A stretch of 64,000 bases of DNA, from contig RPFO01000667.1 of NCBI GenBank assembly GCA_009746045.1, positions 2,811,273 through 2,875,272 of the forward strand, in the 5' to 3' direction. The translations under genes were made by a program, and so were the position numbers. The notes beneath the pieces are model-generated. The model ran no database searches. It was not told where the DNA came from and worked only from the letters and a program-made list of their open reading frames with translations. The DNA comes from Mesostigma viride. Taxonomy: Eukaryota > Streptophyta > Mesostigmatophyceae > Mesostigmatales > Mesostigmataceae. Positions 1-64,000 of this stretch are shown one piece after another. The stretch's first letter is position 1; every line of letters starts with the position of its first letter.

Positions 1-941
1 ACCCAGTAACCGCCCCCTGGCACTGCTCCTTCCCCTGCCCCACTGGTGTACCCCCATGGAGGGGCTACCCCCGTGGCGTGCAGGCCACCAGCCCACAGTG
101 GGGCTATCCCGGGGTGGGTTTGAGGGGTGTGCCCACCCGGCACTCGCAGTGCAGGGCCCAATGGGGGGTGCCCTCCTCCCTGCAAGCCGGCAGGGCCCCC
201 CCCACCCCCCCGCACCCATCACCCCCTGTCCACCCATGACGGCGCCCATGCGGGCCATCATGGCGGGGTCCATGGCCAACAGGTGGGCCCCCGCAGCCCC
301 TCCCTTGCCACCGCTGCGCCCCCCCCCACAGTTGGGGCCGTGCCCCCTACCCCCTTTCCCCTGGCCCCTCCAGCCACCAGGGGGGTGCCTCCCACCACCT
401 TCCCTCGCCCAGCAAATGGCGTGGCACCTCTGCCAACAGTCTCCCCACCCCCTGGGAGACCTGTGCCAGTCTCCTGAGCCGATCCTAGGGCTTCTATGCT
501 CATGTTGCCCATGGTTGCCGCAATTTTTGCCAAATCATTGGAAAAATTCGCAGCTTGAGGCGCCCCATCATTCTGCTCATCTCCAGAGGCCCCAGACATG
601 TCCCCCAACATATCTTCGGCCTCCTCAGAGCCTACGAAGCCCTCCTCGGCCCCCATTTCGGCCAGGAACCCCTCTGGCAGTTTGTGCTCCAAGGAAAACG
701 CGATATTCTTTCCCAGTTGTGCTGGCTCGCTGCTAGCTTCTATTTCATATCCCACACTCACCAAATACCGTCCTAATGAGTCTAAGGGACTTTTTGAAGA
801 AGCTGCAAGTCTTGCCTTGTAGGCAGGACCGAGGGAACCCACTATCAAAGTGGCCAACGAAGTGCTATCCTTATTTGCTGCAAAATAAAGATTTCGTGCA
901 GTTTGCGCGAAACCTCTCGGAATGGGCTCATTCGACCCCAT
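1..941 (-). pseudogene. Gag-like protein of YR-a, partial and frameshifted
   Basis: The likely start is the ATG at 941 (MGSNEPIPRGF). The N-terminal ~90 residues match the Gag of YR-e in pattern: PRGFA near the start, then a helix-rich stretch with a G-x-E-I segment and a following L-x-x-N-I. The rest is Gly/Pro-rich. The frame that starts at 941 ends at 258, but a neighbouring frame carries a Met-rich segment (MARMGAVMGG) that matches YR-e Gag, so a one-base shift near 290-310 is likely. The frame further left is uncertain because of G runs and one stop. The product would be the structural, RNA-packaging protein of the retroelement. It is more diverged from the other Gag copies than they are from each other. 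Confidence 0.6.
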
Positions 942-1033
942 TTTTTGCTGCAAAATCACTTAATATGACGTGGAAATTATCGAGCTTTAAAGAGCGCAAA
1001 AAGAACGAGTGATTTTGACCAAGAAACGGCAAA

Positions 1034-1506
1034 GAAAACTGATAAAGCATGCGCCGCCATGTCTTCCTCAATAAATTGGCTGCATTGCATGCGCACGGTG
1101 ACGGATGCAAGTCCGGTACAGTACTGGCGCGGCGCCCAGGTGCCACTGAACAGTTGTACTACAAAGAACCCATTTGTACTGATTCTTTCGACATTGTACT
1201 ACGTTTAGTCACTGTCTACTTCAACCCAGGTGGTCATACCACCTCCTAGGCAGGTTGTGCTACACCTGAACGAATCTTTACTAGCCTGAGCTAGTTTGAA
1301 CTAGTTTGAAGTAGATTGTACTACCCTGTAGTACCAATGAAGTACTTTGAACTACATCCAAGTACTTGGAAGCAGTCCAGAGGTCATTTGCAGGGACTTT
1401 CACCCTTTCCAGGAGCATTTCTCGCAGATCAGCCATGAGGCAGCGGCACCAACTCGCACTCCGCTCCCCTTAGTCGCAAATCAGGGAATCCAGATCGTAA
1501 GATCAA
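1034..1506 (-). repeat. A repeat of YR-a (473 bp)
   Basis: The repeat starts with TTGATCTTACGATC on the minus strand and ends with GTTTTC. Near-identical 473-bp copies lie at 51814-52286 and 57754-58226 in the opposite orientation, and a truncated one lies at 48420-48859. In split-direct-repeat YR elements this sequence is the left terminus and promoter-bearing leader. Short ORFs within it are translations of the repeat, not genes. Confidence 0.85.
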
Positions 1507-2067
1507 CCATCCTCCCAGCGGAGCTCGCGTCGATCGCGGGAGCGTGTGAGGGAGAGAGACCTGCGCCGAACCACCAAGGGGGTGCGTCTCCCCCGGCGAG
1601 CTTTCAAAGTGGCCTGGCGCCTGTTGGTCAAGGACCGCGACGACAGGGTGCTGCCGCTGCAGGTGCTGGATGCGCGCCAGGTCGCGCACGGGAGCCTGCA
1701 GGCCCGCTTGGCCCTTCGCAAGGAGCAGGAGGGCGTTGGGGCTGCACCGGGAGCCCCCCGCGGGTGGAAGAACAGCACGCACCATCTGGTGTGCAACAAC
1801 CTGACCTACATTCTGGATGTGGCCATCCAAGAGCTGGGGGAGGATGTGGTGACGGAGCTGGCCTGCTTCGAGTACCTGGCGCGTGTGGTCGAGGCGTTCC
1901 TCATGGTGGAGAAGACCAGCGGCTGGAACAACGGGGCGATGCACCTGCTGCCACTGGTGGAGGGCAGTACTATTGGAAGCGCAGCAGCCCGGGCAGCGCG
2001 GAAGGCGGCTCGCCAGGAGGCGGAGCTGGCATCGGCGGCGGCGGCGGCGGCCAAAAAGGACAAGTGA
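1507..2067 (+). pseudogene. Gag C-terminal region of YR-b (5' truncated by YR-a)
   Basis: This frame is open from the YR-a junction to the TGA at 2065-2067. It aligns with residues preceding the Gag stop of YR-e: the segments around TYILDVAIQELGEDVVTELACFEYLARVVEAF (written here only as positions 1804-1900) correspond to the YR-e stretch at 53830-53930. It ends in a Lys-rich tail. The pol frame overlaps the last codons in the -1 frame, the same arrangement as in YR-e. The N-terminal part of the protein is missing because of the YR-a insertion. Confidence 0.65.
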
Positions 2068-3237
2068 GGGGCAGGGGTGTGCTCCCGCTGCCAGTGAAGA
2101 TGGTCCCCCCGCTCGACCGCAGCCGCCTGCGATCCAACCGCAGGCTGCAGCGCGCTCTGCGTGCCAGAGCAAGGCTGCGGTGTCAAGAGCGGGCCACAAG
2201 GGGCCTGAACTGGCTGTGGGGCAGGACCCGGGAACGGTCCGGTGGACCGGCGGTGCAGCAGCAGGCTATTACTGCGAGCCCCTGCACCGTCGCCCAAAGG
2301 GCCGCCCTACAAGGGATGGAGGATGCTGCCCGCGTCTACAACCGCCGGCTTACCGCCGTAGCGGAGGCGACAGACACGGGGGACGCAGAGCCCGCGCCAT
2401 ACGGGCCGGGCGGTCAATACGAAATTATTGACCCGGAGAGGATGGCACTGCCAAAAGGAGGAGCTGCAGGTAGTGTCAAGCTGCTGGACTGCCTGCCGGA
2501 GGCATGGCAGAGGACGTATGAGGACATAAACAACATTCTACAAAGATGCGACGCGGAGGCGGGGGCGTGGATGCGGCGGGGCCGGGTGTCTCATGGTTGT
2601 GCAAGCGATGCGGCGTACGCACGACTGAGCATCAGGCTGGCGGAGACGCGGATGATCGAGTACAGTGAGGAGGCGCCCCCTGTGGTGAACGGCTGTTTTG
2701 CCGTCCCCAAGAAAGACCCCGGGGTTGTGGAGCCCAGCGAACGACGGCAGCGGTTTATAGGGAATATGGTGCCGTGCAACCGGCGCTTCCTCAAGCCGCC
2801 TACCTGTTACCTGCCTAACTTGGGCGAGGTCGCTGAGCTGAGTGTGGGGGCGCCATGCTATTCGGGCAAGACAGACCTTGACACCTACTATTACCGGTTC
2901 GAGGTACCTGAGAGCTGCTGGCGCCCCTATTTCTCGCTGCCCCCCGTGTGGTCCGATGAGGTCGGCCAGCTGGGACGACGGCGAAAGTTGTACCCCAGGT
3001 TCCGAGTCCTTGTCATGGGCTGGAGCCACTCGGTGGTCCTTGCACAGGTTGCCCACCTGCACTGTCTCTACGGGGCGGGAGTGCTCGATGCCAAGAGAGG
3101 GCTGTCATATCCCATGCACTTGATGGGGGTGCGCACAGTGCGCGGGGATGGCATGGACCGGCTGGAGTTGGTGGAGAGCGCAGCCAGTGCAGCGTGGCGG
3201 CTGCTGCCGGAGGATCCCCCACATCCCGCTCAGCTGG
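2052..3237 (+). CDS. Reverse transcriptase, N-terminal half (YR-b pol part 1)
   Basis: This is the start of the YR-b polyprotein, in the -1 frame relative to gag. It begins around VRGRGVLPLP, which is shared with YR-e. It carries the RT fingers and palm: PKKDPGVV (2710-2733), the first catalytic aspartate motif KTDLDTYYYRF (about 2869-2901), and VLVMGWSHSV (about 3007-3036). The frame runs intact to Q-L-V at 3237, where YR-N is inserted immediately before the M-I-D-D catalytic box found at 39389. Known role: copies the element RNA into DNA. This copy cannot make a full RT because of the insertion. Confidence 0.8.
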
Positions 3238-3944
3238 TTGATCTCCCTCGATCTGGATTCCCTGATTTGTCGGGGCGGAGGGAGCGAAGGAGGCGAGGGA
3301 CGCCGCTGGGTGACAGCACATATAAAAAATAAATAGAGCATTTAATAATTTATAATAGGCCCTGGTCTTTTATAAGGGGCAGTAGTCACAATTTATAAGG
3401 GCCCTCGAATTTAATAAGGGGCGCCAGTGTGGTGGTACGAGATCTGCCCTCTAATAGGGTGTAAGTCCGTAGGAGTAACTTGTAAACTAGTTCTAAGTAC
3501 TTGGATGTAGTTCCAAGTACTTCACTTGGCCTACAGGGTAGTACAGTCTACTTCAATCTACTTCAAACTAGTTCATTCTAGTTCAAACCAGTGCTGACGT
3601 GCTTCGGCGTAGCACTGGACGCTCAGGAGGTGAACGAACCTACTGGGGTGTAGTAGACCAAGACTAAACGTAGTACAATGTCAAAAGAATTAGTAGGGAT
3701 GGGTTCCTTGTAGTACAACTGGCCAAGGGTGCTTTTGGCGCCAAAACCAGGTGTACCGGACTTGCATCCGCCACAGTGGGCAAGTACGCTGCCACTTCGC
3801 ATGGTGTACGAATATTGTATGGGTCACGGAATTGTGTTTCGACCCGAATTAGAAGGACCTGGGCCGCCGCCGGCCCAAGTCTAAGAAAAAGTGCTGGCAT
3901 ATAACCAGCCGAGGTGTGCCTGTGCTGGTATTCGTTTTTATTAG
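3238..3944 (+). repeat. A1 repeat of YR-N (707 bp)
   Basis: Direct repeat of A2 (5651-5953 plus 38798-39201), with small differences such as a short indel near 3510-3530. It contains AT-rich segments (TATAAAAAATAAATAG) and several CAAGTACTTGG/AACTAGTTC-type short repeats, also seen in the A repeats of YR-a and YR-e although the overall sequence differs. Short ORFs here are not supported as genes. Confidence 0.8.
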
Positions 3945-5482
3945 TGGTGACGGCCAGCCATGGTGGCTGGCAACGATTTAAGCGAATGCAAAAGGCCTCC
4001 CCGAGTCCGGGGGGCTGGGAATGAATTTTATTTAGAGACGCGCGACGGTGGTCGGCGTCCAAGCGGTCGTTTGAGGGCCAGTCGTTGAAAATCGGGGCAG
4101 AAATTGCGGATTTAGTGCCGAAATCTGCGGTAGGGTGCCGGCAATCTTTTTCGGCCTGAACTGACCTGGGACGAGGCGAATAAAGGTTGCTTGGACCTGT
4201 TTCGATGGTCCTAAACGACGAGCAAAGGTGGCCGGCTGCTGTCCCGTCGTTTGAGGGGTGGGCATAGAAATTTGACCCGAAATTGAGTCGCAAGGCCGGA
4301 AAGTGCGGTAAGGGAACGAAAATTCTATTTCGGCCCTGGGCGTGCTTGTTCGAGCTGTTTTACGTTTGATACTGCCTTGCACGATAACCCTCAACGACGA
4401 GCGGTGTAAAAAATATAGTAGGCTGCAAAGCCGGCTGCCCAAGATCTGAATGCGGCATCATTAGCTATCTTTGGCTCTCGGGGCTTTGCGGGCAGGGCAT
4501 ACCGCGTCACAGCCCGATGGCTTTGATGGAGCGGGTCGGCTGGTCCATTACGTGATGGTAACGTGAAAAAGAATATGTGGAGCCGAATTTTATGGGGAAA
4601 ACCGGTGGCTGGAGGAGCGCTGGGTGTGGCTCCCTGGATTTTATTTCTCGAGGGCTTACGTGGTGGTAGGGCGGCTCGGCGGCCATGGGCCAGTGGTGGC
4701 CGGTTGGGGGAGGTGCCTTTCTTGACGGCTTTGGGGAGCTAAGAACTGTGGTGTATTGGAACTGGGGGGAGGCAAAATGAGCGGCCTACGTAAAAAGACT
4801 TTTGGGCGCTGCCAGGCTGGAACCCTGAGTCTGAGCTTTGGGATGACATCTGTAATGGCATCCAAGAGGTGGGCAGGCAATGGGGGGAGCCTGGTGAGAC
4901 CGGCTGGTTTTGACGGTTGTGAGGGCTAAGAGCAGGGGCGCTTGCTCAAGATAGCCTAAGTGACCGGCTAGCTGTCCTGAGAATGGAATGGAGATTACAC
5001 CTTGCTATGTATGCCGCCGGCAGCCCTCTAGGGCGAGTACCTGGGGATGCTTGCACCCCGGGTTACGCCCTGCAAACAGAGGGCTGTGACCGTAGCGGCA
5101 GCTTGTGGCATGTGACTTTTGGCGAGTCGCTGGGCCATAGCACTGGATCGTGACAGTTATGGCATGAGGAGCGCGAGGAGGATGGTGTAGGGTGGAAGTT
5201 GGCAGACATGCCAGCTATTTTCGCTGGACGAGGAGGGGGGAAAGGTGTGGGGGATTGATTGACCGAACCTTTGGTTGGACGCTGTTCTCTCCTATCCAAG
5301 GGGGATCAAGGCATTGTTTGAGACTTCGCTAGTGGGGCGCACTCCAGCAGACAAGCTGGGGCCCCACTGTTGGTGACAGGCTTCCCCGCGACCAGTAAGT
5401 GAGGGGCACTGTAGCAGGCATGCTAGGCCTTCACTATTGGTGACGGGTCCTCCACGGCCAGAATGGCCAGGCTGGGGGAAGC
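3945..5482 (+). other. Internal region of YR-N, no recognisable coding sequence
   Basis: About 1.5 kb between A1 and B1. The longest minus-strand frames (3664-4293 and 4032-4442) are rich in Thr/Pro/Arg, match no family I recognise and extend across the A1 boundary, so I do not call them genes. The 3' part (5336-5430) holds two hairpins related to those of YR-b and YR-e. This looks like the body of a non-autonomous element. Confidence 0.6.
5336..5430 (+). other. Two covarying hairpins upstream of B1 in YR-N
   Basis: GGGGCGCACT is followed by the stem CCAGC (5344-5348), a loop AGACAA and GCTGG (5355-5359). A second copy after GGGGCACTG has TAGCA (5412-5416), loop GGCA and TGCTA (5421-5425). 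Both are followed by GGCC. The same layout with compensating base changes occurs in YR-b and YR-e, so the paired structure, not the sequence, is kept. Confidence 0.6.
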
Positions 5483-5650
5483 GGGAAGTGAGATGGCAGC
5501 ATCAGCTGGCTGGGGGGGCCTGCAGATGCTTTATTCACCAATTATGCGACTTTGGTCCAAGAGTCTCTTGTGCGTAAACGTATTTTGTAAAAAATAATGT
5601 CTGGAGCCCTCAGTGATGGAGTGAACGAGTTGAGACATGCATAGGGATGG
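5483..5650 (+). repeat. B1 repeat of YR-N
   Basis: Direct copy of 39221-39388, starting GGGAAGTGAGATGGC and ending CATAGGGATGG immediately before A2 at 5651. B1 next to A2 is the joint expected in split-direct-repeat YR elements. Confidence 0.8.
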
Positions 5651-5953
5651 TTGATCTCCCTCGATCTGGATTCCCTGATTTGTCGGGGCGGAGGGAGCGA
5701 AGGAGGCGAGGGACGCCGCTGGGTGACAGCACATATAAAAAATAAATAGAGCATTTAATATTTTATAATAGGCCCTGGTCTTTTATAAGGGGCAGTAGTC
5801 ACAATGTATAAGGGCCCTGGAATTTAATAAGGGGCGCCAGTGTGGTGGTACGAGATCTGCCCTCTAATAGGGTGAAAGTCCGTATAAGTAACTTGTAAAC
5901 TAGTTCTAAGTACTTGGAACTACGTCCAAGTACTTGGCCTACAGGGTAGTACA
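5651..5953 (+). repeat. A2 repeat of YR-N, left part
   Basis: Matches A1 from its first base. It is interrupted at GTACA (5949-5953), the target duplication of Gypsy-A, and continues at 38798. Confidence 0.85.
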
Positions 5954-6526
5954 TGTTACGTCGCGTAACAATTCGTTGTAGTTACGGACGTAAATTAGGT
6001 CTTTTGCCTCGGTTGTCCCTAGGTTTACGTTTAGGCTCCTACCGGGACATTATTGTCCTCGTAACAGTACCGTGGTACATTGGGTGCCGTTGGGCGCCGC
6101 GCCGCGTACTTTACTAGTGGTCCTGATCCTGTGGTAGAATGTAGTGGACCAGCGTGCATCAGTAAATGTAGTGGACCAGCGTGCATCTGTAGGCGAGGGC
6201 CATGTCGGCCCGAGCGTGTTGGACCGTTGGTGACCATTTATGCGCGTTCTACCCCTTGTGTGTGCACTCGGCGTGTGTTAAATGAATTAACACATTTAGG
6301 CTTGGGTCACGGCAGTGTAGTTGTGTTTCCTTCCTCTATTCCTGGAGTAAACGGGTTTTGGTAAATGGTTGTATGGCGTATTATAGTAACACATACGTTA
6401 ATGCATTGAGATCAGCTCCGTCACGTTCGTCTTTCGCCAGAGGTTTGAGTAGAGGAGGCCTGACCAGTTTAGGTAGTATCAGGCCCATTAGAGGTAGAGG
6501 TGGAGGTAGATATCCGCGGCGTAACA
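5954..6526 (+). repeat. 5' LTR of Gypsy-A
   Basis: 573 bp with inverted ends TGTTACG/CGTAACA. I find no difference from the 3' LTR at 38225-38797 where I compared them, and short frames inside both translate identically. It is expected to hold the promoter and polyadenylation signals, but I see no unambiguous TATA box. Confidence 0.9.
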
Positions 6527-6527
6527 A

Positions 6528-6545
6528 TGGTTCCGGAGGAACTTC
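6528..6545 (+). other. Candidate primer-binding site of Gypsy-A
   Basis: One base after the LTR lies TGGTTCCGGAGGAAC, starting with the TGG expected to pair with a tRNA CCA end. It does not match the common initiator-Met site. The primer tRNA cannot be named from the sequence alone. Confidence 0.35.
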
Positions 6546-7046
6546 AGTAGGTAGAGAACGAGACGACTATCCCTTGCCACATACACCTTTTCAAGACCCC
6601 TTCCGCGTCCAGGAACACGAAGCCGACACTTCCTTGATAGGTAATGGGCGGGTCGCCTTCAAGCTAGGAGAGTAGTGCTGCCCGTTTCGGGACACGCTCT
6701 ATCTAGATGCTAGACCTGCTCGCAGCGGATAAACCCTTTCGTAGTTAGCCTGTCCTTCGCCTTGTTTTCCTGCTTACGGTTGTTTCCTGTCTTAGATAGG
6801 GGAGTATTACTGTTCGGAGACGATTAGCGTCGCAGTACCTACACCTTTTTCCTTGTGCTGCTGCTTTATTAGACGGCCGCACCCGCAGAGTTACGGGTCG
6901 CTGTGTTAGGACGAGCGCTGGACTATCCGGTCGCTGACTTAGGACGAGAGCTGGACAATTCCGCCCTCATTCTTCTTTCGGTGATCCAGATCGTCCAGAT
7001 AAGTCGCCTACCCCTACTCCTTCTAGCGTGACGTCGCAAGACCCAC

Positions 7047-7055
7047 CAGGTGAGT
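7047..7055 (+). promoter_or_regulatory. Predicted 5' splice donor in the Gypsy-A leader
   Basis: CAG|GTGAGT, a near-perfect donor, lies 10 bases before the ATG of the hybrid-binding ORF. With acceptors at 9460 (gag) and 28000 (third ORF) it would give retrovirus-like alternative RNAs. RNA evidence is lacking. Confidence 0.45.
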
Positions 7056-7059
7056 TATC

Positions 7060-7452
7060 ATGAGTCAACGTCGTGTTTTTACTGCGCCTTCCCATTCATC
7101 TAGTGATAATAGCTTAGCTAAATATTACGTAGTTATTACCCCTCAATGGTCAGCCATTTTCCTCTCTTGGTCAGATGCTAGGAAGATAGTGCAAAATCGT
7201 ACATATAATGTAATTAGGTATAAGAAATTTGTTACCTTCGAGGAAGCTCAACAATTCCTTATAGACCATAGTGTATCAGATCTAGGCCTACACGTACGTT
7301 CTACTCCTCATGGTCGCCCTCCTGTAGAAGCTCTAGATTTTGCTACCCCTCCTTCGTCTCCCCCTAAGCGGGCTGCATCCTCATCTAGCTTAGATACTCC
7401 TCTCACCTTAGAATTCGGTTCCCTATCCATTACTGTTGTTAAAAAGGATTGA
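7060..7452 (+). CDS. Small protein with a viroplasmin / RNase H1 hybrid-binding (Cauli_VI-type) domain
   Basis: 130 residues from the first ATG after the leader donor site. Residues about 20-68 fit the hybrid-binding domain pattern known from RNase H1 N-termini and viroplasmin (PF01693): a YYVV strand, a conserved Trp (FLSW), an Arg/Tyr turn, YKKF, then EAQQFL. The C-terminal 50 residues are Ser/Pro-rich and probably disordered. In RNase H1 this domain binds RNA-DNA hybrids or dsRNA. A role in protecting or handling the cDNA-RNA intermediate, or in translation, is inference. It lies between LTR and gag, inside the predicted 7050-9460 intron, so it would be made only from unspliced RNA. No RNase H catalytic domain follows it here. 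Confidence 0.65.
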   Translation: MSQRRVFTAPSHSSSDNSLAKYYVVITPQWSAIFLSWSDARKIVQNRTYNVIRYKKFVTFEEAQQFLIDHSVSDLGLHVRSTPHGRPPVEALDFATPPSSPPKRAASSSSLDTPLTLEFGSLSITVVKKD

Positions 7453-7475
7453 TTTAAATTGTTTCCTTCTTTTAA

Positions 7476-9385
7476 GGGGACTCGGCGCGGCGAATTTTTT
7501 CCGCGCCAAAAAAATTCCGCGGTACCCTCCGTACCGTGAAAAGTGGGTGCACGGTGCGCGCACCCCTTGCGGAAGTGGCCATGGCGACTGCTTTTAGACG
7601 AAACGTGACAAATCTGGCTCGCGGAAAGCAGAAAAAATGCTCGATTGTTGGAGAAAATTAGTTACTGATTCTACTTTATGGTGGGATGGTTGCGATCTAT
7701 AATGTCGTGGGCTTTTTTTCTTTACCATCGGCAGGGGGGGTCCGGCCTGAATTTCTGTCGGGATGAATAAAGTATAATGGATGCCTGCAGGTGTGATTGT
7801 CGATTGTTGCCAGTTTTGATGGTCCTAATGGAAGCTAGTTTAATGATGTTTCTAAAGCCGTAAAAATTCCCGCTGCTATCCTTACCTTTCCCGTCATTTT
7901 GCGGTAAGATAACATTAGGCCTGCGCGATGCGCGCCCGACCTCTCCATGAAAGGGTGGCCTTTCTTGTGCGCCTGGGCACGAATAAATGCCCGTTATGGT
8001 ACGTTCTTGTATTAAACGTCCTAAGATAGCGCTTTCCTGCTTTCTTAGCTCGTTGAGCGTAAGCTTTTTGCCTTCTTTCCGGCCAGATGCAGCCATGAAC
8101 TTGCGGGTCCTGGCGCTGCATCGCTAGATTCCTGGATGTTTTTTAGCAAGTTCGTCTGTGACGTGGCTGGCTTGCTGCAGCGCGTGGCCCACAACCTGTC
8201 GGGAAGGTGTAATGCTTTTATTTACATGCTTCTCTGAAATTTCTTTTGCTTTATAGACAGTTGTGTTCGAGGAAATTCACGCGGTCTTCCTAAGCAGCGG
8301 CATCATTTTCCCCAGACACTGACGAGCTGGCACCTGTCTCCTAAAGAAAGTGGCTCGTCCTTGTTAGAAAGGAGGCAGTGTGCATTTTGCGGGACACAAT
8401 GCTCAGTGGTGGCACATGCGTCAGGTAGGTTGTTCCAATGGTCTCTTCACCTTTCCCACTGAGTAAATGATAGCCTTTGTCATGCTAACCAGAGCAGCTA
8501 GCCACAGGTTGGCTGGATAAAAAGTCAGCTTATTTTCTCTTTATATACTGCATGTGTGGTCCTCCACATGTCCGGCTTGTTGGGCATTTTGGAACAGGGT
8601 TTTTAATGTGTTGTTGGGTGGAACAACTTGGTTGTTGGCACAAAATCGCACATTATTAGCCTGAGATAGGCATGACATATGCTGCTCAGGCGTGTCGTCC
8701 TACCAGCCTTGTTGATAAGGGTAGACTCACAAGGCTGGCTGTGCCGATGGAGGGGTGGGGCGTATGACGCTCCGGACATCCTCCTCACACTCCGTGATCA
8801 AAGTGGGCATGTTTTTGGGTGTCTAGGGTAGCAAAACAGATGTCATTTTGGCTCAGCACTAGCTCAATTCTCTTTTAGCGTCTACCCAGGTGGCATCACA
8901 GGAAAATCAATAACTTGAGCTACGCTTGTCAGAATGAGCTCAAATTTTGGCAGTGTGTTTCCCCCCACTCAGTGGAATTTAAAATGTATGGATGACCCAA
9001 TCTGATGTGTTAATGATTTGATTTATTTTTTTTTTGCTAAAAAAAGTACCCATTTTGCGGGAAAATTAATAACTCAAACAAATGTGACCATTTTGGCCAT
9101 GTAAATAGCCCAGCTTTTAAAAAAGTGGGGGAACTTTGCAGAAATGTATGGGCAGGTCATTTAGACAAGTGGTTTGTCTTGGGCAAAATATCTCATAAAT
9201 AGCGTCTTTTTCTATTTTTAGCTCGCCACCGGTGCGTGGTTGGGGGTAGTACCCCCAACAAGTGGTGGTATGAATGTCCAAACATCATATTTATGGTACC
9301 CAATCATCACTAGATGGTTCCCATGTGCATTGGAACTGATACTCACTAAAGTCTGTTTTTCAGGCTTTTGGACGTGCGAGTCCCC
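7476..9385. mobile_element. TTAA-flanked non-autonomous DNA element (1.9 kb) in the Gypsy-A leader
   Basis: TTAA at 7472-7475 and 9386-9389 flanks ends that are inverted copies: GGGGACTCG on the left and its complement CGAGTCCCC on the right. TTAA duplications are typical of piggyBac-type elements, though the usual CCC-type terminus is not seen. No transposase frame is present; 7722-8121 on the minus strand is open but unrecognised. It sits within the predicted leader intron, which would be about 0.5 kb without it. Confidence 0.55.
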
Positions 9386-9440
9386 TTAAGCCATTAAAAG
9401 CTTTTTCTTTTCTTTCCTTGCCTTAAATTAGGCCTTGTCC

Positions 9441-9460
9441 TTTATCCTTGTTGCTTTCAG
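9441..9460 (+). promoter_or_regulatory. Predicted splice acceptor upstream of Gypsy-A gag
   Basis: A pyrimidine-rich run ending TTGCTTTCAG at 9460. The first ATG after it is the gag start at 9491. It pairs logically with the donor at 7049. Confidence 0.45.
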
Positions 9461-9490
9461 TTAGATTTCTGATCATTTACTTAAATAAAA

Positions 9491-11230
9491 ATGGATCCAG
9501 TGGGTGGTAACATGTCGCCTATACCTACCAATACTCCTACTATGAGTAATAATAATAATAATACTAACAACCATAACAACAATCGTGGTAACCGACGGGA
9601 CTCACTTGAAACGGTGCACCATCTCACTCCTCAAGGTAATCTTCGTACCTCACCTCCTTCTCCTGTTGCTGGTGGTCGCCGTCGTCCCTCACTTACCCCT
9701 CCTACCTATGAACAACGTCAACGTATGCAGGTCAGATTTAGTGATGACCCTTCCCTTACCCTGAACCAGGCCCCTGCCCCTCCTGCAACCTTGGCTCAAC
9801 CCTCCAGCAGGTCCTCACTAACTAACAATGTTTCTAGGCCTCCTTCCCACCCTGTGCCTTCCATGCCTGCTCTTAACACGGGTCGTGCCTCTGCCCCTGT
9901 CGGTCCTTCTGGGCGCCCTAGTGCAGTTCCCTTTTACCCACCTGCTTCCTGGTCCTACCCTGAGACGGCCTATGAGGCAGCCCAGGTCCCTACCCGTGTG
10001 GCTGATTTAGAAGTTAACAGTGATTTCAGCACCATGCCCCTAGATGATAGAATTTATGATCATTTTGCCTATTCCTCTCTTCGTGAGCAATATACTGTCC
10101 CCTTCTCTTATGGGCACCAGCCTGAAACGGTGGCCCCTTCTAGACCCCTACCCAAGACTTTTCCTCTTCCTTCCTTCTATCCCGCTTATGTAGCAGTGGA
10201 AGATAGTGGCCCTATGGGAAAAACTGACTCTTCTAATCCCCCTAAGCCCCCTGCTCTTCCCCTCTTTGCTAACCTTCCCAAGCTGGATGTCAAGTCTACC
10301 CCTCAACAGTTTTTCACCTTTATTATGTTGCTTACCCAGAACACGGAGTCGTGGCAGAATCATAATAGATGGCGTCTTTCTGATGCTGTATTAGTTCCTC
10401 ACTATCTTACAACCTGTATTACTCCTGAGCTTGCTAACCTCATTCAGTGTGAGTCTTTGGCCTCTCATGCCTACCCTAACTCTGTAGCAGAATTGTTTAA
10501 GCGTTTAGAGAACCATTTAGTCCCTCCTGATTCAGATTGGCAGGATAGATTAGCCTTTGGTACCTTGCAGCAGGGTACTAAATCATTTAAGGAGTATATG
10601 AAAGAGTTTGATGCTCAGATGGTACGAATTAGGGATTTGTCGGGTGCAGAAGTACGTGCTCGCTTCCTCCAAGGCCTTAGTAGACCCTTATTACGTGAAG
10701 TCAAGCGCCAGTTCTCTGCCTACCGTTTTACTGATCTGCCCCTCAAGCATGTGCGCCAGCATCTCTTGCGTGTAGCAGATTTCTTCACCACCCCTTCTCT
10801 TCCTACCCGTTCCCGTATTAATAATATTATCCTTACCCCTGAGGAGGAGAACTCCTATGTAGAAGAATTAGATATCTGTGTTACTGACCTTTCAGCCCTT
10901 GATGTCTCTCATATCACATGCTATCATTGTAAGGAAGTAGGTCATCTTAAACGTGAGTGCCCCAAGTTCCTTTCGGGTGCTCCCCCTCATCCCGACGCTC
11001 GCCCTCCTCGTACCCCTCAGCGTGCTCCTATTCGTCCTACTTCAGGACGCATTCCCTCAGCTACCCCTAGTAGGCTGAATGCTGTGCAGGCAGGGCCCCC
11101 AGGGTTCCCCTATGATAATCAGGCTCCCGCACCCTCTTCGCTCCCTCGTGACCCTCCAGCAGTGGCTTTTTCGCCAGGGTCTTCTTCGGGGTTAGTTCCT
11201 ATGGATTTGGGAGGGGAGGGGGAACAGTAG
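9491..11230 (+). CDS. gag: Gag polyprotein of Gypsy-A
   Basis: 579 residues. The N-terminal 200 residues are Asn-, Pro- and Ser-rich (an (AAT)n-coded Asn run near residue 17). Residues about 255-440 form a Retrotrans_gag-type capsid region (with SWQNHNRWRLSD and FLQGLSRPLLREV). A CCHC zinc knuckle CYHCKEVGHLKREC lies near residues 477-490, followed by a Pro/Arg-rich tail. It packages element RNA into cytoplasmic particles. The start is the first ATG after the predicted acceptor at 9460. The stop at 11228 overlaps the pol frame, which is open in the -1 register, so Pol is probably made by -1 frameshifting in the G-rich tract just before the stop. Confidence 0.9.
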   Translation: MDPVGGNMSPIPTNTPTMSNNNNNTNNHNNNRGNRRDSLETVHHLTPQGNLRTSPPSPVAGGRRRPSLTPPTYEQRQRMQVRFSDDPSLTLNQAPAPPATLAQPSSRSSLTNNVSRPPSHPVPSMPALNTGRASAPVGPSGRPSAVPFYPPASWSYPETAYEAAQVPTRVADLEVNSDFSTMPLDDRIYDHFAYSSLREQYTVPFSYGHQPETVAPSRPLPKTFPLPSFYPAYVAVEDSGPMGKTDSSNPPKPPALPLFANLPKLDVKSTPQQFFTFIMLLTQNTESWQNHNRWRLSDAVLVPHYLTTCITPELANLIQCESLASHAYPNSVAELFKRLENHLVPPDSDWQDRLAFGTLQQGTKSFKEYMKEFDAQMVRIRDLSGAEVRARFLQGLSRPLLREVKRQFSAYRFTDLPLKHVRQHLLRVADFFTTPSLPTRSRINNIILTPEEENSYVEELDICVTDLSALDVSHITCYHCKEVGHLKRECPKFLSGAPPHPDARPPRTPQRAPIRPTSGRIPSATPSRLNAVQAGPPGFPYDNQAPAPSSLPRDPPAVAFSPGSSSGLVPMDLGGEGEQ

Positions 11231-11735
11231 GCCTGTCAGCCGGGGGTAACCTGGACAGGTCCTTAGATAGTACCCCAGATAAAAATTTTTGCCTGCCTGT
11301 TTTTATAACCTCTGTAGGAGCTGAATCTTCCCTACCACTACGTGTGCGTCCTCTTATGTTCTTGAATGGTGGTTTAACCGTCCCTCACACTGTTGTAGAC
11401 CCCTTCTTGCATGCTGATGAACTCTTGAATGTCTCTGTGTTGGTAGATAGCGGTGCGGCTAGCTCCTTTGTGAGCGAGGCCCTAGTTAGGCGTTTAGGAC
11501 TAGTCCCTACCCCTCACACCAAACCCGTCACTGTTCATTATGCTGATGGTCGCACCAGTCATTCCCCGGGTACGGTGTCCCTTCCCATGGTTATACAAGG
11601 ACGTACTGTCAACCTGACGGCCACTATAGGCCCTATCACTACCGCTGATGTATTACTAGGATTAGATTGGCACCAGGATAATAAGATTACTATTAATTAT
11701 GATACCATGGTCATCTGGTTTCCAGATAGCTCTTA
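11231..11735 (+). CDS. pol: Pol of Gypsy-A, part 1: aspartic protease
   Basis: This frame is open through the end of gag. It has the retropepsin motif V-D-S-G-A-A-S-S-F-V (about 11440-11470) and the second signature LLGLDW (11654-11671). It cleaves Gag-Pol in the particle. The frame is interrupted after Asp-Ser-Ser by the 11.2-kb TIR element; the apparent end at 11760 is inside that element's TIR. Ignoring the element and one TA, the codons continue at 22956 with Y-W-V-P-E-R. Confidence 0.9.
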
Positions 11736-11791
11736 CACTATACTTTTCGTCCGAGGGTAGTAAAAAGGATCCGAGGCGTAAATTACGAGGT
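11736..11791 (+). repeat. Left TIR (56 bp) of the 11.2-kb element
   Basis: Perfect inverted copy of 22898-22953. Identity ends at 11792. Confidence 0.9.
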
Positions 11792-12241
11792 CTTATCTTA
11801 CTACCTAGATCCGAGGCGTGAGATCCAACGCCGTAATCATTACTACGTAGGATGATAGGTAGTAATTTTACTAGCCGTAAGTAAGAGTAACGTTACGACT
11901 GCACATCTTTGGTAGTACATTACCGACAGAGTAAATTACCGCGACGGGTCTTGGTTGGTAATCTACCACCTGTAGATTAGGTGCCAGTGATCCGATGCTG
12001 TAAGATACGTTTCAGTAAGTTACTTCGGGGATCTTTGCCTGTACACGGCCAGATGGATAATTATATTGTAATGGAGAAGTGGGAGAACGTGCGTGTCTAT
12101 TAGCAAATGCAGCGAAATATAAAAATGTAGTTATCAGCCTTTTTCGCCTATTCAGCAGTTGTCGTTGTCGGCCGTTGTCATTAAGCGGCTATAGATTATG
12201 TGTGCTGGGGCCGGTGAAAAGACGCTAGCAAAGTTCGTCTG

Positions 12242-14652
12242 AATGGCGTCCAATAGAGGGGATTTTATTCTTAGTGGATTGTTGGACGAGGAGAAGGCGA
12301 GGTTGCTGGCGGAGAATGCGAAAGAGCAGAGGGAAGCAGCGGAAGCCGTGCGTGGAAGATGAGGTAACGGGATGGAGTGTGGGCCCTGGCTTCTGGTTAT
12401 GAAATGATGGCGGTTGCAGGCCAGCCGTGCTCGCTGGTAATGGGTGCGTGGTGTTGAAATCCAAGTTCTGCGCGTATTCTGTTTTTTGGTCAATGATTGA
12501 AGGGATGTCGCCTTGTTTTATTTTTGTGCATCTGCGTCCCGTCGTGACTGCCTCGTCATGGACGCCCAGGGGTAGAAGTTCGAACGAGGGAATGATTTTT
12601 CAAACGCCTGGATATGTTATGATAGTACGAATAAATGGTAATGGGTAGAGGCGGCCAAAATTTTGTTGGAAGTGTGCCAACGCCGCACATACGACTTGAA
12701 CAACCCTAGGTATCTTAGGAAAAGGAAACACGGATACGTCGGAGTGGAGGAAGAGGAAGACGATGACGATGGTGAAGACGGAGAGGTTTACAATGGAGGC
12801 CTTGAGAATGGGGAGACATTGAAGCAGGAGAGCAGGGTAGCGGTGAGTGGCCCGTCATGAATTACATTGTGGTTGCAGTTGTTAGCGAGGCGTGTTGATT
12901 GCTTCTTGCCGCGGGTAATCGCTAGCGTGCATAACCTTCTTTTTTCAACAGGTGTTCTGGTGCATTGACTGCCGCAAAGCAATTAATGGGACTGATTATG
13001 TGCCTATCATGCCGTTTGGGAATCATACATTGCCAACATTTCGTGTTTAGAAGGCGCGCCTTCAGAAGCATATTCAGCACCGCACGAGCCAGGTGCTGAA
13101 GGCGTGCTTGGAGAGGAAGGGGTATAAAGTGCGCATGACCGCATCGAAGAAGAAGAAGCAGCAGGAATCGGGCAAGACCATGATAACCGAGCCAGGATTG
13201 GCTTTCGTGCATGCAGTACATGGTGCGGCGCAGGCAGTGAATGCTGCATCGATTGCAGCGGTGCAGCCTGTGGCCATGGCGGTGCAGGGCGCGGGTCCTG
13301 AAGTGTGGGCGTTGGCGAAGCAGATTCACGATGCTGTCATGGCCACGTTGTGAAGCCAAGGAATGGGTGTTGGTTCCAGTCAGGTGCCTCGCCCGGAGGA
13401 AGCTTTTCTGCTGTAAGCAGAGGTGCGGCATCAAGCATTTGCAATCGCCATGAGAGCAGTGGAGATGTCAGCGGCATGAAGCATTTGCAATCGCCATGAG
13501 AGCAGTGGAGATGTCTGCGGCATTGGGAGATCTGCAGACAATTGCAGGAGGACATTGTGCGGTACGCTTGTAGGGTGTATGCTGTGTTGTTCCGCTCGCT
13601 AATGGACATGTGCCCCTGTAACCTCTTCCAGGCTAGTATCTGCTATCCACCTCTTCAGGCTTGAAAAGTAAATTGCTGTACGGTTCACAATTGGCATGGC
13701 TTGACATGCACGCGTCCTTGACTGTGGTCTGCATGGGTTTGGGGTTTAGCGGTTTACATCAGACTCTGCTGTGTATCTGCTTAATCAGCCGACGTGTCAC
13801 ATGGGGACAGCAACGGCGCTGGGATGCAGCCCGGTGTGAATGCGAGTAAGGTACGCGCTGTCATGCATGGCGGATGGGGCGTGGAAGCCACGACCCACGT
13901 TTTTGTGTGTGCACGGGGGGCTAGGGGGCAAGTCGTTGTGTTGCTGCCATCCATATGGCCATGGATATGCGGGAAGCTTTCCCTGTACCCATACTTAATG
14001 ATGCATGGACTGGTTGTGACAGCCAAGGGTTTAGCTGTCGTGGGTTTGCTGAGTGATCATGGCAGTCTGCTAGGCTGGTGCTAGAACAGCCATAGCGCGG
14101 TTACTGCTATGTCTTGCCCGTGCTAACTGATGCTGCAGCCATGCGTGGAGCGCGAATCGTCCCGTGAGGAGAAGGAGGAGGCGGGGCCGGTGCACCCATG
14201 GGCAGGGCCGGAGAAGAAGGACGCGGAGCACCCAGTGTGGGAGAAGGAGAAGGCGGGGAAGCACTGAAGCTCCACCCCATGTCAGGCCTCTAGTATAGGT
14301 GCCAGTTAACTAAACCCATGCACGTGCAGGTTGTAGCTCAGAATGTATTTAAAATCATATGCCCCTTTTCAGGTATATGTGTAACAGTGACTCCCAACGG
14401 ATATATGTTCCTAATTTATTAAATTCTTACTGAATAATTGTTGTCTTTATGAACCCATGAAGAGCAAAGCCCGGTGGGGAGTACATGTAACGCATTACCA
14501 CGAGAAGGGGTCCCCACACCGCATTTCTTCGCTCTCTGTTCCTATGCAGAACAAGAAGAGGTGGAAGACCAATGTCCCGGCTCACACGCCAGCCCATGTG
14601 GGTAAGCCCCCTCCCCCAAAGCGGAAGGGGCGCTTTGGGGAGAAGTGTAGTT
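12242..14652 (+). pseudogene. Candidate split gene inside the 11.2-kb element, unrecognised
   Basis: I infer exons from open segments bounded by splice-like sites. They are: 12242 on (MASNRGDFILSGLLDEEKAR, helix-rich; possible donor GTGCGT); about 12655-12850 (acidic EEEEDDDDGEDGE stretch, donor GTGAGT); 12952-13353 after acceptor TTTTTTCAACAG, with a C-x2-C (CIDC) and a later QKHIQH that could form a C2H2-like finger, broken by one in-frame TAG at 13048-13050; about 13797-13852 (donor GTACGC); 14139-14266; and 14552-14652 after acceptor TTCCTATGCAG, basic and ending at a TAG. The product is not recognised. It could be a DNA-binding transposon protein or a captured host gene. Exon joints are guesses without RNA data. 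Confidence 0.35.
13425..13516 (+). repeat. Tandem duplication, 46-bp unit x2
   Basis: 13425-13470 and 13471-13516 are nearly identical (GCGGCAT..AAGCATTTGCAATCGCC..GATGTC). Confidence 0.8.
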
Positions 14653-15130
14653 AGGATTTTGTAGACTAGATAGCTTAGAGTTAGCTTATTTCGATGTCGC
14701 GGCTTGACCCACCTCTACCCATTCAGCAAGGAATATGCATGTGCTGCATGATCTCCCAACGAGGCATGTTATAATTTTATTTGATTCTTTAATGTAGTGT
14801 CTTGGGGCATGATGCAGATGAGATTTGTAACTTCCGTGTAATTATGTTTCTAAAGAGATTAGCATAGTACTCTAAACATGCCCATGCGCATGACACGCAA
14901 GTACTAACTTACTTACACCAGACCTGGCAATAAACAGCATTGATGGGATGGACCCAGCGATACATAATGGGCGTGCATGCGTAAAAAATATACACTATGC
15001 ATGGCCCAATGGGCATGCATTCAAATAATTACAAATGAAGGCCGCCATGAGAGCACTGAAGCTAAACCAGACCGGGCCACAATTAACCCTCCAGCACCAA
15101 AGTTCCACTGCATCATGTAAGACAAGCCTG

Positions 15131-15782
15131 ACACCCATCCATCCATCCATCCATCCATCCATCCATCCATCCATCCATCCATCCATCCATCCATCCATCC
15201 ATCCATCCATCCATCCATCCATCCATCCATCCATCCATCCATCCATCCATCCATCCATCCATCCATCCATCCATCCATCCATCCATCCATCCATCCATCC
15301 ATCCATCCATCCATCCATCCATCCATCCATCCATCCATCCATCCATCCATCCATCCATCCATCCATCCATCCATCCATCCATCCATCCATCCATCCATCC
15401 ATCCATCCATCCATCCATCCATCCATCCATCCATCCATCCATCCATCCATCCATCCATCCATCCATCCATCCATCCATCCATCCATCCATCCATCCATCC
15501 ATCCATCCATCCATCCATCCATCCATCCATCCATCCATCCATCCATCCATCCATCCATCCATCCATCCATCCATCCATCCATCCATCCATCCATCCATCC
15601 ATCCATCCATCCATCCATCCATCCATCCATCCATCCATCCATCCATCCATCCATCCATCCATCCATCCATCCATCCATCCATCCATCCATCCATCCATCC
15701 ATCCATCCATCCATCCATCCATCCATCCATCCATCCATCCATCCATCCATCCATCCATCCATCCATCCATCCATCCATCCAT
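15131..15782. repeat. (CATC)n microsatellite, about 650 bp
   Basis: About 160 uninterrupted copies. The long Met-Asp-Gly-Trp or Ile-His-Pro-Ser frames on both strands are translations of this repeat and not genes. A short second run is at 15926-15944. Confidence 0.97.
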
Positions 15783-15925
15783 TGATCGGGGTATAGTCCC
15801 GCGGGAGGCACGCTAGATAGCTCCCCCTAGGGCAGCGTGCGGCTGCCTAGATAGTTAGAATGTTGTTAGATAGATGTAGTATGTAGCCAATGTAGATAGA
15901 TTAGACCGGTAGGAATGTTTGCACC

Positions 15926-16360
15926 CATCCATCCATCCATCCATCGGGGTTAATGCTCCGTGACTCCCCAACGGGAGCACGAGTCTAATTAATTAATTAA
16001 TAGTCCTAGTACAGCCATGCTACGTCCTGGCTATGATGAGATTACTTGCCCACGCTCCTAGTGTTATGCCATGCTCACATGGGTCTTATTGCACCCACAG
16101 ATTGCCGGATCGTTAGCGTGTCCGTTTAGCTAGCGTCCCCGAATGCAGCTGTGGCATGCCTTAGGCATGAAGAAGACTGGGGGTCTCTGCCCTTTCTCCT
16201 GTTGTGCACACACAGGGATTAAAAGCACTTCGGTGCTCCGTGACTCCCCAACGGGAGCACGTGTTTAATTAATGAATGAATGAATGAATCGGGGTTAACT
16301 TATGCTCCTTGACTCCCTAATGGGGGCATGAGTTTAATAAATGAATTAAGTAGTTAGTTA
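15926..16360 (+). repeat. Three copies of a hairpin module next to short microsatellites
   Basis: A unit with GTGCTCC-GTGACTCCCCAAC-GGGAGCAC (able to fold as a 7-bp stem) occurs at about 15955-15980 and 16231-16260, with a diverged copy near 16302-16330. Each is followed by TTAAT/GAAT-type short repeats, and ATCGGGGTT recurs beside them. Function unknown. Confidence 0.6.
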
Positions 16361-17460
16361 ATAAATCAGGTTGATTCAGATGAGGTCCCTACTGGTTCCT
16401 TGTGGACTGGCCAGCCAGGGAGATATCTTCTTACATGGTCAGGCCCTTGCCGACCATGTAAGAACGTACCTGTTAGGGGACGCAGTGGCCAACATTGGAC
16501 ATACCGCCATATGTTTGTCTCCGCGATATGATTTTAGCTGACATGCAGAGCACAGACACTGTTGGCGTCATCCGCTCAACCCCTCTTATTCAGACATGGG
16601 ACCTCGGATATGTAGGATTAGTAGCGTTGCCCAGGCGGACATTGTCAAAGACTACGACCCCCCAGTTGTGGGTCCTAGGAAATTTAACAAGCATGATTGT
16701 CTCCTTGTTGATAGGCATTAATTAATCCTTGATGATAGGCATTGCTTGCGTGCAAGATTAGCTCGAGGCCCATATTTTAGACTGCTAGCTGAGCTGTGGA
16801 CATACATGTAGTTATTGACGTCTTGACGGATATTGACGTCTTGGGGTGACTTCCACTATATCTTCTTTGGGGAATTCAGAGATCCCGGTCCCCCAACATG
16901 GACATGAGACTAATTACAATCAATTAATCAATGTCATGAATAGAGCGCGTTCATGACGTTCAGTCATGAACAGAGCCCTAACCTTAAACACATAAGAAAA
17001 CAATTATGGCGGGCCATGTGACTTGGAATGTAAGAAGCTTAGCCCCCAAACATATTGTTGTCTCACGTAATGAATCACTTGCTGATCAACAAATCGATGG
17101 TTATCTCATAGGCACAATGTACCTCTGACCATCATTGCTGGCCCATGCATGCATGCACCAATGGCAGCCTACATGACACATACATCGCTTATTTGCCATG
17201 TAAAAAATGCGACAAAGTGTCCATATAGGTACTCATAGATTAGCACAAATTCCTTAGCACGATGTGGACAACTTTACTTAACGGTGAAAGCCTGTCTCGC
17301 CCTTATTGCCTTGAGGGTTCCCGGCGATAGGTCCTGTCTGTTGGTCGACATTTTTCTTTTGGAGCTGGCCATCGTCGGTAGGTATGAATGATCTCGATGC
17401 TAGCTATTACGATGATGATACCCGAGGTAGTCTATACCTGGGATCGAGAGCTTCTTCTTG
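16361..17460. other. Interior of the 11.2-kb element, no supported feature
   Basis: The only sizeable frame (16495-16725, plus strand, 76 residues) shows no recognisable motif and no splice context that I trust. I see nothing else here. Confidence 0.5.
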
Positions 17461-18120
17461 TATGGCAATGCCGGCAGGGCGATGACGGTGACGGCCGTCA
17501 CCGTCATCGCTCTCGACGGGCGTGATGGAAACTGGAAAGGACCTGTTTGATAGGCGGCAGCTATTGGTAATATAGGTCGTTTACTATTACTCCCAATAAA
17601 GAGTTAAGAGGTTGGCCCTCGGCATGGCGATGATCACGGGGCGATGACGGGGCGTTGACGCGCGTGATGAATAGGATCTGTTTGATAGGCGGCGGCTATT
17701 GGTAATATAGTTTGTTGATTAAGAGAAGAGTTTAGATGTTGGCCCGTCGAGGGCGATGACGGTGACGCCCGTCACCGTCATCGCCCTCGACGGGCGTCGT
17801 GAATACGACCTTTTTTATATGCGGCGGCTATTGGTAATATAGGTCGTTGACTATTACTCCGAATAAAGAGTTAAGAGGTTGGCCCTCGGCATGGCGATCA
17901 CGGGGCGATGACGGGGCGATGACGGGGCGTTAACGCGCGCGATGAATAGGATCTGTTTGATAGGCGGAGGCTATTGGTAATATAGATTGTTGATTAAGAG
18001 AAGAGTTTAGATGTTGGCCCGTCGAGGGCGATGACGGTGACGCCGTCACCGTCATCGCCCTCGACGGGCGTCATGAATACGACCTGTTTGATATGCGGCG
18101 GCTATTGGTAATATAGGTCG
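17461..18120. repeat. Tandem repeat block with three large palindromes
   Basis: The block is built from about 270-280-bp units (GCGGCTATTGGTAATATAG recurs). Each carries a palindrome centred near 17494, 17774 and 18043 around GATGACGGTGACG/CGTCACCGTCATC. The second and third have about 26-bp perfect arms with a 1-2-nt centre. These could extrude as cruciforms. No ORF is supported. Confidence 0.8.
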
Positions 18121-18185
18121 TTGATTATGCCCGTCGGTCTTAAGTCTTTACATGTAGGCCCTCGGGAATTACATCGGGCTGTACT

Positions 18186-18720
18186 AGGCCGGTATACCGT
18201 AGTTGTGTACCACCCCCCTCCTTCCCACGGCAGGACCCGCTGTTGTACTGGCGGCAGTTGTGTACCACCTGTACGGTATTTGTGTACCACCCCCTCCTTC
18301 CCACGGCAGGTACGCAGCGCCCGGCTGTTGTCCTGGCTGCAGTTGTGTACCACCTGTACGGTATTTGTGTACCACCCCCTCCTTCCCACGGCAGGTACGC
18401 AGCGCCCGGCTGTTGTCCTGGCTGCAGTTGTGTACCACCTGTACGGTATTTGTGTACCACCCCCCTCCTTCCCACGGCAGGTACGCAGCGCCCGGCTGTT
18501 GTCCTGGCTGCAGTTGTGTACCACCTGTACGGTATTTGTGTACCACCCCCCTCCTTCCCACGGCAGGTACGCAGCGCCCGGCTGTTGTACTGGCTGCAGT
18601 TGTGTACCACCTGTACGGTATTTGTGTACCACCCCCCTCCTTCCCACGGCAGGTACGCAGCGCCCGGCTGTTGTCCTGGCTGCAGTTGTGTACCACCTGT
18701 ACGGTATTTGTGTACCACCA
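18186..18720. repeat. Minisatellite, about six copies of an ~86-bp unit
   Basis: CTGTTGTCCTGG recurs at 18240, 18324, 18410, 18496, 18582 and 18668. The unit length is not a multiple of 3 but has no stops in several frames, giving long spurious ORFs on both strands. Confidence 0.9.
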
Positions 18721-19822
<1,102 letters not shown>

Positions 19823-20544
19823 CACCACCCGCTCTCTTGTCCCTCCCGCACCCCTCCTCTCTCTTTCCCTTTTCCTTGGCTGTTGAGAAGGACTGGGGTG
19901 AAAACTCCAGACCGTTGGTGGCTGCCTTCAAGCAGGAAGTTTCAAGGATCAACAAGTTTTTGTGAGCTGTCTGATATGGTCACTGCTGCGACAAAGGTGA
20001 GTTATCTTGTTTTTCATGCAATTTTTTTGCTGTAGCTAGGTAAGCCGGCCATTTTGTACTCCCCTTTCTTTTGCTCTCACGATTTATTCTTGTTGTGGTT
20101 TATATGGTCCCGTTAAGTGGCATGCATTATCATTATCCACATTAGTGTGAGAAACCATCCGCAGTGTTGTAGCTTGCATCTATAACAACAGTTTTTGCTG
20201 CCGCCGCCACTGCTATTACCAACATTAAGTCATTCTTGCTTTCTAAGCACTCTTTTTCCTCTTAGGCTGTTGGTTGGGATACCAGCCACCCTTGCACGCA
20301 TAAATTCAAGCACCGGGTGCATGTGAAAACACAACCAAGGCAAGAATGTCCCCCTCTCGCAATATCCCACCCACGCAACGCACCCAATGCAGCAAGAATG
20401 GGACCACCTTGTTGCCATGAGCTCTAGCACCGTTGCCACCCCTAGCTTTCTACTGTTCCCGTCCATCCTTATTTACACTGGCTGCTTTGCTTGCATTTCT
20501 GGCTCAGTGCCAGTTTGCACTTGCTAGCTTGCTAAGACAATAAT

Positions 20545-20945
20545 GCAGCTTGCAAACGGCAAGGGCAAGCACCCGGGTAAGAGCAAAGGCAACCGCACGA
20601 GCAAAGGAAAGGGAAACTGGAAGAGCAAGCACAAGGCCAAGGAAAGGACAAAGGCACTTGTGCTTGCCAAAAGGGCAGGCTCAAGGGAAATGACAAGGGC
20701 AAGGGCAGGGGCAGGCACAAGGGAAGCGGATAAGGGCAAGGGCAGGCGCAAGGGAAAGAGATTAGGACAAGTCAAGCACGAGGGAACGGACAAGGGCAAG
20801 GGCAGGCACAAGGGAAAAGATGAAGACAAGGGCAGGCACTAGGGAAAGGATGAGGGCAACGGCAAACACTGGGGATCAAAGGATAGGGGCAAGGGCAGAT
20901 GCTAGGGTAACAGTTAGGGCAAAGGCAGGCACAAGAGAAGAATAA
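20545..20945 (+). repeat. Purine-rich degenerate repeat (AAGGGCAAGGGCAGGCAC-like)
   Basis: Variable-length units of AAGGGCA and GGCAC type, Lys/Gly-rich in one frame (20543-20842) with an equally open opposite strand. This looks like low-complexity expansion, not a gene. Confidence 0.7.
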
Positions 20946-21164
20946 GGGGCCGTGAAGTATAAGTGGAAATGCGGGTGGCGACATGGGGTTCGATCGGGCC
21001 TGCTGATGCAAATGCAGATTTCAACTGCAGTGACAAACACAAGCGTAGTCATAGGCAACGACAAATTCCTTGCATGCGTGCCTTGCTCTTCACCGGCTGG
21101 CTCGTTTGCTAGTTGTCTAACAGTTTCTACCGATAAACATCACTTGCCATTGTAAGGTCTGCCT

Positions 21165-21415
21165 TGCTGCCGTGCTAGTGGGTAGCTGGGTGATCGTGCT
21201 TGTTCCTTGTCAAGGGAGGGATGCATGTGGAGTAGGTGGGTGGGTGTGCTTGTTCCTTGCCAAGGAAGGGATGCACAAAGGTTAGATAGGTGCACGTGCT
21301 TGTTTCTTGTCAAGGGAGGGACGCACAAAGGGTAGGTGGGGGCACATGGTTGTGCCTCGTCAAGGGCGGGATGCACGAAGGGTAGGTGGGGGCATGTGGT
21401 TGGTCCTTGTCTTTT
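21165..21415 (+). repeat. Tandem repeat, about 55-60-bp unit x4
   Basis: CTTGTCAAGGGAGGGATGCAC with GGTAGGTGGG recurs four times with substitutions. Confidence 0.75.
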
Positions 21416-22059
21416 CACCGCCCAAGCGATGGCGATGTAGCATGCATTATACATTTATTCGTGCATTAAAAATCACTTTCCTTACAAGCGGCCTTAGCCG
21501 ACTCCATCTGCCGTTGCCATTTCTCCGTATTGCATTGTCCGGACACGGTTTTTGTGTCGCAGGTCTTCCCCCGTAAAGGCACAAGCTGCCTGCGCGCGGA
21601 ATTATGTGCAGACACCTCGGTTTCCAACACGACGGCTTCCCGCACATATCGAGCTCTGGATGTACAACATCTTCCCCCGGCGCACTTGCTCCCGGATGGA
21701 GCTTCTGTGCGGTGCCGACATCCCCGGAGCTGTCCTAAGCACCGCATGGAAACAGTATTTCAAGCCACGAAGAGAAGCCACGAATTTGATATTGACTTGA
21801 TATTGTCGTCAGAAGACTTGATATGCTATTTTCTGTGAAGGCGTTGGATTTTTGTGCATGACATGTAATCCTGCATTTAATAATGAAATTTTTTATGAAA
21901 TAGGAACTCGTCTTGCATGAGCCTTGCTGCAAATGCCATTCATTTTTTTTCCCCCGGGTAAATGGGTGTTAGGGGTTAGGTTGACCGAAATTTGAAGTGA
22001 AATCAAAGTGAAATTCTGATAAGTGACATGCGTACTGCAATTCAGAACGACATAGCGAC

Positions 22060-22897
22060 ATGATTGTAGTACCGGTAGTGTACGCGAGAAGCATACGACG
22101 TCGTAACCTACGGGACCAAGTACCGGGATCGTAAATTACCAACTCGTAGATTACCGTAGTGGCCCCAATATCTGTACGCGTAATTATCGTACGAATACTT
22201 TTAGGAATTTTTGTTACGTGTACGAGAACTTTTGGGAATTATTTTTACTGTACGTACGTATAATGTCAGGGTATATTCAAGGGTGCGCGAGTAGTAGGTA
22301 GTTCAGTTCAGTTTGACTGAACTGCATGTAGGTACTAGGTAGTAGCCATTTAGCTAACTGAATGCCAGCGGGCGGGTATATTGTGATGGTGTATGGGATA
22401 AATAAAAAATGCACAGTTTACCTCTGAGTCATGTCTCAACGCAGATCAAACGAAGTTTGCGCGCGAAAACTCCCTCCGGGCGCCGCGCCACGGGTAGCTA
22501 GGCTTTAAGGTCTGCGCCGCGCTGCGCTGGTGGTACCTAATTTTGAGGTGTACGAGGCCCGGAAGAGGGTTTTTTGGGGCCTGTACGAGGTCGATTCGTA
22601 CATAATTACGCGTATAGATATTGGGACCACTACGGTACTACCTCGCAAATTACTACCTCGTACCTTACTACCTCGTAAATTACTACCTCGTACCTTACTA
22701 CCTCGTAAATTACTACCTCGTACATTACTACCTCGTACATTACTACCTCGTACATTACTACCTCGTAAATTACTACCTCGTAAATTACTACCTCGTAATT
22801 TACGACGTCGGATCTTACCTCGGATCTAACTCGTAGCTTACGAGAAAGATCCGACCTCGGATGTAAACCGTAAGAGTAGTCTGTGCCGTAAATTACC
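22060..22897. repeat. Right subterminal repeat region of the 11.2-kb element, with a 15-bp tandem array
   Basis: Between about 22624 and 22800 a 15-bp unit ATTACTACCTCGTAA (variants GTACC, GTACA) is repeated about 12 times. Flanking sequence holds further GTAAATTAC and CTCGGATC motifs, matching motifs near the left end. In CACTA-type elements such subterminal repeats bind the transposase; that role here is inference. Confidence 0.75.
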
Positions 22898-22953
22898 ACC
22901 TCGTAATTTACGCCTCGGATCCTTTTTACTACCCTCGGACGAAAAGTATAGTG
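22898..22953 (-). repeat. Right TIR (56 bp) of the 11.2-kb element
   Basis: Perfect inverted copy of 11736-11791, ending TAGTG before TA at 22954-22955. Confidence 0.9.
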
Positions 22954-23374
22954 TACTGGGTACCGGAACGTCATTATAGATTGGAAAATTTATCCTTGGT
23001 AGATATTACTCCTCCTACACCTGTTGATCCTCCTGTAAGACCTATACCTGAAGTATTAATGTCCAATGATGAGTTGCGTTCTGAACTAAAGGAATATGGA
23101 TATTTATTATGTATGTTCCTTCAGTTAGAAGTACAGGAGATACCTATCACTAATAATAGTGTGGATATAGATATAAACACAGTGGATACAATAGGAGTGG
23201 GATTTACTGAAAATGAAATAGTAAGATACATGGCTGTGATAGATTCCTCAAAGGTTTTTGAAGAAAAGACTCCTTCTTATCCTCCTCCTCGTTCTGTTTT
23301 ACACCGTGTAGTTATCAAGGACGGTGCAGTTCCTACGCACTCTCCGATGTATAGAATGGGCCCTACCGAATTAA
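22954..23374 (+). CDS. pol: Pol of Gypsy-A, part 2: protease-RT linker
   Basis: The frame continues from 11735 (S-S-Y-W-V-P-E-R across the joint). It contains the linker and the segment that precedes gypsy RT: VIKDGAVPTHSPMYRMGPTEL, equivalent to VIKLVDGARPPFVPMYRMGPAEM in Gypsy-B (both quoted only in part here; the shared core is MYRMGP). It is cut after G-P-T-E-L by a TTAA-flanked element, and resumes at 24722 with K-E-L-E-Q. Confidence 0.85.
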
Positions 23375-24717
23375 CCCTTAGTCCGCTAACCCCCCGACCT
23401 GTCGGGGGGTTTGACTAACGGTCGAATTTCGCGCCGCGCCGAGAGCGCCGCGCCACCCGTGACGGAGGACAGTTGTCCGGTGGGTCCGGGAACACTTAGG
23501 GACGAAGGTGATGCATAGGTTTGGGGGTAATATCCGCCATAGCCTGGTAATTATAGGGCTGTAATCATAGGGGGTCACGTGACTTTGGCGGGAAATTTTC
23601 ACTCGCGCGCGCGCGTGACGAGATATGGCTGCCAACGTGCCGTTATCAGGGAAATTTTGCGTCTCGCGGCTCGAAACGGTTTAGAATGTTGCTCAGAATG
23701 ATGATGCGTGATTTTCGTAGGTCAGACATGGCCAGATTTTTAGGATTGGGAAAATACAGGTAGGAAAATACTGCCTTCTTGGTCGTCAGTGCCAGACAAG
23801 TCATCGCCTATCACATTTCCATTTTATCCTCATGGCCGGGCAGTCTGCGCCAGCCCAAGCATCCAGATTAGGTACGGGATGTCCGCTGATGCGTTTGCTG
23901 GGAATGCGGACGCGTTTATAGGTAATCTTTGAACGCAGCATCAACTGGTAATCATAAAGGATGCATGCATGATGCGGCTATGGCGACCTATGCCTGTAAA
24001 GCAATGGTATGTGTGAGATATGAGGGTCCCGGCCACTGGAATCCGGTCAGGACGTGAACGAGCCAGATACGGCAACGTGTTTGCGTGTCTTTTGCAGCGG
24101 AATACGTCTCCCATGCATTATATTTGACGAGATTTTAGTGCACCTTTCAGCAAGCTTCCATGCCTGCTGTAAAGAGTGGTATTAGCCCTGAAAGTGACCA
24201 GTTTATGGCATTTCTTTGGAGCATATCATTTCGTTAATGCAGGTAGGCAACATGTTTGTATTCCAGCACCTTTGGCAATCTTTTATAGCTTGTTATAATG
24301 CATTCTTGTATTGCATGTCATAGATGGCTGTGTACGCGCGCGTAACCCACACACGTATATGAGCACCTCATATAGGTCTAATGGGTTATTCGGGTGGTCT
24401 GACCCAAGGAAACCACCATTGGACTATCCAACTAAGTTGTCCAATGTTGATATTGAGATTCCCTACCCTACCTGGAAAGTTAGGGGGGGGTAGACTTTTC
24501 CTTGGGGAAAAAAGATCGTCTTTTGGCCAACTTTGAGTAGAGCTATCATCCAAATGCTTTGATAAAGCCGTGGTATTATTGCATATTCTGAAAGCCCTTG
24601 AAGTGTAGATACTCCTAGCATCTTGGTTGGGGGTATTTGGAGTTGTGGCCTGTGAGTTATGATTTTTTTCATTTTCAGGGGTATGAAAGAGCCAAAAATG
24701 GGTCAGCGGACTAAGGG
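23375..24717. mobile_element. TTAA-flanked (piggyBac-like) non-autonomous element, 1343 bp
   Basis: Flanked by TTAA at 23371-23374 and 24718-24721. Ends are inverted repeats CCCTTAGTCCGCT(A/G)ACCC, agreeing with the CCC-type terminus and TTAA duplication known for piggyBac elements. Next to the left end is an 11-bp-stem palindrome AACCCCCCGAC-CT-GTCGGGGGGTT (23389-23412). No transposase is encoded; the open frames are short and featureless. Excision with one TTAA rejoins the RT frame. Confidence 0.85.
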
Positions 24718-26292
24718 TTAAAGGAACTAGAACAGATTTTAGTGTCGCTATTAGAAGCAGGATTGATAGAGCCTAGTAACTCCCCCTACTCAGCTGGTGT
24801 CCTGTTAGTTCCTAAGCCAAATGGCAAGTTTCGCCTAGTTACTGATTATAGGAAGTTGAATGATATTACTGTGAAGTCTAAATACCCTCTACCTCGTATT
24901 GATGATATATTTAATAAGGTTAAAGGTTCCACTTGTTTCACAGTACTGGATTGTGCGGATGGTTTTTGGCAGTTGCGGATAGCTCCTGAAGATTGTCATA
25001 AAACCGCCTTTGCTACCCCTTTTGGTCATTACCAGTTTAGAGTAGCGGCTATGGGACTCTGTAACTCGCCTGCCTCTTTTCAAATGTTAATGAATGAAGT
25101 GCTTAGACCTGTTATGGGAAATTCTCACCTTCCTCAAGTATCCTCTGATTTAAAGGATCCTTCCTTCTCCTCTGTTTCTTTATCTGAGCATGACCGTTCT
25201 TGTGCTCAAGCGTACTTAGATGATATTCTTATTTACTCTCCTGATTTTGAAACGCACCTACGTGATTTAAAGAAAGTATTAGAAATAATGGCTGAAAATT
25301 CTTTGTGGGCGCGCCGTGCTAAAGTTCGTTCGGGTAGGAGTGTCCCATTTTTAGGGCACGTTCTGTCAGATGCCGGGGTCGCTACCGACCCGGATAAAAC
25401 TAAGTCAATTCAGGAATGGCCTACTCCTACTGACGTTAAAGGTGTACGTAGTTTTCTAGGAATCGCTTCTTATTATAGGCGTTTTATCCCGCGTTTCGCA
25501 ACTATAGCAGCCCCTATTAATCATTTATTAAAGAAGGATATCCCCTTTGTTTGGAGTAGTGAATGTCAGTCGGCTTTTCAGTGCCTAAAATCCCTACTCC
25601 TTTCCCCTCCTGTACTCATCCTACCGGATACTACTAAACCCTTTGTTGTGGCTACAGATGCTAGTAAGGTAGCTATAGGTGGTGTCCTTCTCCAGGATCA
25701 GGGTCAGGGCTTACAGCCAATTGAGTATATCTCTAGGACAATGCTCCCTGCGGAGCGTAACTATCCCGTACACCAGCAGGAACTCTTAGCGGTGGTGTAT
25801 TGTTGCCACGCGTGGCAGCACTTCCTTAAAGGTGCTCAATTTGATGTCTGTCTGAATGAACCCTGTGAGTTAGATCCTTATAGGCTAGTTATCCAAACGG
25901 ATCACCGTCCCCTTACCCATCTTCTCTCCCAACCCAACCTTACTCCTCGGCAAGCGCTCTGGATGGAATTTTTAGCACAGTTTTCCCCTTTTAAACTTCA
26001 GTATGTCAAGGGTGTAGATAACATAGTACCAGATGCACTCTCTCGTCGTGCAGACTACTCCTTTTTCGAGGACCTTGATGTTCTCAATACTACTCTAGTT
26101 CCTACTACTATGGGTGTACCCCCTTATGGTGAACTACCTGATGATGAATCCTATGCCTACCTCTTTCATACAGCTGTTCGCATGCCTGATCTCCTTTCTC
26201 ACGTAGGACTCTCTCTCCCGTGTGAGGCCCTTCCCGTGGCCTCGGTGGGGGGGAGGGGAAAAATAAAATTTCTATACCGCTTAGCCATATAG
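24718..26292 (+). CDS. pol: Pol of Gypsy-A, part 3: reverse transcriptase and RNase H
   Basis: RT begins with LLEAGLIEPSNSPYSAGV. It has the motif A region TVLDCADGFW, the catalytic Y-L-D-D (25213-25224), then FLGHVLSDAGV, the YYRRFIP thumb segment, and an RNase H domain with catalytic-site segments VATDASKVAIGG, the HQQELLAVVYC Glu region, QTDHRPL and PDALSRR. As in Gypsy-B, about 30 extra residues precede the Y-x-D-D box. The frame ends at 26292 only because of a one-base slip in the G7AG4A5 tract at 26246-26263; the integrase frame is open from that tract on. It synthesises cDNA and degrades template RNA. Confidence 0.9.
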   Translation, partial: LKELEQILVSLLEAGLIEPSNSPYSAGVLLVPKPNGKFRLVTDYRKLNDITVKSKYPLPRIDDIFNKVKGSTCFTVLDCADGFWQLRIAPEDCHKTAFATPFGHYQFRVAAMGLCNSPASFQMLMNEVLRPVMGNSHLPQVSSDLKDPSFSSVSLSEHDRSCAQAYLDDILIYSPDFETHLRDLKKVLEIMAENSLWARRAKVRSGRSVPFLGHVLSDAGVATDPDKTKSIQEWPTPTDVKGVRSFLGIASYYRRFIPRFATIAAPINHLLKKDIPFVWSSECQSAFQCLKSLLLSPPVLILPDTTKPFVVATDASKVAIGGVLLQDQGQGLQPIEYISRTMLPAERNYPVHQQELLAVVYCCHAWQHFLKGAQFDVCLNEPCELDPYRLVIQTDHRPLTHLLSQPNLTPRQALWMEFLAQFSPFKLQYVKGVDNIVPDALSRRADYSFFEDLDVLNTTLVPTTMGVPPYGELPDDESYAYLFHTAVRMPDLLSHVGLSLPCEALPVASVGGRGKIKFLYRLAI

Positions 26293-27929
26293 CGACTAGG
26301 TCAGGAAAGTCTTACGAAAACGTAGTCCCTCTAGGACCTCCCCTTCTCTTTGGCAAGGCGGTAGGAGATCTCTTTAAACCTGTTCTGGATACCTCTGTAG
26401 CGATGCCTACCTCTGATCTTGAACGCCTTATTAGTAGATTTACGGCCACTGAGCCGGAAGCATTAGCTGCCATTGCTGCACATCCCCAACAATTAGGCAA
26501 GCATCCTTGTAAATTTGTAGGTGGGTTTTTATATGTGCAGGTAGCAGATTCTCCCCCTCAATGGCGCCTGTATGTCCCTCCTATCTGTCGCTCCTCCTTG
26601 CTCTTTGAGTTGCATGACTTAGCTGCTCATCAGGGTGGTAAACGGGTACGGGACTTAGTAGCCCGCTCTTATTACTGGCCTTCCCTTTATAAGGATGTAG
26701 ATGAGTATGTTAGAACTTGTCAATCTTGCCAGGAGATGAAACCCAATAACGTAGGACAGATAGCAGAACCTAGGACCTTGCCTGATCCCATCATGCCGTG
26801 GGATTCTATCATGATGGATTTTGTAGGACCTTTTAGAAAGAATGATAGGGGCAATGCCCAAATCCTTGTGTTCATAGATCGTTTTACTCGTATGTGCCAT
26901 CTTGTGCCGTGTCCTTTAGAACTCACAGCACGTGATTGCGCACGCCTATACCTCAATAATGTATACAGATATCATGGTTTGAGTAGGCAGTTTATTAGTG
27001 ATAAGGATAAATTATTTACCTCAGATTTTTGGCAGCAGTTTTTCGCTGCCATCGGTACCAAGGTTACCTACGGTACTGCCTACCACTCCTCCTCCTCTCA
27101 TTTAGTAGAGCGTCTTAATAGGGTAGTAGAAGAAGCGCTTAGGCACTATGTTAATGGCTCGGGTAGTGATTGGGAGGATTATTTATGTTTGGTAGAGTTC
27201 TCCCTCAACAATTGCCCCCAAGCTACGCATGGATATACGCCCTTCTTCTTAGATACTGGTAGACAGCCTCTTACCCCTACCTCTCTCTTAGCTAGTCCTC
27301 TACGGGACAAGGATGATGTGTCCCGAGATACTGTAGAAGGTGTACGGTCCTTACTAGATAGAATGAAAACTGCTCATGACCACGCGATCTCAGGGTACCA
27401 AAAAGCTCAGTCTAAGTACCTTGCTAGGTTGCGTGCCTCCTTAGATAGAAGAGCACCTGAGATAGAAATAGGAGATCTAGTATTAGTAGAAGGCCCCCGT
27501 GTTGGCCGTTTTGCTCATAAGTTTGAAGCAGAACTTAAGGTCAAACTTAGGCCCGCCTTCTTAGGACCCTTCCATGTTTTGTCTAGAGTAGGAAATTTCC
27601 TATATAAAGTCGATATTCCTACCTCTTGGCAGACACATTCGAACACCTTCCATAGGAGTCAGCTGAAACTGTACCACCCTAGTACGTTCGCTGGTAGAGA
27701 GCTAGCGCCTGCCCCTTTAGAGCATAACCCTGACACTGGGGAAGTAGAAGACGAAGTAGAAAGCATCGTGGCCCATAGAGATATCAAAAAGGGCCGCGGT
27801 ACCCAGCGTCAGTATAAAGTGAAGTGGATGTATGCTCGTAGTGAAGTAGATAAGGTCTGGTATACGGAGAGTGAGCTAGATGGGTGTAGTCGCCTGCTCC
27901 AGGAATATAAAACCCTGCACAAGCTCTAG
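26293..27929 (+). CDS. pol: Pol of Gypsy-A, part 4: integrase with chromodomain
   Basis: An open frame begins near 26257, one base out of register with the RT part; the first ATG is 26403. It has an HHCC zinc-binding module (HDLAAHQGG .. CQSCQ), then a DDE core with IMMDFVGPF, FISDKDKLF and LVERLNR, then a GDLVLVEG C-terminal segment. The last ~60 residues (VESIVAHRDIKKGRGTQRQYKVKWMY, here split: VAHRDIKKG, YKVKWMY, then a Trp-Y-T-E-S segment) form a chromodomain, typical of chromoviruses and thought to direct insertion to certain chromatin. It ends at 27929, 76 bases before the third ORF. Confidence 0.88.
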
Positions 27930-27979
27930 TTGTAGGCTTTCTCCTCTCTTATGTTATGTCTGCTGTCGACGGGTGGTTG

Positions 27980-28000
27980 GTTGTCCCCTCCCCTCCGCAG
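27980..28000 (+). promoter_or_regulatory. Predicted splice acceptor upstream of the third ORF of Gypsy-A
   Basis: GTTGTCCCCTCCCCTCCGCAG ends at 28000, six bases before the ATG at 28006. A long pyrimidine tract plus CAG is what a subgenomic, env-like RNA would need. It would pair with the leader donor at 7049. Confidence 0.45.
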
Positions 28001-28005
28001 CCGTC

Positions 28006-28886
28006 ATGTCAGAGCCTACTCCTCCGGCTGAGAGCCCGCTGCCGTCCCTGCCCCTACCGGACCCTGAGCTGTACTTCGAGGCCCTTCCGGGCCGTTGGGT
28101 GTCCCGGTCCAGTTATCCGGGTGGAGTCGTGCAGCCGGCCCTCCAGGTCCAGCATGCGGGTTTAGTCAGGGCTGCTCTCTTCACGGTCACGTGGTACGGT
28201 CCCTCCCCTGCTGACCCGCACCAGCTTGTTTTGCACGGGTTCGATGATGCCGGGCATTGTTTGTTAGAATGTGGCTCCAGCTGTCCAGCCTTGGGACAGA
28301 TAGACGCGGTTCTCCGGTGCCCCCGGGTATTTTCCTACCTTTCTACCCCTGTGGGCCGCACCTGCCTATGGGAGGTATTCCCCTGGCTTCCGGCCGAGGG
28401 TGATGCAGAAATAGATGATAACCCCTGCGACCTTCTACGGGCAGTAGAGTTCATGGAGATAGCAGACCAGACAGCGGGCGTAGGATGGGGCGACCCTGCT
28501 CCTACGGACGCGCCGGTAGAGGCCCAGTATTCTCCTGAGTATTCGGCCTCCCCTGCGGCGTCCTCCTCTTCGGTGTCTGCGCCTTCCCCTGTCCCGTCTT
28601 CACCGAGGTCGGTCCTGTGCGCATCGGTGGAGCCTACCCCTTTGGGCTCTGGTCGTGCGCCTGATCCTCTTTCGGCGACAGTTTCTGCGATGCAGGCGCA
28701 GATCCAGTCCCTGACGGCGGCCTTCGGGGCCTTCATGGCGGCCCAGGGGCACGCCCCAGCCACGCCAGGTGGGGTGTCTGCCGCAGCTGTGCCCCCTTCC
28801 CCTTCGGTCGCCTCGGCGTCTACGGGTCCGTCTGTGCCGCGCGAGCCCTCGGCGGCTGCGGCTCCCTCTGTTGCTGCGGCTCCTAC
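28006..28886 (+). CDS. Third ORF of Gypsy-A, part 1 (unknown function)
   Basis: Starts at the ATG right after the predicted acceptor. The first ~170 residues look globular (Trp, Cys and Leu-rich; ELYFEALPGRW, GFDDAGHCLLECG, PWLPAEGD). Then comes a long Ser/Pro/Ala-rich low-complexity stretch. The copia element splits it after C-C-T-A-C (28882-28886), and it resumes at 36409 in the same frame. Together the parts would make about 743 residues. No signal peptide, fusion motif or known domain is visible. Its position between pol and 3' LTR is that of env or of the extra ORFs in some plant gypsy elements. Confidence 0.65.
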
Positions 28887-29563
28887 AGTTAACGAAACTG
28901 TGGCTGAACTGTGGTTCAGCCTGCACTGATTAATATCTACAGAGGAAGTAGTTATATTAATCAATAGGTTTACGTTGCTGGTTATGGCTACCAGCACAGA
29001 ATGCACGAAGCACGTGAGAACCGTCGCCAAAGGTGCGAGGACACAGGTGCAGGGAAAGTGGTGCTACCAAGTGGCAGCTTCCTGCTCGTTATATACTAAT
29101 TGTGACGCAGTCACATCCAGATGACTGATAGGACAGATCATCTCACAATATTGCTGTCCTTCACTCTGGACCAGCAGATCTCGACTCGTTATCCATAAAT
29201 AGTCACATCATTGTCCTGTCGCACAAGTCCTGTCACTATTTGTTACGTCTAATCAATAGCATTGAATAGACCGCAGTGTCGGAGACTAAATGTCCTATCG
29301 TACACTGTGACAAGACGTCGTATGCCACGCGTCACTTGAAGAACCACCGTAGAATCACTGAATCCAAGTAGAATGTAGTAGAACAGTATCTTGCTCATAT
29401 CTCGAGCAATACTCATCAGAATGAACCCGTTTCTGGATTGTAGTAACCGGAAGTAGAATCTCTACAAGCCAAGTAGCTTAGTAGAATAATATTGCTTGCC
29501 AGGCAATATTAACTCCAGCCCTTTCTTCTCTTTTAGAGCTTGGACATAACAGCCATATTAACT
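28887..29563 (-). repeat. 3' LTR of the copia element
   Basis: 677 bp. On the minus strand it is preceded by a purine-rich tract (AAAAGAAAGAAAGGG, 29568-29584 region) that can serve as polypurine primer. Confidence 0.9.
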
Positions 29564-30290
29564 CCAGCCCTTTCTTTCTTTTAGAGCTGTTAGGCTTGGC
29601 AACACATATATAGAAACAACATGCATAGCACTTGACATCCCTCCCAGCTCTCTGTAGTCTCTGCTCGGGATTAATCAAGCACCAGATCACAACACATCTC
29701 AGCCATGACGAATTACAATGAATTCCCTATCCACTGGAAGTAGAAAGCCAAGTGTTTGGAGTAGCAGCTTGTGGCTAACCAGAATAATGACCAAAATGGA
29801 ATCACCACCATAATGGCTCCTGATTGGAACCCCACAAGTTACCCACAAGACCTTATCAGGTAGACATTGATAGTTATCAGAACTGGCGCCCACCATGGAC
29901 TGAGAAATAGCACATCACAAAATATATTAAGCACATGACAAACTACCTTCCTCTGTCTGGGACAAAACTAGGGGGACCTGTCGCCACCTCACCAGCAAGG
30001 TTGATGGGTCAGCCAATCCGGGAAAATCCGCCTAAGCAGCCCCAGGGAATCGAACCCTGCCCTATAAAATCCCTTTGGTTGAGACAAACCTCAAACTGAG
30101 GACAAACCCCCAACCAACATCATGCTCCATGACTGAGCATTACATAGAATACAGTATTATACACATATGTACACAGAGCATTACTGCCCTCAGAGCATCA
30201 CAGCTCTCAGCATAACAGAGCCCAGCTCTATGTTAGCTCTTCTCACCCAATCAGTCACCAAACTCAAAGCTCCAACTGGAATTGCTCAAC
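29564..30290 (-). other. Copia 3' untranslated region with a tRNA T-arm-like sequence
   Basis: No gene. On the minus strand CAGGG-TTCGATT-CCCTG (about 30045-30061) has the shape and B-box sequence of a tRNA T arm, but no matching acceptor stem or clear A box is found, so I do not call a tRNA. The polypurine tract is at the low-coordinate end. Confidence 0.5.
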
Positions 30291-32285
30291 TCACACAGAG
30301 GAGCTCATCAGCTTGTAAAGAAGCTTATATTGCTCAGCAGACTTGTGAGGCAACTTGGTCAAGGCATCAGCAGGATTCTCAGAACCTGGAAGATGTTGAA
30401 TATCCACCAGACCTGCCAACTCCTTCAACAGGAGATAATCCAGATCTCTGCTTCTGGCCAACTGCTTGTGCACAAACTGGACCATACCCATGTTATCTGA
30501 AAGGATCAAGGTTTCCAGCTGAAGAGTATGAGGAGTCACTGAAGCCATAGCTAGCAACAGCTCCTTGATGTACAAACTAGACTGAATCCCTTCACAAATG
30601 GCTCTGCACTCAGAGACATCTGAACTCACAGCAACCCTTCTTTGAAGACGACTGTACCAGGCCACAAGACTAGGCCTATGTTGCTGAAGCACAAACAAGC
30701 CAGCTGACCTGCCTCTGACCTTAGAAACTTGCCTGCTATCCATGGAGCTATCAACATAGATATCCAAGGAAAATGGCAAAGACAAATCAATCCCAGCTAA
30801 AGTAATACCAGGAGACTTGTTAACATGTGCAATAATCTGGGAAGGCTCCTCCAGAATTAGCACATCATCAGGGGATCTGCTATGGACCATCATGTCAGGC
30901 CCACAAATGCTGCCATACCAGGCCAACTTGCCTTTCAGCTCAGGTGCAATGGATGACGTCATGACCTCTGGAACAGATTGAAGAATGGTACTCTTGTAGT
31001 CATTGCCCGCCTGCAGCTTAATCAGCCACTGACTCCCCTCCTGAACCAATGTAGCCTGCATTCCACAGAACGTGACAGCCTCTCCAGGCTTCTGCCACAA
31101 TTCTTTTCCCAAAGGAAATGCATCATTAATGATGGGCACAAACTGACTCAACCACTTAGTGGGAGCAATCAAGTGCAAGTCATCACCATGCAGGCTAGCA
31201 TACACAGGTAAATCATGCCACCTACCCAGCAATAAACATGGGTCCACAGATGACACCTTCAACCCACAGTGTTTAGTCAAGAAGTCTTCCAAGGTGAGCC
31301 TCCAAATGATGGGACTGGACCTGAGACCTTCTAGACCCTTCAGAATCAGCAGGTAGCTAGACTGGAGCTCTGCCTGCCAGGCTACAGGAACTGGCACATG
31401 AAATGGAGTTTCACAATGCCACACCTGCTGAGCCACACTGGGATCACCCTTCAGAAATGCTCTCTTGAAATCTAGCAGAACTGAAGACATATCAGCACCC
31501 TGGTTCAGCATACCGACATACAGGCACAATAAAATACGCCATGTATCATGTAGCATCCCAGGTGTATACAACTCCTCGCCCAGAAGATCCCCAGTACCAC
31601 GGTATTCATTAAGAACTGGACGCACATGGGGAACAGACACCCCCTCCACCTCCTTCCGCTTGATGACGAATCTGAGCTTCAACCGTGTACTGTATGGAGG
31701 AACTTCATTCACAGGCTGACAGCAGTCAAACTGCAACCACTCCTCTAGGGCCTTGGCAAATGCTAGCCTCCAGGCCTCAAACATCAGAGGAGAACTCATT
31801 TCCTGGACAAGCTGATCATAGCTAAGAGGAGAATGAGCAGCCAGTGATCTCTTAGTAATACCAATACTGCTAGGATGAAGAGCAGCTGGCATCACAAGAC
31901 TGGAAGCCACAGGAATCTGATCCTCAGGCCACTGCACATTCCTGATCGCTTTCACAGAGAAAAAATTAAGATTCAGGGCCCTGAAGTTAGTCAGTGGAAT
32001 GCTACCCCAACCCTTACGAATAAGGCTATGAGATACAACCACAACTCCAGGGGTGCAAAGAAAATTCTGACCCAAAATGATAGGGCCATCGTAATCTTCT
32101 AGCACTAGGAAGGAAACATCTACACCCATAAATGGTAAGATGATTTCTCCTACCACTTTCATATGAACCCTGCCACTAAAGTCAGACACCCAGGAACAGC
32201 TAGACTCGCCAATCTGCCGCTGCCCTGTATGCTGAGACCCCATGATGAGACCTCTGCATTGGTATCTACTTCTAGTGCAGTGCAC
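30291..32285 (-). CDS. pol: Copia Pol: protease C-terminal part, reverse transcriptase and RNase H
   Basis: The upstream ~75 residues carry the second retropepsin signature I-I-L-G (32071-32082) within EDYDGPIILGQNFL. RT follows with LDFKRAFLKGDP (motif A) and a catalytic box H-G-D-D (31179-31190) instead of the usual Y-V-D-D. RNase H has DIYVDSSMDS, SECRAICEGI, LILSDNMGMV and the closing NPADALTKL typical of copia elements. The frame overlaps the integrase frame by 127 bases in another register. It ends at 30291, 0.7 kb before the LTR. Confidence 0.85.
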   Translation of the reverse strand: MHCTRSRYQCRGLIMGSQHTGQRQIGESSCSWVSDFSGRVHMKVVGEIILPFMGVDVSFLVLEDYDGPIILGQNFLCTPGVVVVSHSLIRKGWGSIPLTNFRALNLNFFSVKAIRNVQWPEDQIPVASSLVMPAALHPSSIGITKRSLAAHSPLSYDQLVQEMSSPLMFEAWRLAFAKALEEWLQFDCCQPVNEVPPYSTRLKLRFVIKRKEVEGVSVPHVRPVLNEYRGTGDLLGEELYTPGMLHDTWRILLCLYVGMLNQGADMSSVLLDFKRAFLKGDPSVAQQVWHCETPFHVPVPVAWQAELQSSYLLILKGLEGLRSSPIIWRLTLEDFLTKHCGLKVSSVDPCLLLGRWHDLPVYASLHGDDLHLIAPTKWLSQFVPIINDAFPLGKELWQKPGEAVTFCGMQATLVQEGSQWLIKLQAGNDYKSTILQSVPEVMTSSIAPELKGKLAWYGSICGPDMMVHSRSPDDVLILEEPSQIIAHVNKSPGITLAGIDLSLPFSLDIYVDSSMDSRQVSKVRGRSAGLFVLQQHRPSLVAWYSRLQRRVAVSSDVSECRAICEGIQSSLYIKELLLAMASVTPHTLQLETLILSDNMGMVQFVHKQLARSRDLDYLLLKELAGLVDIQHLPGSENPADALTKLPHKSAEQYKLLYKLMSSSV

Positions 32286-33862
32286 TCGGACTCCCCCAAC
32301 TGGCTGAGCTTGGACACCCGAGGCTTTTGCTTGGCTTTTTGCATAGCCAGCACCACATCTTTCAGGCCCACACCTCTATGCTTAGTGAGGCTAGAGGGGA
32401 CCACATCTGCCTGCTCTAAATCTGGAAAGTTAACCGGTCCAGGGGTCTGGCCAGGACTTACCCGGGGATTACTTCCAGCCGGAACGTGATGATCAGGGAT
32501 GACGTCATGACCAACTGGCAAGGTTGTCACATCAGGAGTTACTGCCTCTGCTTCAGCACCCCTTAGACGTACATATGACCACGACAGACGGTGCACATTC
32601 TGGGGAGGATCCTCCATCTTCACCCAGCACTTGTGCCCAGCTAGTTCCACCCTGGTCACTACTCCAGGGTGCCAGCTACCACGCTTGCCTGCAAGCTTGG
32701 GCTCTTTCCACACAATTACCCTCTGGCCAACAACAGGTTTCAGAACACTCCAGCCCTTGTCTTTCTGCCTCAACTTGGCAAACTTGAACATAAGGCTATC
32801 TTTCCAGGCTTGCTCAACCTCAGTAGGGAGCTCCCGAAGATGCAATGATAATGGAGTCACAGGGACCTCTCCAACATACATGGGTGCCCTGACATTCAAT
32901 CTGTCCTCAACTGACCTTAACCAGGCCGTCTTGATAATAGCTGGAACCAATCTTGGAATCTTCTTCTCCGTCAGCAGAATAGTCTTGAGTTCTCTGATTG
33001 TCCTCTCCACCACGCCTTGACTGCCATGGGACTCCCTGTGTACAACAAATAACTCAGGGAGGTCTTCATGCCCCATGCAGCACTCAAATTCTAAATCACA
33101 CTGCAGCTGGATCACTGGTTTCATTCTGGATCTGATAGCCTGGAGCCCAGCCACCAAACATGGCTTAGATTTGTCTTGCAACAGCTCCAGCACCTTGTAC
33201 TTGGTGTATCTGTCAACACCCACCAACAAAATCAGTTTCCTGATTTCTTGGATATCACATTGTACATATCCAGGCTGCAACACAGGTTGTCTGACATGAG
33301 ACTTCTTAGGCTTGGGAGCAACCAGCCTACAGGAACAAGCCTCAGCAACCTGCTTTACTGCATTAAACAAAGATGTCCCTCCCAGCCTCCTTGCAAACTG
33401 GAGTGCCTGGGCAGCATGACCAAACATATGATGCAATCTCAATGCAATGTTTGACACAAGAGACATTTTATTAAATACAGGTGAGGTGCTTGGAACAGCA
33501 CTCTCTCTTACAACCAAGCTCCCCATTGCATCATTCAGGCCATCAGCCTCATCCTCCTCCTCTAAAGGAGCTTCCTGCCCTAAGGCAGGACTTCCACGCT
33601 CCAACATTGAAGGAGTACGCAAACTACCTCCAAGAGCCATGTGGGAACGTTGTTGCCTTGTGGTAACTGCTTTCACCATGGTGACGTGGGAAGACCCAGT
33701 CACTACCCCATTGTGTTCTTCCTCCATGGATGCACCCTCAACCTGTGCAGGGGGACTCTCAACCTTAAGCGGGAGACTCTCAACCTGTGCAGGGAGCAAA
33801 TCAACTTCATCCAGAGTAATGGGGGGGTCACTCTTAGCCCCCTCCCTGGCGGACCCTAGCAA
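32159..33862 (-). CDS. pol: Copia Pol: integrase, then protease N-terminal part
   Basis: After a ~120-residue acidic linker comes an HHCC module (LHHMFGHA .. CSC), then the DDE core: VQCDIQEI, LQCDLEFE and SQGVVERTIRELK, and the integrase C-terminal GWSVLKPVVGQRVIVWKEP region. Near the end, ALEVDTNAEVSSW (D-T-N-A at 32255-32266) resembles the retropepsin D-T-G-A motif with Asn for Gly. The rest of that protease fold is in the next frame (30291-32285), so the joint is a frameshift near a GGGG at about 32240. No protease motif is found between gag and integrase, where copia elements normally have it. Confidence 0.8.
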   Translation of the reverse strand: MLGSAREGAKSDPPITLDEVDLLPAQVESLPLKVESPPAQVEGASMEEEHNGVVTGSSHVTMVKAVTTRQQRSHMALGGSLRTPSMLERGSPALGQEAPLEEEDEADGLNDAMGSLVVRESAVPSTSPVFNKMSLVSNIALRLHHMFGHAAQALQFARRLGGTSLFNAVKQVAEACSCRLVAPKPKKSHVRQPVLQPGYVQCDIQEIRKLILLVGVDRYTKYKVLELLQDKSKPCLVAGLQAIRSRMKPVIQLQCDLEFECCMGHEDLPELFVVHRESHGSQGVVERTIRELKTILLTEKKIPRLVPAIIKTAWLRSVEDRLNVRAPMYVGEVPVTPLSLHLRELPTEVEQAWKDSLMFKFAKLRQKDKGWSVLKPVVGQRVIVWKEPKLAGKRGSWHPGVVTRVELAGHKCWVKMEDPPQNVHRLSWSYVRLRGAEAEAVTPDVTTLPVGHDVIPDHHVPAGSNPRVSPGQTPGPVNFPDLEQADVVPSSLTKHRGVGLKDVVLAMQKAKQKPRVSKLSQLGESECTALEVDTNAEVSSWGLSIQGSGRLASLAVPGCLTLVAGFI

Positions 33863-34955
33863 GCCCAGGGAAGGCTGAGCCTGTCAGGTTGGGTTGTTAT
33901 ACCCCCTTGGCCCCTTTGCTTACGCCAGCTAGGGCAGTCCTTACGGATGTGGCCCTGCTGGTGACAGAAATAACATGTGATACGAGGTGTCCCCACCCCA
34001 GGTGGTCCCCGCTGGGACCCCACCCTGTTGAAATCAAATCTGGGACGCTGAGCCGCTGGCTGCTCCTGGGAAGGACCTCCACGACGCTTGAAGCCACTGA
34101 AGCCCTTGGCCTGGAAGCCCCCCGCTTGGAAGGCCCTGACCTTGGTGGACCATAACCGTTGGAGGGCTGCCCCCCCCATTGGTTGCCCTTGACCTTGGGA
34201 ACACTGCCCCCTGCTGCAGCTGCCACATCCACCTTATCCTTCTCCTTCTGCTTCTCCCTGGCCTTGTCTGCCTCCTTCTTGCCTCCCACATACTTGCCCC
34301 TGAAATAATCCTTGATCTTGGCCACCATAGCAGCCCAGGTGGTGCATGTACGCATGTGCACCTGCAGGTTATCCAAGGTGACCTCATCCAATCCCAGGCT
34401 ACCTAGGAAATCATCCATGGCAATCTCATCTGACACTACATACCCCTTGCCAGCACAATTGTGCCTGAGCTCCTGAAAATCCTCAAATGCCTGCAGAATC
34501 AGACCCTCAGCCTTGAAATCAATGTACTCCTTCTTCCAAAAGGAGCCATCACTAGCCCTCTTATCATCTAGGAACACCTCAAACTCAGCTATAAAAACCT
34601 CCCAGGAATCTCCATCCTCAAACTTGTCATTTACATACTTCTGCACCCTCTTGGGACACTTAAGAAGGTACTGTGACATACACAGCACCTGCAGAGGATT
34701 GTTACCATTATACAAGCCCTTATATCCCTTAAGGTGCCTAATGGTAATATCCTTATCCTTAACAGTCCAGTGCTCCTTGAGACTGGGAAGCTGGTTAAGA
34801 ATAGCAAAGCCCTCCTGGGCCTTGGCTCTGCGGGGCTGCTCTGCTGCTGCTGGACGATTAAAATTCTGATTAAAATTCTGACCCCGCAGCATTTGTTCGC
34901 CGCGTATCTCGCCGTCTTCCAAACCCTGCATGGTCGCTGCGAATGCCGATGACAA
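33856..34955 (-). pseudogene. gag: Copia Gag, one frameshift
   Basis: The start at 34955 gives a UBN2/copia-type Gag: LKGYKGLYNGNNPLQVLCM, FLGSLGLDEVTLDNLQ. It switches register at the C8 run near 34170-34177. In the second register the chain continues to a CCHC knuckle CYFCHQQGHIRKDC (about 33950-33990) and ends at 33856, where the integrase frame has already begun. It packages element RNA. The single break lies in a homopolymer, so an assembly error is possible. Confidence 0.82.
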
Positions 34956-35081
34956 CTGTCGATGCCGATGCCGATGCTGAAGAAAGAATACTGCTGGGGA
35001 ATTAATAAATTAATCCCTTAAGCTCTGGAACCAAGAAAAAAATTTTCCTGAATTAATTCTCTGTTAATTATAACAGAAAAT

Positions 35082-35645
35082 TTAATCCAGCCGCATATCG
35101 TCGCGCGGAAACTGCAATACGTTATCCAAAATCTGCTGCACAATACTCGGATATAAATCAGGAAGCCCCTCGCTGTTTTCACCTGGCTCCTCAGCGTTTG
35201 ATTGCCGCTGAATCGAAGCAGCGACGTTTATGATACCGTCGACTGACGACGCCCACCCGTTGTTGCTAACCGGAACTGCGACAGCCGGAAGAGTCGCCGA
35301 AATTCCAGACCACGCTGTCGCCAACGCCAGAACACCCAAGCCGTAGGTGCGAAGCGCCGAAATTACTTGAGCTTGCTCGTCTGATCCCGACGCTGCAAGC
35401 CTTCGGAAAATATGGGAATTTTCCGACAGGATTTCCAAATCTTGAGTAAGGTCGTCGACGAACTGATGCAGATCGTTAGAAACTGGCGGCCGGCTGACGA
35501 GCGCTTGAGACAGCGAAGGTTGAACAGCACGCGAATGCAGCGCAGCAGTTGACGCCGTACGTTGAACGTTGAAATTAAAACCTGAAGACGATGGAGCCGA
35601 CGCACGCTCGGGAGATGGCTCACGATATTCACGCGTGTTTCCCAT
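35082..35645 (-). CDS. ORF in the copia leader, upstream of gag (unknown)
   Basis: From the ATG at 35645 (MGNTREYREPSPERAS) this gives about 187 residues between the 5' LTR and gag, ending 127 bases before the gag start. The N-terminal 60 residues are Ser/Arg/Pro-rich. The middle has an amphipathic acidic helix (QFVDDLTQDLEILSEN) and a hydrophobic Ala/Leu segment (TYGLGVLALATAWSGIS) that could be membrane-associated or a packed helix. No family is recognised. Copia elements do not normally code here, so this is an accessory ORF or chance. Confidence 0.45.
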   Translation of the reverse strand: MGNTREYREPSPERASAPSSSGFNFNVQRTASTAALHSRAVQPSLSQALVSRPPVSNDLHQFVDDLTQDLEILSENSHIFRRLAASGSDEQAQVISALRTYGLGVLALATAWSGISATLPAVAVPVSNNGWASSVDGIINVAASIQRQSNAEEPGENSEGLPDLYPSIVQQILDNVLQFPRDDMRLD

Positions 35646-35726
35646 ATAATGGAAAAACACCGTAAAAATTGCCGACACCAGAAATCAATGCCGTAATCAG
35701 TAGATTACGAACTCGCTTGTAATTCG

Positions 35727-36403
35727 AGTTAACGAAACTGTGGCTGAACTGTGGTTCAGCCTGCACTGATTAATATCTACAGAGGAAGTAGTTATATTAA
35801 TCAATAGGTTTACGTTGCTGGTTATGGCTACCAGCACAGAATGCACGAGGCACGTGAGAACCGTCGCCAAAGGTGCGAGGACACAGGTGCAGGGAAAGTG
35901 GTGCTACCAAGTGGCAGCGTCCTGCTCGTTATATACTAATTGTGACGCAGTCACATCCAGATGACTGATAGGACAGATCATCTCACAATATTGCTGTCCT
36001 TCACTCTGGACCAGCAGATCTCGACTCGTTATCCATAAATAGTCACATCATTGTCCTGTCGCACAAGTCCTGTCACTATTTGTTACGTCTAATCAATAGC
36101 ATTGAATAGACCGCAGTGTCGGAGACTAAATGTCCTATCGTACACTGTGACAAGACGTCGTATGCCACGCGTCACTTGAAGAACCACCGTAGAATCACTG
36201 AATCCAAGTAGAATGTAGTAGAACAGTATCTTGCTCATATCTCGAGCAATACTCATCAGAATGAACCCGTTTCTGGATTGTAGTAACCGGAAGTAGAATC
36301 TCTACAAGCCAAGTAGCTTAGTAAAATAATATTGCTTGCCAGGCAATATTAACTCCAGCCCTTTCTTCTCTTTTAGAGCTTGGACGTAACAGCCATATTA
36401 ACT
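35727..36403 (-). repeat. 5' LTR of the copia element
   Basis: 677 bp, about 99.4% identical to 28887-29563. The sequence next to its inner end (minus strand CGAATTACAAGCGAG) would be the primer-binding site but matches no primer tRNA that I recognise. Confidence 0.9.
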
Positions 36404-37759
36404 CCTACGCCTCCGGTTACCTCTGCGCCTGCTACTGACGCACCTGCGCCTCGGCGCGAGTCCACCGTCCCAGCGGCCGCGCCCGTCGCCGCCGCGTCCG
36501 AGCCGCCCACCACGTCAGCGCCGCCCTCGCGGGGTTTCTTCAGTGACCCGGGCGGCCTTCCCAGGCTTTGGGAGGGCGGTCCTCCGCAGAGGATCCCGGT
36601 GCCTGACTGGAGCTTGGACGGTAACCAGTCGTATGCCGGGTTGCCTGTCCCCACGGGCCCTATTTTCAACATGTGGCCTGGTGGTGCTCCGCCCCCAGAG
36701 ACCGGCGCGCCAAGTGCGGAGGCGGGTCCGTCGCGACCCCCTGCGGCATCGGGTCCGACGCGGCCCCCTGTTGTACCGGCGCCTTCTGCGCCTGTGCCGG
36801 TTCCTACCCCTTCGTCGGCCCCTGCCCCTTCGGCCCCGCGGTCTTTGGCTGCGGTTGTTCGGTCCAGTGGCTCTGACCCGCGCGCCACCCGCGCTGCCGA
36901 TTCCCTTCGGGAGTTGTCAGAGGGCGATCGGGATCGGGCCCCTTCTGTGGTGCATGCGACTCCGGAGTCGCGCGACACGCCTGTCTTTGGGTATGGTATG
37001 TCTGCGCTCGCTTGCCGCCAGTGTGACCTGCCGCGCGCCTCCGCCGAGCTTGCCATTTCGCCCATGTCCTACGGGTTCTCCCAGGTGTGTCGGGCGCCGC
37101 GGGATCGTGGCCTACCAGTTGAGACTGATCGGCCTCCTTTCGACATGGTTATTTTAGCTGATCCGGTGTTCCAGGGTGAGATCCTGGTTCGGCGCGTCCT
37201 GTATCGCTGGGCTAGGCGCCACAATGACTTGGACACCTACGGCGGGTTCCAGTGGGCTTACCCTCCGCCTCTGGGCATTATGGCCTCAGATGCCCTTACG
37301 GTAGAGTTCCCTGCGGTGCCGGGTGCCACGTACAGCACGGTCCTTCAGCCCATCCTAGAGTGGGATGCCCGTCGTCCAGCGCCCATCCCGGGCCAGGGTT
37401 TGGACTCTCGGGGTCATCCTCCTCCCCGGGCTAGCGACTACCTCGAGACGTTCGGGTCGCGACAGTGTGCCCGCCGGTGGCGCTCCCGCGAGATTCGGCA
37501 TATCCGGTTGTGGCCGTCCAACGTGGAGCCCCTGGTAGATCTGTTTTTCCCGACGGGTATGCGCCCTCGGATCCGGTACCATCGCCTGCTCCTTCGGGCT
37601 CTCTGCCTGATCGCGGTAGAGCCTTTCCTACGCCTCTTTGCCTGTGGTTTCCTGGACTGGGCCCGGGGCCAGGTCGTTCTTACACAGCATAGGTACTACT
37701 GGGCGGCTTCCTGGGACTTTTCCCCGACGGCGTGTGGGCCGATGTTTTCCTCACCGTAG
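36404..37759 (+). CDS. Third ORF of Gypsy-A, part 2 (unknown function)
   Basis: Continues part 1 in frame across CCTAC. About 200 residues of Pro/Ala/Ser-rich sequence lead into a C-terminal, probably folded region rich in Arg, Trp and Leu (HIRLWPSNVEPLVDLFF, RIRYHRLLLRALCLIAVEPF). The stop at 37759 may be premature: an adjacent frame continues with plausible coding (GLFPDGVWADVFLTVDRHDN) to a TAG at 37852-37854, suggesting a slip near 37700-37720. No homology is recognised. Capsid-like, envelope-like or movement-type roles cannot be told apart. Confidence 0.6.
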   Translation, partial: PTPPVTSAPATDAPAPRRESTVPAAAPVAAASEPPTTSAPPSRGFFSDPGGLPRLWEGGPPQRIPVPDWSLDGNQSYAGLPVPTGPIFNMWPGGAPPPETGAPSAEAGPSRPPAASGPTRPPVVPAPSAPVPVPTPSSAPAPSAPRSLAAVVRSSGSDPRATRAADSLRELSEGDRDRAPSVVHATPESRDTPVFGYGMSALACRQCDLPRASAELAISPMSYGFSQVCRAPRDRGLPVETDRPPFDMVILADPVFQGEILVRRVLYRWARRHNDLDTYGGFQWAYPPPLGIMASDALTVEFPAVPGATYSTVLQPILEWDARRPAPIPGQGLDSRGHPPPRASDYLETFGSRQCARRWRSREIRHIRLWPSNVEPLVDLFFPTGMRPRIRYHRLLLRALCLIAVEPFLRLFACGFLDWARGQVVLTQHRYYWAASWDFSPTACGPMFSSP

Positions 37760-37854
37760 ATAGGCACGACAATGCTGAGGATGTGTCTCACTACCAGGCA
37801 TACCTGGATGTCCTGCTGGCCTCCCGTGGTACCTATCAGACGGATGGCCATTAG

Positions 37855-38224
37855 ATAGAGGGCCTTAGGCCCGACCTGAGGGTGTTGTCCCTCCGGTATA
37901 TAGAGTCGCTCTCACGTTCTGGCCAGTTGACTGGTCGTTCTTGGTCCTTGGTGCTGATTGGTTTACTCTGTGTGTCCTGCCCAGTGCCGTTCCCCCCCCG
38001 GCAAGGACTTTGTTCCAGGCAGTTAGGGGAACCTACCACCAGGCTTGGTGCTGGCTAACCCTACACCTCCCGGCGTGGTGGTGGAGACCGTGTGAACTAT
38101 TGGTGCTTTGTATCTTGGATGGCCTGCCGATTGTGTTGGTGTGTGCTGGGTGCATTAGGTTTCCTACTCCTTTGTTTCCTCCCTGTGCGTAGGGAGAGGG
38201 CTCCCTACCTTTGTGGGGGGGAGG
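37855..38224 (+). other. 3' region of Gypsy-A with a possible membrane-segment frame and the polypurine tract
   Basis: No intact gene. One frame, without its own ATG upstream, reads CWCVLGALGFLLLCFLPVRRER (encoded about 38137-38202), a hydrophobic run followed by basic residues. It could be the decayed end of the third ORF. The tract GTGGGGGGGAGG (38213-38224) directly before the LTR is the polypurine primer. Confidence 0.45.
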
Positions 38225-38797
38225 TGTTACGTCGCGTAACAATTCGTTGTAGTTACGGACGTAAATTAGGTCTTTTGCCTCGGTTGTCCCTAGGTTTACG
38301 TTTAGGCTCCTACCGGGACATTATTGTCCTCGTAACAGTACCGTGGTACATTGGGTGCCGTTGGGCGCCGCGCCGCGTACTTTACTAGTGGTCCTGATCC
38401 TGTGGTAGAATGTAGTGGACCAGCGTGCATCAGTAAATGTAGTGGACCAGCGTGCATCTGTAGGCGAGGGCCATGTCGGCCCGAGCGTGTTGGACCGTTG
38501 GTGACCATTTATGCGCGTTCTACCCCTTGTGTGTGCACTCGGCGTGTGTTAAATGAATTAACACATTTAGGCTTGGGTCACGGCAGTGTAGTTGTGTTTC
38601 CTTCCTCTATTCCTGGAGTAAACGGGTTTTGGTAAATGGTTGTATGGCGTATTATAGTAACACATACGTTAATGCATTGAGATCAGCTCCGTCACGTTCG
38701 TCTTTCGCCAGAGGTTTGAGTAGAGGAGGCCTGACCAGTTTAGGTAGTATCAGGCCCATTAGAGGTAGAGGTGGAGGTAGATATCCGCGGCGTAACA
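38225..38797 (+). repeat. 3' LTR of Gypsy-A
   Basis: 573 bp, same as 5954-6526, followed by the target duplication GTACA (38798-38802). Confidence 0.9.
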
Positions 38798-39201
38798 GTA
38801 CAGTCTACTTCAATCTACTTCAAACTAGTTCATTCTAGTTCAAACCAGTGCTGACGTGCTTCGGCGTAGCACTGGACGCTCAGGAGGTGAACGAACCTAC
38901 TGGGGTGTAGTAGACCAAGACTAAACGTAGTACAATGTCAAAAGAATTAGTAGGGATGGGTTCCTTGTAGTACAACTGGCCAAGGGTGCTTTTGGCACCA
39001 AAACCAGGTGTACCGGACTTGCATCCGCCACAGTGGGCAAGTACGCTGCCACTTCGCATGGTGTACGAATATTGTATGGGTCACGGAATTGTGTTTCGAC
39101 CCGAGTTAGAAGGACCTGGGCCGCCGCCGGCCCAAGTCTGAGAAAAAGTGCTGGCATATAACCAGCCGAGGTGTGCCTGTGCTGGTATTCGTTTTTATTA
39201 G
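38798..39201 (+). repeat. A2 repeat of YR-N, right part
   Basis: Continues 5953 after Gypsy-A and matches A1 up to the GTTTTTATTAG end at 3944. Confidence 0.85.
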
Positions 39202-39388
39202 CCCACCCAACCCACCCTGAGGGAAGTGAGATGGCAGCATCAGCTGGCTGGGGGGGCCTGCAGATGCTTTATTCACCAATTATGCGACTTTGGTCCAAGA
39301 GTCTCTTGTGCGTAAACGTATTTTGTAAAAAATAATGTCTGGAGCCCTCAGTGATGGAGTGAACGAGTTGAGACATGCATAGGGATGG
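39202..39388 (+). repeat. B2 repeat of YR-N
   Basis: CCCACCCAACCCACCC linker, then a copy of B1 (5483-5650) ending CATAGGGATGG. YR-b coding resumes at 39389. The CCCACCC linker is also at the A2/B2 joints of YR-b and YR-e. Confidence 0.85.
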
Positions 39389-41382
39389 TCATGATCGATG
39401 ATCTGGGGGTCACCCATGGGCGGAGCGCGGAGGAGACCAACGCCGTGCTCACCAAGGCGTGCGAGGAGAGCTACGGTCCCAAGGGGTTGGTGGTCAACGA
39501 GAAGAAGGTGGAGAGAGCTGAGGAGGGGCGCCCGGTGGAAATCTTGGGGATTGAGTTCTGCCAGGACGGGTCCATGCGGCCGAGCGCGGCCCGGATGGCG
39601 GCCTTGGTGCGCGACACACAGGCAATGCTGGGGCGTGGACGGGCCACTTACCACCAACTGGCCTCGTTGCTGGGACGGTGGGTGTGGGTCCACTTGCTGC
39701 GTCGGGGTCTACTGTCCATCTGGTTTCACGCCTACCGCTTGCTGCAGCAAGTCCTGGTGCACAAGCGGGGCTGGAGCTATCGGCTGTGGGGTAGTGTAAG
39801 GGAAGAGCTCCAGGCTGCAATGGACTTGGCCCCGCTGGTGCATGCGCAGCGCGACCAGCCCCTGAGCTGCACCGTGGTGGCCACTGATGCGTCAACCCAC
39901 GGTTCTGGGGTGGTGTACAGCCGGTGGGAGGCGCCTGCGGTGCGTGGCCTGTCCAGCTGTCGGGAGCGGAAGGGCTGGAAGACGCTCTGTGTGGACTCTG
40001 AGACGGCCAGCGTGGAGCGCACAGGGGAGATTGAGCACCGAGCCATGGCAGCGGCGCAGTGGAGGACCGCTCTTGCCCACCGGTGGCTCGATCCCTCGGC
40101 CCACATCAACGAGAAGGAGATTCGTGCGGCTGTGCAAGGGATCGAGTGGGGCCTGCGCTCACAGGTTCACTGGCAGAAACGTCACGTGCGGCTGGTGGAC
40201 AATTCGGCAGTTGTCGGTGCGCTCGTCAAAGGGCGTTCGTCGTCCTACCGGCTGAACGCCTGGTGCCGCCGGGCGATCGCGCTAGGGCTGGCCAGCAACA
40301 CCCGCTACCACTGGGTGTATGTGAGGTCGGAGCGCAACCCGGCCGACGCGCCCAGTCGTGGTCGATGGGTGCGCAACCTCACTGCGGATGGCGACGTGGA
40401 GAGCAATCCGGGGCCACATGGGCGGCAGGAATTGCTGGAGGCCACTGTGCAGCCCAGCACGCTAGCTGCATATCACCGAGCGCTGAGTGCGTACGTGGAG
40501 TATGGTCAACCCCTCGCTCCCGTGGCCAAGACGGAGGCGGAAGGCGTCTTTTGTGAGTGGCTGGTCAGCGTGTATGAGGAAGGGGGAAGCCGGACCATGG
40601 TTGTGCGCGCATTATGCGGGCTGCAGCTGTACTTCCCCAACGAGATTAAGGAATGGTACGAGGCGCGTCGCTTGCTGGCCGGCTGGGCGCGACGAGTTCC
40701 CGTGCAGAGCCCTCACCCCGTCCCGTGGCAGCTACTGTACCTCGTGGCAAACATTCTTCGTGCACAAGGCTCGATATTAGCTGCCTGCTGCTGCATCATT
40801 GTTTTTCAGCAATACTTGCGCATCGGAGAAGCGTTCAAGCTTCGCGTGGGGGACGTGGCTCTGCGCGGGGACTTCCGCCTGGGGCCCAGTAACCAGGGTG
40901 CGCTGCTGCTACGCGACCCCAAGACAGCCAAGGGCCAGGCCCAGGCAGTGGTGGTTGTTGAGCCCCTTTCACTCACGTTGCTTGGCGCCCTGTGTGCTGG
41001 GCGGGCGCACGAGGAGCTGCTCTTTGGCGCACTCAGCTACAGCCGTTTCTTGCGGCGGTGGCACGCCGCCTGGGACCTCCTTGGCTTGCGGGGGATGTTT
41101 TCACCCTACAGCATGCGCCACGGGGGGGCCACCCATGACTACCTGCGCGGGGTACCAATCGCGGACATCCAAAAGCGTGGCCGGTGGCGCCAGTTTTCGT
41201 CCGTGGACCATTACGTGGGGCTCCACCGCGCCCTGCAGGTGCGGGTGCCCCAGGTGGTGTGGGACCTCGCGGGCAGACTGCCCCCCGTGACTGGCGTCGT
41301 CACTTTGGGCCATAGATTTCGGCCATACTTCGGTGAGGCGCACTCTAGCGGACACGCTAGGGCTTCACCAGCTGGAGGGTAA
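39389..41382 (+). CDS. YR-b Pol part 2: RT C-terminus, RNase H, 2A motif, tyrosine recombinase
   Basis: Begins with the RT catalytic box M-I-D-D-L-G. The RT connection follows, then an RNase H domain (VVATDASTHGSG, NEKEIRAAV, VRLVDNSAVVGAL, NPADAPSRG). Next is the 2A motif D-V-E-S-N-P-G-P (40393-40416), then a recombinase: an N-terminal SAM-like region (LAAYHRALSAYVEYG), LRIGEAFKLRVGDV with the first catalytic Arg, RDPKTAKG (Lys), YSMRHGGA (box II, Tyr in place of the usual His), KRGRWRQ and VDHYVGL with the nucleophilic Tyr. It would copy the RNA and integrate a circular DNA by site-specific recombination. The frame is intact from 39389 to the stop. Confidence 0.9.
40378..40416 (+). other. 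2A ribosome-skipping motif in YR-b
   Basis: L-T-A-D-G-D-V-E-S-N-P-G-P. It matches the 2A consensus D-(V/I)-E-x-N-P-G-P exactly and is placed between RNase H and recombinase. Ribosomes are known to skip the Gly-Pro bond at such motifs, releasing two proteins from one frame. Confidence 0.85.
41338..41364 (+). other. Hairpin upstream of B1 in YR-b
   Basis: GCGCACT then CTAGCG (41345-41350), loop GACA, CGCTAG (41355-41360), then GGC. One member of the covarying hairpin family found in all YR 3' regions of this window. Confidence 0.6.
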
Positions 41383-41449
41383 GGATGTGCCCTCCCATGG
41401 CTCCTGACGCGGTTTCCAGATGTACGGCCTGCGGCCAGGTTGGAGATGC

Positions 41450-41598
41450 GGGTCAAGTGGAAGCGGCGGCCAGGGACTGCCAAAAAATATTTTATGTCTC
41501 TCTGTCTACTAAGTCCGGTCGGCTTCAACATATAGTGTAATAAACAAGTTCTGGTGCCCTTCAACCAGAAGTGGACCTAGGCAATGCACAGTGGATGG
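41450..41598 (+). repeat. B1 repeat of YR-b
   Basis: Copy of 42137-42283 (GGGTCAAGTGGAAGC ... GCACAGTGG), followed by ATGG and A2. Confidence 0.8.
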
Positions 41599-42104
41599 TT
41601 GATCTTACGATCGGGATTCCCTGATTTTGCCTGGGGGAGCGGAGGGATGGAGGTGCGCCGCTACCTTGGAGGCGCTACACCGTTGCCCAGTGGTGCAAGT
41701 CGACATGCGGGAGCCAAACGGGGTGGCCACGCCCTCTCTGGAGGGTCTGACAGCCTTGGATGGGCCTCAGATGTAGTTCGAACTAGTTCAAAGTTAGTAC
41801 AGGTAGTACAAACTAGTTCAAACGAGTTCAATCTACTTCAACTAGTATCCAGGGACCCTCAAGATATGCCCGGTGGTTGCTGAACGGTTCTGGCATGACA
41901 GAACATGTGTGACATCATAAAAATGTAGTACAATGTTGAAAAAAGTAGTATCAGGGTCCTAGATCTAGTACAGTAGTATTCTGAGGTCATTCTTACATGG
42001 AGCGCCGCGCCAGCGGGGCGCCGCACTTGCGTGTGTCACGGATGCAACGTTGATGTGATGTATTTCAAGGTGGTGATGGCTGCCAAGCCAGCTTATCAGT
42101 TTTC
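41599..42104 (+). repeat. A2 repeat of YR-b
   Basis: Starts TTGATCTTACGATC and ends CAGTTTTC like the A repeats of YR-a and YR-e, but the middle is diverged. Its A1 partner would lie left of the window. Confidence 0.7.
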
Positions 42105-42283
42105 CCCACCCACCCACCCTTTTCTGTTTTGTCTTGGGGGGTCAAGTGGAAGCGGCGGCCAGGGACTGCCAAAAAATATTTTATGTCTCTCTGTCTACTA
42201 AGTCCGGTCGGCTTCAACATATAGTGTAATAAACAAGTTCTGGTGCCCTTCAACCAGAAGTGGACCTAGGCAATGCACAGTGG
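42105..42283 (+). repeat. B2 repeat of YR-b
   Basis: CCCACCCACCCACCC linker, then the B copy ending GCACAGTGG. The YR-c gag fragment starts directly after. Confidence 0.8.
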
Positions 42284-42664
42284 AATGTGAACCATGGCAG
42301 GAACGCCTCAGCTGTCGCCTACTTTATAGCGGCGGAACTCGGCTCTGAATACCCTAAAATATTGTTGCGTAGCTCGGAAAACAAGTTACGAAGTTTGGCA
42401 GAAAAGCTTCGGATCTTTGGGTTTGAAATCAATGGGTATGACACTCGTGAGGAGCTGGCGCAAAATATTTCAGCCAAGGTGGCGAAAATGTTAGCACAAG
42501 GTACAACAGGCATTACAAACGATGAGGAACCGAACGGGGACTCCTCAGAGGAGGACACTGATGTCGGGGAAGCTTTGGCGGGGGCCAAAGAGGAGCAGGC
42601 GCAGGGATTTCGCCCCCCAGGTGCTAGCACAGTTGTTGGCGCACCAGGTGCCGTTTTTCCCGCC
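42284..42664 (+). pseudogene. YR-c Gag fragment
   Basis: From VNHGRNASAVAYFIAAELG onwards this is nearly identical to the YR-e Gag (52457-52836). It is cut on the left by YR-b, within the codons for I-Y-V-N, and on the right at PAV (42664), where an unrelated palindromic satellite begins. Only about 125 of the Gag residues are left, so it is not functional. Confidence 0.8.
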
Positions 42665-43045
42665 GTCACTTGGAGTACATAGGGTGGAGTACATAGTCAC
42701 TCCTTCCTATGTAATACGGGCGTGTCTCACCGCGTCGGCAGTCCCCTATTCGGAAATCCCGGATCATATGTACTCCACCCTATGTACTCTTGGAGTACAT
42801 AGGGTGCCACCCTATGTACTCTTGGAGTACATAGGGTGGAGTACATAGTCACTCCTTCCTATGTAATACGGGCGTGTCTCACCGCGTCGGCAGTCCCCTA
42901 TTCGGAAATCCCGGATCATATGTACTCCACCCTATGTACTCTTGGAGTACATAGGGTGCCACCCTATGTACTCTTGGAGTACATAGGGTGGAGTACATAG
43001 TCACTCCTTCCTATGTAATACGGGCGTGTCTCACCGCGTCATGAC
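42665..43045. repeat. Palindrome-rich satellite, ~152-bp unit x2.5
   Basis: GGAGTACATAGGGTGGAGTACATAGTCACTCC recurs (written here as positions 42670, 42822 and 42975). Each unit contains inverted pairs GAGTACATAGGGTG-C-CACCCTATGTACTC with 14-bp arms. A decayed unit reaches about 43080. No gene. Confidence 0.85.
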
Positions 43046-43185
43046 TCGAGTACATAGCTTAGTGTGGAGTAGATAGCCAAAGTCCTCATAATCCCTGCCA
43101 CTTGGAGAATAGCAATTGAAGGTCCTGTGCTCACGTGACACTAACTATTAATTATATAGCAGTAGGTTAGGGCCAGGCTCCTAAT

Positions 43186-43297
43186 CATGCGTAATCATGC
43201 GTAATCATGCGTAATCATGCGTAATCATGCGTAATCATGCGTAATCATCAGAGTAATCATCAGAGTAATCATCAGAGTAATTATCAGAGTAATCATC
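43186..43297. repeat. Tandem arrays GTAATCATGC x6 and GAGTAATCATCA x4
   Basis: A 10-bp array grades into a 12-bp array of related sequence. It lies downstream of the L1-like ORF1 (minus strand) and could be that element's 3' tail. Confidence 0.8.
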
Positions 43298-43411
43298 GTC
43301 CAGACAAGCTGCACTGCCCCTAAGACCCTAACTTACACAAGATGATGGAGTTGTTGGGTGTTGAAATGGAACAACGAAGGTCGAAAGCCTGCGCTTAATG
43401 TAAATGATTAA

Positions 43412-44645
43412 TTACGAGCGAAAGTACAGCCACCATGGAAAATCCCGTTGACATCGCGCAAAAACAGGACAAGAGAAAGCGGCAAGTGGCCGAAGCAGTC
43501 CGCCGGTGGCGGTTGAAAAAGAGGGGGAAGAAGAGGGGGACGACTCAATGCATATACGTAGTCGATCAGGCGATGGAGGGTGGCAACGCCGCTCCCCCTG
43601 GACGATGGTGCTGTTCCACACCGCGCTCCTCGCCTTCAGTTGAGCCGGCGTGTAGTCCTCGTCGAGGCTGAAGTCGCCGGGCTGGAGCAGACGACGTGCT
43701 CCCAGCACGAGGCGTTTGTCGTGCATGGAGGCCATGGTGACGACGACCAGGCCCGGAGGGCCTGGCAGCCGAATGGCTCGTTCAATGACAACACGGTTCT
43801 GGAGCTGCATCTTCCCCAGAAACGCTGGGCCGCGCAGCTCCTCGGCAAGTGAGTGTGCTGTCTCATGTGCTGCCGCGCCTGTCTGGAAGCCTTTGATTAC
43901 CATATTGCGCTCAGTGGCGTTGCTGCACTGCATTCTGGGTGACCGCAGCGGTAGCTGCAGACTTGGCCGCCTGTTGAACGATATTGGTGGTCAACTGCTT
44001 GTTGGTGACGTCGGCAAACGTGGTAGTTTTGGCGGGGGCTGCCATGGCTTTCTTCAGCTCCAGCAATTGTGCCGTCGCAGCTGCAGACGCCTCCGTCAGG
44101 ACCTTAATGTCGCCCTGCACGGTCGTAAAAGACTGTGCGACGTCCTGCAGCTGCACGTTATAAACATCGGTCGCGGGGGCTGGCCTGGCGATGGTCGTCG
44201 CCGGCAGCTCGACAAGTTCAGGGCAGCACGAAATAAGACAGGCAAGCCGACGCTGGCGCTCATCCCAATGAGGCCATTCATCCGAAGCGGCCTCCATAAC
44301 CTGGCCGCTCTTAGGGTGGCGAATCGGGGCGGCGTTGTCGTTGCGGAGCTTCAGCACGCTTGTCACAGCGGCGTCGTTGTAGGCGAGTAAGGTATCGATG
44401 TCTGCCAGGCTCAAACGCTGGCTTGGCATGTAGAATGAGGAAGAAATGGCGTCCGGCAAGGAGGTTTCAGCCGCTACCGGAGTTGCTTCCGAAGTTGCTT
44501 CCGAAGTCTTGGAACGCTTGTTAGCGGCGTTCTTGGCGACGACAATGTCGTGGGCGATTTTGTTTGCAGCAATCTGGGCATCAATAGAATCGGCGGCAAG
44601 AGCTGAAGACGATGCGGGGACCTCCATAGCTACGTTTAATAGCAC
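43412..44645 (-). pseudogene. L1-like non-LTR retrotransposon ORF1, frameshifted, no ORF2
   Basis: The first frame (44645 to 43911) has a Ser/Ala/Lys-rich N-terminus and a long helical region (DVAQSFTTVQGDIKVLTEAS) that looks like a coiled coil. The second (43933 to 43412) has ERNMVIKGF, then VVVTMASMHDKRLVLGARRLL and DEDYTPAQLKARSAVWN, the pattern of an RRM-type ORF1p with its C-terminal domain. The two overlap by 23 bases in different registers, so one frameshift joins them. ORF1p binds element RNA. No endonuclease/RT ORF2 follows; the sequence ends in short tandem repeats. Confidence 0.55.
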
Positions 44646-44842
44646 CTAGACGAGGGCAGGGGGCGCAGGCACACTGATCACGTGCGTGGTGCCGCCATAA
44701 TGTGCGGAAAAATAGCGAGATCTGCTGGGCAGGCCGCTGGCGATAACTTGCGAAATCCTGGGCGATGGCTGCCAAAAATTAGATCGGCGTGTTCGTCATC
44801 AAAAGGCGAGTCTATTGCAATTTACCCGACCAAATTTCATCA

Positions 44843-45494
44843 TGGATGGATGGATGGATGGATGGATGGATGGATGGATGGATGGATGGATGGATGGATG
44901 GATGGATGGATGGAGGGAGGGAGGGAGGGAGGGAGGAGGGAGGGAGGGAGGGAGGGAGGGAGGGAGGGAGGGAGGGAGGGAGGGAGGGAGGGAGGGAGGG
45001 AGGAGGGAGGGAGGGAGGGAGGGAGGAGGGGGAGGGAGGAGGGAGGGAGGGAGGGAGGGAGGGAGGAGGGAGGAGGGAGGGAGGGAGGGAGGAGGGAGGG
45101 AGGGAGGAGGGAGGGAGGGAGGGAGGGAGGGAGGGAGGGAGGGAGGGAGGGAGGAGGGAGAGGAGGGAGGGAGGGAGGGAGGGAGGGAGGAGGGAGGGAG
45201 GGAGGGAGGGAGGGAGGGAGGGAGGGAGGGAGGGAGGGAGGGAGGAGGGAGGGAGGAGGGAGGGAGGGAGGGAGGAGGGAGGGAGGGAGGAGGGAGGGAG
45301 GGAGGGAGGGAGGAGGGAGGGAGGGAGGAGGGAGGGAGGGAGGGAGGGAGGGATATGTATGGATGGATGGATGGATGGATGGATGGATGGATGGATGGAT
45401 GGATGGATGTATGTATGTATGGATGGATGGATGGATGGATGGATGGATGGATGGATGGATGGATGGATGGATGGATGGATGGATGGATGGATGG

Positions 45495-45530
<36 letters not shown>

Positions 45531-45700
45531 ATGGATGGATGGATGGATGGATGGATGGATGGATGGATGGATGGATGGATGGATGGATGGATGGATGGAT
45601 GGATGGATGGATGGATGGATGGATGGATGGATGGATGGATGGATGGATGTTCTTAATTAATTAATTAATTAATTAATTAATTAATTAATTAATTAATTAA
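44843..45700. repeat. Compound microsatellite (GATG)n-(GGGA)n-(GATG)n-(TTAA)n
   Basis: GATG runs at 44843-44910 and 45356-45650, GGGA/GGA runs at 44911-45355, TTAA at 45653-45702. The Met-Asp-Gly-Trp and Gly-Arg-Glu frames here are artefacts. The purine-only strand could form unusual DNA structures. Confidence 0.97.
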
Positions 45701-45889
45701 TGGTCAAATTAAAGGCAATCATGGTACATGAAGCGAGACAAATCATGCCTGGACGCATGGCGATGTAAGAGCCCCCCCTCCCCCACGCCAGGAGGAAGGG
45801 GTGCGTGACTGAGTAGAGTAGTTAGGATTTTGTAGACAACTTTGTATATTATCAAGGAGACAACTTTGTATATAAGATTAGAGTGAGAT

Positions 45890-46596
45890 CAGCTAGTCTT
45901 CGCGGCTCAGTTCTAATGCACCTTGACACTGCGCGAGAGACCTGCCTTCTCCTCCTTGCCTCCCCCGCGCACGCCCGCTTTTAAAGTGCCTGAGCATGGC
46001 ACTGTGGACACTCCCTCGCCTCCCCCAAAGCTAGCGCCAGCCGCGCTTGCCACTTGAGCTCCTTCCTGCATTTGCAAGCTGTTTCCTGCCATCCCCTCCT
46101 ACGACAGGCGCCGTATGACCAAAAACGGCGGGAAAAACGGCACCTGGTGCGCCAACAACTGTGCTAGCACCTGGGGGGCGAAATCCCTGCGCCTGCTCCT
46201 CTTTTGCCCCCGCCAAAGCTTCCCCGACATCAGTGTCCTCCTCTAAGGAGTCCCCGTTCGGTCCCTCATCGTTTGTAATGCCTGTTGTACCAATTGTGCT
46301 AACATTTTCGCCACCTTGGCTGAAATATTTTGCGCCAGCTCCTCACGAGTGTCATACCCATTGATTTCAAACCCAAAGATCCTAAGCTTTTCTGCCAAAC
46401 TTCGTAACTTGTTTTCCGAGCTACGCTGTTTTAACAATATTTTAGGGTATTCAGAGCCGAGTTCTGCCGCTAAGAAGTGGGCGACAGCTGAGGCGTTCCT
46501 GCCATGGTTCACATAGATTTCCTCCACACGACTCGCAAATCCGCGCGGTAAATCCCCCGTCTCGCTAGCGTTTTCATCCCCGCTAGCCATAACCAT
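45890..46596 (-). pseudogene. YR-d Gag, 5' part, frameshifted
   Basis: Starts MVMASGDENASETGDLPRG, nearly the same as YR-e Gag. A shift occurs near 46240-46300 (after KMLAQ), and a second near 46090-46040. Homology to YR-e continues through FGHTAPVVGGDGRKQLANAG to about 45900, then stops. The rest of the element is gone. Confidence 0.75.
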
Positions 46597-46622
46597 CGTA
46601 AAGAGGAAGTCTCTAGCTTTTA

Positions 46623-48354
46623 CCCCTCATTGGTCTTGCAGCTGATTTTCCGCCAAAAATCGACTTGCAGCCGATGCATCGGCTGCTCCGCGGGGGACCA
46701 AATTGCGCGAAAACTATTGAGAATTAGGAAAAGTTTAGCTGAGAAGATCGAAAGTTTATAATTTTCCTCACAGCATGGTACTAGGGTTCGCATACTTCTG
46801 ACAAAGTTATAGAGGTGTTCTGGCCGGTCAAAGTACAAGGGGTCAGGGTACTTTTTCACGTACAACGTGCATTCCGGAAAACGACGACCTGGCCATGGCG
46901 GCTTGCGCCCACGCATGGCATTTACGTTTGCGTTCGAATTTTCTGGCCAAACTTAGGAAATTGATTTTATACGTCCTAAAGATCACACAGGCCAATTTTT
47001 GGTTCGCGGGAATGCCATTTGATAGGTGTCGGCAGCGTTCTTGCTGGAAAAAACTGCGATCAGGCCGGACGATAGAAACGTTGACAGCAATACCTTTCCG
47101 GCGTATTTTAAAGGATATATTGGTTTATTTGTACTTTTTATGATACATGTTAGTCGTAAACGTGCAAGGGTGGCTAGAAATCGCCGAATCTAGCGACCAT
47201 GCTGCACAACTTTGGTGTGCCATTTTGCGCCATTTTGCGACCACCGCCTAGGCCAAGGTAACGCCATCCATGCCTGGTAAAGCTTCAGCATCGTTTTCCT
47301 ATCGATGTTTGACGTTTATATATACGTTCTAGCTTGTGTAGCACATTCTTTTTGCATTATTCATGCTCTTTCTTGACCCTGGCCTGGCCCCTTTCTAAAA
47401 CACCCTTCTTAGATGCTTCCCTCAGTCAGTTGACCTGCCACAGTGTGATGGTGATAAGTTTTAGATGCTGTATGGGTTTGAATACCTCCATATATGTTTG
47501 TTATACATTTCCCATACACATATTGCATGAGTGTGAGGCAGTTGGGTGGTCTCTGTGGCATCATCAAGCACGTAACTGGTGAGTAAAAGCTTCCCATTGA
47601 CAGCATGTGCCACCAGGTGTGCTGGCCATCACCTGGCGAGCTATAGCAGCTTAGGCCTAGTTTATCCTTGCTAGGGCAGGCTGAAATAGGCTCAACGTCA
47701 CTAGTTTGTTGGTGGCTGCCTCCTATAATGTATGCCTTGCGTAGGGTATCGGTACCACGTTACCTACGTGCATGGACAAGGTGGCACCTGCACATAGGTG
47801 CCATGTAAGGGCAGTGTGATGATGCAGTTATGTTTCCCCAACATTGTGGAAGGGAAATGTATTGTATGGCATGGTTGGGGGCCATATTACTAGGTATTAG
47901 TAGGTAGTATGCCCACCCCTACCCCCTTGGTTGCTTTTTACCAACGGTACCCCTATGGGCTGTACTGGGTGTAACTGCTGGTATACCCACCCAAATGATG
48001 ACCCCAATGGCTCAAACTGTTCAGCAACTAATTGTTTATCATCCCTGAAGTGGTAGGTGCCTAGGTCTTATAGCATAATTCAAAATGCACATTCTACCAA
48101 ATATGAAAACGCGCGTCTCGACCCCCCTAACTTTGGCGGTAGTTTTCTATGGCCTACCCTGCAGATATGTGAGGTTGTGATAGCTCACCCCGAAGGGCAA
48201 CTCATGGACATGCTTGATCCCCAAGGACAGCCCTTGGATGTTGGTAGGTTGGCTGTGGGGTGGTTTGCAAATTTAGCATTTTGCAGCCGATTTTTCGGCA
48301 GCATTTCCGCCCATTTAGGGGCTAATATTGGGGCAGCTATGGACCAATGAGGGG
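46623..48354. mobile_element. TTA-flanked TIR element (1.7 kb), PIF/Harbinger-like by target site
   Basis: TTA at 46620-46622 and 48355-48357. Ends are CCCCTCATTGGTC and its complement (13 bp perfect, then partial). It interrupts the leader of YR-d, where other copies are continuous. A TTA/TAA 3-bp duplication is known for PIF/Harbinger elements, but no transposase is encoded. The open frames (46620-46916 minus, 46895-47143 plus) have no recognisable features, and the rest has none. Confidence 0.6.
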
Positions 48355-48419
48355 TTAAAACGGATCTATTCCGAGGTAAAACGGCCAAAGGATGGCTTAG
48401 AAAACCGAAAAACGAATTA

Positions 48420-48896
48420 GAAAACTGATAAAGCATGCGCCGCCACGTCTTGCTCAATAAATTGGCTGCATTGCATACGCACGGTGACGGATGCAAGTCC
48501 GGTACAGTACTGGCGCGGCGCCCAGGTGCCACTGAACAGTTGTACTACAAAGAACCCATTTGTACTGACTCTTTCGACATTGTACTACGTTTAGTCACTG
48601 TCTACTTCAACCCAGGTGGTCATACCACCTCCTAGGCAGGTTGTGCTACACCGGAATGATTCTTCACTAGCCTGAGCTAGTTTGAACTAGTTTGAAGTAG
48701 ATTGTACTACCCTGTAGTACCAATGAAGTACTTTGAACTACATCCAAGTACTTGGAAGCAGTCCAGAGGTCAGTTGCAGGGACTTTCACCCTTTCGAGGA
48801 GCATTTCTCGCAGATCAGCCACGAGGCAGCGGCACCGACTCGCACTTCGCTCCCCTCCGTTCACCTCCTCAGCGTCCAGTGCTACGCCTAAACACG
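48420..48896 (-). repeat. A repeat of YR-d with a chimeric outer end
   Basis: 48420-48859 matches the A repeats of YR-a/YR-e. From 48860 to about 48889 the sequence instead matches an internal part of the YR-N A repeat (GGCGTAGCACTGGACGCT at 3608-3625), on the minus strand. The expected TTGATC terminus is absent. Confidence 0.65.
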
Positions 48897-49675
48897 TGTA
48901 ACGACTAAAAATGATCATCAGCATCATCCACAGTCCAATATGAAAGATCTGTTACCTGGGTTGCTTTCTTGAGTTGCAGAACTTCAAGTATCCGAGCAAC
49001 GTTGAGATGGAAATTCCACAGCACGTGATTTAGGGAATCACACCCCTTGTAGACACAAAGACAAGCTCGTGTGTAGACGACCTCTGTGGAACTGAAGGAC
49101 GTCTATAGCCAAGGGGCTCTTATGGATTGGACAACAAAGCCAAGCTTTATTATACCATGGTGAATCAAAACCAACGTAGCAACAATGGCGACCCCACGTC
49201 CTTGATATCGACGTGCTTGTCGAACTTGCTCCAACCTTAGCCTGAAGAGAACCAATCAGAACCATGGAATCCTATACAAGATCTTCGTATCCAGCCTAGT
49301 CACACAAAACAGAACAACACCACACACAGCCTGGCAGAATCTTTCCATGAGATCCTAAATCTGTCGTGAGCACTGAAGTCCCAAAGGAGCATTTAAGACT
49401 CAATAGTACCAACTAACAAACTACAACCCCACGTGGATCAGGCCACGACCAATGAGGGCTCCTATAAGTAGTATCAGCCAACAAACTACAACCCTACGTG
49501 GATCAGGCCACGACCAATGAGGGTTCCTATCAGTTGGCTGACAAAGTATCAGCTCCAAGTACCGTCGTCTTAGAAACCTCATAACTTTCTCAATACTGAT
49601 CCAAAAGTCCTCGAATAAAAGCCAAACATTCACAAAACAAAGGATGTAACAACAAAGTCATTTTTGCTTGTTACA
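48897..49675 (-). repeat. 3' LTR of Gypsy-B (779 bp)
   Basis: Perfect inverted ends TGTAAC/GTTACA. On the minus strand it follows the tract TTTTGAGGGGGAGATA (49676-49691), a good polypurine primer. It contains a ~60-bp internal duplication (CCAACAAACTACAACCC(C/T)ACGTGG near 49412 and 49476). Its partner LTR is not in the window, so this is assigned by structure. Confidence 0.75.
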
Positions 49676-50073
49676 TATCTCCCCCTCAAAACTGGACCTC
49701 CCAGGTCCAATAGCCAACTCCTGAAGGCAGAGGAACATTGAACAGAAATCCACCATCTCTTGGGAAAAGCAGATGGGTTTTTACATCCCTGGAAACAGGG
49801 CCTCCTATCTCATAAACATCTAGTCACAGGTCTCTACAGCAAACAAGTCACTACCTTATCTACTATAAAGCCAGATAAACACATCTCATAATACAAGGTC
49901 TTCCATTCAGCATCCTGGAACCTGGAACTCTGGACTGGAACATCAGAACTGGACTGGAGCCCCCCCCATCATCCATCCTGGAATCCCCCCCTCACACCAC
50001 AATCCAAAGCACCTTCCATGCTCTTCCCCCATCCTTCCTCATCCTCTTCCTGCACAGCTCTGTTCTTCACAGG
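49676..50073 (-). other. Gypsy-B 3' untranslated region
   Basis: C-rich on the plus strand, no supported ORF. Holds the polypurine tract next to the LTR. Confidence 0.6.
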
Positions 50074-51216
50074 CTATACCAATCCCCATTCACACCATCC
50101 TTGCCCCTGGTCCCAAACAAGGGAAACTGCTCCACCATGTGAACCAAGTCTGGCCAGTTCCTGCTGACCTGCAGCACCATGCACGTCTCTGCAGCCCCTG
50201 CTCAGTGCCATCTGGGCAACATAACGCAGGCATGTCCCTGGGTAGGAGAGAAGCACCACAGACTGGCTCTCAGGATCCATCACCCAAGTAGAAGACGTCT
50301 TGTGCCTGCTCACCCAGGACCTGTACGCCCACCAGAACTGGAGAAAGGTCTTGACCACTGACCACTTAGCACCTATCAAAGGCACCAGCACCCTCAATGG
50401 GGTCAGACGAACCTTGAGCTCCATGGTATACTTAGGCAACCCTGGGCTGCAGAAAAGGTTGGAGGTCTCCAAAGGGAAGCACCCTTTGACCGAGTTGGCA
50501 GAAGAAGGAGCCAAGTCAAAGTCTCCCTGCTGAGCTGAAAACTCCAACAACTCCAAGTAGGAGGCCTCACCCATGCTCACTGGCTGGAACTGCATGAAGG
50601 CTCCTTTCAAAGCCTCAGGCAAGGTGGTCAACATATCCTGCCCCTCTGCAGGTCTCATGTCAATCTCAGGTCCTGGAGTCAAGGCAAACATCCTGTGCAA
50701 CAGGTGGCCCACAAAAGGAGAGCCAATCTCATACAGGCTGGTGTGCAACTGAGACAAGACCTCCTCCACATAACCCTCAGGGCTCACTTCCCCCTCCTCC
50801 CTGTTAAGGGCAGCCACTGCCTTGGCCAGCGTCTCACAATGCTCACAAGGTCCCATGCACTTCCTGTGATCCACATAGGCCACCACATTCTTGACAGGTA
50901 CCACATGACGAGGAATCTGAATGATGGGAGTGCTGCTGGAGCTGAGAGCTATGTTAACACCACTCCCCGTCTGAGGCTGGGACAAGGACAACCCCTGAAG
51001 AAGCTCCTGTAGCTTATCCTGCTTGGAGATCACTGAATGCAAGAGCTTGTTAATGGTATCCATCTGCTGACCCCTCCTAAGGTCACGCCTGACAATACTG
51101 TCAAACAGGGATTCCACATAACTCATGGGGTTGGGAGTCTCTGGATGCATACCCGTGACCCCTTCCTCCGTGGTGGCGCCCAGGCCCAAGTTGGGGTACG
51201 TGAACTCCTCCTCCAT
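50074..51216 (-). CDS. Third ORF of Gypsy-B (unknown function)
   Basis: About 380 residues from the ATG at 51216 (MEEEFTYPNLGLG), lying between integrase and 3' LTR. Features: an N-terminal helical region (FDSIVRRDLRRGQQMDTINKLLHSV), a Cys/His cluster (HRKCMGPCEHCETLA), then a Leu/Ser-rich middle and a Trp-rich C-terminal part (FLQFWWAYRSWVSRH). No signal peptide or membrane segment. A good splice acceptor, CTTCCTATATCTCAG on the minus strand, lies about 40 bases upstream, overlapping the integrase stop. I do not recognise the family. It does not obviously resemble the third ORF of Gypsy-A. Confidence 0.6.
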   Translation of the reverse strand: MEEEFTYPNLGLGATTEEGVTGMHPETPNPMSYVESLFDSIVRRDLRRGQQMDTINKLLHSVISKQDKLQELLQGLSLSQPQTGSGVNIALSSSSTPIIQIPRHVVPVKNVVAYVDHRKCMGPCEHCETLAKAVAALNREEGEVSPEGYVEEVLSQLHTSLYEIGSPFVGHLLHRMFALTPGPEIDMRPAEGQDMLTTLPEALKGAFMQFQPVSMGEASYLELLEFSAQQGDFDLAPSSANSVKGCFPLETSNLFCSPGLPKYTMELKVRLTPLRVLVPLIGAKWSVVKTFLQFWWAYRSWVSRHKTSSTWVMDPESQSVVLLSYPGTCLRYVAQMALSRGCRDVHGAAGQQELARLGSHGGAVSLVWDQGQGWCEWGLV

Positions 51217-51251
51217 CTGGGACCACACAGCATGCACGAAGAAACCATTCG

Positions 51252-51813
51252 TTAGTCCTGAGATATAGGAAGGGGAGCAGTGGTTTTCACCAACTCAGTA
51301 TACCAAGAAGGAAGAGTGAGCCCCTTCTTTTGGCAATACTCCTGGACCACCTCATGGCAGTGAGTCAAGTCAGACAACCACAGCCATGTGGCAGTAGACT
51401 CTAACTCTCCTTTCCAGTGCACCTTAAACTGCAGCTGCTTGGTCCTACCCTTTCCTTTGACTCTGTGAGCCACCAGCTGTTCCACTTCATATATTCTCTC
51501 CCCCTCAGTATCCAGCTCAAATGGCAAGGGAGCTGAAAGGCGTCCTTGCAAGGTGTTGCGTTTATACAGTTTGAGCTGGACCAGGTGAAACACATTAGTC
51601 TTAAGCCTCCAGTGGGAAGGCACCTGGACTTGAACTACAGTCCCATAGTGGAAGGTGTTTATGACAGGGTAAGGTCCCAACCACAAGGGTTGCAGTTTCC
51701 TGCATTGCTCCTTTTCAGGTAGCACACGATTAGCCTCCAAGAGCACCAGGTCACCAGGAGCCACAAAGGTGTGTGTAGCCAACATCTGTTGCCAAGCATT
51801 GTTTAAATACTGG
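51252..51813 (-). CDS. pol: Gypsy-B integrase C-terminus with chromodomain
   Basis: Continues the integrase frame of 58366-62309 after YR-e. Q-Y-L-N-N-A-W-Q-Q-M leads to APGDLVLLEANRVLP, the usual gypsy integrase C-terminal strand, then NVFHLVQLKLYK, and a chromodomain (YEVEQLVAHRVKGKGR, LQFKVHWKG, then a Trp-Leu segment). It ends PLPISQD at 51252. Confidence 0.85.
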
Positions 51814-52286
51814 TTGATCTTACGATCTGGATTCCCTGATTTGCGACTAAGGGGAGCGGAGTGCGAGTCGGTGCCGCTGCCTCATGGCTGATCTGCGAGA
51901 AATGCTCCTCGAAAGGGTGAAAGTCCCTGCAACTGACCTCTGGACTGCTTCCAAGTACTTGGATGTACTTCAAAGTACTTCATTGGTACTACAGGGTAGT
52001 ACAATCTACTTCAAACTAGTTCAAACTAGCTCAGGCTAGTAAAGATTCGTTCAGGTGTAGCACAACCTGCCTAGGAGGTGGTATGACCACCTGGGTTGAA
52101 GTAGACAGTGACTAAACGTAGTACAATGTCGAAAGAATCAGTACAAGTGAGTTCTTTGTAGTACAACTGGTCAGTGGCACCTAGGCGCCGCGCCAGTACT
52201 GTACCGGACTTGCATTCGTCACCGTGCGCATGCAATGCAGCCAATTTATTGAGGAAGACATGGCGGCGCATGCTTTATCAGTTTTC
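51814..52286 (+). repeat. A1 repeat of YR-e
   Basis: 473 bp, starts TTGATCTTACGATC, ends CAGTTTTC. Direct copy at 57754-58226. Confidence 0.9.
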
Positions 52287-52376
52287 AAATTCGTTTTTCG
52301 GTTTTCTAAGCCATCTTTTGGCCGTTTTACCTCGGAATACGTCCGTTTTAAAGCTAACGACTTCCTCTTTACGAAT

Positions 52377-54118
52377 ATGATGGCTAGCGGGGATGAAAAC
52401 GCTAGCGAGACGGGGGATTTACCGCGCGGATTTGCGAGTCGTGTGGAGGAAATCTATGTGAACCATGGCAGGAACGCCTCAGCTGTCGCCTATTTTATAG
52501 CGGCAGAACTCGGCTCTGAATACCCTAAAATATTGTTGCGTAGCTCGGAAAACAAGTTACGAAGTTTGGCAGAAAAGCTTCGGATCTTTGGGTTTGAAAT
52601 CAATGGGTATGACACTCGTGAGGAGCTGGCGCAAAATATTTCAGCCAAGGTGGCGAAAATGTTAGCACAAGGTACAACAGGCATTACAAACGATGAGGAA
52701 CCGAACGGGGACTCCTCAGAGGAGGACACTGATGTCGGGGAAGCTTTGGCAGGGGCCAAAGAGGAGCAGGCGCAGGGATTTCGCCCCCCAGGTGCTAGCA
52801 CAGTTGCTGGCGCACCAGGTGCCGTTTTTCCCGCCGTTTTTGGTCATATGGCGCCTGTCGTCGGAGGGGATGGCAGGAAACAGCTTGCAAATGCAGGGAG
52901 GAGCTTGGCAAACGCGGCTGGCGCTAGTTTTGGGGGAGGCGAGGGGGTGTCTGCAGTGCCACGCTCAGGCACTTTAAAAGCGGGCGCGCGCGGGGGAGGC
53001 AAGGAGGAGAAAGCAGGTCTCCCGCGCAGTGCCAAGGGGGACGGGGCGGCCGGAATGGGACTGAGCCCCGAAATGATGGCGCAGATGAATGCCCTCATGG
53101 GGGGCTTCCAACAGCTGGGGATTGGCGGCGCCCAGGGGTTGGGAGCCGCAGTACGGGTGCCAGCACCCAGCGTGCAGGAAGGGGGCGCATGGGGGGGGCG
53201 GGGGCAGCAGGGCCCAGCCCTGCCGGGTGGACAAGCGGGCCCCATGGGTACCCGGGCACACCGACAGGCGTGGAAAGAACGCAGGGCCCAGCGTACGCTT
53301 ACCCAGGGCAGATGGGTGCAGCCTGGCCTCAGCCCTACCCACCAGCGGGTACCGCGTACGGTACCTGGGTGCCAGCGGCTGGAACCCCGTACCACATGGC
53401 GCTCGCAGCAGCCCAAGGTGGGCAGAGGAAACGGGAGAGCAAGCGGTCCAAGTGCCGGGAGTGCGGGCATCGGCACTGCCGGTGCACGTCCAGCGACAGC
53501 ACGAGCAGCGACTCGGAGGGGAGCGGGCGAGGGCGCGCGGGTGGCCGGGGCACAGGTGGGAGGTTGACCGACCTGCCAGTTACCCGCGGGGTCAACCTGC
53601 TCGAGTACCTGCCGGCGGGGCGGGCTCTCAGCGTGGTGTGGGACGTGGAAGACCACAAGTACCACCAGCGCACGGCCCCCAAGCACATGGAGACCGCCAT
53701 ACAGGGCCACAACGGCAACATGGTGGCCTGGCTGAACGTGCAAAGGGCCCCCGTGCTGCGCCAGCAGAAGGAGGGGACGGGACTTGGGTGGGCATCCAAG
53801 GAGAGGATGGAGCTGGCCCAGAACCTGTGCCACGTCTGGGATACGCTCAACAAGGAGCTCAGTCCCAACGTGTGCAGCGAGCTGGCGGGCGTGGAGTACC
53901 TGGCGCTCTGCGTGGAGGCTCTCCTGCTGGTGGAGACCAGCGGGTCTTGGAACGCGTCCGGGTACATGCTGCCCTACCGGCCGGCAGGGGGTGTCCGCAC
54001 GCGGGCGGCTCGACGAGCGCTGCGGGCACACAAGAAGGAGCGCGATGCGTTGGCGTCGGCGCGAGGAAAGGAGGACAAGGCGGAGGGAGGAGTGGCGGGC
54101 TCTTCCCAGAAGAAGTGA
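52377..54118 (+). pseudogene. Gag of YR-e, one frameshift
   Basis: Starts MMASGDENASETGDLPRG. The conserved N-terminal domain runs about 95 residues, then an acidic linker, a Gly-rich middle, a basic/Cys-His cluster (KCRECGHRHCRC, about 53449-53484), a Ser/Asp stretch, and a C-terminal folded region (HVWDTLNKELSPNVCSELAGV) ending in Lys-Lys at 54118. The register changes in a G8 run at about 53191-53199; the first register continues uselessly to 53567. The product would be the particle and RNA-binding protein. Pol starts in the -1 frame over the stop. Confidence 0.78.
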
Positions 54119-57100
54119 GAGGGCGAGGTGTATTCCCCCTCCCAGAGGTGGCCATCAAGCCCCTCGACCGCGCGCGCCTACGGTCCCGACGTAGGTATCA
54201 GCGGGCCATGCGGCGGCGGGCCCTGCTCCTGCGCAGCGCGCGAATCGTGGATGGCCTCAACTGGTTGTGGAGGGGAGCACAGGAACCGCCTGAAACGGGT
54301 CCTGTCGGTGGCATGCGGATGGCTTTGCCCGCACCTGTTGCCCAGGAGCCCGCGGGTTGCGGTACCAGCGGGGTGTCCTTAGTGACCCCCTGCACTGCGG
54401 CCCAGCAGGCGGCCCTACAAGGGCTGGAGATTGCCGCCCAGGTCCATGAGCGCCGGCTGAGAGCCGTAGCGGCAGAGGACCTGGTGCATGACGTTGAGTC
54501 TGGGCCCTATGGGCCCGACGGGCAATATGAAATAATTGCCCCGGAGAGACTTGCGCTGCCCGCGGGCGGAGTGGCGGGCAGCGTGCCGCTGATGGACTGC
54601 CTCCCCCCCAGTGGAGGGAGGTATATGGCAATATAAAAAATATTTTGAGGGAAGAGGCAGCGCAGCCAGGGCGTCGACGGCGAGTAACGCATGGCTGTGC
54701 GAGCGACACGGAGTACGCGCGCCTGAGCGTGCGGCTGGCGGAGACCGGGATGACAGAGTATAGCGAGGAGGAACCACCGGTCACCAACGGCCTGTTCGGC
54801 GTGCCCAAGCGCGATCCAGGGGTGGTGGACCCGTCAGCCCAGCGCCAGCGACTCATCTGCAACATGGTGCAGAGCAACGACAAGTTCCTCACCCCTGGCA
54901 GCTGTTACCTGCCAGATGTGGGGGCGGTGGCCGAGATGGCCGGGGGCGCGCCCAGCTACTCGAGTAAAACGGACCTGGAGACGTACTACTACCGCTTCTC
55001 TGTGCCAACGGAGTGGCGGAAGTGGTTCGCGCTGCCCCCAGTCTGGTCAGACGAGGTCGGCCAACCAGGGGAGCGCCGCCGGCTCTATCCCAGGTTCCGT
55101 GTTCTGGTGATGGGGTGGTCCCACTCGGTCCTGTTGGCGCAGGTGGCGCACATGCAGACCCTGTTCGGGCCGGGGAAGCTGAACCCCGGGCTGAGTGTGA
55201 GCGTCCCGATGCATCAGCTCGGGGTGCGCACAGTGCGTGAGGGAGGACGGGAGTGGATGGAGTTGGTGGGGGCCGCCGAGCTTGACTGGCAGCTGCTGCC
55301 CGAGGACCCTCCTCGGCCGGCGCAGTTGGTCATGATCGACGACCTGGGCACCACACACGCGCGCAGCGCAGCGGAGGCGAACGCGCTGCTGGACCGCGCA
55401 TGCACTGAGTGCTACGCGCCAGCTGGCCTGGTGGTGAATGAGAAAAAGGTCGAGCGGGCGCGGGAGGGCCAAGCTGTGGAGATCCTGGGCATCGAGTTTC
55501 ACCAAGATGGGAGCTTGTGGCCGTCGGCGAAGCGACTAGCCCTCCTCGTCCATGACACTGAGGCGGTGCTGGCCCGGGGACGAGCAAGCTACCATGAGCT
55601 GGCCTCCCTACTGGGACGCTGGGTATGGATCCAACTGCTTCGCAGGAGTCTGCTAAGCATCTGGTTCCATGCCTACAGGATGCTCCACCAAGTGCTGGCC
55701 CTCCGCAAGGGAGGACGCTTCCAACTCTGGGCAAGTGTGCGCCGGGAGCTCTGGGCGGCTGTCTGCCTGGCTCCCCTGGTGCATGCGCAGCGCAACCAGC
55801 CGCTGGACACCACCGTCGTGGCCAGTGACGCGTCGAGCCGGGGCTCCGGTGTGGTGTACGCCCGTCTGGCAGAGGCAGACGTGAAAGCTTTGTCCAACTG
55901 CCGTGAGATGAAGGGGTGGAAGACTCTGTGTGTCGGGTCGGAAGAGGTCGGTGTGGAGCGAACGGGGGAGAGGGAACATCGGGCGGTGGCGACCGCCCGC
56001 TGGCGTGTGGCGGTGAAACACCGGTGGAGGGACGCGGGTGCGCACATCAATGAGAAAGAGGCGCGCGCAGCCGTGCAGAGCCTGGAGTGGGGGCTGCGCA
56101 CGCGGGCCCGGTGGGGGCGACGGCACGTACGGCTGGTGGATAGCTCCGCCGTTCTGGGCGCACTGGTGAAGGGGCGGTCATCATCTTACCGCCTCAACAC
56201 GTGGTGCCGCCGCGCTGCCGCCCTGGGCTGTGCCAGCAACACCAGGTACCACTGGGTGTACATCCGCTCGGAGCGAAACCCCGCTGACGCGCCCAGCCGG
56301 GGCCGGTGGGTGCGGGACCTTACCGCCGATGGCGATGTGGAGAGTAACCCGGGGCCGGGAGGGCGGCAGGAGCTACTGGAGAGCACCGTGCTGCCCGCGA
56401 CCCTGCGCAGCTACCATCGCGCAGTGATCGCGTACCTTCTTTGGGCTGAGCCCTATGGTGCTGTACCGCCGGAGGAAGCGGAGAGCGTGTTCTGCGAGTG
56501 GCTCGTGTCTGTCTACGAGGATGGAGGGGGAGCAGGGCGTTCCATGTGCATGAGGGCGCTGTGTGGGCTGCAACTGTACTACCCCAGCCAAGTGCAGGGG
56601 TGGCGCGAGGCCCGCCGACTCCTGTACGGGTGGCAGCGACGCGTGCAAACCCATAGCCCCAATCCGGTGCCGTGGGAGCTGCTCTACCTGGTGGTGCAGA
56701 TCCTCCGCTGGCAGGGGGCGCCCATGGCAGCAGCCGTGTGCGTCATCACTTTCCAGCAATACCTGCGCATCGGGGAGGCCTTCAAGCTCCGAGTGGGGGA
56801 CGTGGCGCTGCGCGGCGACCGTCGCCTGGGGCAGCGAGGCCTGGGCGCGCTGCTTCTGCGGGATCCCAAGACAGCCAAGGGGGGTGCACAGGCGGTGGTG
56901 GTGCAGGACCCCCTCTCGCTGTACGTGCTCGAGCGCCTGTGCGCTGGGCGGGAGCCCGAGGAGCCCTTGTTTGGGAGCCTCAACTACAGCCAGTTCTCTC
57001 GTCGGTGGCACGCGGCGTGGGATGTTCTGGGCCTGCGGGGGATGTTTCCGCCCTACTCCATGCGACATGGTGGGGCAACGTACGACTACCTGCAGGGCGT

Positions 57101-57260
57101 TTCACTCCCAGACATCCAGAAGCGCGGGCGTTGGCGCCAGTTCAAGTCGGTGGACCACTATGTGGGCCTGCACCGTGCTCTAGCGGTGCAAGTGCCGCGG
57201 TGGGTGTGGTTGCTGGCTGAGGAGTTCCCCCCCGCTCAGTGGAGTTCACACTGGCAGTAG
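54106..57260 (+). CDS. Pol of YR-e: RT, RNase H, 2A motif, tyrosine recombinase (one frameshift)
   Basis: Begins EVRGRGVFPLP in the -1 frame relative to gag. A one-base slip in the C7 run at 54603-54609 moves it to the frame that stays open from 54645 to 57260. RT: PKRDPGVV, KTDLETYYYRF, LVMIDDLGTTH (catalytic Asp-Asp). RNase H: VVASDASSRGSG, NEKEARAAV, VRLVDSSAV, NPADAPSRG. 2A: DVESNPGP (56334-56357). Recombinase: LRIGEAFKLRVGDV, RDPKTAKG, YSMRHGGA, KRGRWRQ, VDHYVGL. Size and order match YR-b. After 2A skipping, the recombinase would be a separate ~300-residue protein starting with Pro. Confidence 0.9.
56319..56357 (+). other. 2A ribosome-skipping motif in YR-e
   Basis: Codes for the same 13 residues as YR-b 40378-40416 but differs at seven third-codon positions, all synonymous. 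It sits exactly between RNase H and recombinase. Confidence 0.88.
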
Positions 57261-57343
57261 CAAGTGTGGGGATGCGCCTGCCCCGGTCTAGGCCGGGGGG
57301 GCGCAGTATAAAACGATGCAGCTCCGTTGGAGGAGTCGGCAGG

Positions 57344-57545
57344 GCGCACTCCAGCGGACACGCTGGGGCCCTGCTGGTTTTGGGCGTCACGCCATCATCC
57401 TGATTTCCGGTTTGGCTCAACTTTGACCGTATCCTGCCTTGGACAGAGCCGGCGGGGCGCACTCTAGTGGATACACTAGGGCTCTGCGGGTACCTGCGTT
57501 GACTGGTGCAGGGGAGGCGCACTCTAGCAGCCACGCTAGGGCTTC
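57344..57545 (+). other. Three covarying hairpins upstream of B1 in YR-e
   Basis: GGGCGCACT followed by CCAGCG-GACA-CGCTGG (57351-57366), CTAGTG-GATA-CACTAG (57464-57479) and CTAGC-AGCCAC-GCTAG (57524-57539), each followed by GGGC. The paired bases change together. Confidence 0.65.
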
Positions 57546-57596
57546 CCCCTCTACAACCACTCCAGATGCGGCCGGGGACGGCCAGGTTGGAGATGC

Positions 57597-57753
57597 GGGT
57601 GTTATATGGTGGCAGCCGCCTGGGACTTGCGCACAATTTGCCAGTCTCTCGGTCTACCAAGGCCTGCAAGCGGCTTAAGCATATAATTTTGCAATAAACA
57701 AGTTCTGGTGCCTTCTCAAACAAAGTGAACCTGAAAGCATGCACAGAGGATGG
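57597..57753 (+). repeat. B1 repeat of YR-e
   Basis: GGGTGTTATATGGTGGC ... GAGGATGG. 57597-57687 is repeated at 58275-58365 (B2). The last 66 bp have no B2 counterpart. Confidence 0.85.
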
Positions 57754-58226
57754 TTGATCTTACGATCTGGATACCCTGATTTGCGACTAAGGGGAGCGGA
57801 GTGCGAGTCGGTGCCGCTGCCTCATGGCTGATCTGCGAGAAATGCTCATGGAAAGGGTGAAAGTCCCTGCAAATGACCTCTGGACTGCTTCCAAGTACTT
57901 GGATGTAGTTCAAAGTACTTCATTGGTACTACAGGGTAGTACAATCTACTTCAAACTAGTTCAAACTAGCTCAGGCTAGTAAAGATTCGTTCAGGTGTAG
58001 CACAACCTGCCTAGGAGGTGGTATGACCACCTGGGTTGAAGTAGACAGTGACTAAACGTAGTACAATGTCGAAAGAATCAGTACAAGTGAGTTCTTTGTA
58101 GTACAACTGGTCAGTGGCACCTAGGCGCCGCGCCAGTACTGTACCGGACTTGCATTCGTCACCGTGCGCATGCAATGCAGCCAATTTATTGAGGAAGACA
58201 TGGCGGCGCATGCTTTATCAGTTTTC
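57754..58226 (+). repeat. A2 repeat of YR-e
   Basis: 473 bp, about 99% identical to A1. Confidence 0.9.
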
Positions 58227-58365
58227 CCCACCCACCCACCCTCTTTTGTTTGTTTGTTTGTTTGTTGTCTCTGGGGGTGTTATATGGTGGCAGCCGCCTG
58301 GGACTTGCGCACAATTTGCCAGTCTCTCGGTCTACCAAGGCCTGCAAGCGGCTTAAGCATATAAT
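58227..58365 (+). repeat. B2 repeat of YR-e (shortened)
   Basis: CCCACCCACCCACCC linker, a (GTTT)n stretch, then the B copy ending AAGCATATAAT. Gypsy-B coding resumes at 58366. Confidence 0.8.
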
Positions 58366-61300
58366 GCATCATGCAACATCTGAGCAGCAACCATACTGTG
58401 AGCTTCCTGGAAGGATGCTATCAGCTGGTGGATAGAGGTTAGGCGTCTTCTGAAGGGGCCTTCAGCATCCCTGTCAGGTAACTCCAGGTCAAATGGAGTC
58501 AAGGGGCACTGGCCATGGCAAATGACAAATGGAGACATTCGGTGAGGAGCCAGGGGTGAGTTGTTGATGGCAAACTCTACGAAGGGAAGTTTCTTGTCCC
58601 ATTCCTTGTTATCATGGGTACAATAGTGCTTCTGGCATTCCCGTACAATGCGGTTCAGCCTCTCCACAGCCCCCGTGCTGGCACACCTGTATGCTACTCC
58701 AAAGGCCAACTTAGTGTCCAGGATGTCAAAGAAGGACTTCCAAAACCCAGACATCCACAAGGGATCCTGGTCAGTGATGATTACGCGTGGCATGCCATGC
58801 AGTCTGTACACCTCCTTCATGAACAACTCTACACACTGGGCAGCTGTGAGATGGGCATTGCAGGGGATGAGGTGGCACATTCTAGACAGCCTGTCCATCA
58901 CCACTAGTATCCTGTCATTGCCAGCATCAGAAACAGGCAAGCCACAAATGAAGTCCATGGTCACACTGATCCAGGGTCGAAGGGGAATAGGCATGGCCAT
59001 AGGAAAGATAGGCACTGCCTGAGTCCTAACCTTATTCCTTTGGCATGAGTCACAGGAAGCCACATAGGCTTTGATATCACGAAACATGCCAGGCCACCAA
59101 AACCTCTCTTGTACTTCATGGAGGAGCTTAGCATACCCAGGATGACATGCAGTCACGTCGTCATGGAAGCAATGCAACACAGTGGGAATGGCCATTTCTG
59201 GCACATAGACCTTCCTGGTTACTACATGATCTGCATCCTGGGTGTGGACATACAGGACTCCCTCCCAGTACTCCACAGGTCTGTTACCAAAGCTTCCTTC
59301 CTGAATGGCCTTAGTGGCCAGGTCCTCAGTTTTAGTGAAGGCCTTAATCACGTCCAGCAGGGCTATACTCATAGGGTTAGGCAGGACTAGCTGTTTGCCA
59401 GGTCCTAAAGGCTGCAGCTGCAGCACCTCACCCTCCTGCAGGTGACTAGTGACTAGATGCTTGGATGACAGAACATCAGCCACAGGTGTACGTGACTTCC
59501 CCTTGATCTCAGCTGCCAATCCTCTAGACTTGGTCAGCATCCCTGGCTCCAGTATCCACTTCCTGGGCCGTCCCTTCCCCCTCCTAGGATTCTCTGTGCT
59601 TGGTTGTGTAGTGAGAGTGGGCTGGCTACTAGCAGAACCCTCCCTAAGACTGCTCTGCAGTGACTGACCCCCACCCTGGACGCCTGTCGACCCTGGGACA
59701 GAGCCCTGGTCAATGAGCATCTCGTGACTAAAGCTAGCCTCTACAGGGGGTGGGCTCAGCTTGGAGGTTTGCTGGTTAGCTGCCTGTGCCCTGGTGACAG
59801 CACCACACTCTACTACAGAAACCATGGCAGCACAAATATCCAGATCCTCGTGAAATGCTCCCATCAGATCCCTTCTTCTAGAGAGGGCGTCTGGCACCAC
59901 ATTCTGTGATCCTGGGACATACTGCACAGAGAAAGGATAGAATCCCCCTAGGTACTCCATCCACCCAGCCATCCTCTTACTCATCCTACTCTGTTCTAGC
60001 ACGTGCACCAAGGGCCTGTGGTCAGTCATCAGGGTGATAGACTCTTGCCCTAGCCCATCTGTAGCACTGCTAGCCACAGAAAACTGAGCTCCCTTCAACA
60101 GATGCTCCCACTTGTGACATGCTACCACTAAACCCAGCAACTCCTGCTCGTGTACAGGGTAGTTACGTTCAGCTGAGCTCATGGTTTTAGACATGTACTC
60201 CACTGGCTGTGGTCCATAGCCATGGTCTTGCATCAGCACAGCACCTATGGCGCCTTGAGAGGCATCTGACCTAACCTGATAAGGTAGATCTGGATTGGGA
60301 CCCACTAGCACAGGGGTGGATGTGAGCTTCTGCTTCAACAGGTCAAAGGCCTGCTGACACCTATCTGTCCACTCAAACTGAACATCCTTCTTGATTAACT
60401 CAAGCAAGGGGGTGGAGATGGCAGCCATGTCAGGGATAAAACGCCTGTACCACCCCACCATGCCCAGGAAGGACTTGACATCATGTGCAGACTGCAACAC
60501 AGGCCACTCAAGGATGGCAGCAATCTTAGCATTGTCAGGTGTCATACCCAAGGAACTCAACTTGTACCCTAGGAACCCCACTTCATGCCCCCACTCCACC
60601 TTAGACCTCTTGACAGACAAGTGGTAGTGCTGGATGACCTTCAGGACCTCCTCCACGTTCTCCAGATGCTCCTTGAACGTCTTTGAGTGCACCAGGATGT
60701 CGTCCATGTAGGCCACCACGCAGGTCCTGAACACGGGTCTTGCAGGGTCACACAGGTGGGCAATGTCTTTGAACCTGGGATTCCTGAGATCAGGGGAGAT
60801 CTGAGGCAGAGAGTTCCCTGTCAGATGGCCAAAGATAGCATTCACAAACATCTGCATAGTAGCTGGGCTGTTGGAGGCCCCCATGGGCATCACAGTCCAC
60901 TGGAACTGACCCCAGGGTGTGGAGAATGCAGTTTTTGGAATGTCCTCAGTAGCTATCCTGATCTGCCAGAACGCGTGTCTAAGGTCAAACTTGGTGAAGT
61001 AAGATGATCCAGCTGTCCTCTCTAGCAGCTCATCAATCCGTGGCAAGGGATACTTGGACTTCACTGTGACCTTGTTCAGGCCTCTCAGATCAATGCACAA
61101 CCGCCATCCACCATCATGCTTGGGGACAAGCAAACACCCAGAGCTGAAAGGACTATTGGCAGGAAGAATGAGTCCAGCTTCCAACAGGCCTGTCAAGATC
61201 ACCTTCAGCTCTGCCATCTCAGCTGGCCCCATCCTGTACATGGGAACAAAGGGAGGCCTGGCACCATCCACAAGCTTGATGACATGAGTGATTGGCCCTT

Positions 61301-62309
61301 CAGGAGGGTACTGTGGCATTTTGTCCTCAAAAATGGCAGCAAACCTGTCCAAAAGGGCATCATGCAGCTTCTGCTCCTCCTCTGTGACAGCTGGTACTGG
61401 GTTCACAGCATTCACCGTGTGGCCATGAGTCTCATCAGAGGGTGAGTTAGGAACCAGCTGTAAGAGAAAGACGTGTTCCACTGGGTAAGTAGCCAGGTAA
61501 GACAAGGTGTGATTGGCAGACCATACGTGCTTAAGTAATGCAGCACGTTTCTCTTCCAGTGAAGGCACCTTGACGTCCTCCTTGGCACCTGCAACCCCTC
61601 TCCCATCATTGACAGCCTCATTAGTAGAACAGCACTCTGTGACTGGTCTTTCTCCCCCCTTAATCACTGTGGTGGCGTCCCACACTGACCCATCCTGAAA
61701 CTGCACCACCTTCTCAGACCACAAGATGGCAGGATTAGCAGACTCCAACCATGGCATCCCCAGAATCACATCAGCAGCAGTGAGTGGAATGACATCTGCT
61801 GTGACAGACAAGGTTTGACGTGAGCACACTTGAAAAAGCAGTTGCACGTAGCCAGGTGAGTTACTCTGCCTACCATCAGAATATTGGACCTTAACAGGCA
61901 CAGGGTGGGGGAGCACTGGTAGATGCAGCTCCTGCACCAAGGAAGTGGAAATGTAGTTACTTCCTGCACCTGAGTCAATCATGAAGAGACATAAAGGCTG
62001 AGCCAAAGGGACTGGCACGTTCAACAGCCTAGCCTGGAACTTCAAGAGTTGACTGGGAATAGGAGGGCCCAATGGGGTGGTGGAATCAGAGGCAACAAGT
62101 TGTTCACAGGACGGACATGCACAGCAGGCAAACCAGTTAACTCCACCGCTGGACGTAGTCCTGGGGGCTCCACTAGTTTTTTGGCAGCTCAGGAGGATGA
62201 TCTGAGACGAGCTCCCCACTGAAGGCTGCACCTGCTGATCCTCTATGCCGTCTGCCTCCCCTTCTCCCTCCTCCTCCTCTGCTAGGAGGTGCCACAGGGC
62301 GTTGACCAT
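58366..62309 (-). CDS. pol: Pol of Gypsy-B: protease, RT, RNase H, integrase core
   Basis: About 1,315 residues in one open frame. Retropepsin MIDSGAGSNYI (Asp near residue 112) with VILGMPWL near 181. RT from about residue 370: LPANSPFSSGCLLVPK, FDLRHAFWQIRI, catalytic Y-M-D-D (60699-60710). RNase H: VRSDASQGAIG, HEQELLGLVV, MTDHRPL, VPDALSRR. Integrase HHCC module (HPGYAKLLHEV .. CDSCQ) and DDE core (VTMDFICGL, ITDQDPLW, AVERLNRIV). It is cut after L-H-D-A by YR-e and continues at 51813-51252. The stop seen at 58353 is an artefact of the insertion. Confidence 0.92.
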
Positions 62310-63556
62310 CCGACGCCTGTCTTGCCTGTTGAACCCTTGGGCTGGAATGGTCCCTTGCCCGAAGCCTGGAAGTTGGGTCTAAACCCAGGCTGTGCCCTGT
62401 GGTCGCTCTGGCTCACCCCAGGAGGGAAGGTGGATGGTCTGGTGAATGGAAGAACCCCCTGAGGACCCTTGGTGTCGCTGGGAACTGGTCTCGCTTGGGG
62501 CAATCCCGTGCAAAGTGTCCCAGCTGGCCACACGTGAAACAGGCTCCTTTGGACTGCTCCATGGCACTGAGCTCCTCCATCACAGCGTTCAGCTGGTTCA
62601 GGGGCTTCTTAACAGCAGGCGCCTGGTTGCCTGCAGCAGGCTCCCACTTGAGGGAAAAGTCAGGGACACGGCACAGCGTGAGGGCATAAGACAGCACAGT
62701 ATCCCACTTCCACTCGACATAGTCGAAAGGGGAGAAATGCTTGTCAATATCCACCCTGACTTGAGGGGAAGCCCATGCAGAAACCTGTGAAGAGCTTCAG
62801 AATCAGAGCACTGGGGGATTTTGGCCCTCAGGTTGGTAAACGTCTCTACGTATTGTGGTAGTGTCAGGCCGGACTGAGTACAGTTGGCCAACGCGTCCCG
62901 GTCCAGACGGAGCTGGTCCTGGGGAAGGAGAAAACGTCGAAATGAAAGCATGAGAGATGGCAAATCCTTGCAAGTATTACCTGCCGAGGATCGTAAAAAC
63001 TCATCAAACCTGTCGGCTGCACTGTCGCTCATTCGCTGTCGAACCATCTTCTTCTGGATGTCCAGGGAAAGTCGTTCTTCCGCTCGTTTGCCGTAGTTAG
63101 CAAAGTGGATAGCGAACACATCCTGGAATCGAGTAGAGAAATGATCGAAACTGCGGTGGGTTAGATTGGTGAGCGACAGCTTGTCTACGGATTCGATTTT
63201 TGGAAATGGCGGGGCGGAACCTTGATGCGGTGGTATAGTGACGGTCACGGGGACGTCGCTGGCGGGGGTGGTGAAGGTGACCGAGGTCGTCTGCGCTGGA
63301 TCCTGCCTATCGCTATCCTGCGTCTCATTCCTCGTAGTAACTGCGGTACTATAGGTAAAACCCTTCCGTCACCCAACCGAGGAGCCTCTCTCCCCAATCC
63401 AGCAACCATGTCACGCATGGCCGCCTCCTCCTCCTCAATTCTCTGACGAAGTCTTCCCACATCCTGTTCCACCTCCTCCACCATCTTTCTATACATCGCT
63501 GCGTGTTGTTCATCGTGTAAATCTGATTTTAGCTGCTGAGAGGCGATCCGCTGCAA
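62282..63556 (-). pseudogene. gag: Gag of Gypsy-B, several frameshifts
   Basis: Pieces in order: 63556-63245, a strong coiled coil (MVEEVEQDVGRLRQRIEEEE); 63248-62760, a capsid-like region (SFDHFSTRFQDVFAIHF, FTNLRAKIPQCSDSEALHRFLHG); 62760-62500, with the CCHC knuckle CFTCGQLGHFARDC (about 62520-62561); and 62500-62282, a Pro/Gly-rich tail overlapping the pol start. Each step needs a one-base change of register. The pol frame differs from the last gag frame. The start is uncertain: an open frame at 63768-63529 (MSEVRRPSLSIG) may be the true N-terminus. Confidence 0.7.
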
Positions 63557-64000
63557 GTCTGGTCCCGTCTCTTCCAGGCGTGGTATTTAGCGGGAAAAGA
63601 AATGAAGAGATGCACTCGCACAGGACTCGTTCGCGCGCTTGGAATCCTGGGCGACAGTGACGCTCCTCGACCCACGCCTGTCAGCGATGGTTCGCCTGGT
63701 TGGAGACCAGATGCAATGACGGAAAACTTGGGCCCTATGGACAACGAGGGCCGCCTCACTTCAGACATAGAAGTACGGTTGAAATCAAGTTGACGCCGTG
63801 GAGTACGAGCAGTTGTCTCAGCACCTTCCCTAGCAATGGGTTCCAGAGATGATGACGGATCGCAAACCTTGATTAGTAGGGGGTAAAGGTGATTGTGTCT
63901 TCGAACTACTCATACTTCCACATGGAGTCGCGATCGTCTGCCTAGTAGAGACAACGGTTACGGCTGACTTCTAGTGTTACAGAGCAAGACAGTCACATCA
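63557..64000 (-). other. Gypsy-B 5' leader or Gag N-terminus, incomplete
   Basis: The 80-residue frame 63768-63529 may be part of Gag. The rest shows no gene, and no copy of the 3' LTR (48897-49675) is found here, so the 5' LTR must lie beyond the window. Confidence 0.4.

Follow-up and report, generated by a model that had tools for sequence, protein, structure and literature searches.

A predicted 2A/StopGo peptide between the RNase H and the tyrosine recombinase of a Ngaro-like retrotransposon

The window (the whole 64-kb stretch of DNA analysed) contains YR-e, a split-direct-repeat retrotransposon, together with its diverged relative YR-b and a truncated relative, YR-a (Table 1). The Pol ORF of YR-e bears motifs that we take to mark a reverse transcriptase (RT), an RNase H and a tyrosine recombinase (YR), and its open frame is uninterrupted through RT-RNase H, a 17-residue 2A and YR. 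The recombinase portion of YR-e (56358-57257) matched the Pfam family Phage_integrase below the cut-off of 27.1 bits (E=5e-5, 23.6 bits), while that of YR-b exceeded it (E=4.6e-7, 30.2 bits). RT and RNase H of YR-e returned sub-threshold Pfam matches only (RVT_1, E=0.26; DNA_pol_viral_C, E=0.14), hence these two domains were named from motif order. RT-RNase H and a tyrosine recombinase are joined in one YR-e element, as judged by motif order for the former and by Pfam for the latter. An upstream frame (53089-54636) meets the Pol frame at a C-run (54603-54609); programmed frameshifting at this run was considered and set aside, as its length varies among copies and frameshifting is inseparable from slippage and from homopolymer or assembly error. 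Elsewhere in the window, LTR-type retroelement polyproteins, read from the ORFs, lie near the YR elements (24715-29000; 30291-35009, minus strand; 58353-62378, minus strand), and 8-base tandem arrays occur at about 14972-15850 and 44770-45660. Rfam returned no match at gathering scores within the 64-kb window.

Table 1. Coordinates of the YR elements and their predicted features within the window
Feature	Position	Strand	Details
YR-a, truncated relative	1341..3332	+	N-terminal RT part only; ends before the 2A region
YR-b ORF	39355..41382	+	C-terminal part of RT, RNase H, 2A, YR; 71% identity to YR-e
YR-b 2A module	40366..40416	+	WVRNLTADGDVESNPGP; 13-residue part at 40378-40416
YR-e split-direct-repeat retrotransposon	51811-58365	+	order A1-ORFs-B1-A2-B2
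YR-e repeat A1 (left end)	51811..52286	+	98.95% identity to A2
YR-e Pol ORF	54531..57260	+	stop-to-stop, 909 aa; RT, RNase H, 2A, YR
YR-e RT motif	residues 268-271 of Pol ORF		MIDD
YR-e RNase H motifs			ASDAS 431, NEKE 507, LVDSS 535, NPAD 583
YR-e 2A/StopGo module	56307..56357	+	WVRDLTADGDVESNPGP; Pol residues 593-609, 17 residues
Expected skip in YR-e	Gly 56352-56354 / Pro 56355-56357	+	
Predicted post-skip tyrosine recombinase of YR-e	56355..57257	+	301 aa, N-terminal Pro
YR-e recombinase boxes			LRIGE 745, DPKTAKG 778, MRHGGAT 844, KRGRW 864, HYVGL 876
YR-e repeat B1	57594..57687	+	98.9% identity to B2
YR-e repeat A2	57751..58226	+	98.95% identity to A1
YR-e repeat B2 (right end)	58272..58365	+	98.9% identity to B1

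Comparison of the repeats placed the internal repeats of YR-e downstream of YR, as in Ngaro/VIPER-like elements, and A1-ORFs-B1-A2-B2 is the order given for Ngaro in the available part of PMC8547959. Only ~25 residues separate the RNase H NPAD motif from the start of YR, leaving no space for a methyltransferase, which argues for a Ngaro/VIPER-like rather than a PAT/DIRS-like element; a Pfam scan, a method that is weak on YR-e, likewise matched no methyltransferase in its four ORFs. By split-repeat order and methyltransferase absence, the criteria taken from the accessible passages of PMC4157794, YR-e is Ngaro/VIPER-like. In the portions of PMC8547959, PMC4157794 and PMC6681497 available to us, Ngaro and VIPER elements share with YR-e this repeat order and RT-RNase H followed by YR with no methyltransferase between; however, these portions contain no match for 2A, and the likeness is one of architecture. 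The PAT/Toc3/Kangaroo and DIRS1-like elements, some of them in green algae, are also YR retrotransposons, but the accessible passages of PMC4157794 and PMC3266345 describe them with a methyltransferase domain, for which no match was found in YR-e by a Pfam scan that is weak on this element.

The preliminary description had suggested that YR-e lacks a protease. Indeed, no protease family was matched by Pfam in the four YR-e ORFs, but as the scan missed the YR-e RT as well, this result argues only weakly for a true absence. Among the genome's contigs, 12 of the 54 matches to the YR-e Pol ORF are full-length, open copies of 100% identity (rounded), suggesting that the family has been recently active. 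No relatives of the Pol protein (P0001) or of alignments A3 and A4 were found in the collection of viral contigs, nor any of A3 in that of prokaryotic contigs, and PDB searches gave no meaningful match. An AlphaFold model of P0001, built from 3 sequences, was discarded (mean pLDDT 31).

The module WVRDLTADGDVESNPGP directly follows the RNase H motif NPADAPSR and precedes the recombinase of ~300 aa, the junction stretch of the ORF reading ...NPADAPSRGRWVRDLTADGDVESNPGPGGRQELLEST.... Its 13 core residues (LTADGDVESNPGP) occupy exactly 56319-56357, and the perfect DVESNPGP that had been noted there, at the RNase H/recombinase boundary, is present. According to the accessible text of PMC12846837, the 2A core is (D/G/C/N)(V/I)ExNPGP, and StopGo motif 4 is marked upstream by WV(R/K)DLTx[acidic]G and favours p12=D and p15=S. 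When compared with this description, the YR-e module matches motif 4 at every position, upstream WVRDLTADG included, and the cores of YR-e and YR-b (DVESNPGP) and of a further family, g (DVEANPGP), are all canonical. The motif 4 member tested showed nearly 100% activity in rabbit reticulocyte lysate (RRL; PMC12846837, section 10, in the part available), the assays in this source having used mammalian lysate and not that of the host bearing YR-e. The octamer DVESNPGP, p12=D, p15=S and upstream WVRDLTADG are common to YR-e and the viral motif 4 2A of the same passages; the latter, however, comes from a survey of virus ORFs, whereas the YR-e 2A sits in a DNA-integrated YR retrotransposon at the RNase H/YR junction, and neither recombinase nor DIRS nor transpos- is matched in the main text of PMC12846837, as far as it was accessible.

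Within the window, cores of the form D[VI]ExNPGP occur in all six frames only in YR-e and YR-b; an NPGP at 37400 (minus strand) stands alone, without the rest of the 2A core. YR-b encodes the same 13 residues as YR-e, and our re-count agreed with the earlier one that 7 of the 13 codons differ, all by silent third-base changes; in the upstream part of the module, N replaces D at one place. These silent changes had been read as a sign of selection on the peptide. However, 20 of the 632 windows of 13 aa are fully identical between YR-e and YR-b, carrying 4-11 codon changes, hence the argument is weak alone and was set aside as proof of selection. More stringent tests come from the genome-wide counts, the sequence context and the five lineages described below.

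The size of the assembly (440 Mb) and the LTR-type elements among the ORFs of the window point to a eukaryotic host, whose ribosomes would translate the YR-e frame. Across the 440-Mb genome, D[VI]ExNPGP was found at 177 places, compared with 0 for the reversed pattern. Places were listed one by one for the first 100 of the 177 (contigs up to C1591), and the sequence was read for 30 of the 177. At 29 of these 30, [DN]LTxDG lies directly upstream, as against 0 of 16 viral-contig hits, the latter being hits to the Val form of the core only, near-duplicates included, with ~7 distinct sequences among them. The RNase H/YR junction accounts for 24 of the 30 (L072 and L074 in broken copies), while the remaining 6 belong to two other, non-YR contexts. 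The 13-codon pattern gave 0 matches in the collection of viral contigs and 0 in that of prokaryotic contigs. As loci L047-L076 were picked by the 2A pattern, they are uninformative on loss of the motif, which was followed instead in the junction-covering segments of Pol-ORF matches (33 segments, from the first 30 loci of the 54 matches). NPGP is retained in 30 of these 33 segments; loss from most intact relatives, named in the preliminary description as an outcome that would speak against the 2A, is not what was found. The three segments missing NPGP are a broken fragment (L014), a fragment with a P->L change (L024) and a copy with a small deletion (L017), in which NPGP is altered though the frame is otherwise long and open.

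The g family (L077) is about half identical to YR-e and keeps the 2A at the RNase H/YR junction. In the alignment of e, b and g, 11 columns of the 13-aa block are invariant; 5 of 432 windows attain this level, the four besides the block itself overlapping a single RNase H block (543-546). Its variable columns are exactly the two x positions of LTxDGDVExNPGP, and indels of 7 aa and 3 aa lie on either side of the module. Five YR lineages (e, b, g, the L082 type and the L083 type) keep the module at the junction at pairwise identities of 44-73%, and the 2A persists where e or b is compared with g or h (see below), at 44-52%; as all five share the module by homology, their agreement does not amount to five independent origins. 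On these alignments, the predicted 2A of each of the five YR lineages is either canonical or a variant that has already been reported.

A search with the g protein returned at least 68 matches, at least 13 of them at 92-100% and at least 55 at 60-64%, the latter constituting type h. The h type is scattered over at least 55 places in the genome, at least 39 of which share the same score (777.1 bits), with many open frames of 995 aa. On the contigs covered by the listing of D[VI]ExNPGP (the first 100 of 177 places), none of the h places is among those listed. Nonetheless, the lineage was dropped as counter-evidence to 2A use, as all three h copies read (L082, L083 and L084; 3 of the 55) encode W[IV]PDLTRCGDVHPNPGP at the RNase H/YR junction, with the core DVHPNPGP, a non-canonical p14=His variant. 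L084 nearly duplicates L082 (99%), and L083 stands apart as a sublineage of its own at 72-73%. The h type has Cys at p10, where motif 4 has an acidic residue, which counts against the 2A reading for this type. With h added to the alignment (L084 omitted as a 99% near-copy of L082), 9 of the 13 columns of the block are invariant, a level that 14 of 432 windows reach and that is high but not extreme. In the accessible part of PMC12846837, p14=His is a rare natural variant with >95% activity in its natural context; the h lineage offers a natural, high-copy test of this core, so far reported as rare.

The module also occurs outside YR elements. A non-YR frame (FINLRRPRGYWRALSRKN...KRDLTKDGDVESNPGPSHEAAAPPPHV) with the full 2A module was found at L048, L056, L057, L069, L070 and L078, the last of which (1482-3014, minus strand) runs into tandem repeats. 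A second non-YR context (QFINIRRSRRTWRALSRKN ... WEKDLTADGDVEANPGPCSHKS) was found at L055 and L079 (2840-4603, minus strand) and has the stretch FIN[LI]RRxRxxWRALSRKN in common with the L048 type. The core DVEPNPGP, in yet another codon type, lies at G000:C1579:7372027-7372049 (minus strand). The form G[VI]ExNPGP was found at 2 places versus 1 in the control: L081 is a changed g copy, and L080 (G000:C1454:74677-74699, minus strand) encodes WVRNVTEEGVEPNPGP in a 263-aa open frame, resembling StopGo motif 1 with p12=G. Given 2 hits versus 1 in the control, the L080 sequence could be a chance match.

Among the first 100 of the 177 places, the 67 e- and b-type copies are distributed over 14 contigs in one cluster per contig, each spanning at most 113 kb; on contig C1, which is 14.3 Mb long, the cluster spans 40 kb. 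Matches to P0001 on the contig of the window (C2133) span 143 kb. All 21 g-type copies among the same 100 places are scattered outside the e/b spans, two of them within ~75-140 kb of one. The pattern of one e/b cluster per contig resembles centromeric retrotransposon clusters, making these sites candidate centromeres.

Taken as a whole, these data make it very probable that YR-e is a Ngaro-like YR retrotransposon with a genuine 2A/StopGo between RNase H and YR, from which release of the recombinase is predicted. Co-translational release, as put forward in the preliminary description, is favoured by the position of the module at the junction, its StopGo upstream context and its conservation in diverged lineages, and one YR-e message probably yields two separate enzymes. 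Going by the match to the assayed class, the ribosome would fail to form the Gly-Pro bond between NPG and P; RT-RNase H would be released with a ...NPG tail, and translation would continue to produce a Pro-initiated recombinase of ~301 residues. The freed YR may then act as a recombinase on element DNA and target, and RT-RNase H would carry out reverse transcription. Loss of ribosomes at the skip would hold YR at or below the level of RT, and two enzymes would be obtained from one ORF without a protease.

A related but distinct possibility is that the 2A serves mainly as a termination valve, with many ribosomes stopping after NPG, so that RT-RNase H is made in excess over the recombinase and the separation of the two is of secondary importance. 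Small amounts of YR would presumably suffice if each cDNA recombines once, and the accessible part of PMC5009743 refers to a StopGo site under selection to end translation in a significant fraction of ribosomes; nevertheless, we think this unlikely, as the StopGo activity of the motif 4 member assayed was near-complete according to the available text of PMC12846837. It is quite improbable that NPGP is instead a coincidence and the protein stays fused, the peptide serving as a conserved linker with a structural role or forming the last part of RNase H. The module does adjoin a conserved stretch, RSERNPADAPSRGRWVR, which is itself identical between e and b, and the altered NPGP of the long open copy L017 would fit such a linker; but among e, b and g the 13-aa block varies only where the 2A consensus leaves the residue free, the same module recurs with other flanks in the L048- and L055-type loci, and a coincidence sits poorly with 177 places versus 0 in the reversed control.

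We see hardly any room for an unselected origin within a single young family, whether by chance or as a by-product of homogenisation among copies. Many e copies are near-identical and hence not independent, and fully identical 13-aa windows are not unusual when e and b are compared (20 of 632, as above). Against this stand the 13 codons of the module, seven of which differ silently between e and b, its upkeep at 44-52% identity of e and b to g and h, and the lack of any 13-codon match in the prokaryotic and viral collections.

A StopGo module within a retroelement protein is not without parallel. The 2A-like sequences of non-LTR retrotransposons, elements that use target-primed reverse transcription, were reportedly the subject of work by Heras in 2006 and by Odon in 2013. 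Such elements resemble YR-e in having proteins with an internal 2A, but the product that would be released in YR-e is a tyrosine recombinase. In the accessible part of PMC4981915, 2A-like sequences are known in L1Tc and other non-LTR retrotransposons (APE-type elements). Our literature search, the scope of which left aside Rao 2025 on cellular and viral 2As, Odon 2013 and Luke 2014, found no paper linking 2A with YR elements, and the available portions of PMC6681497, PMC3266345, PMC4157794, PMC8547959 and PMC5009743 contain no match for a 2A at YR. The passages on YR retrotransposons available to us likewise give no account of how RT and recombinase are separated without an evident protease.

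On balance, we lean towards a broader picture in which a radiation of YR retrotransposons uses StopGo instead of a protease, with one high-copy lineage relying on DVHPNPGP, the module reused in other frames, and e and b residing in one centromere-like cluster per contig. StopGo at the RNase H/YR junction would provide a direct and testable answer to how these elements separate RT and recombinase without an evident protease. It would also add a further kind of mobile element to the RNA viruses and non-LTR elements in which 2A is known, and multigene expression could make use of the 2As that occur naturally in such a host.
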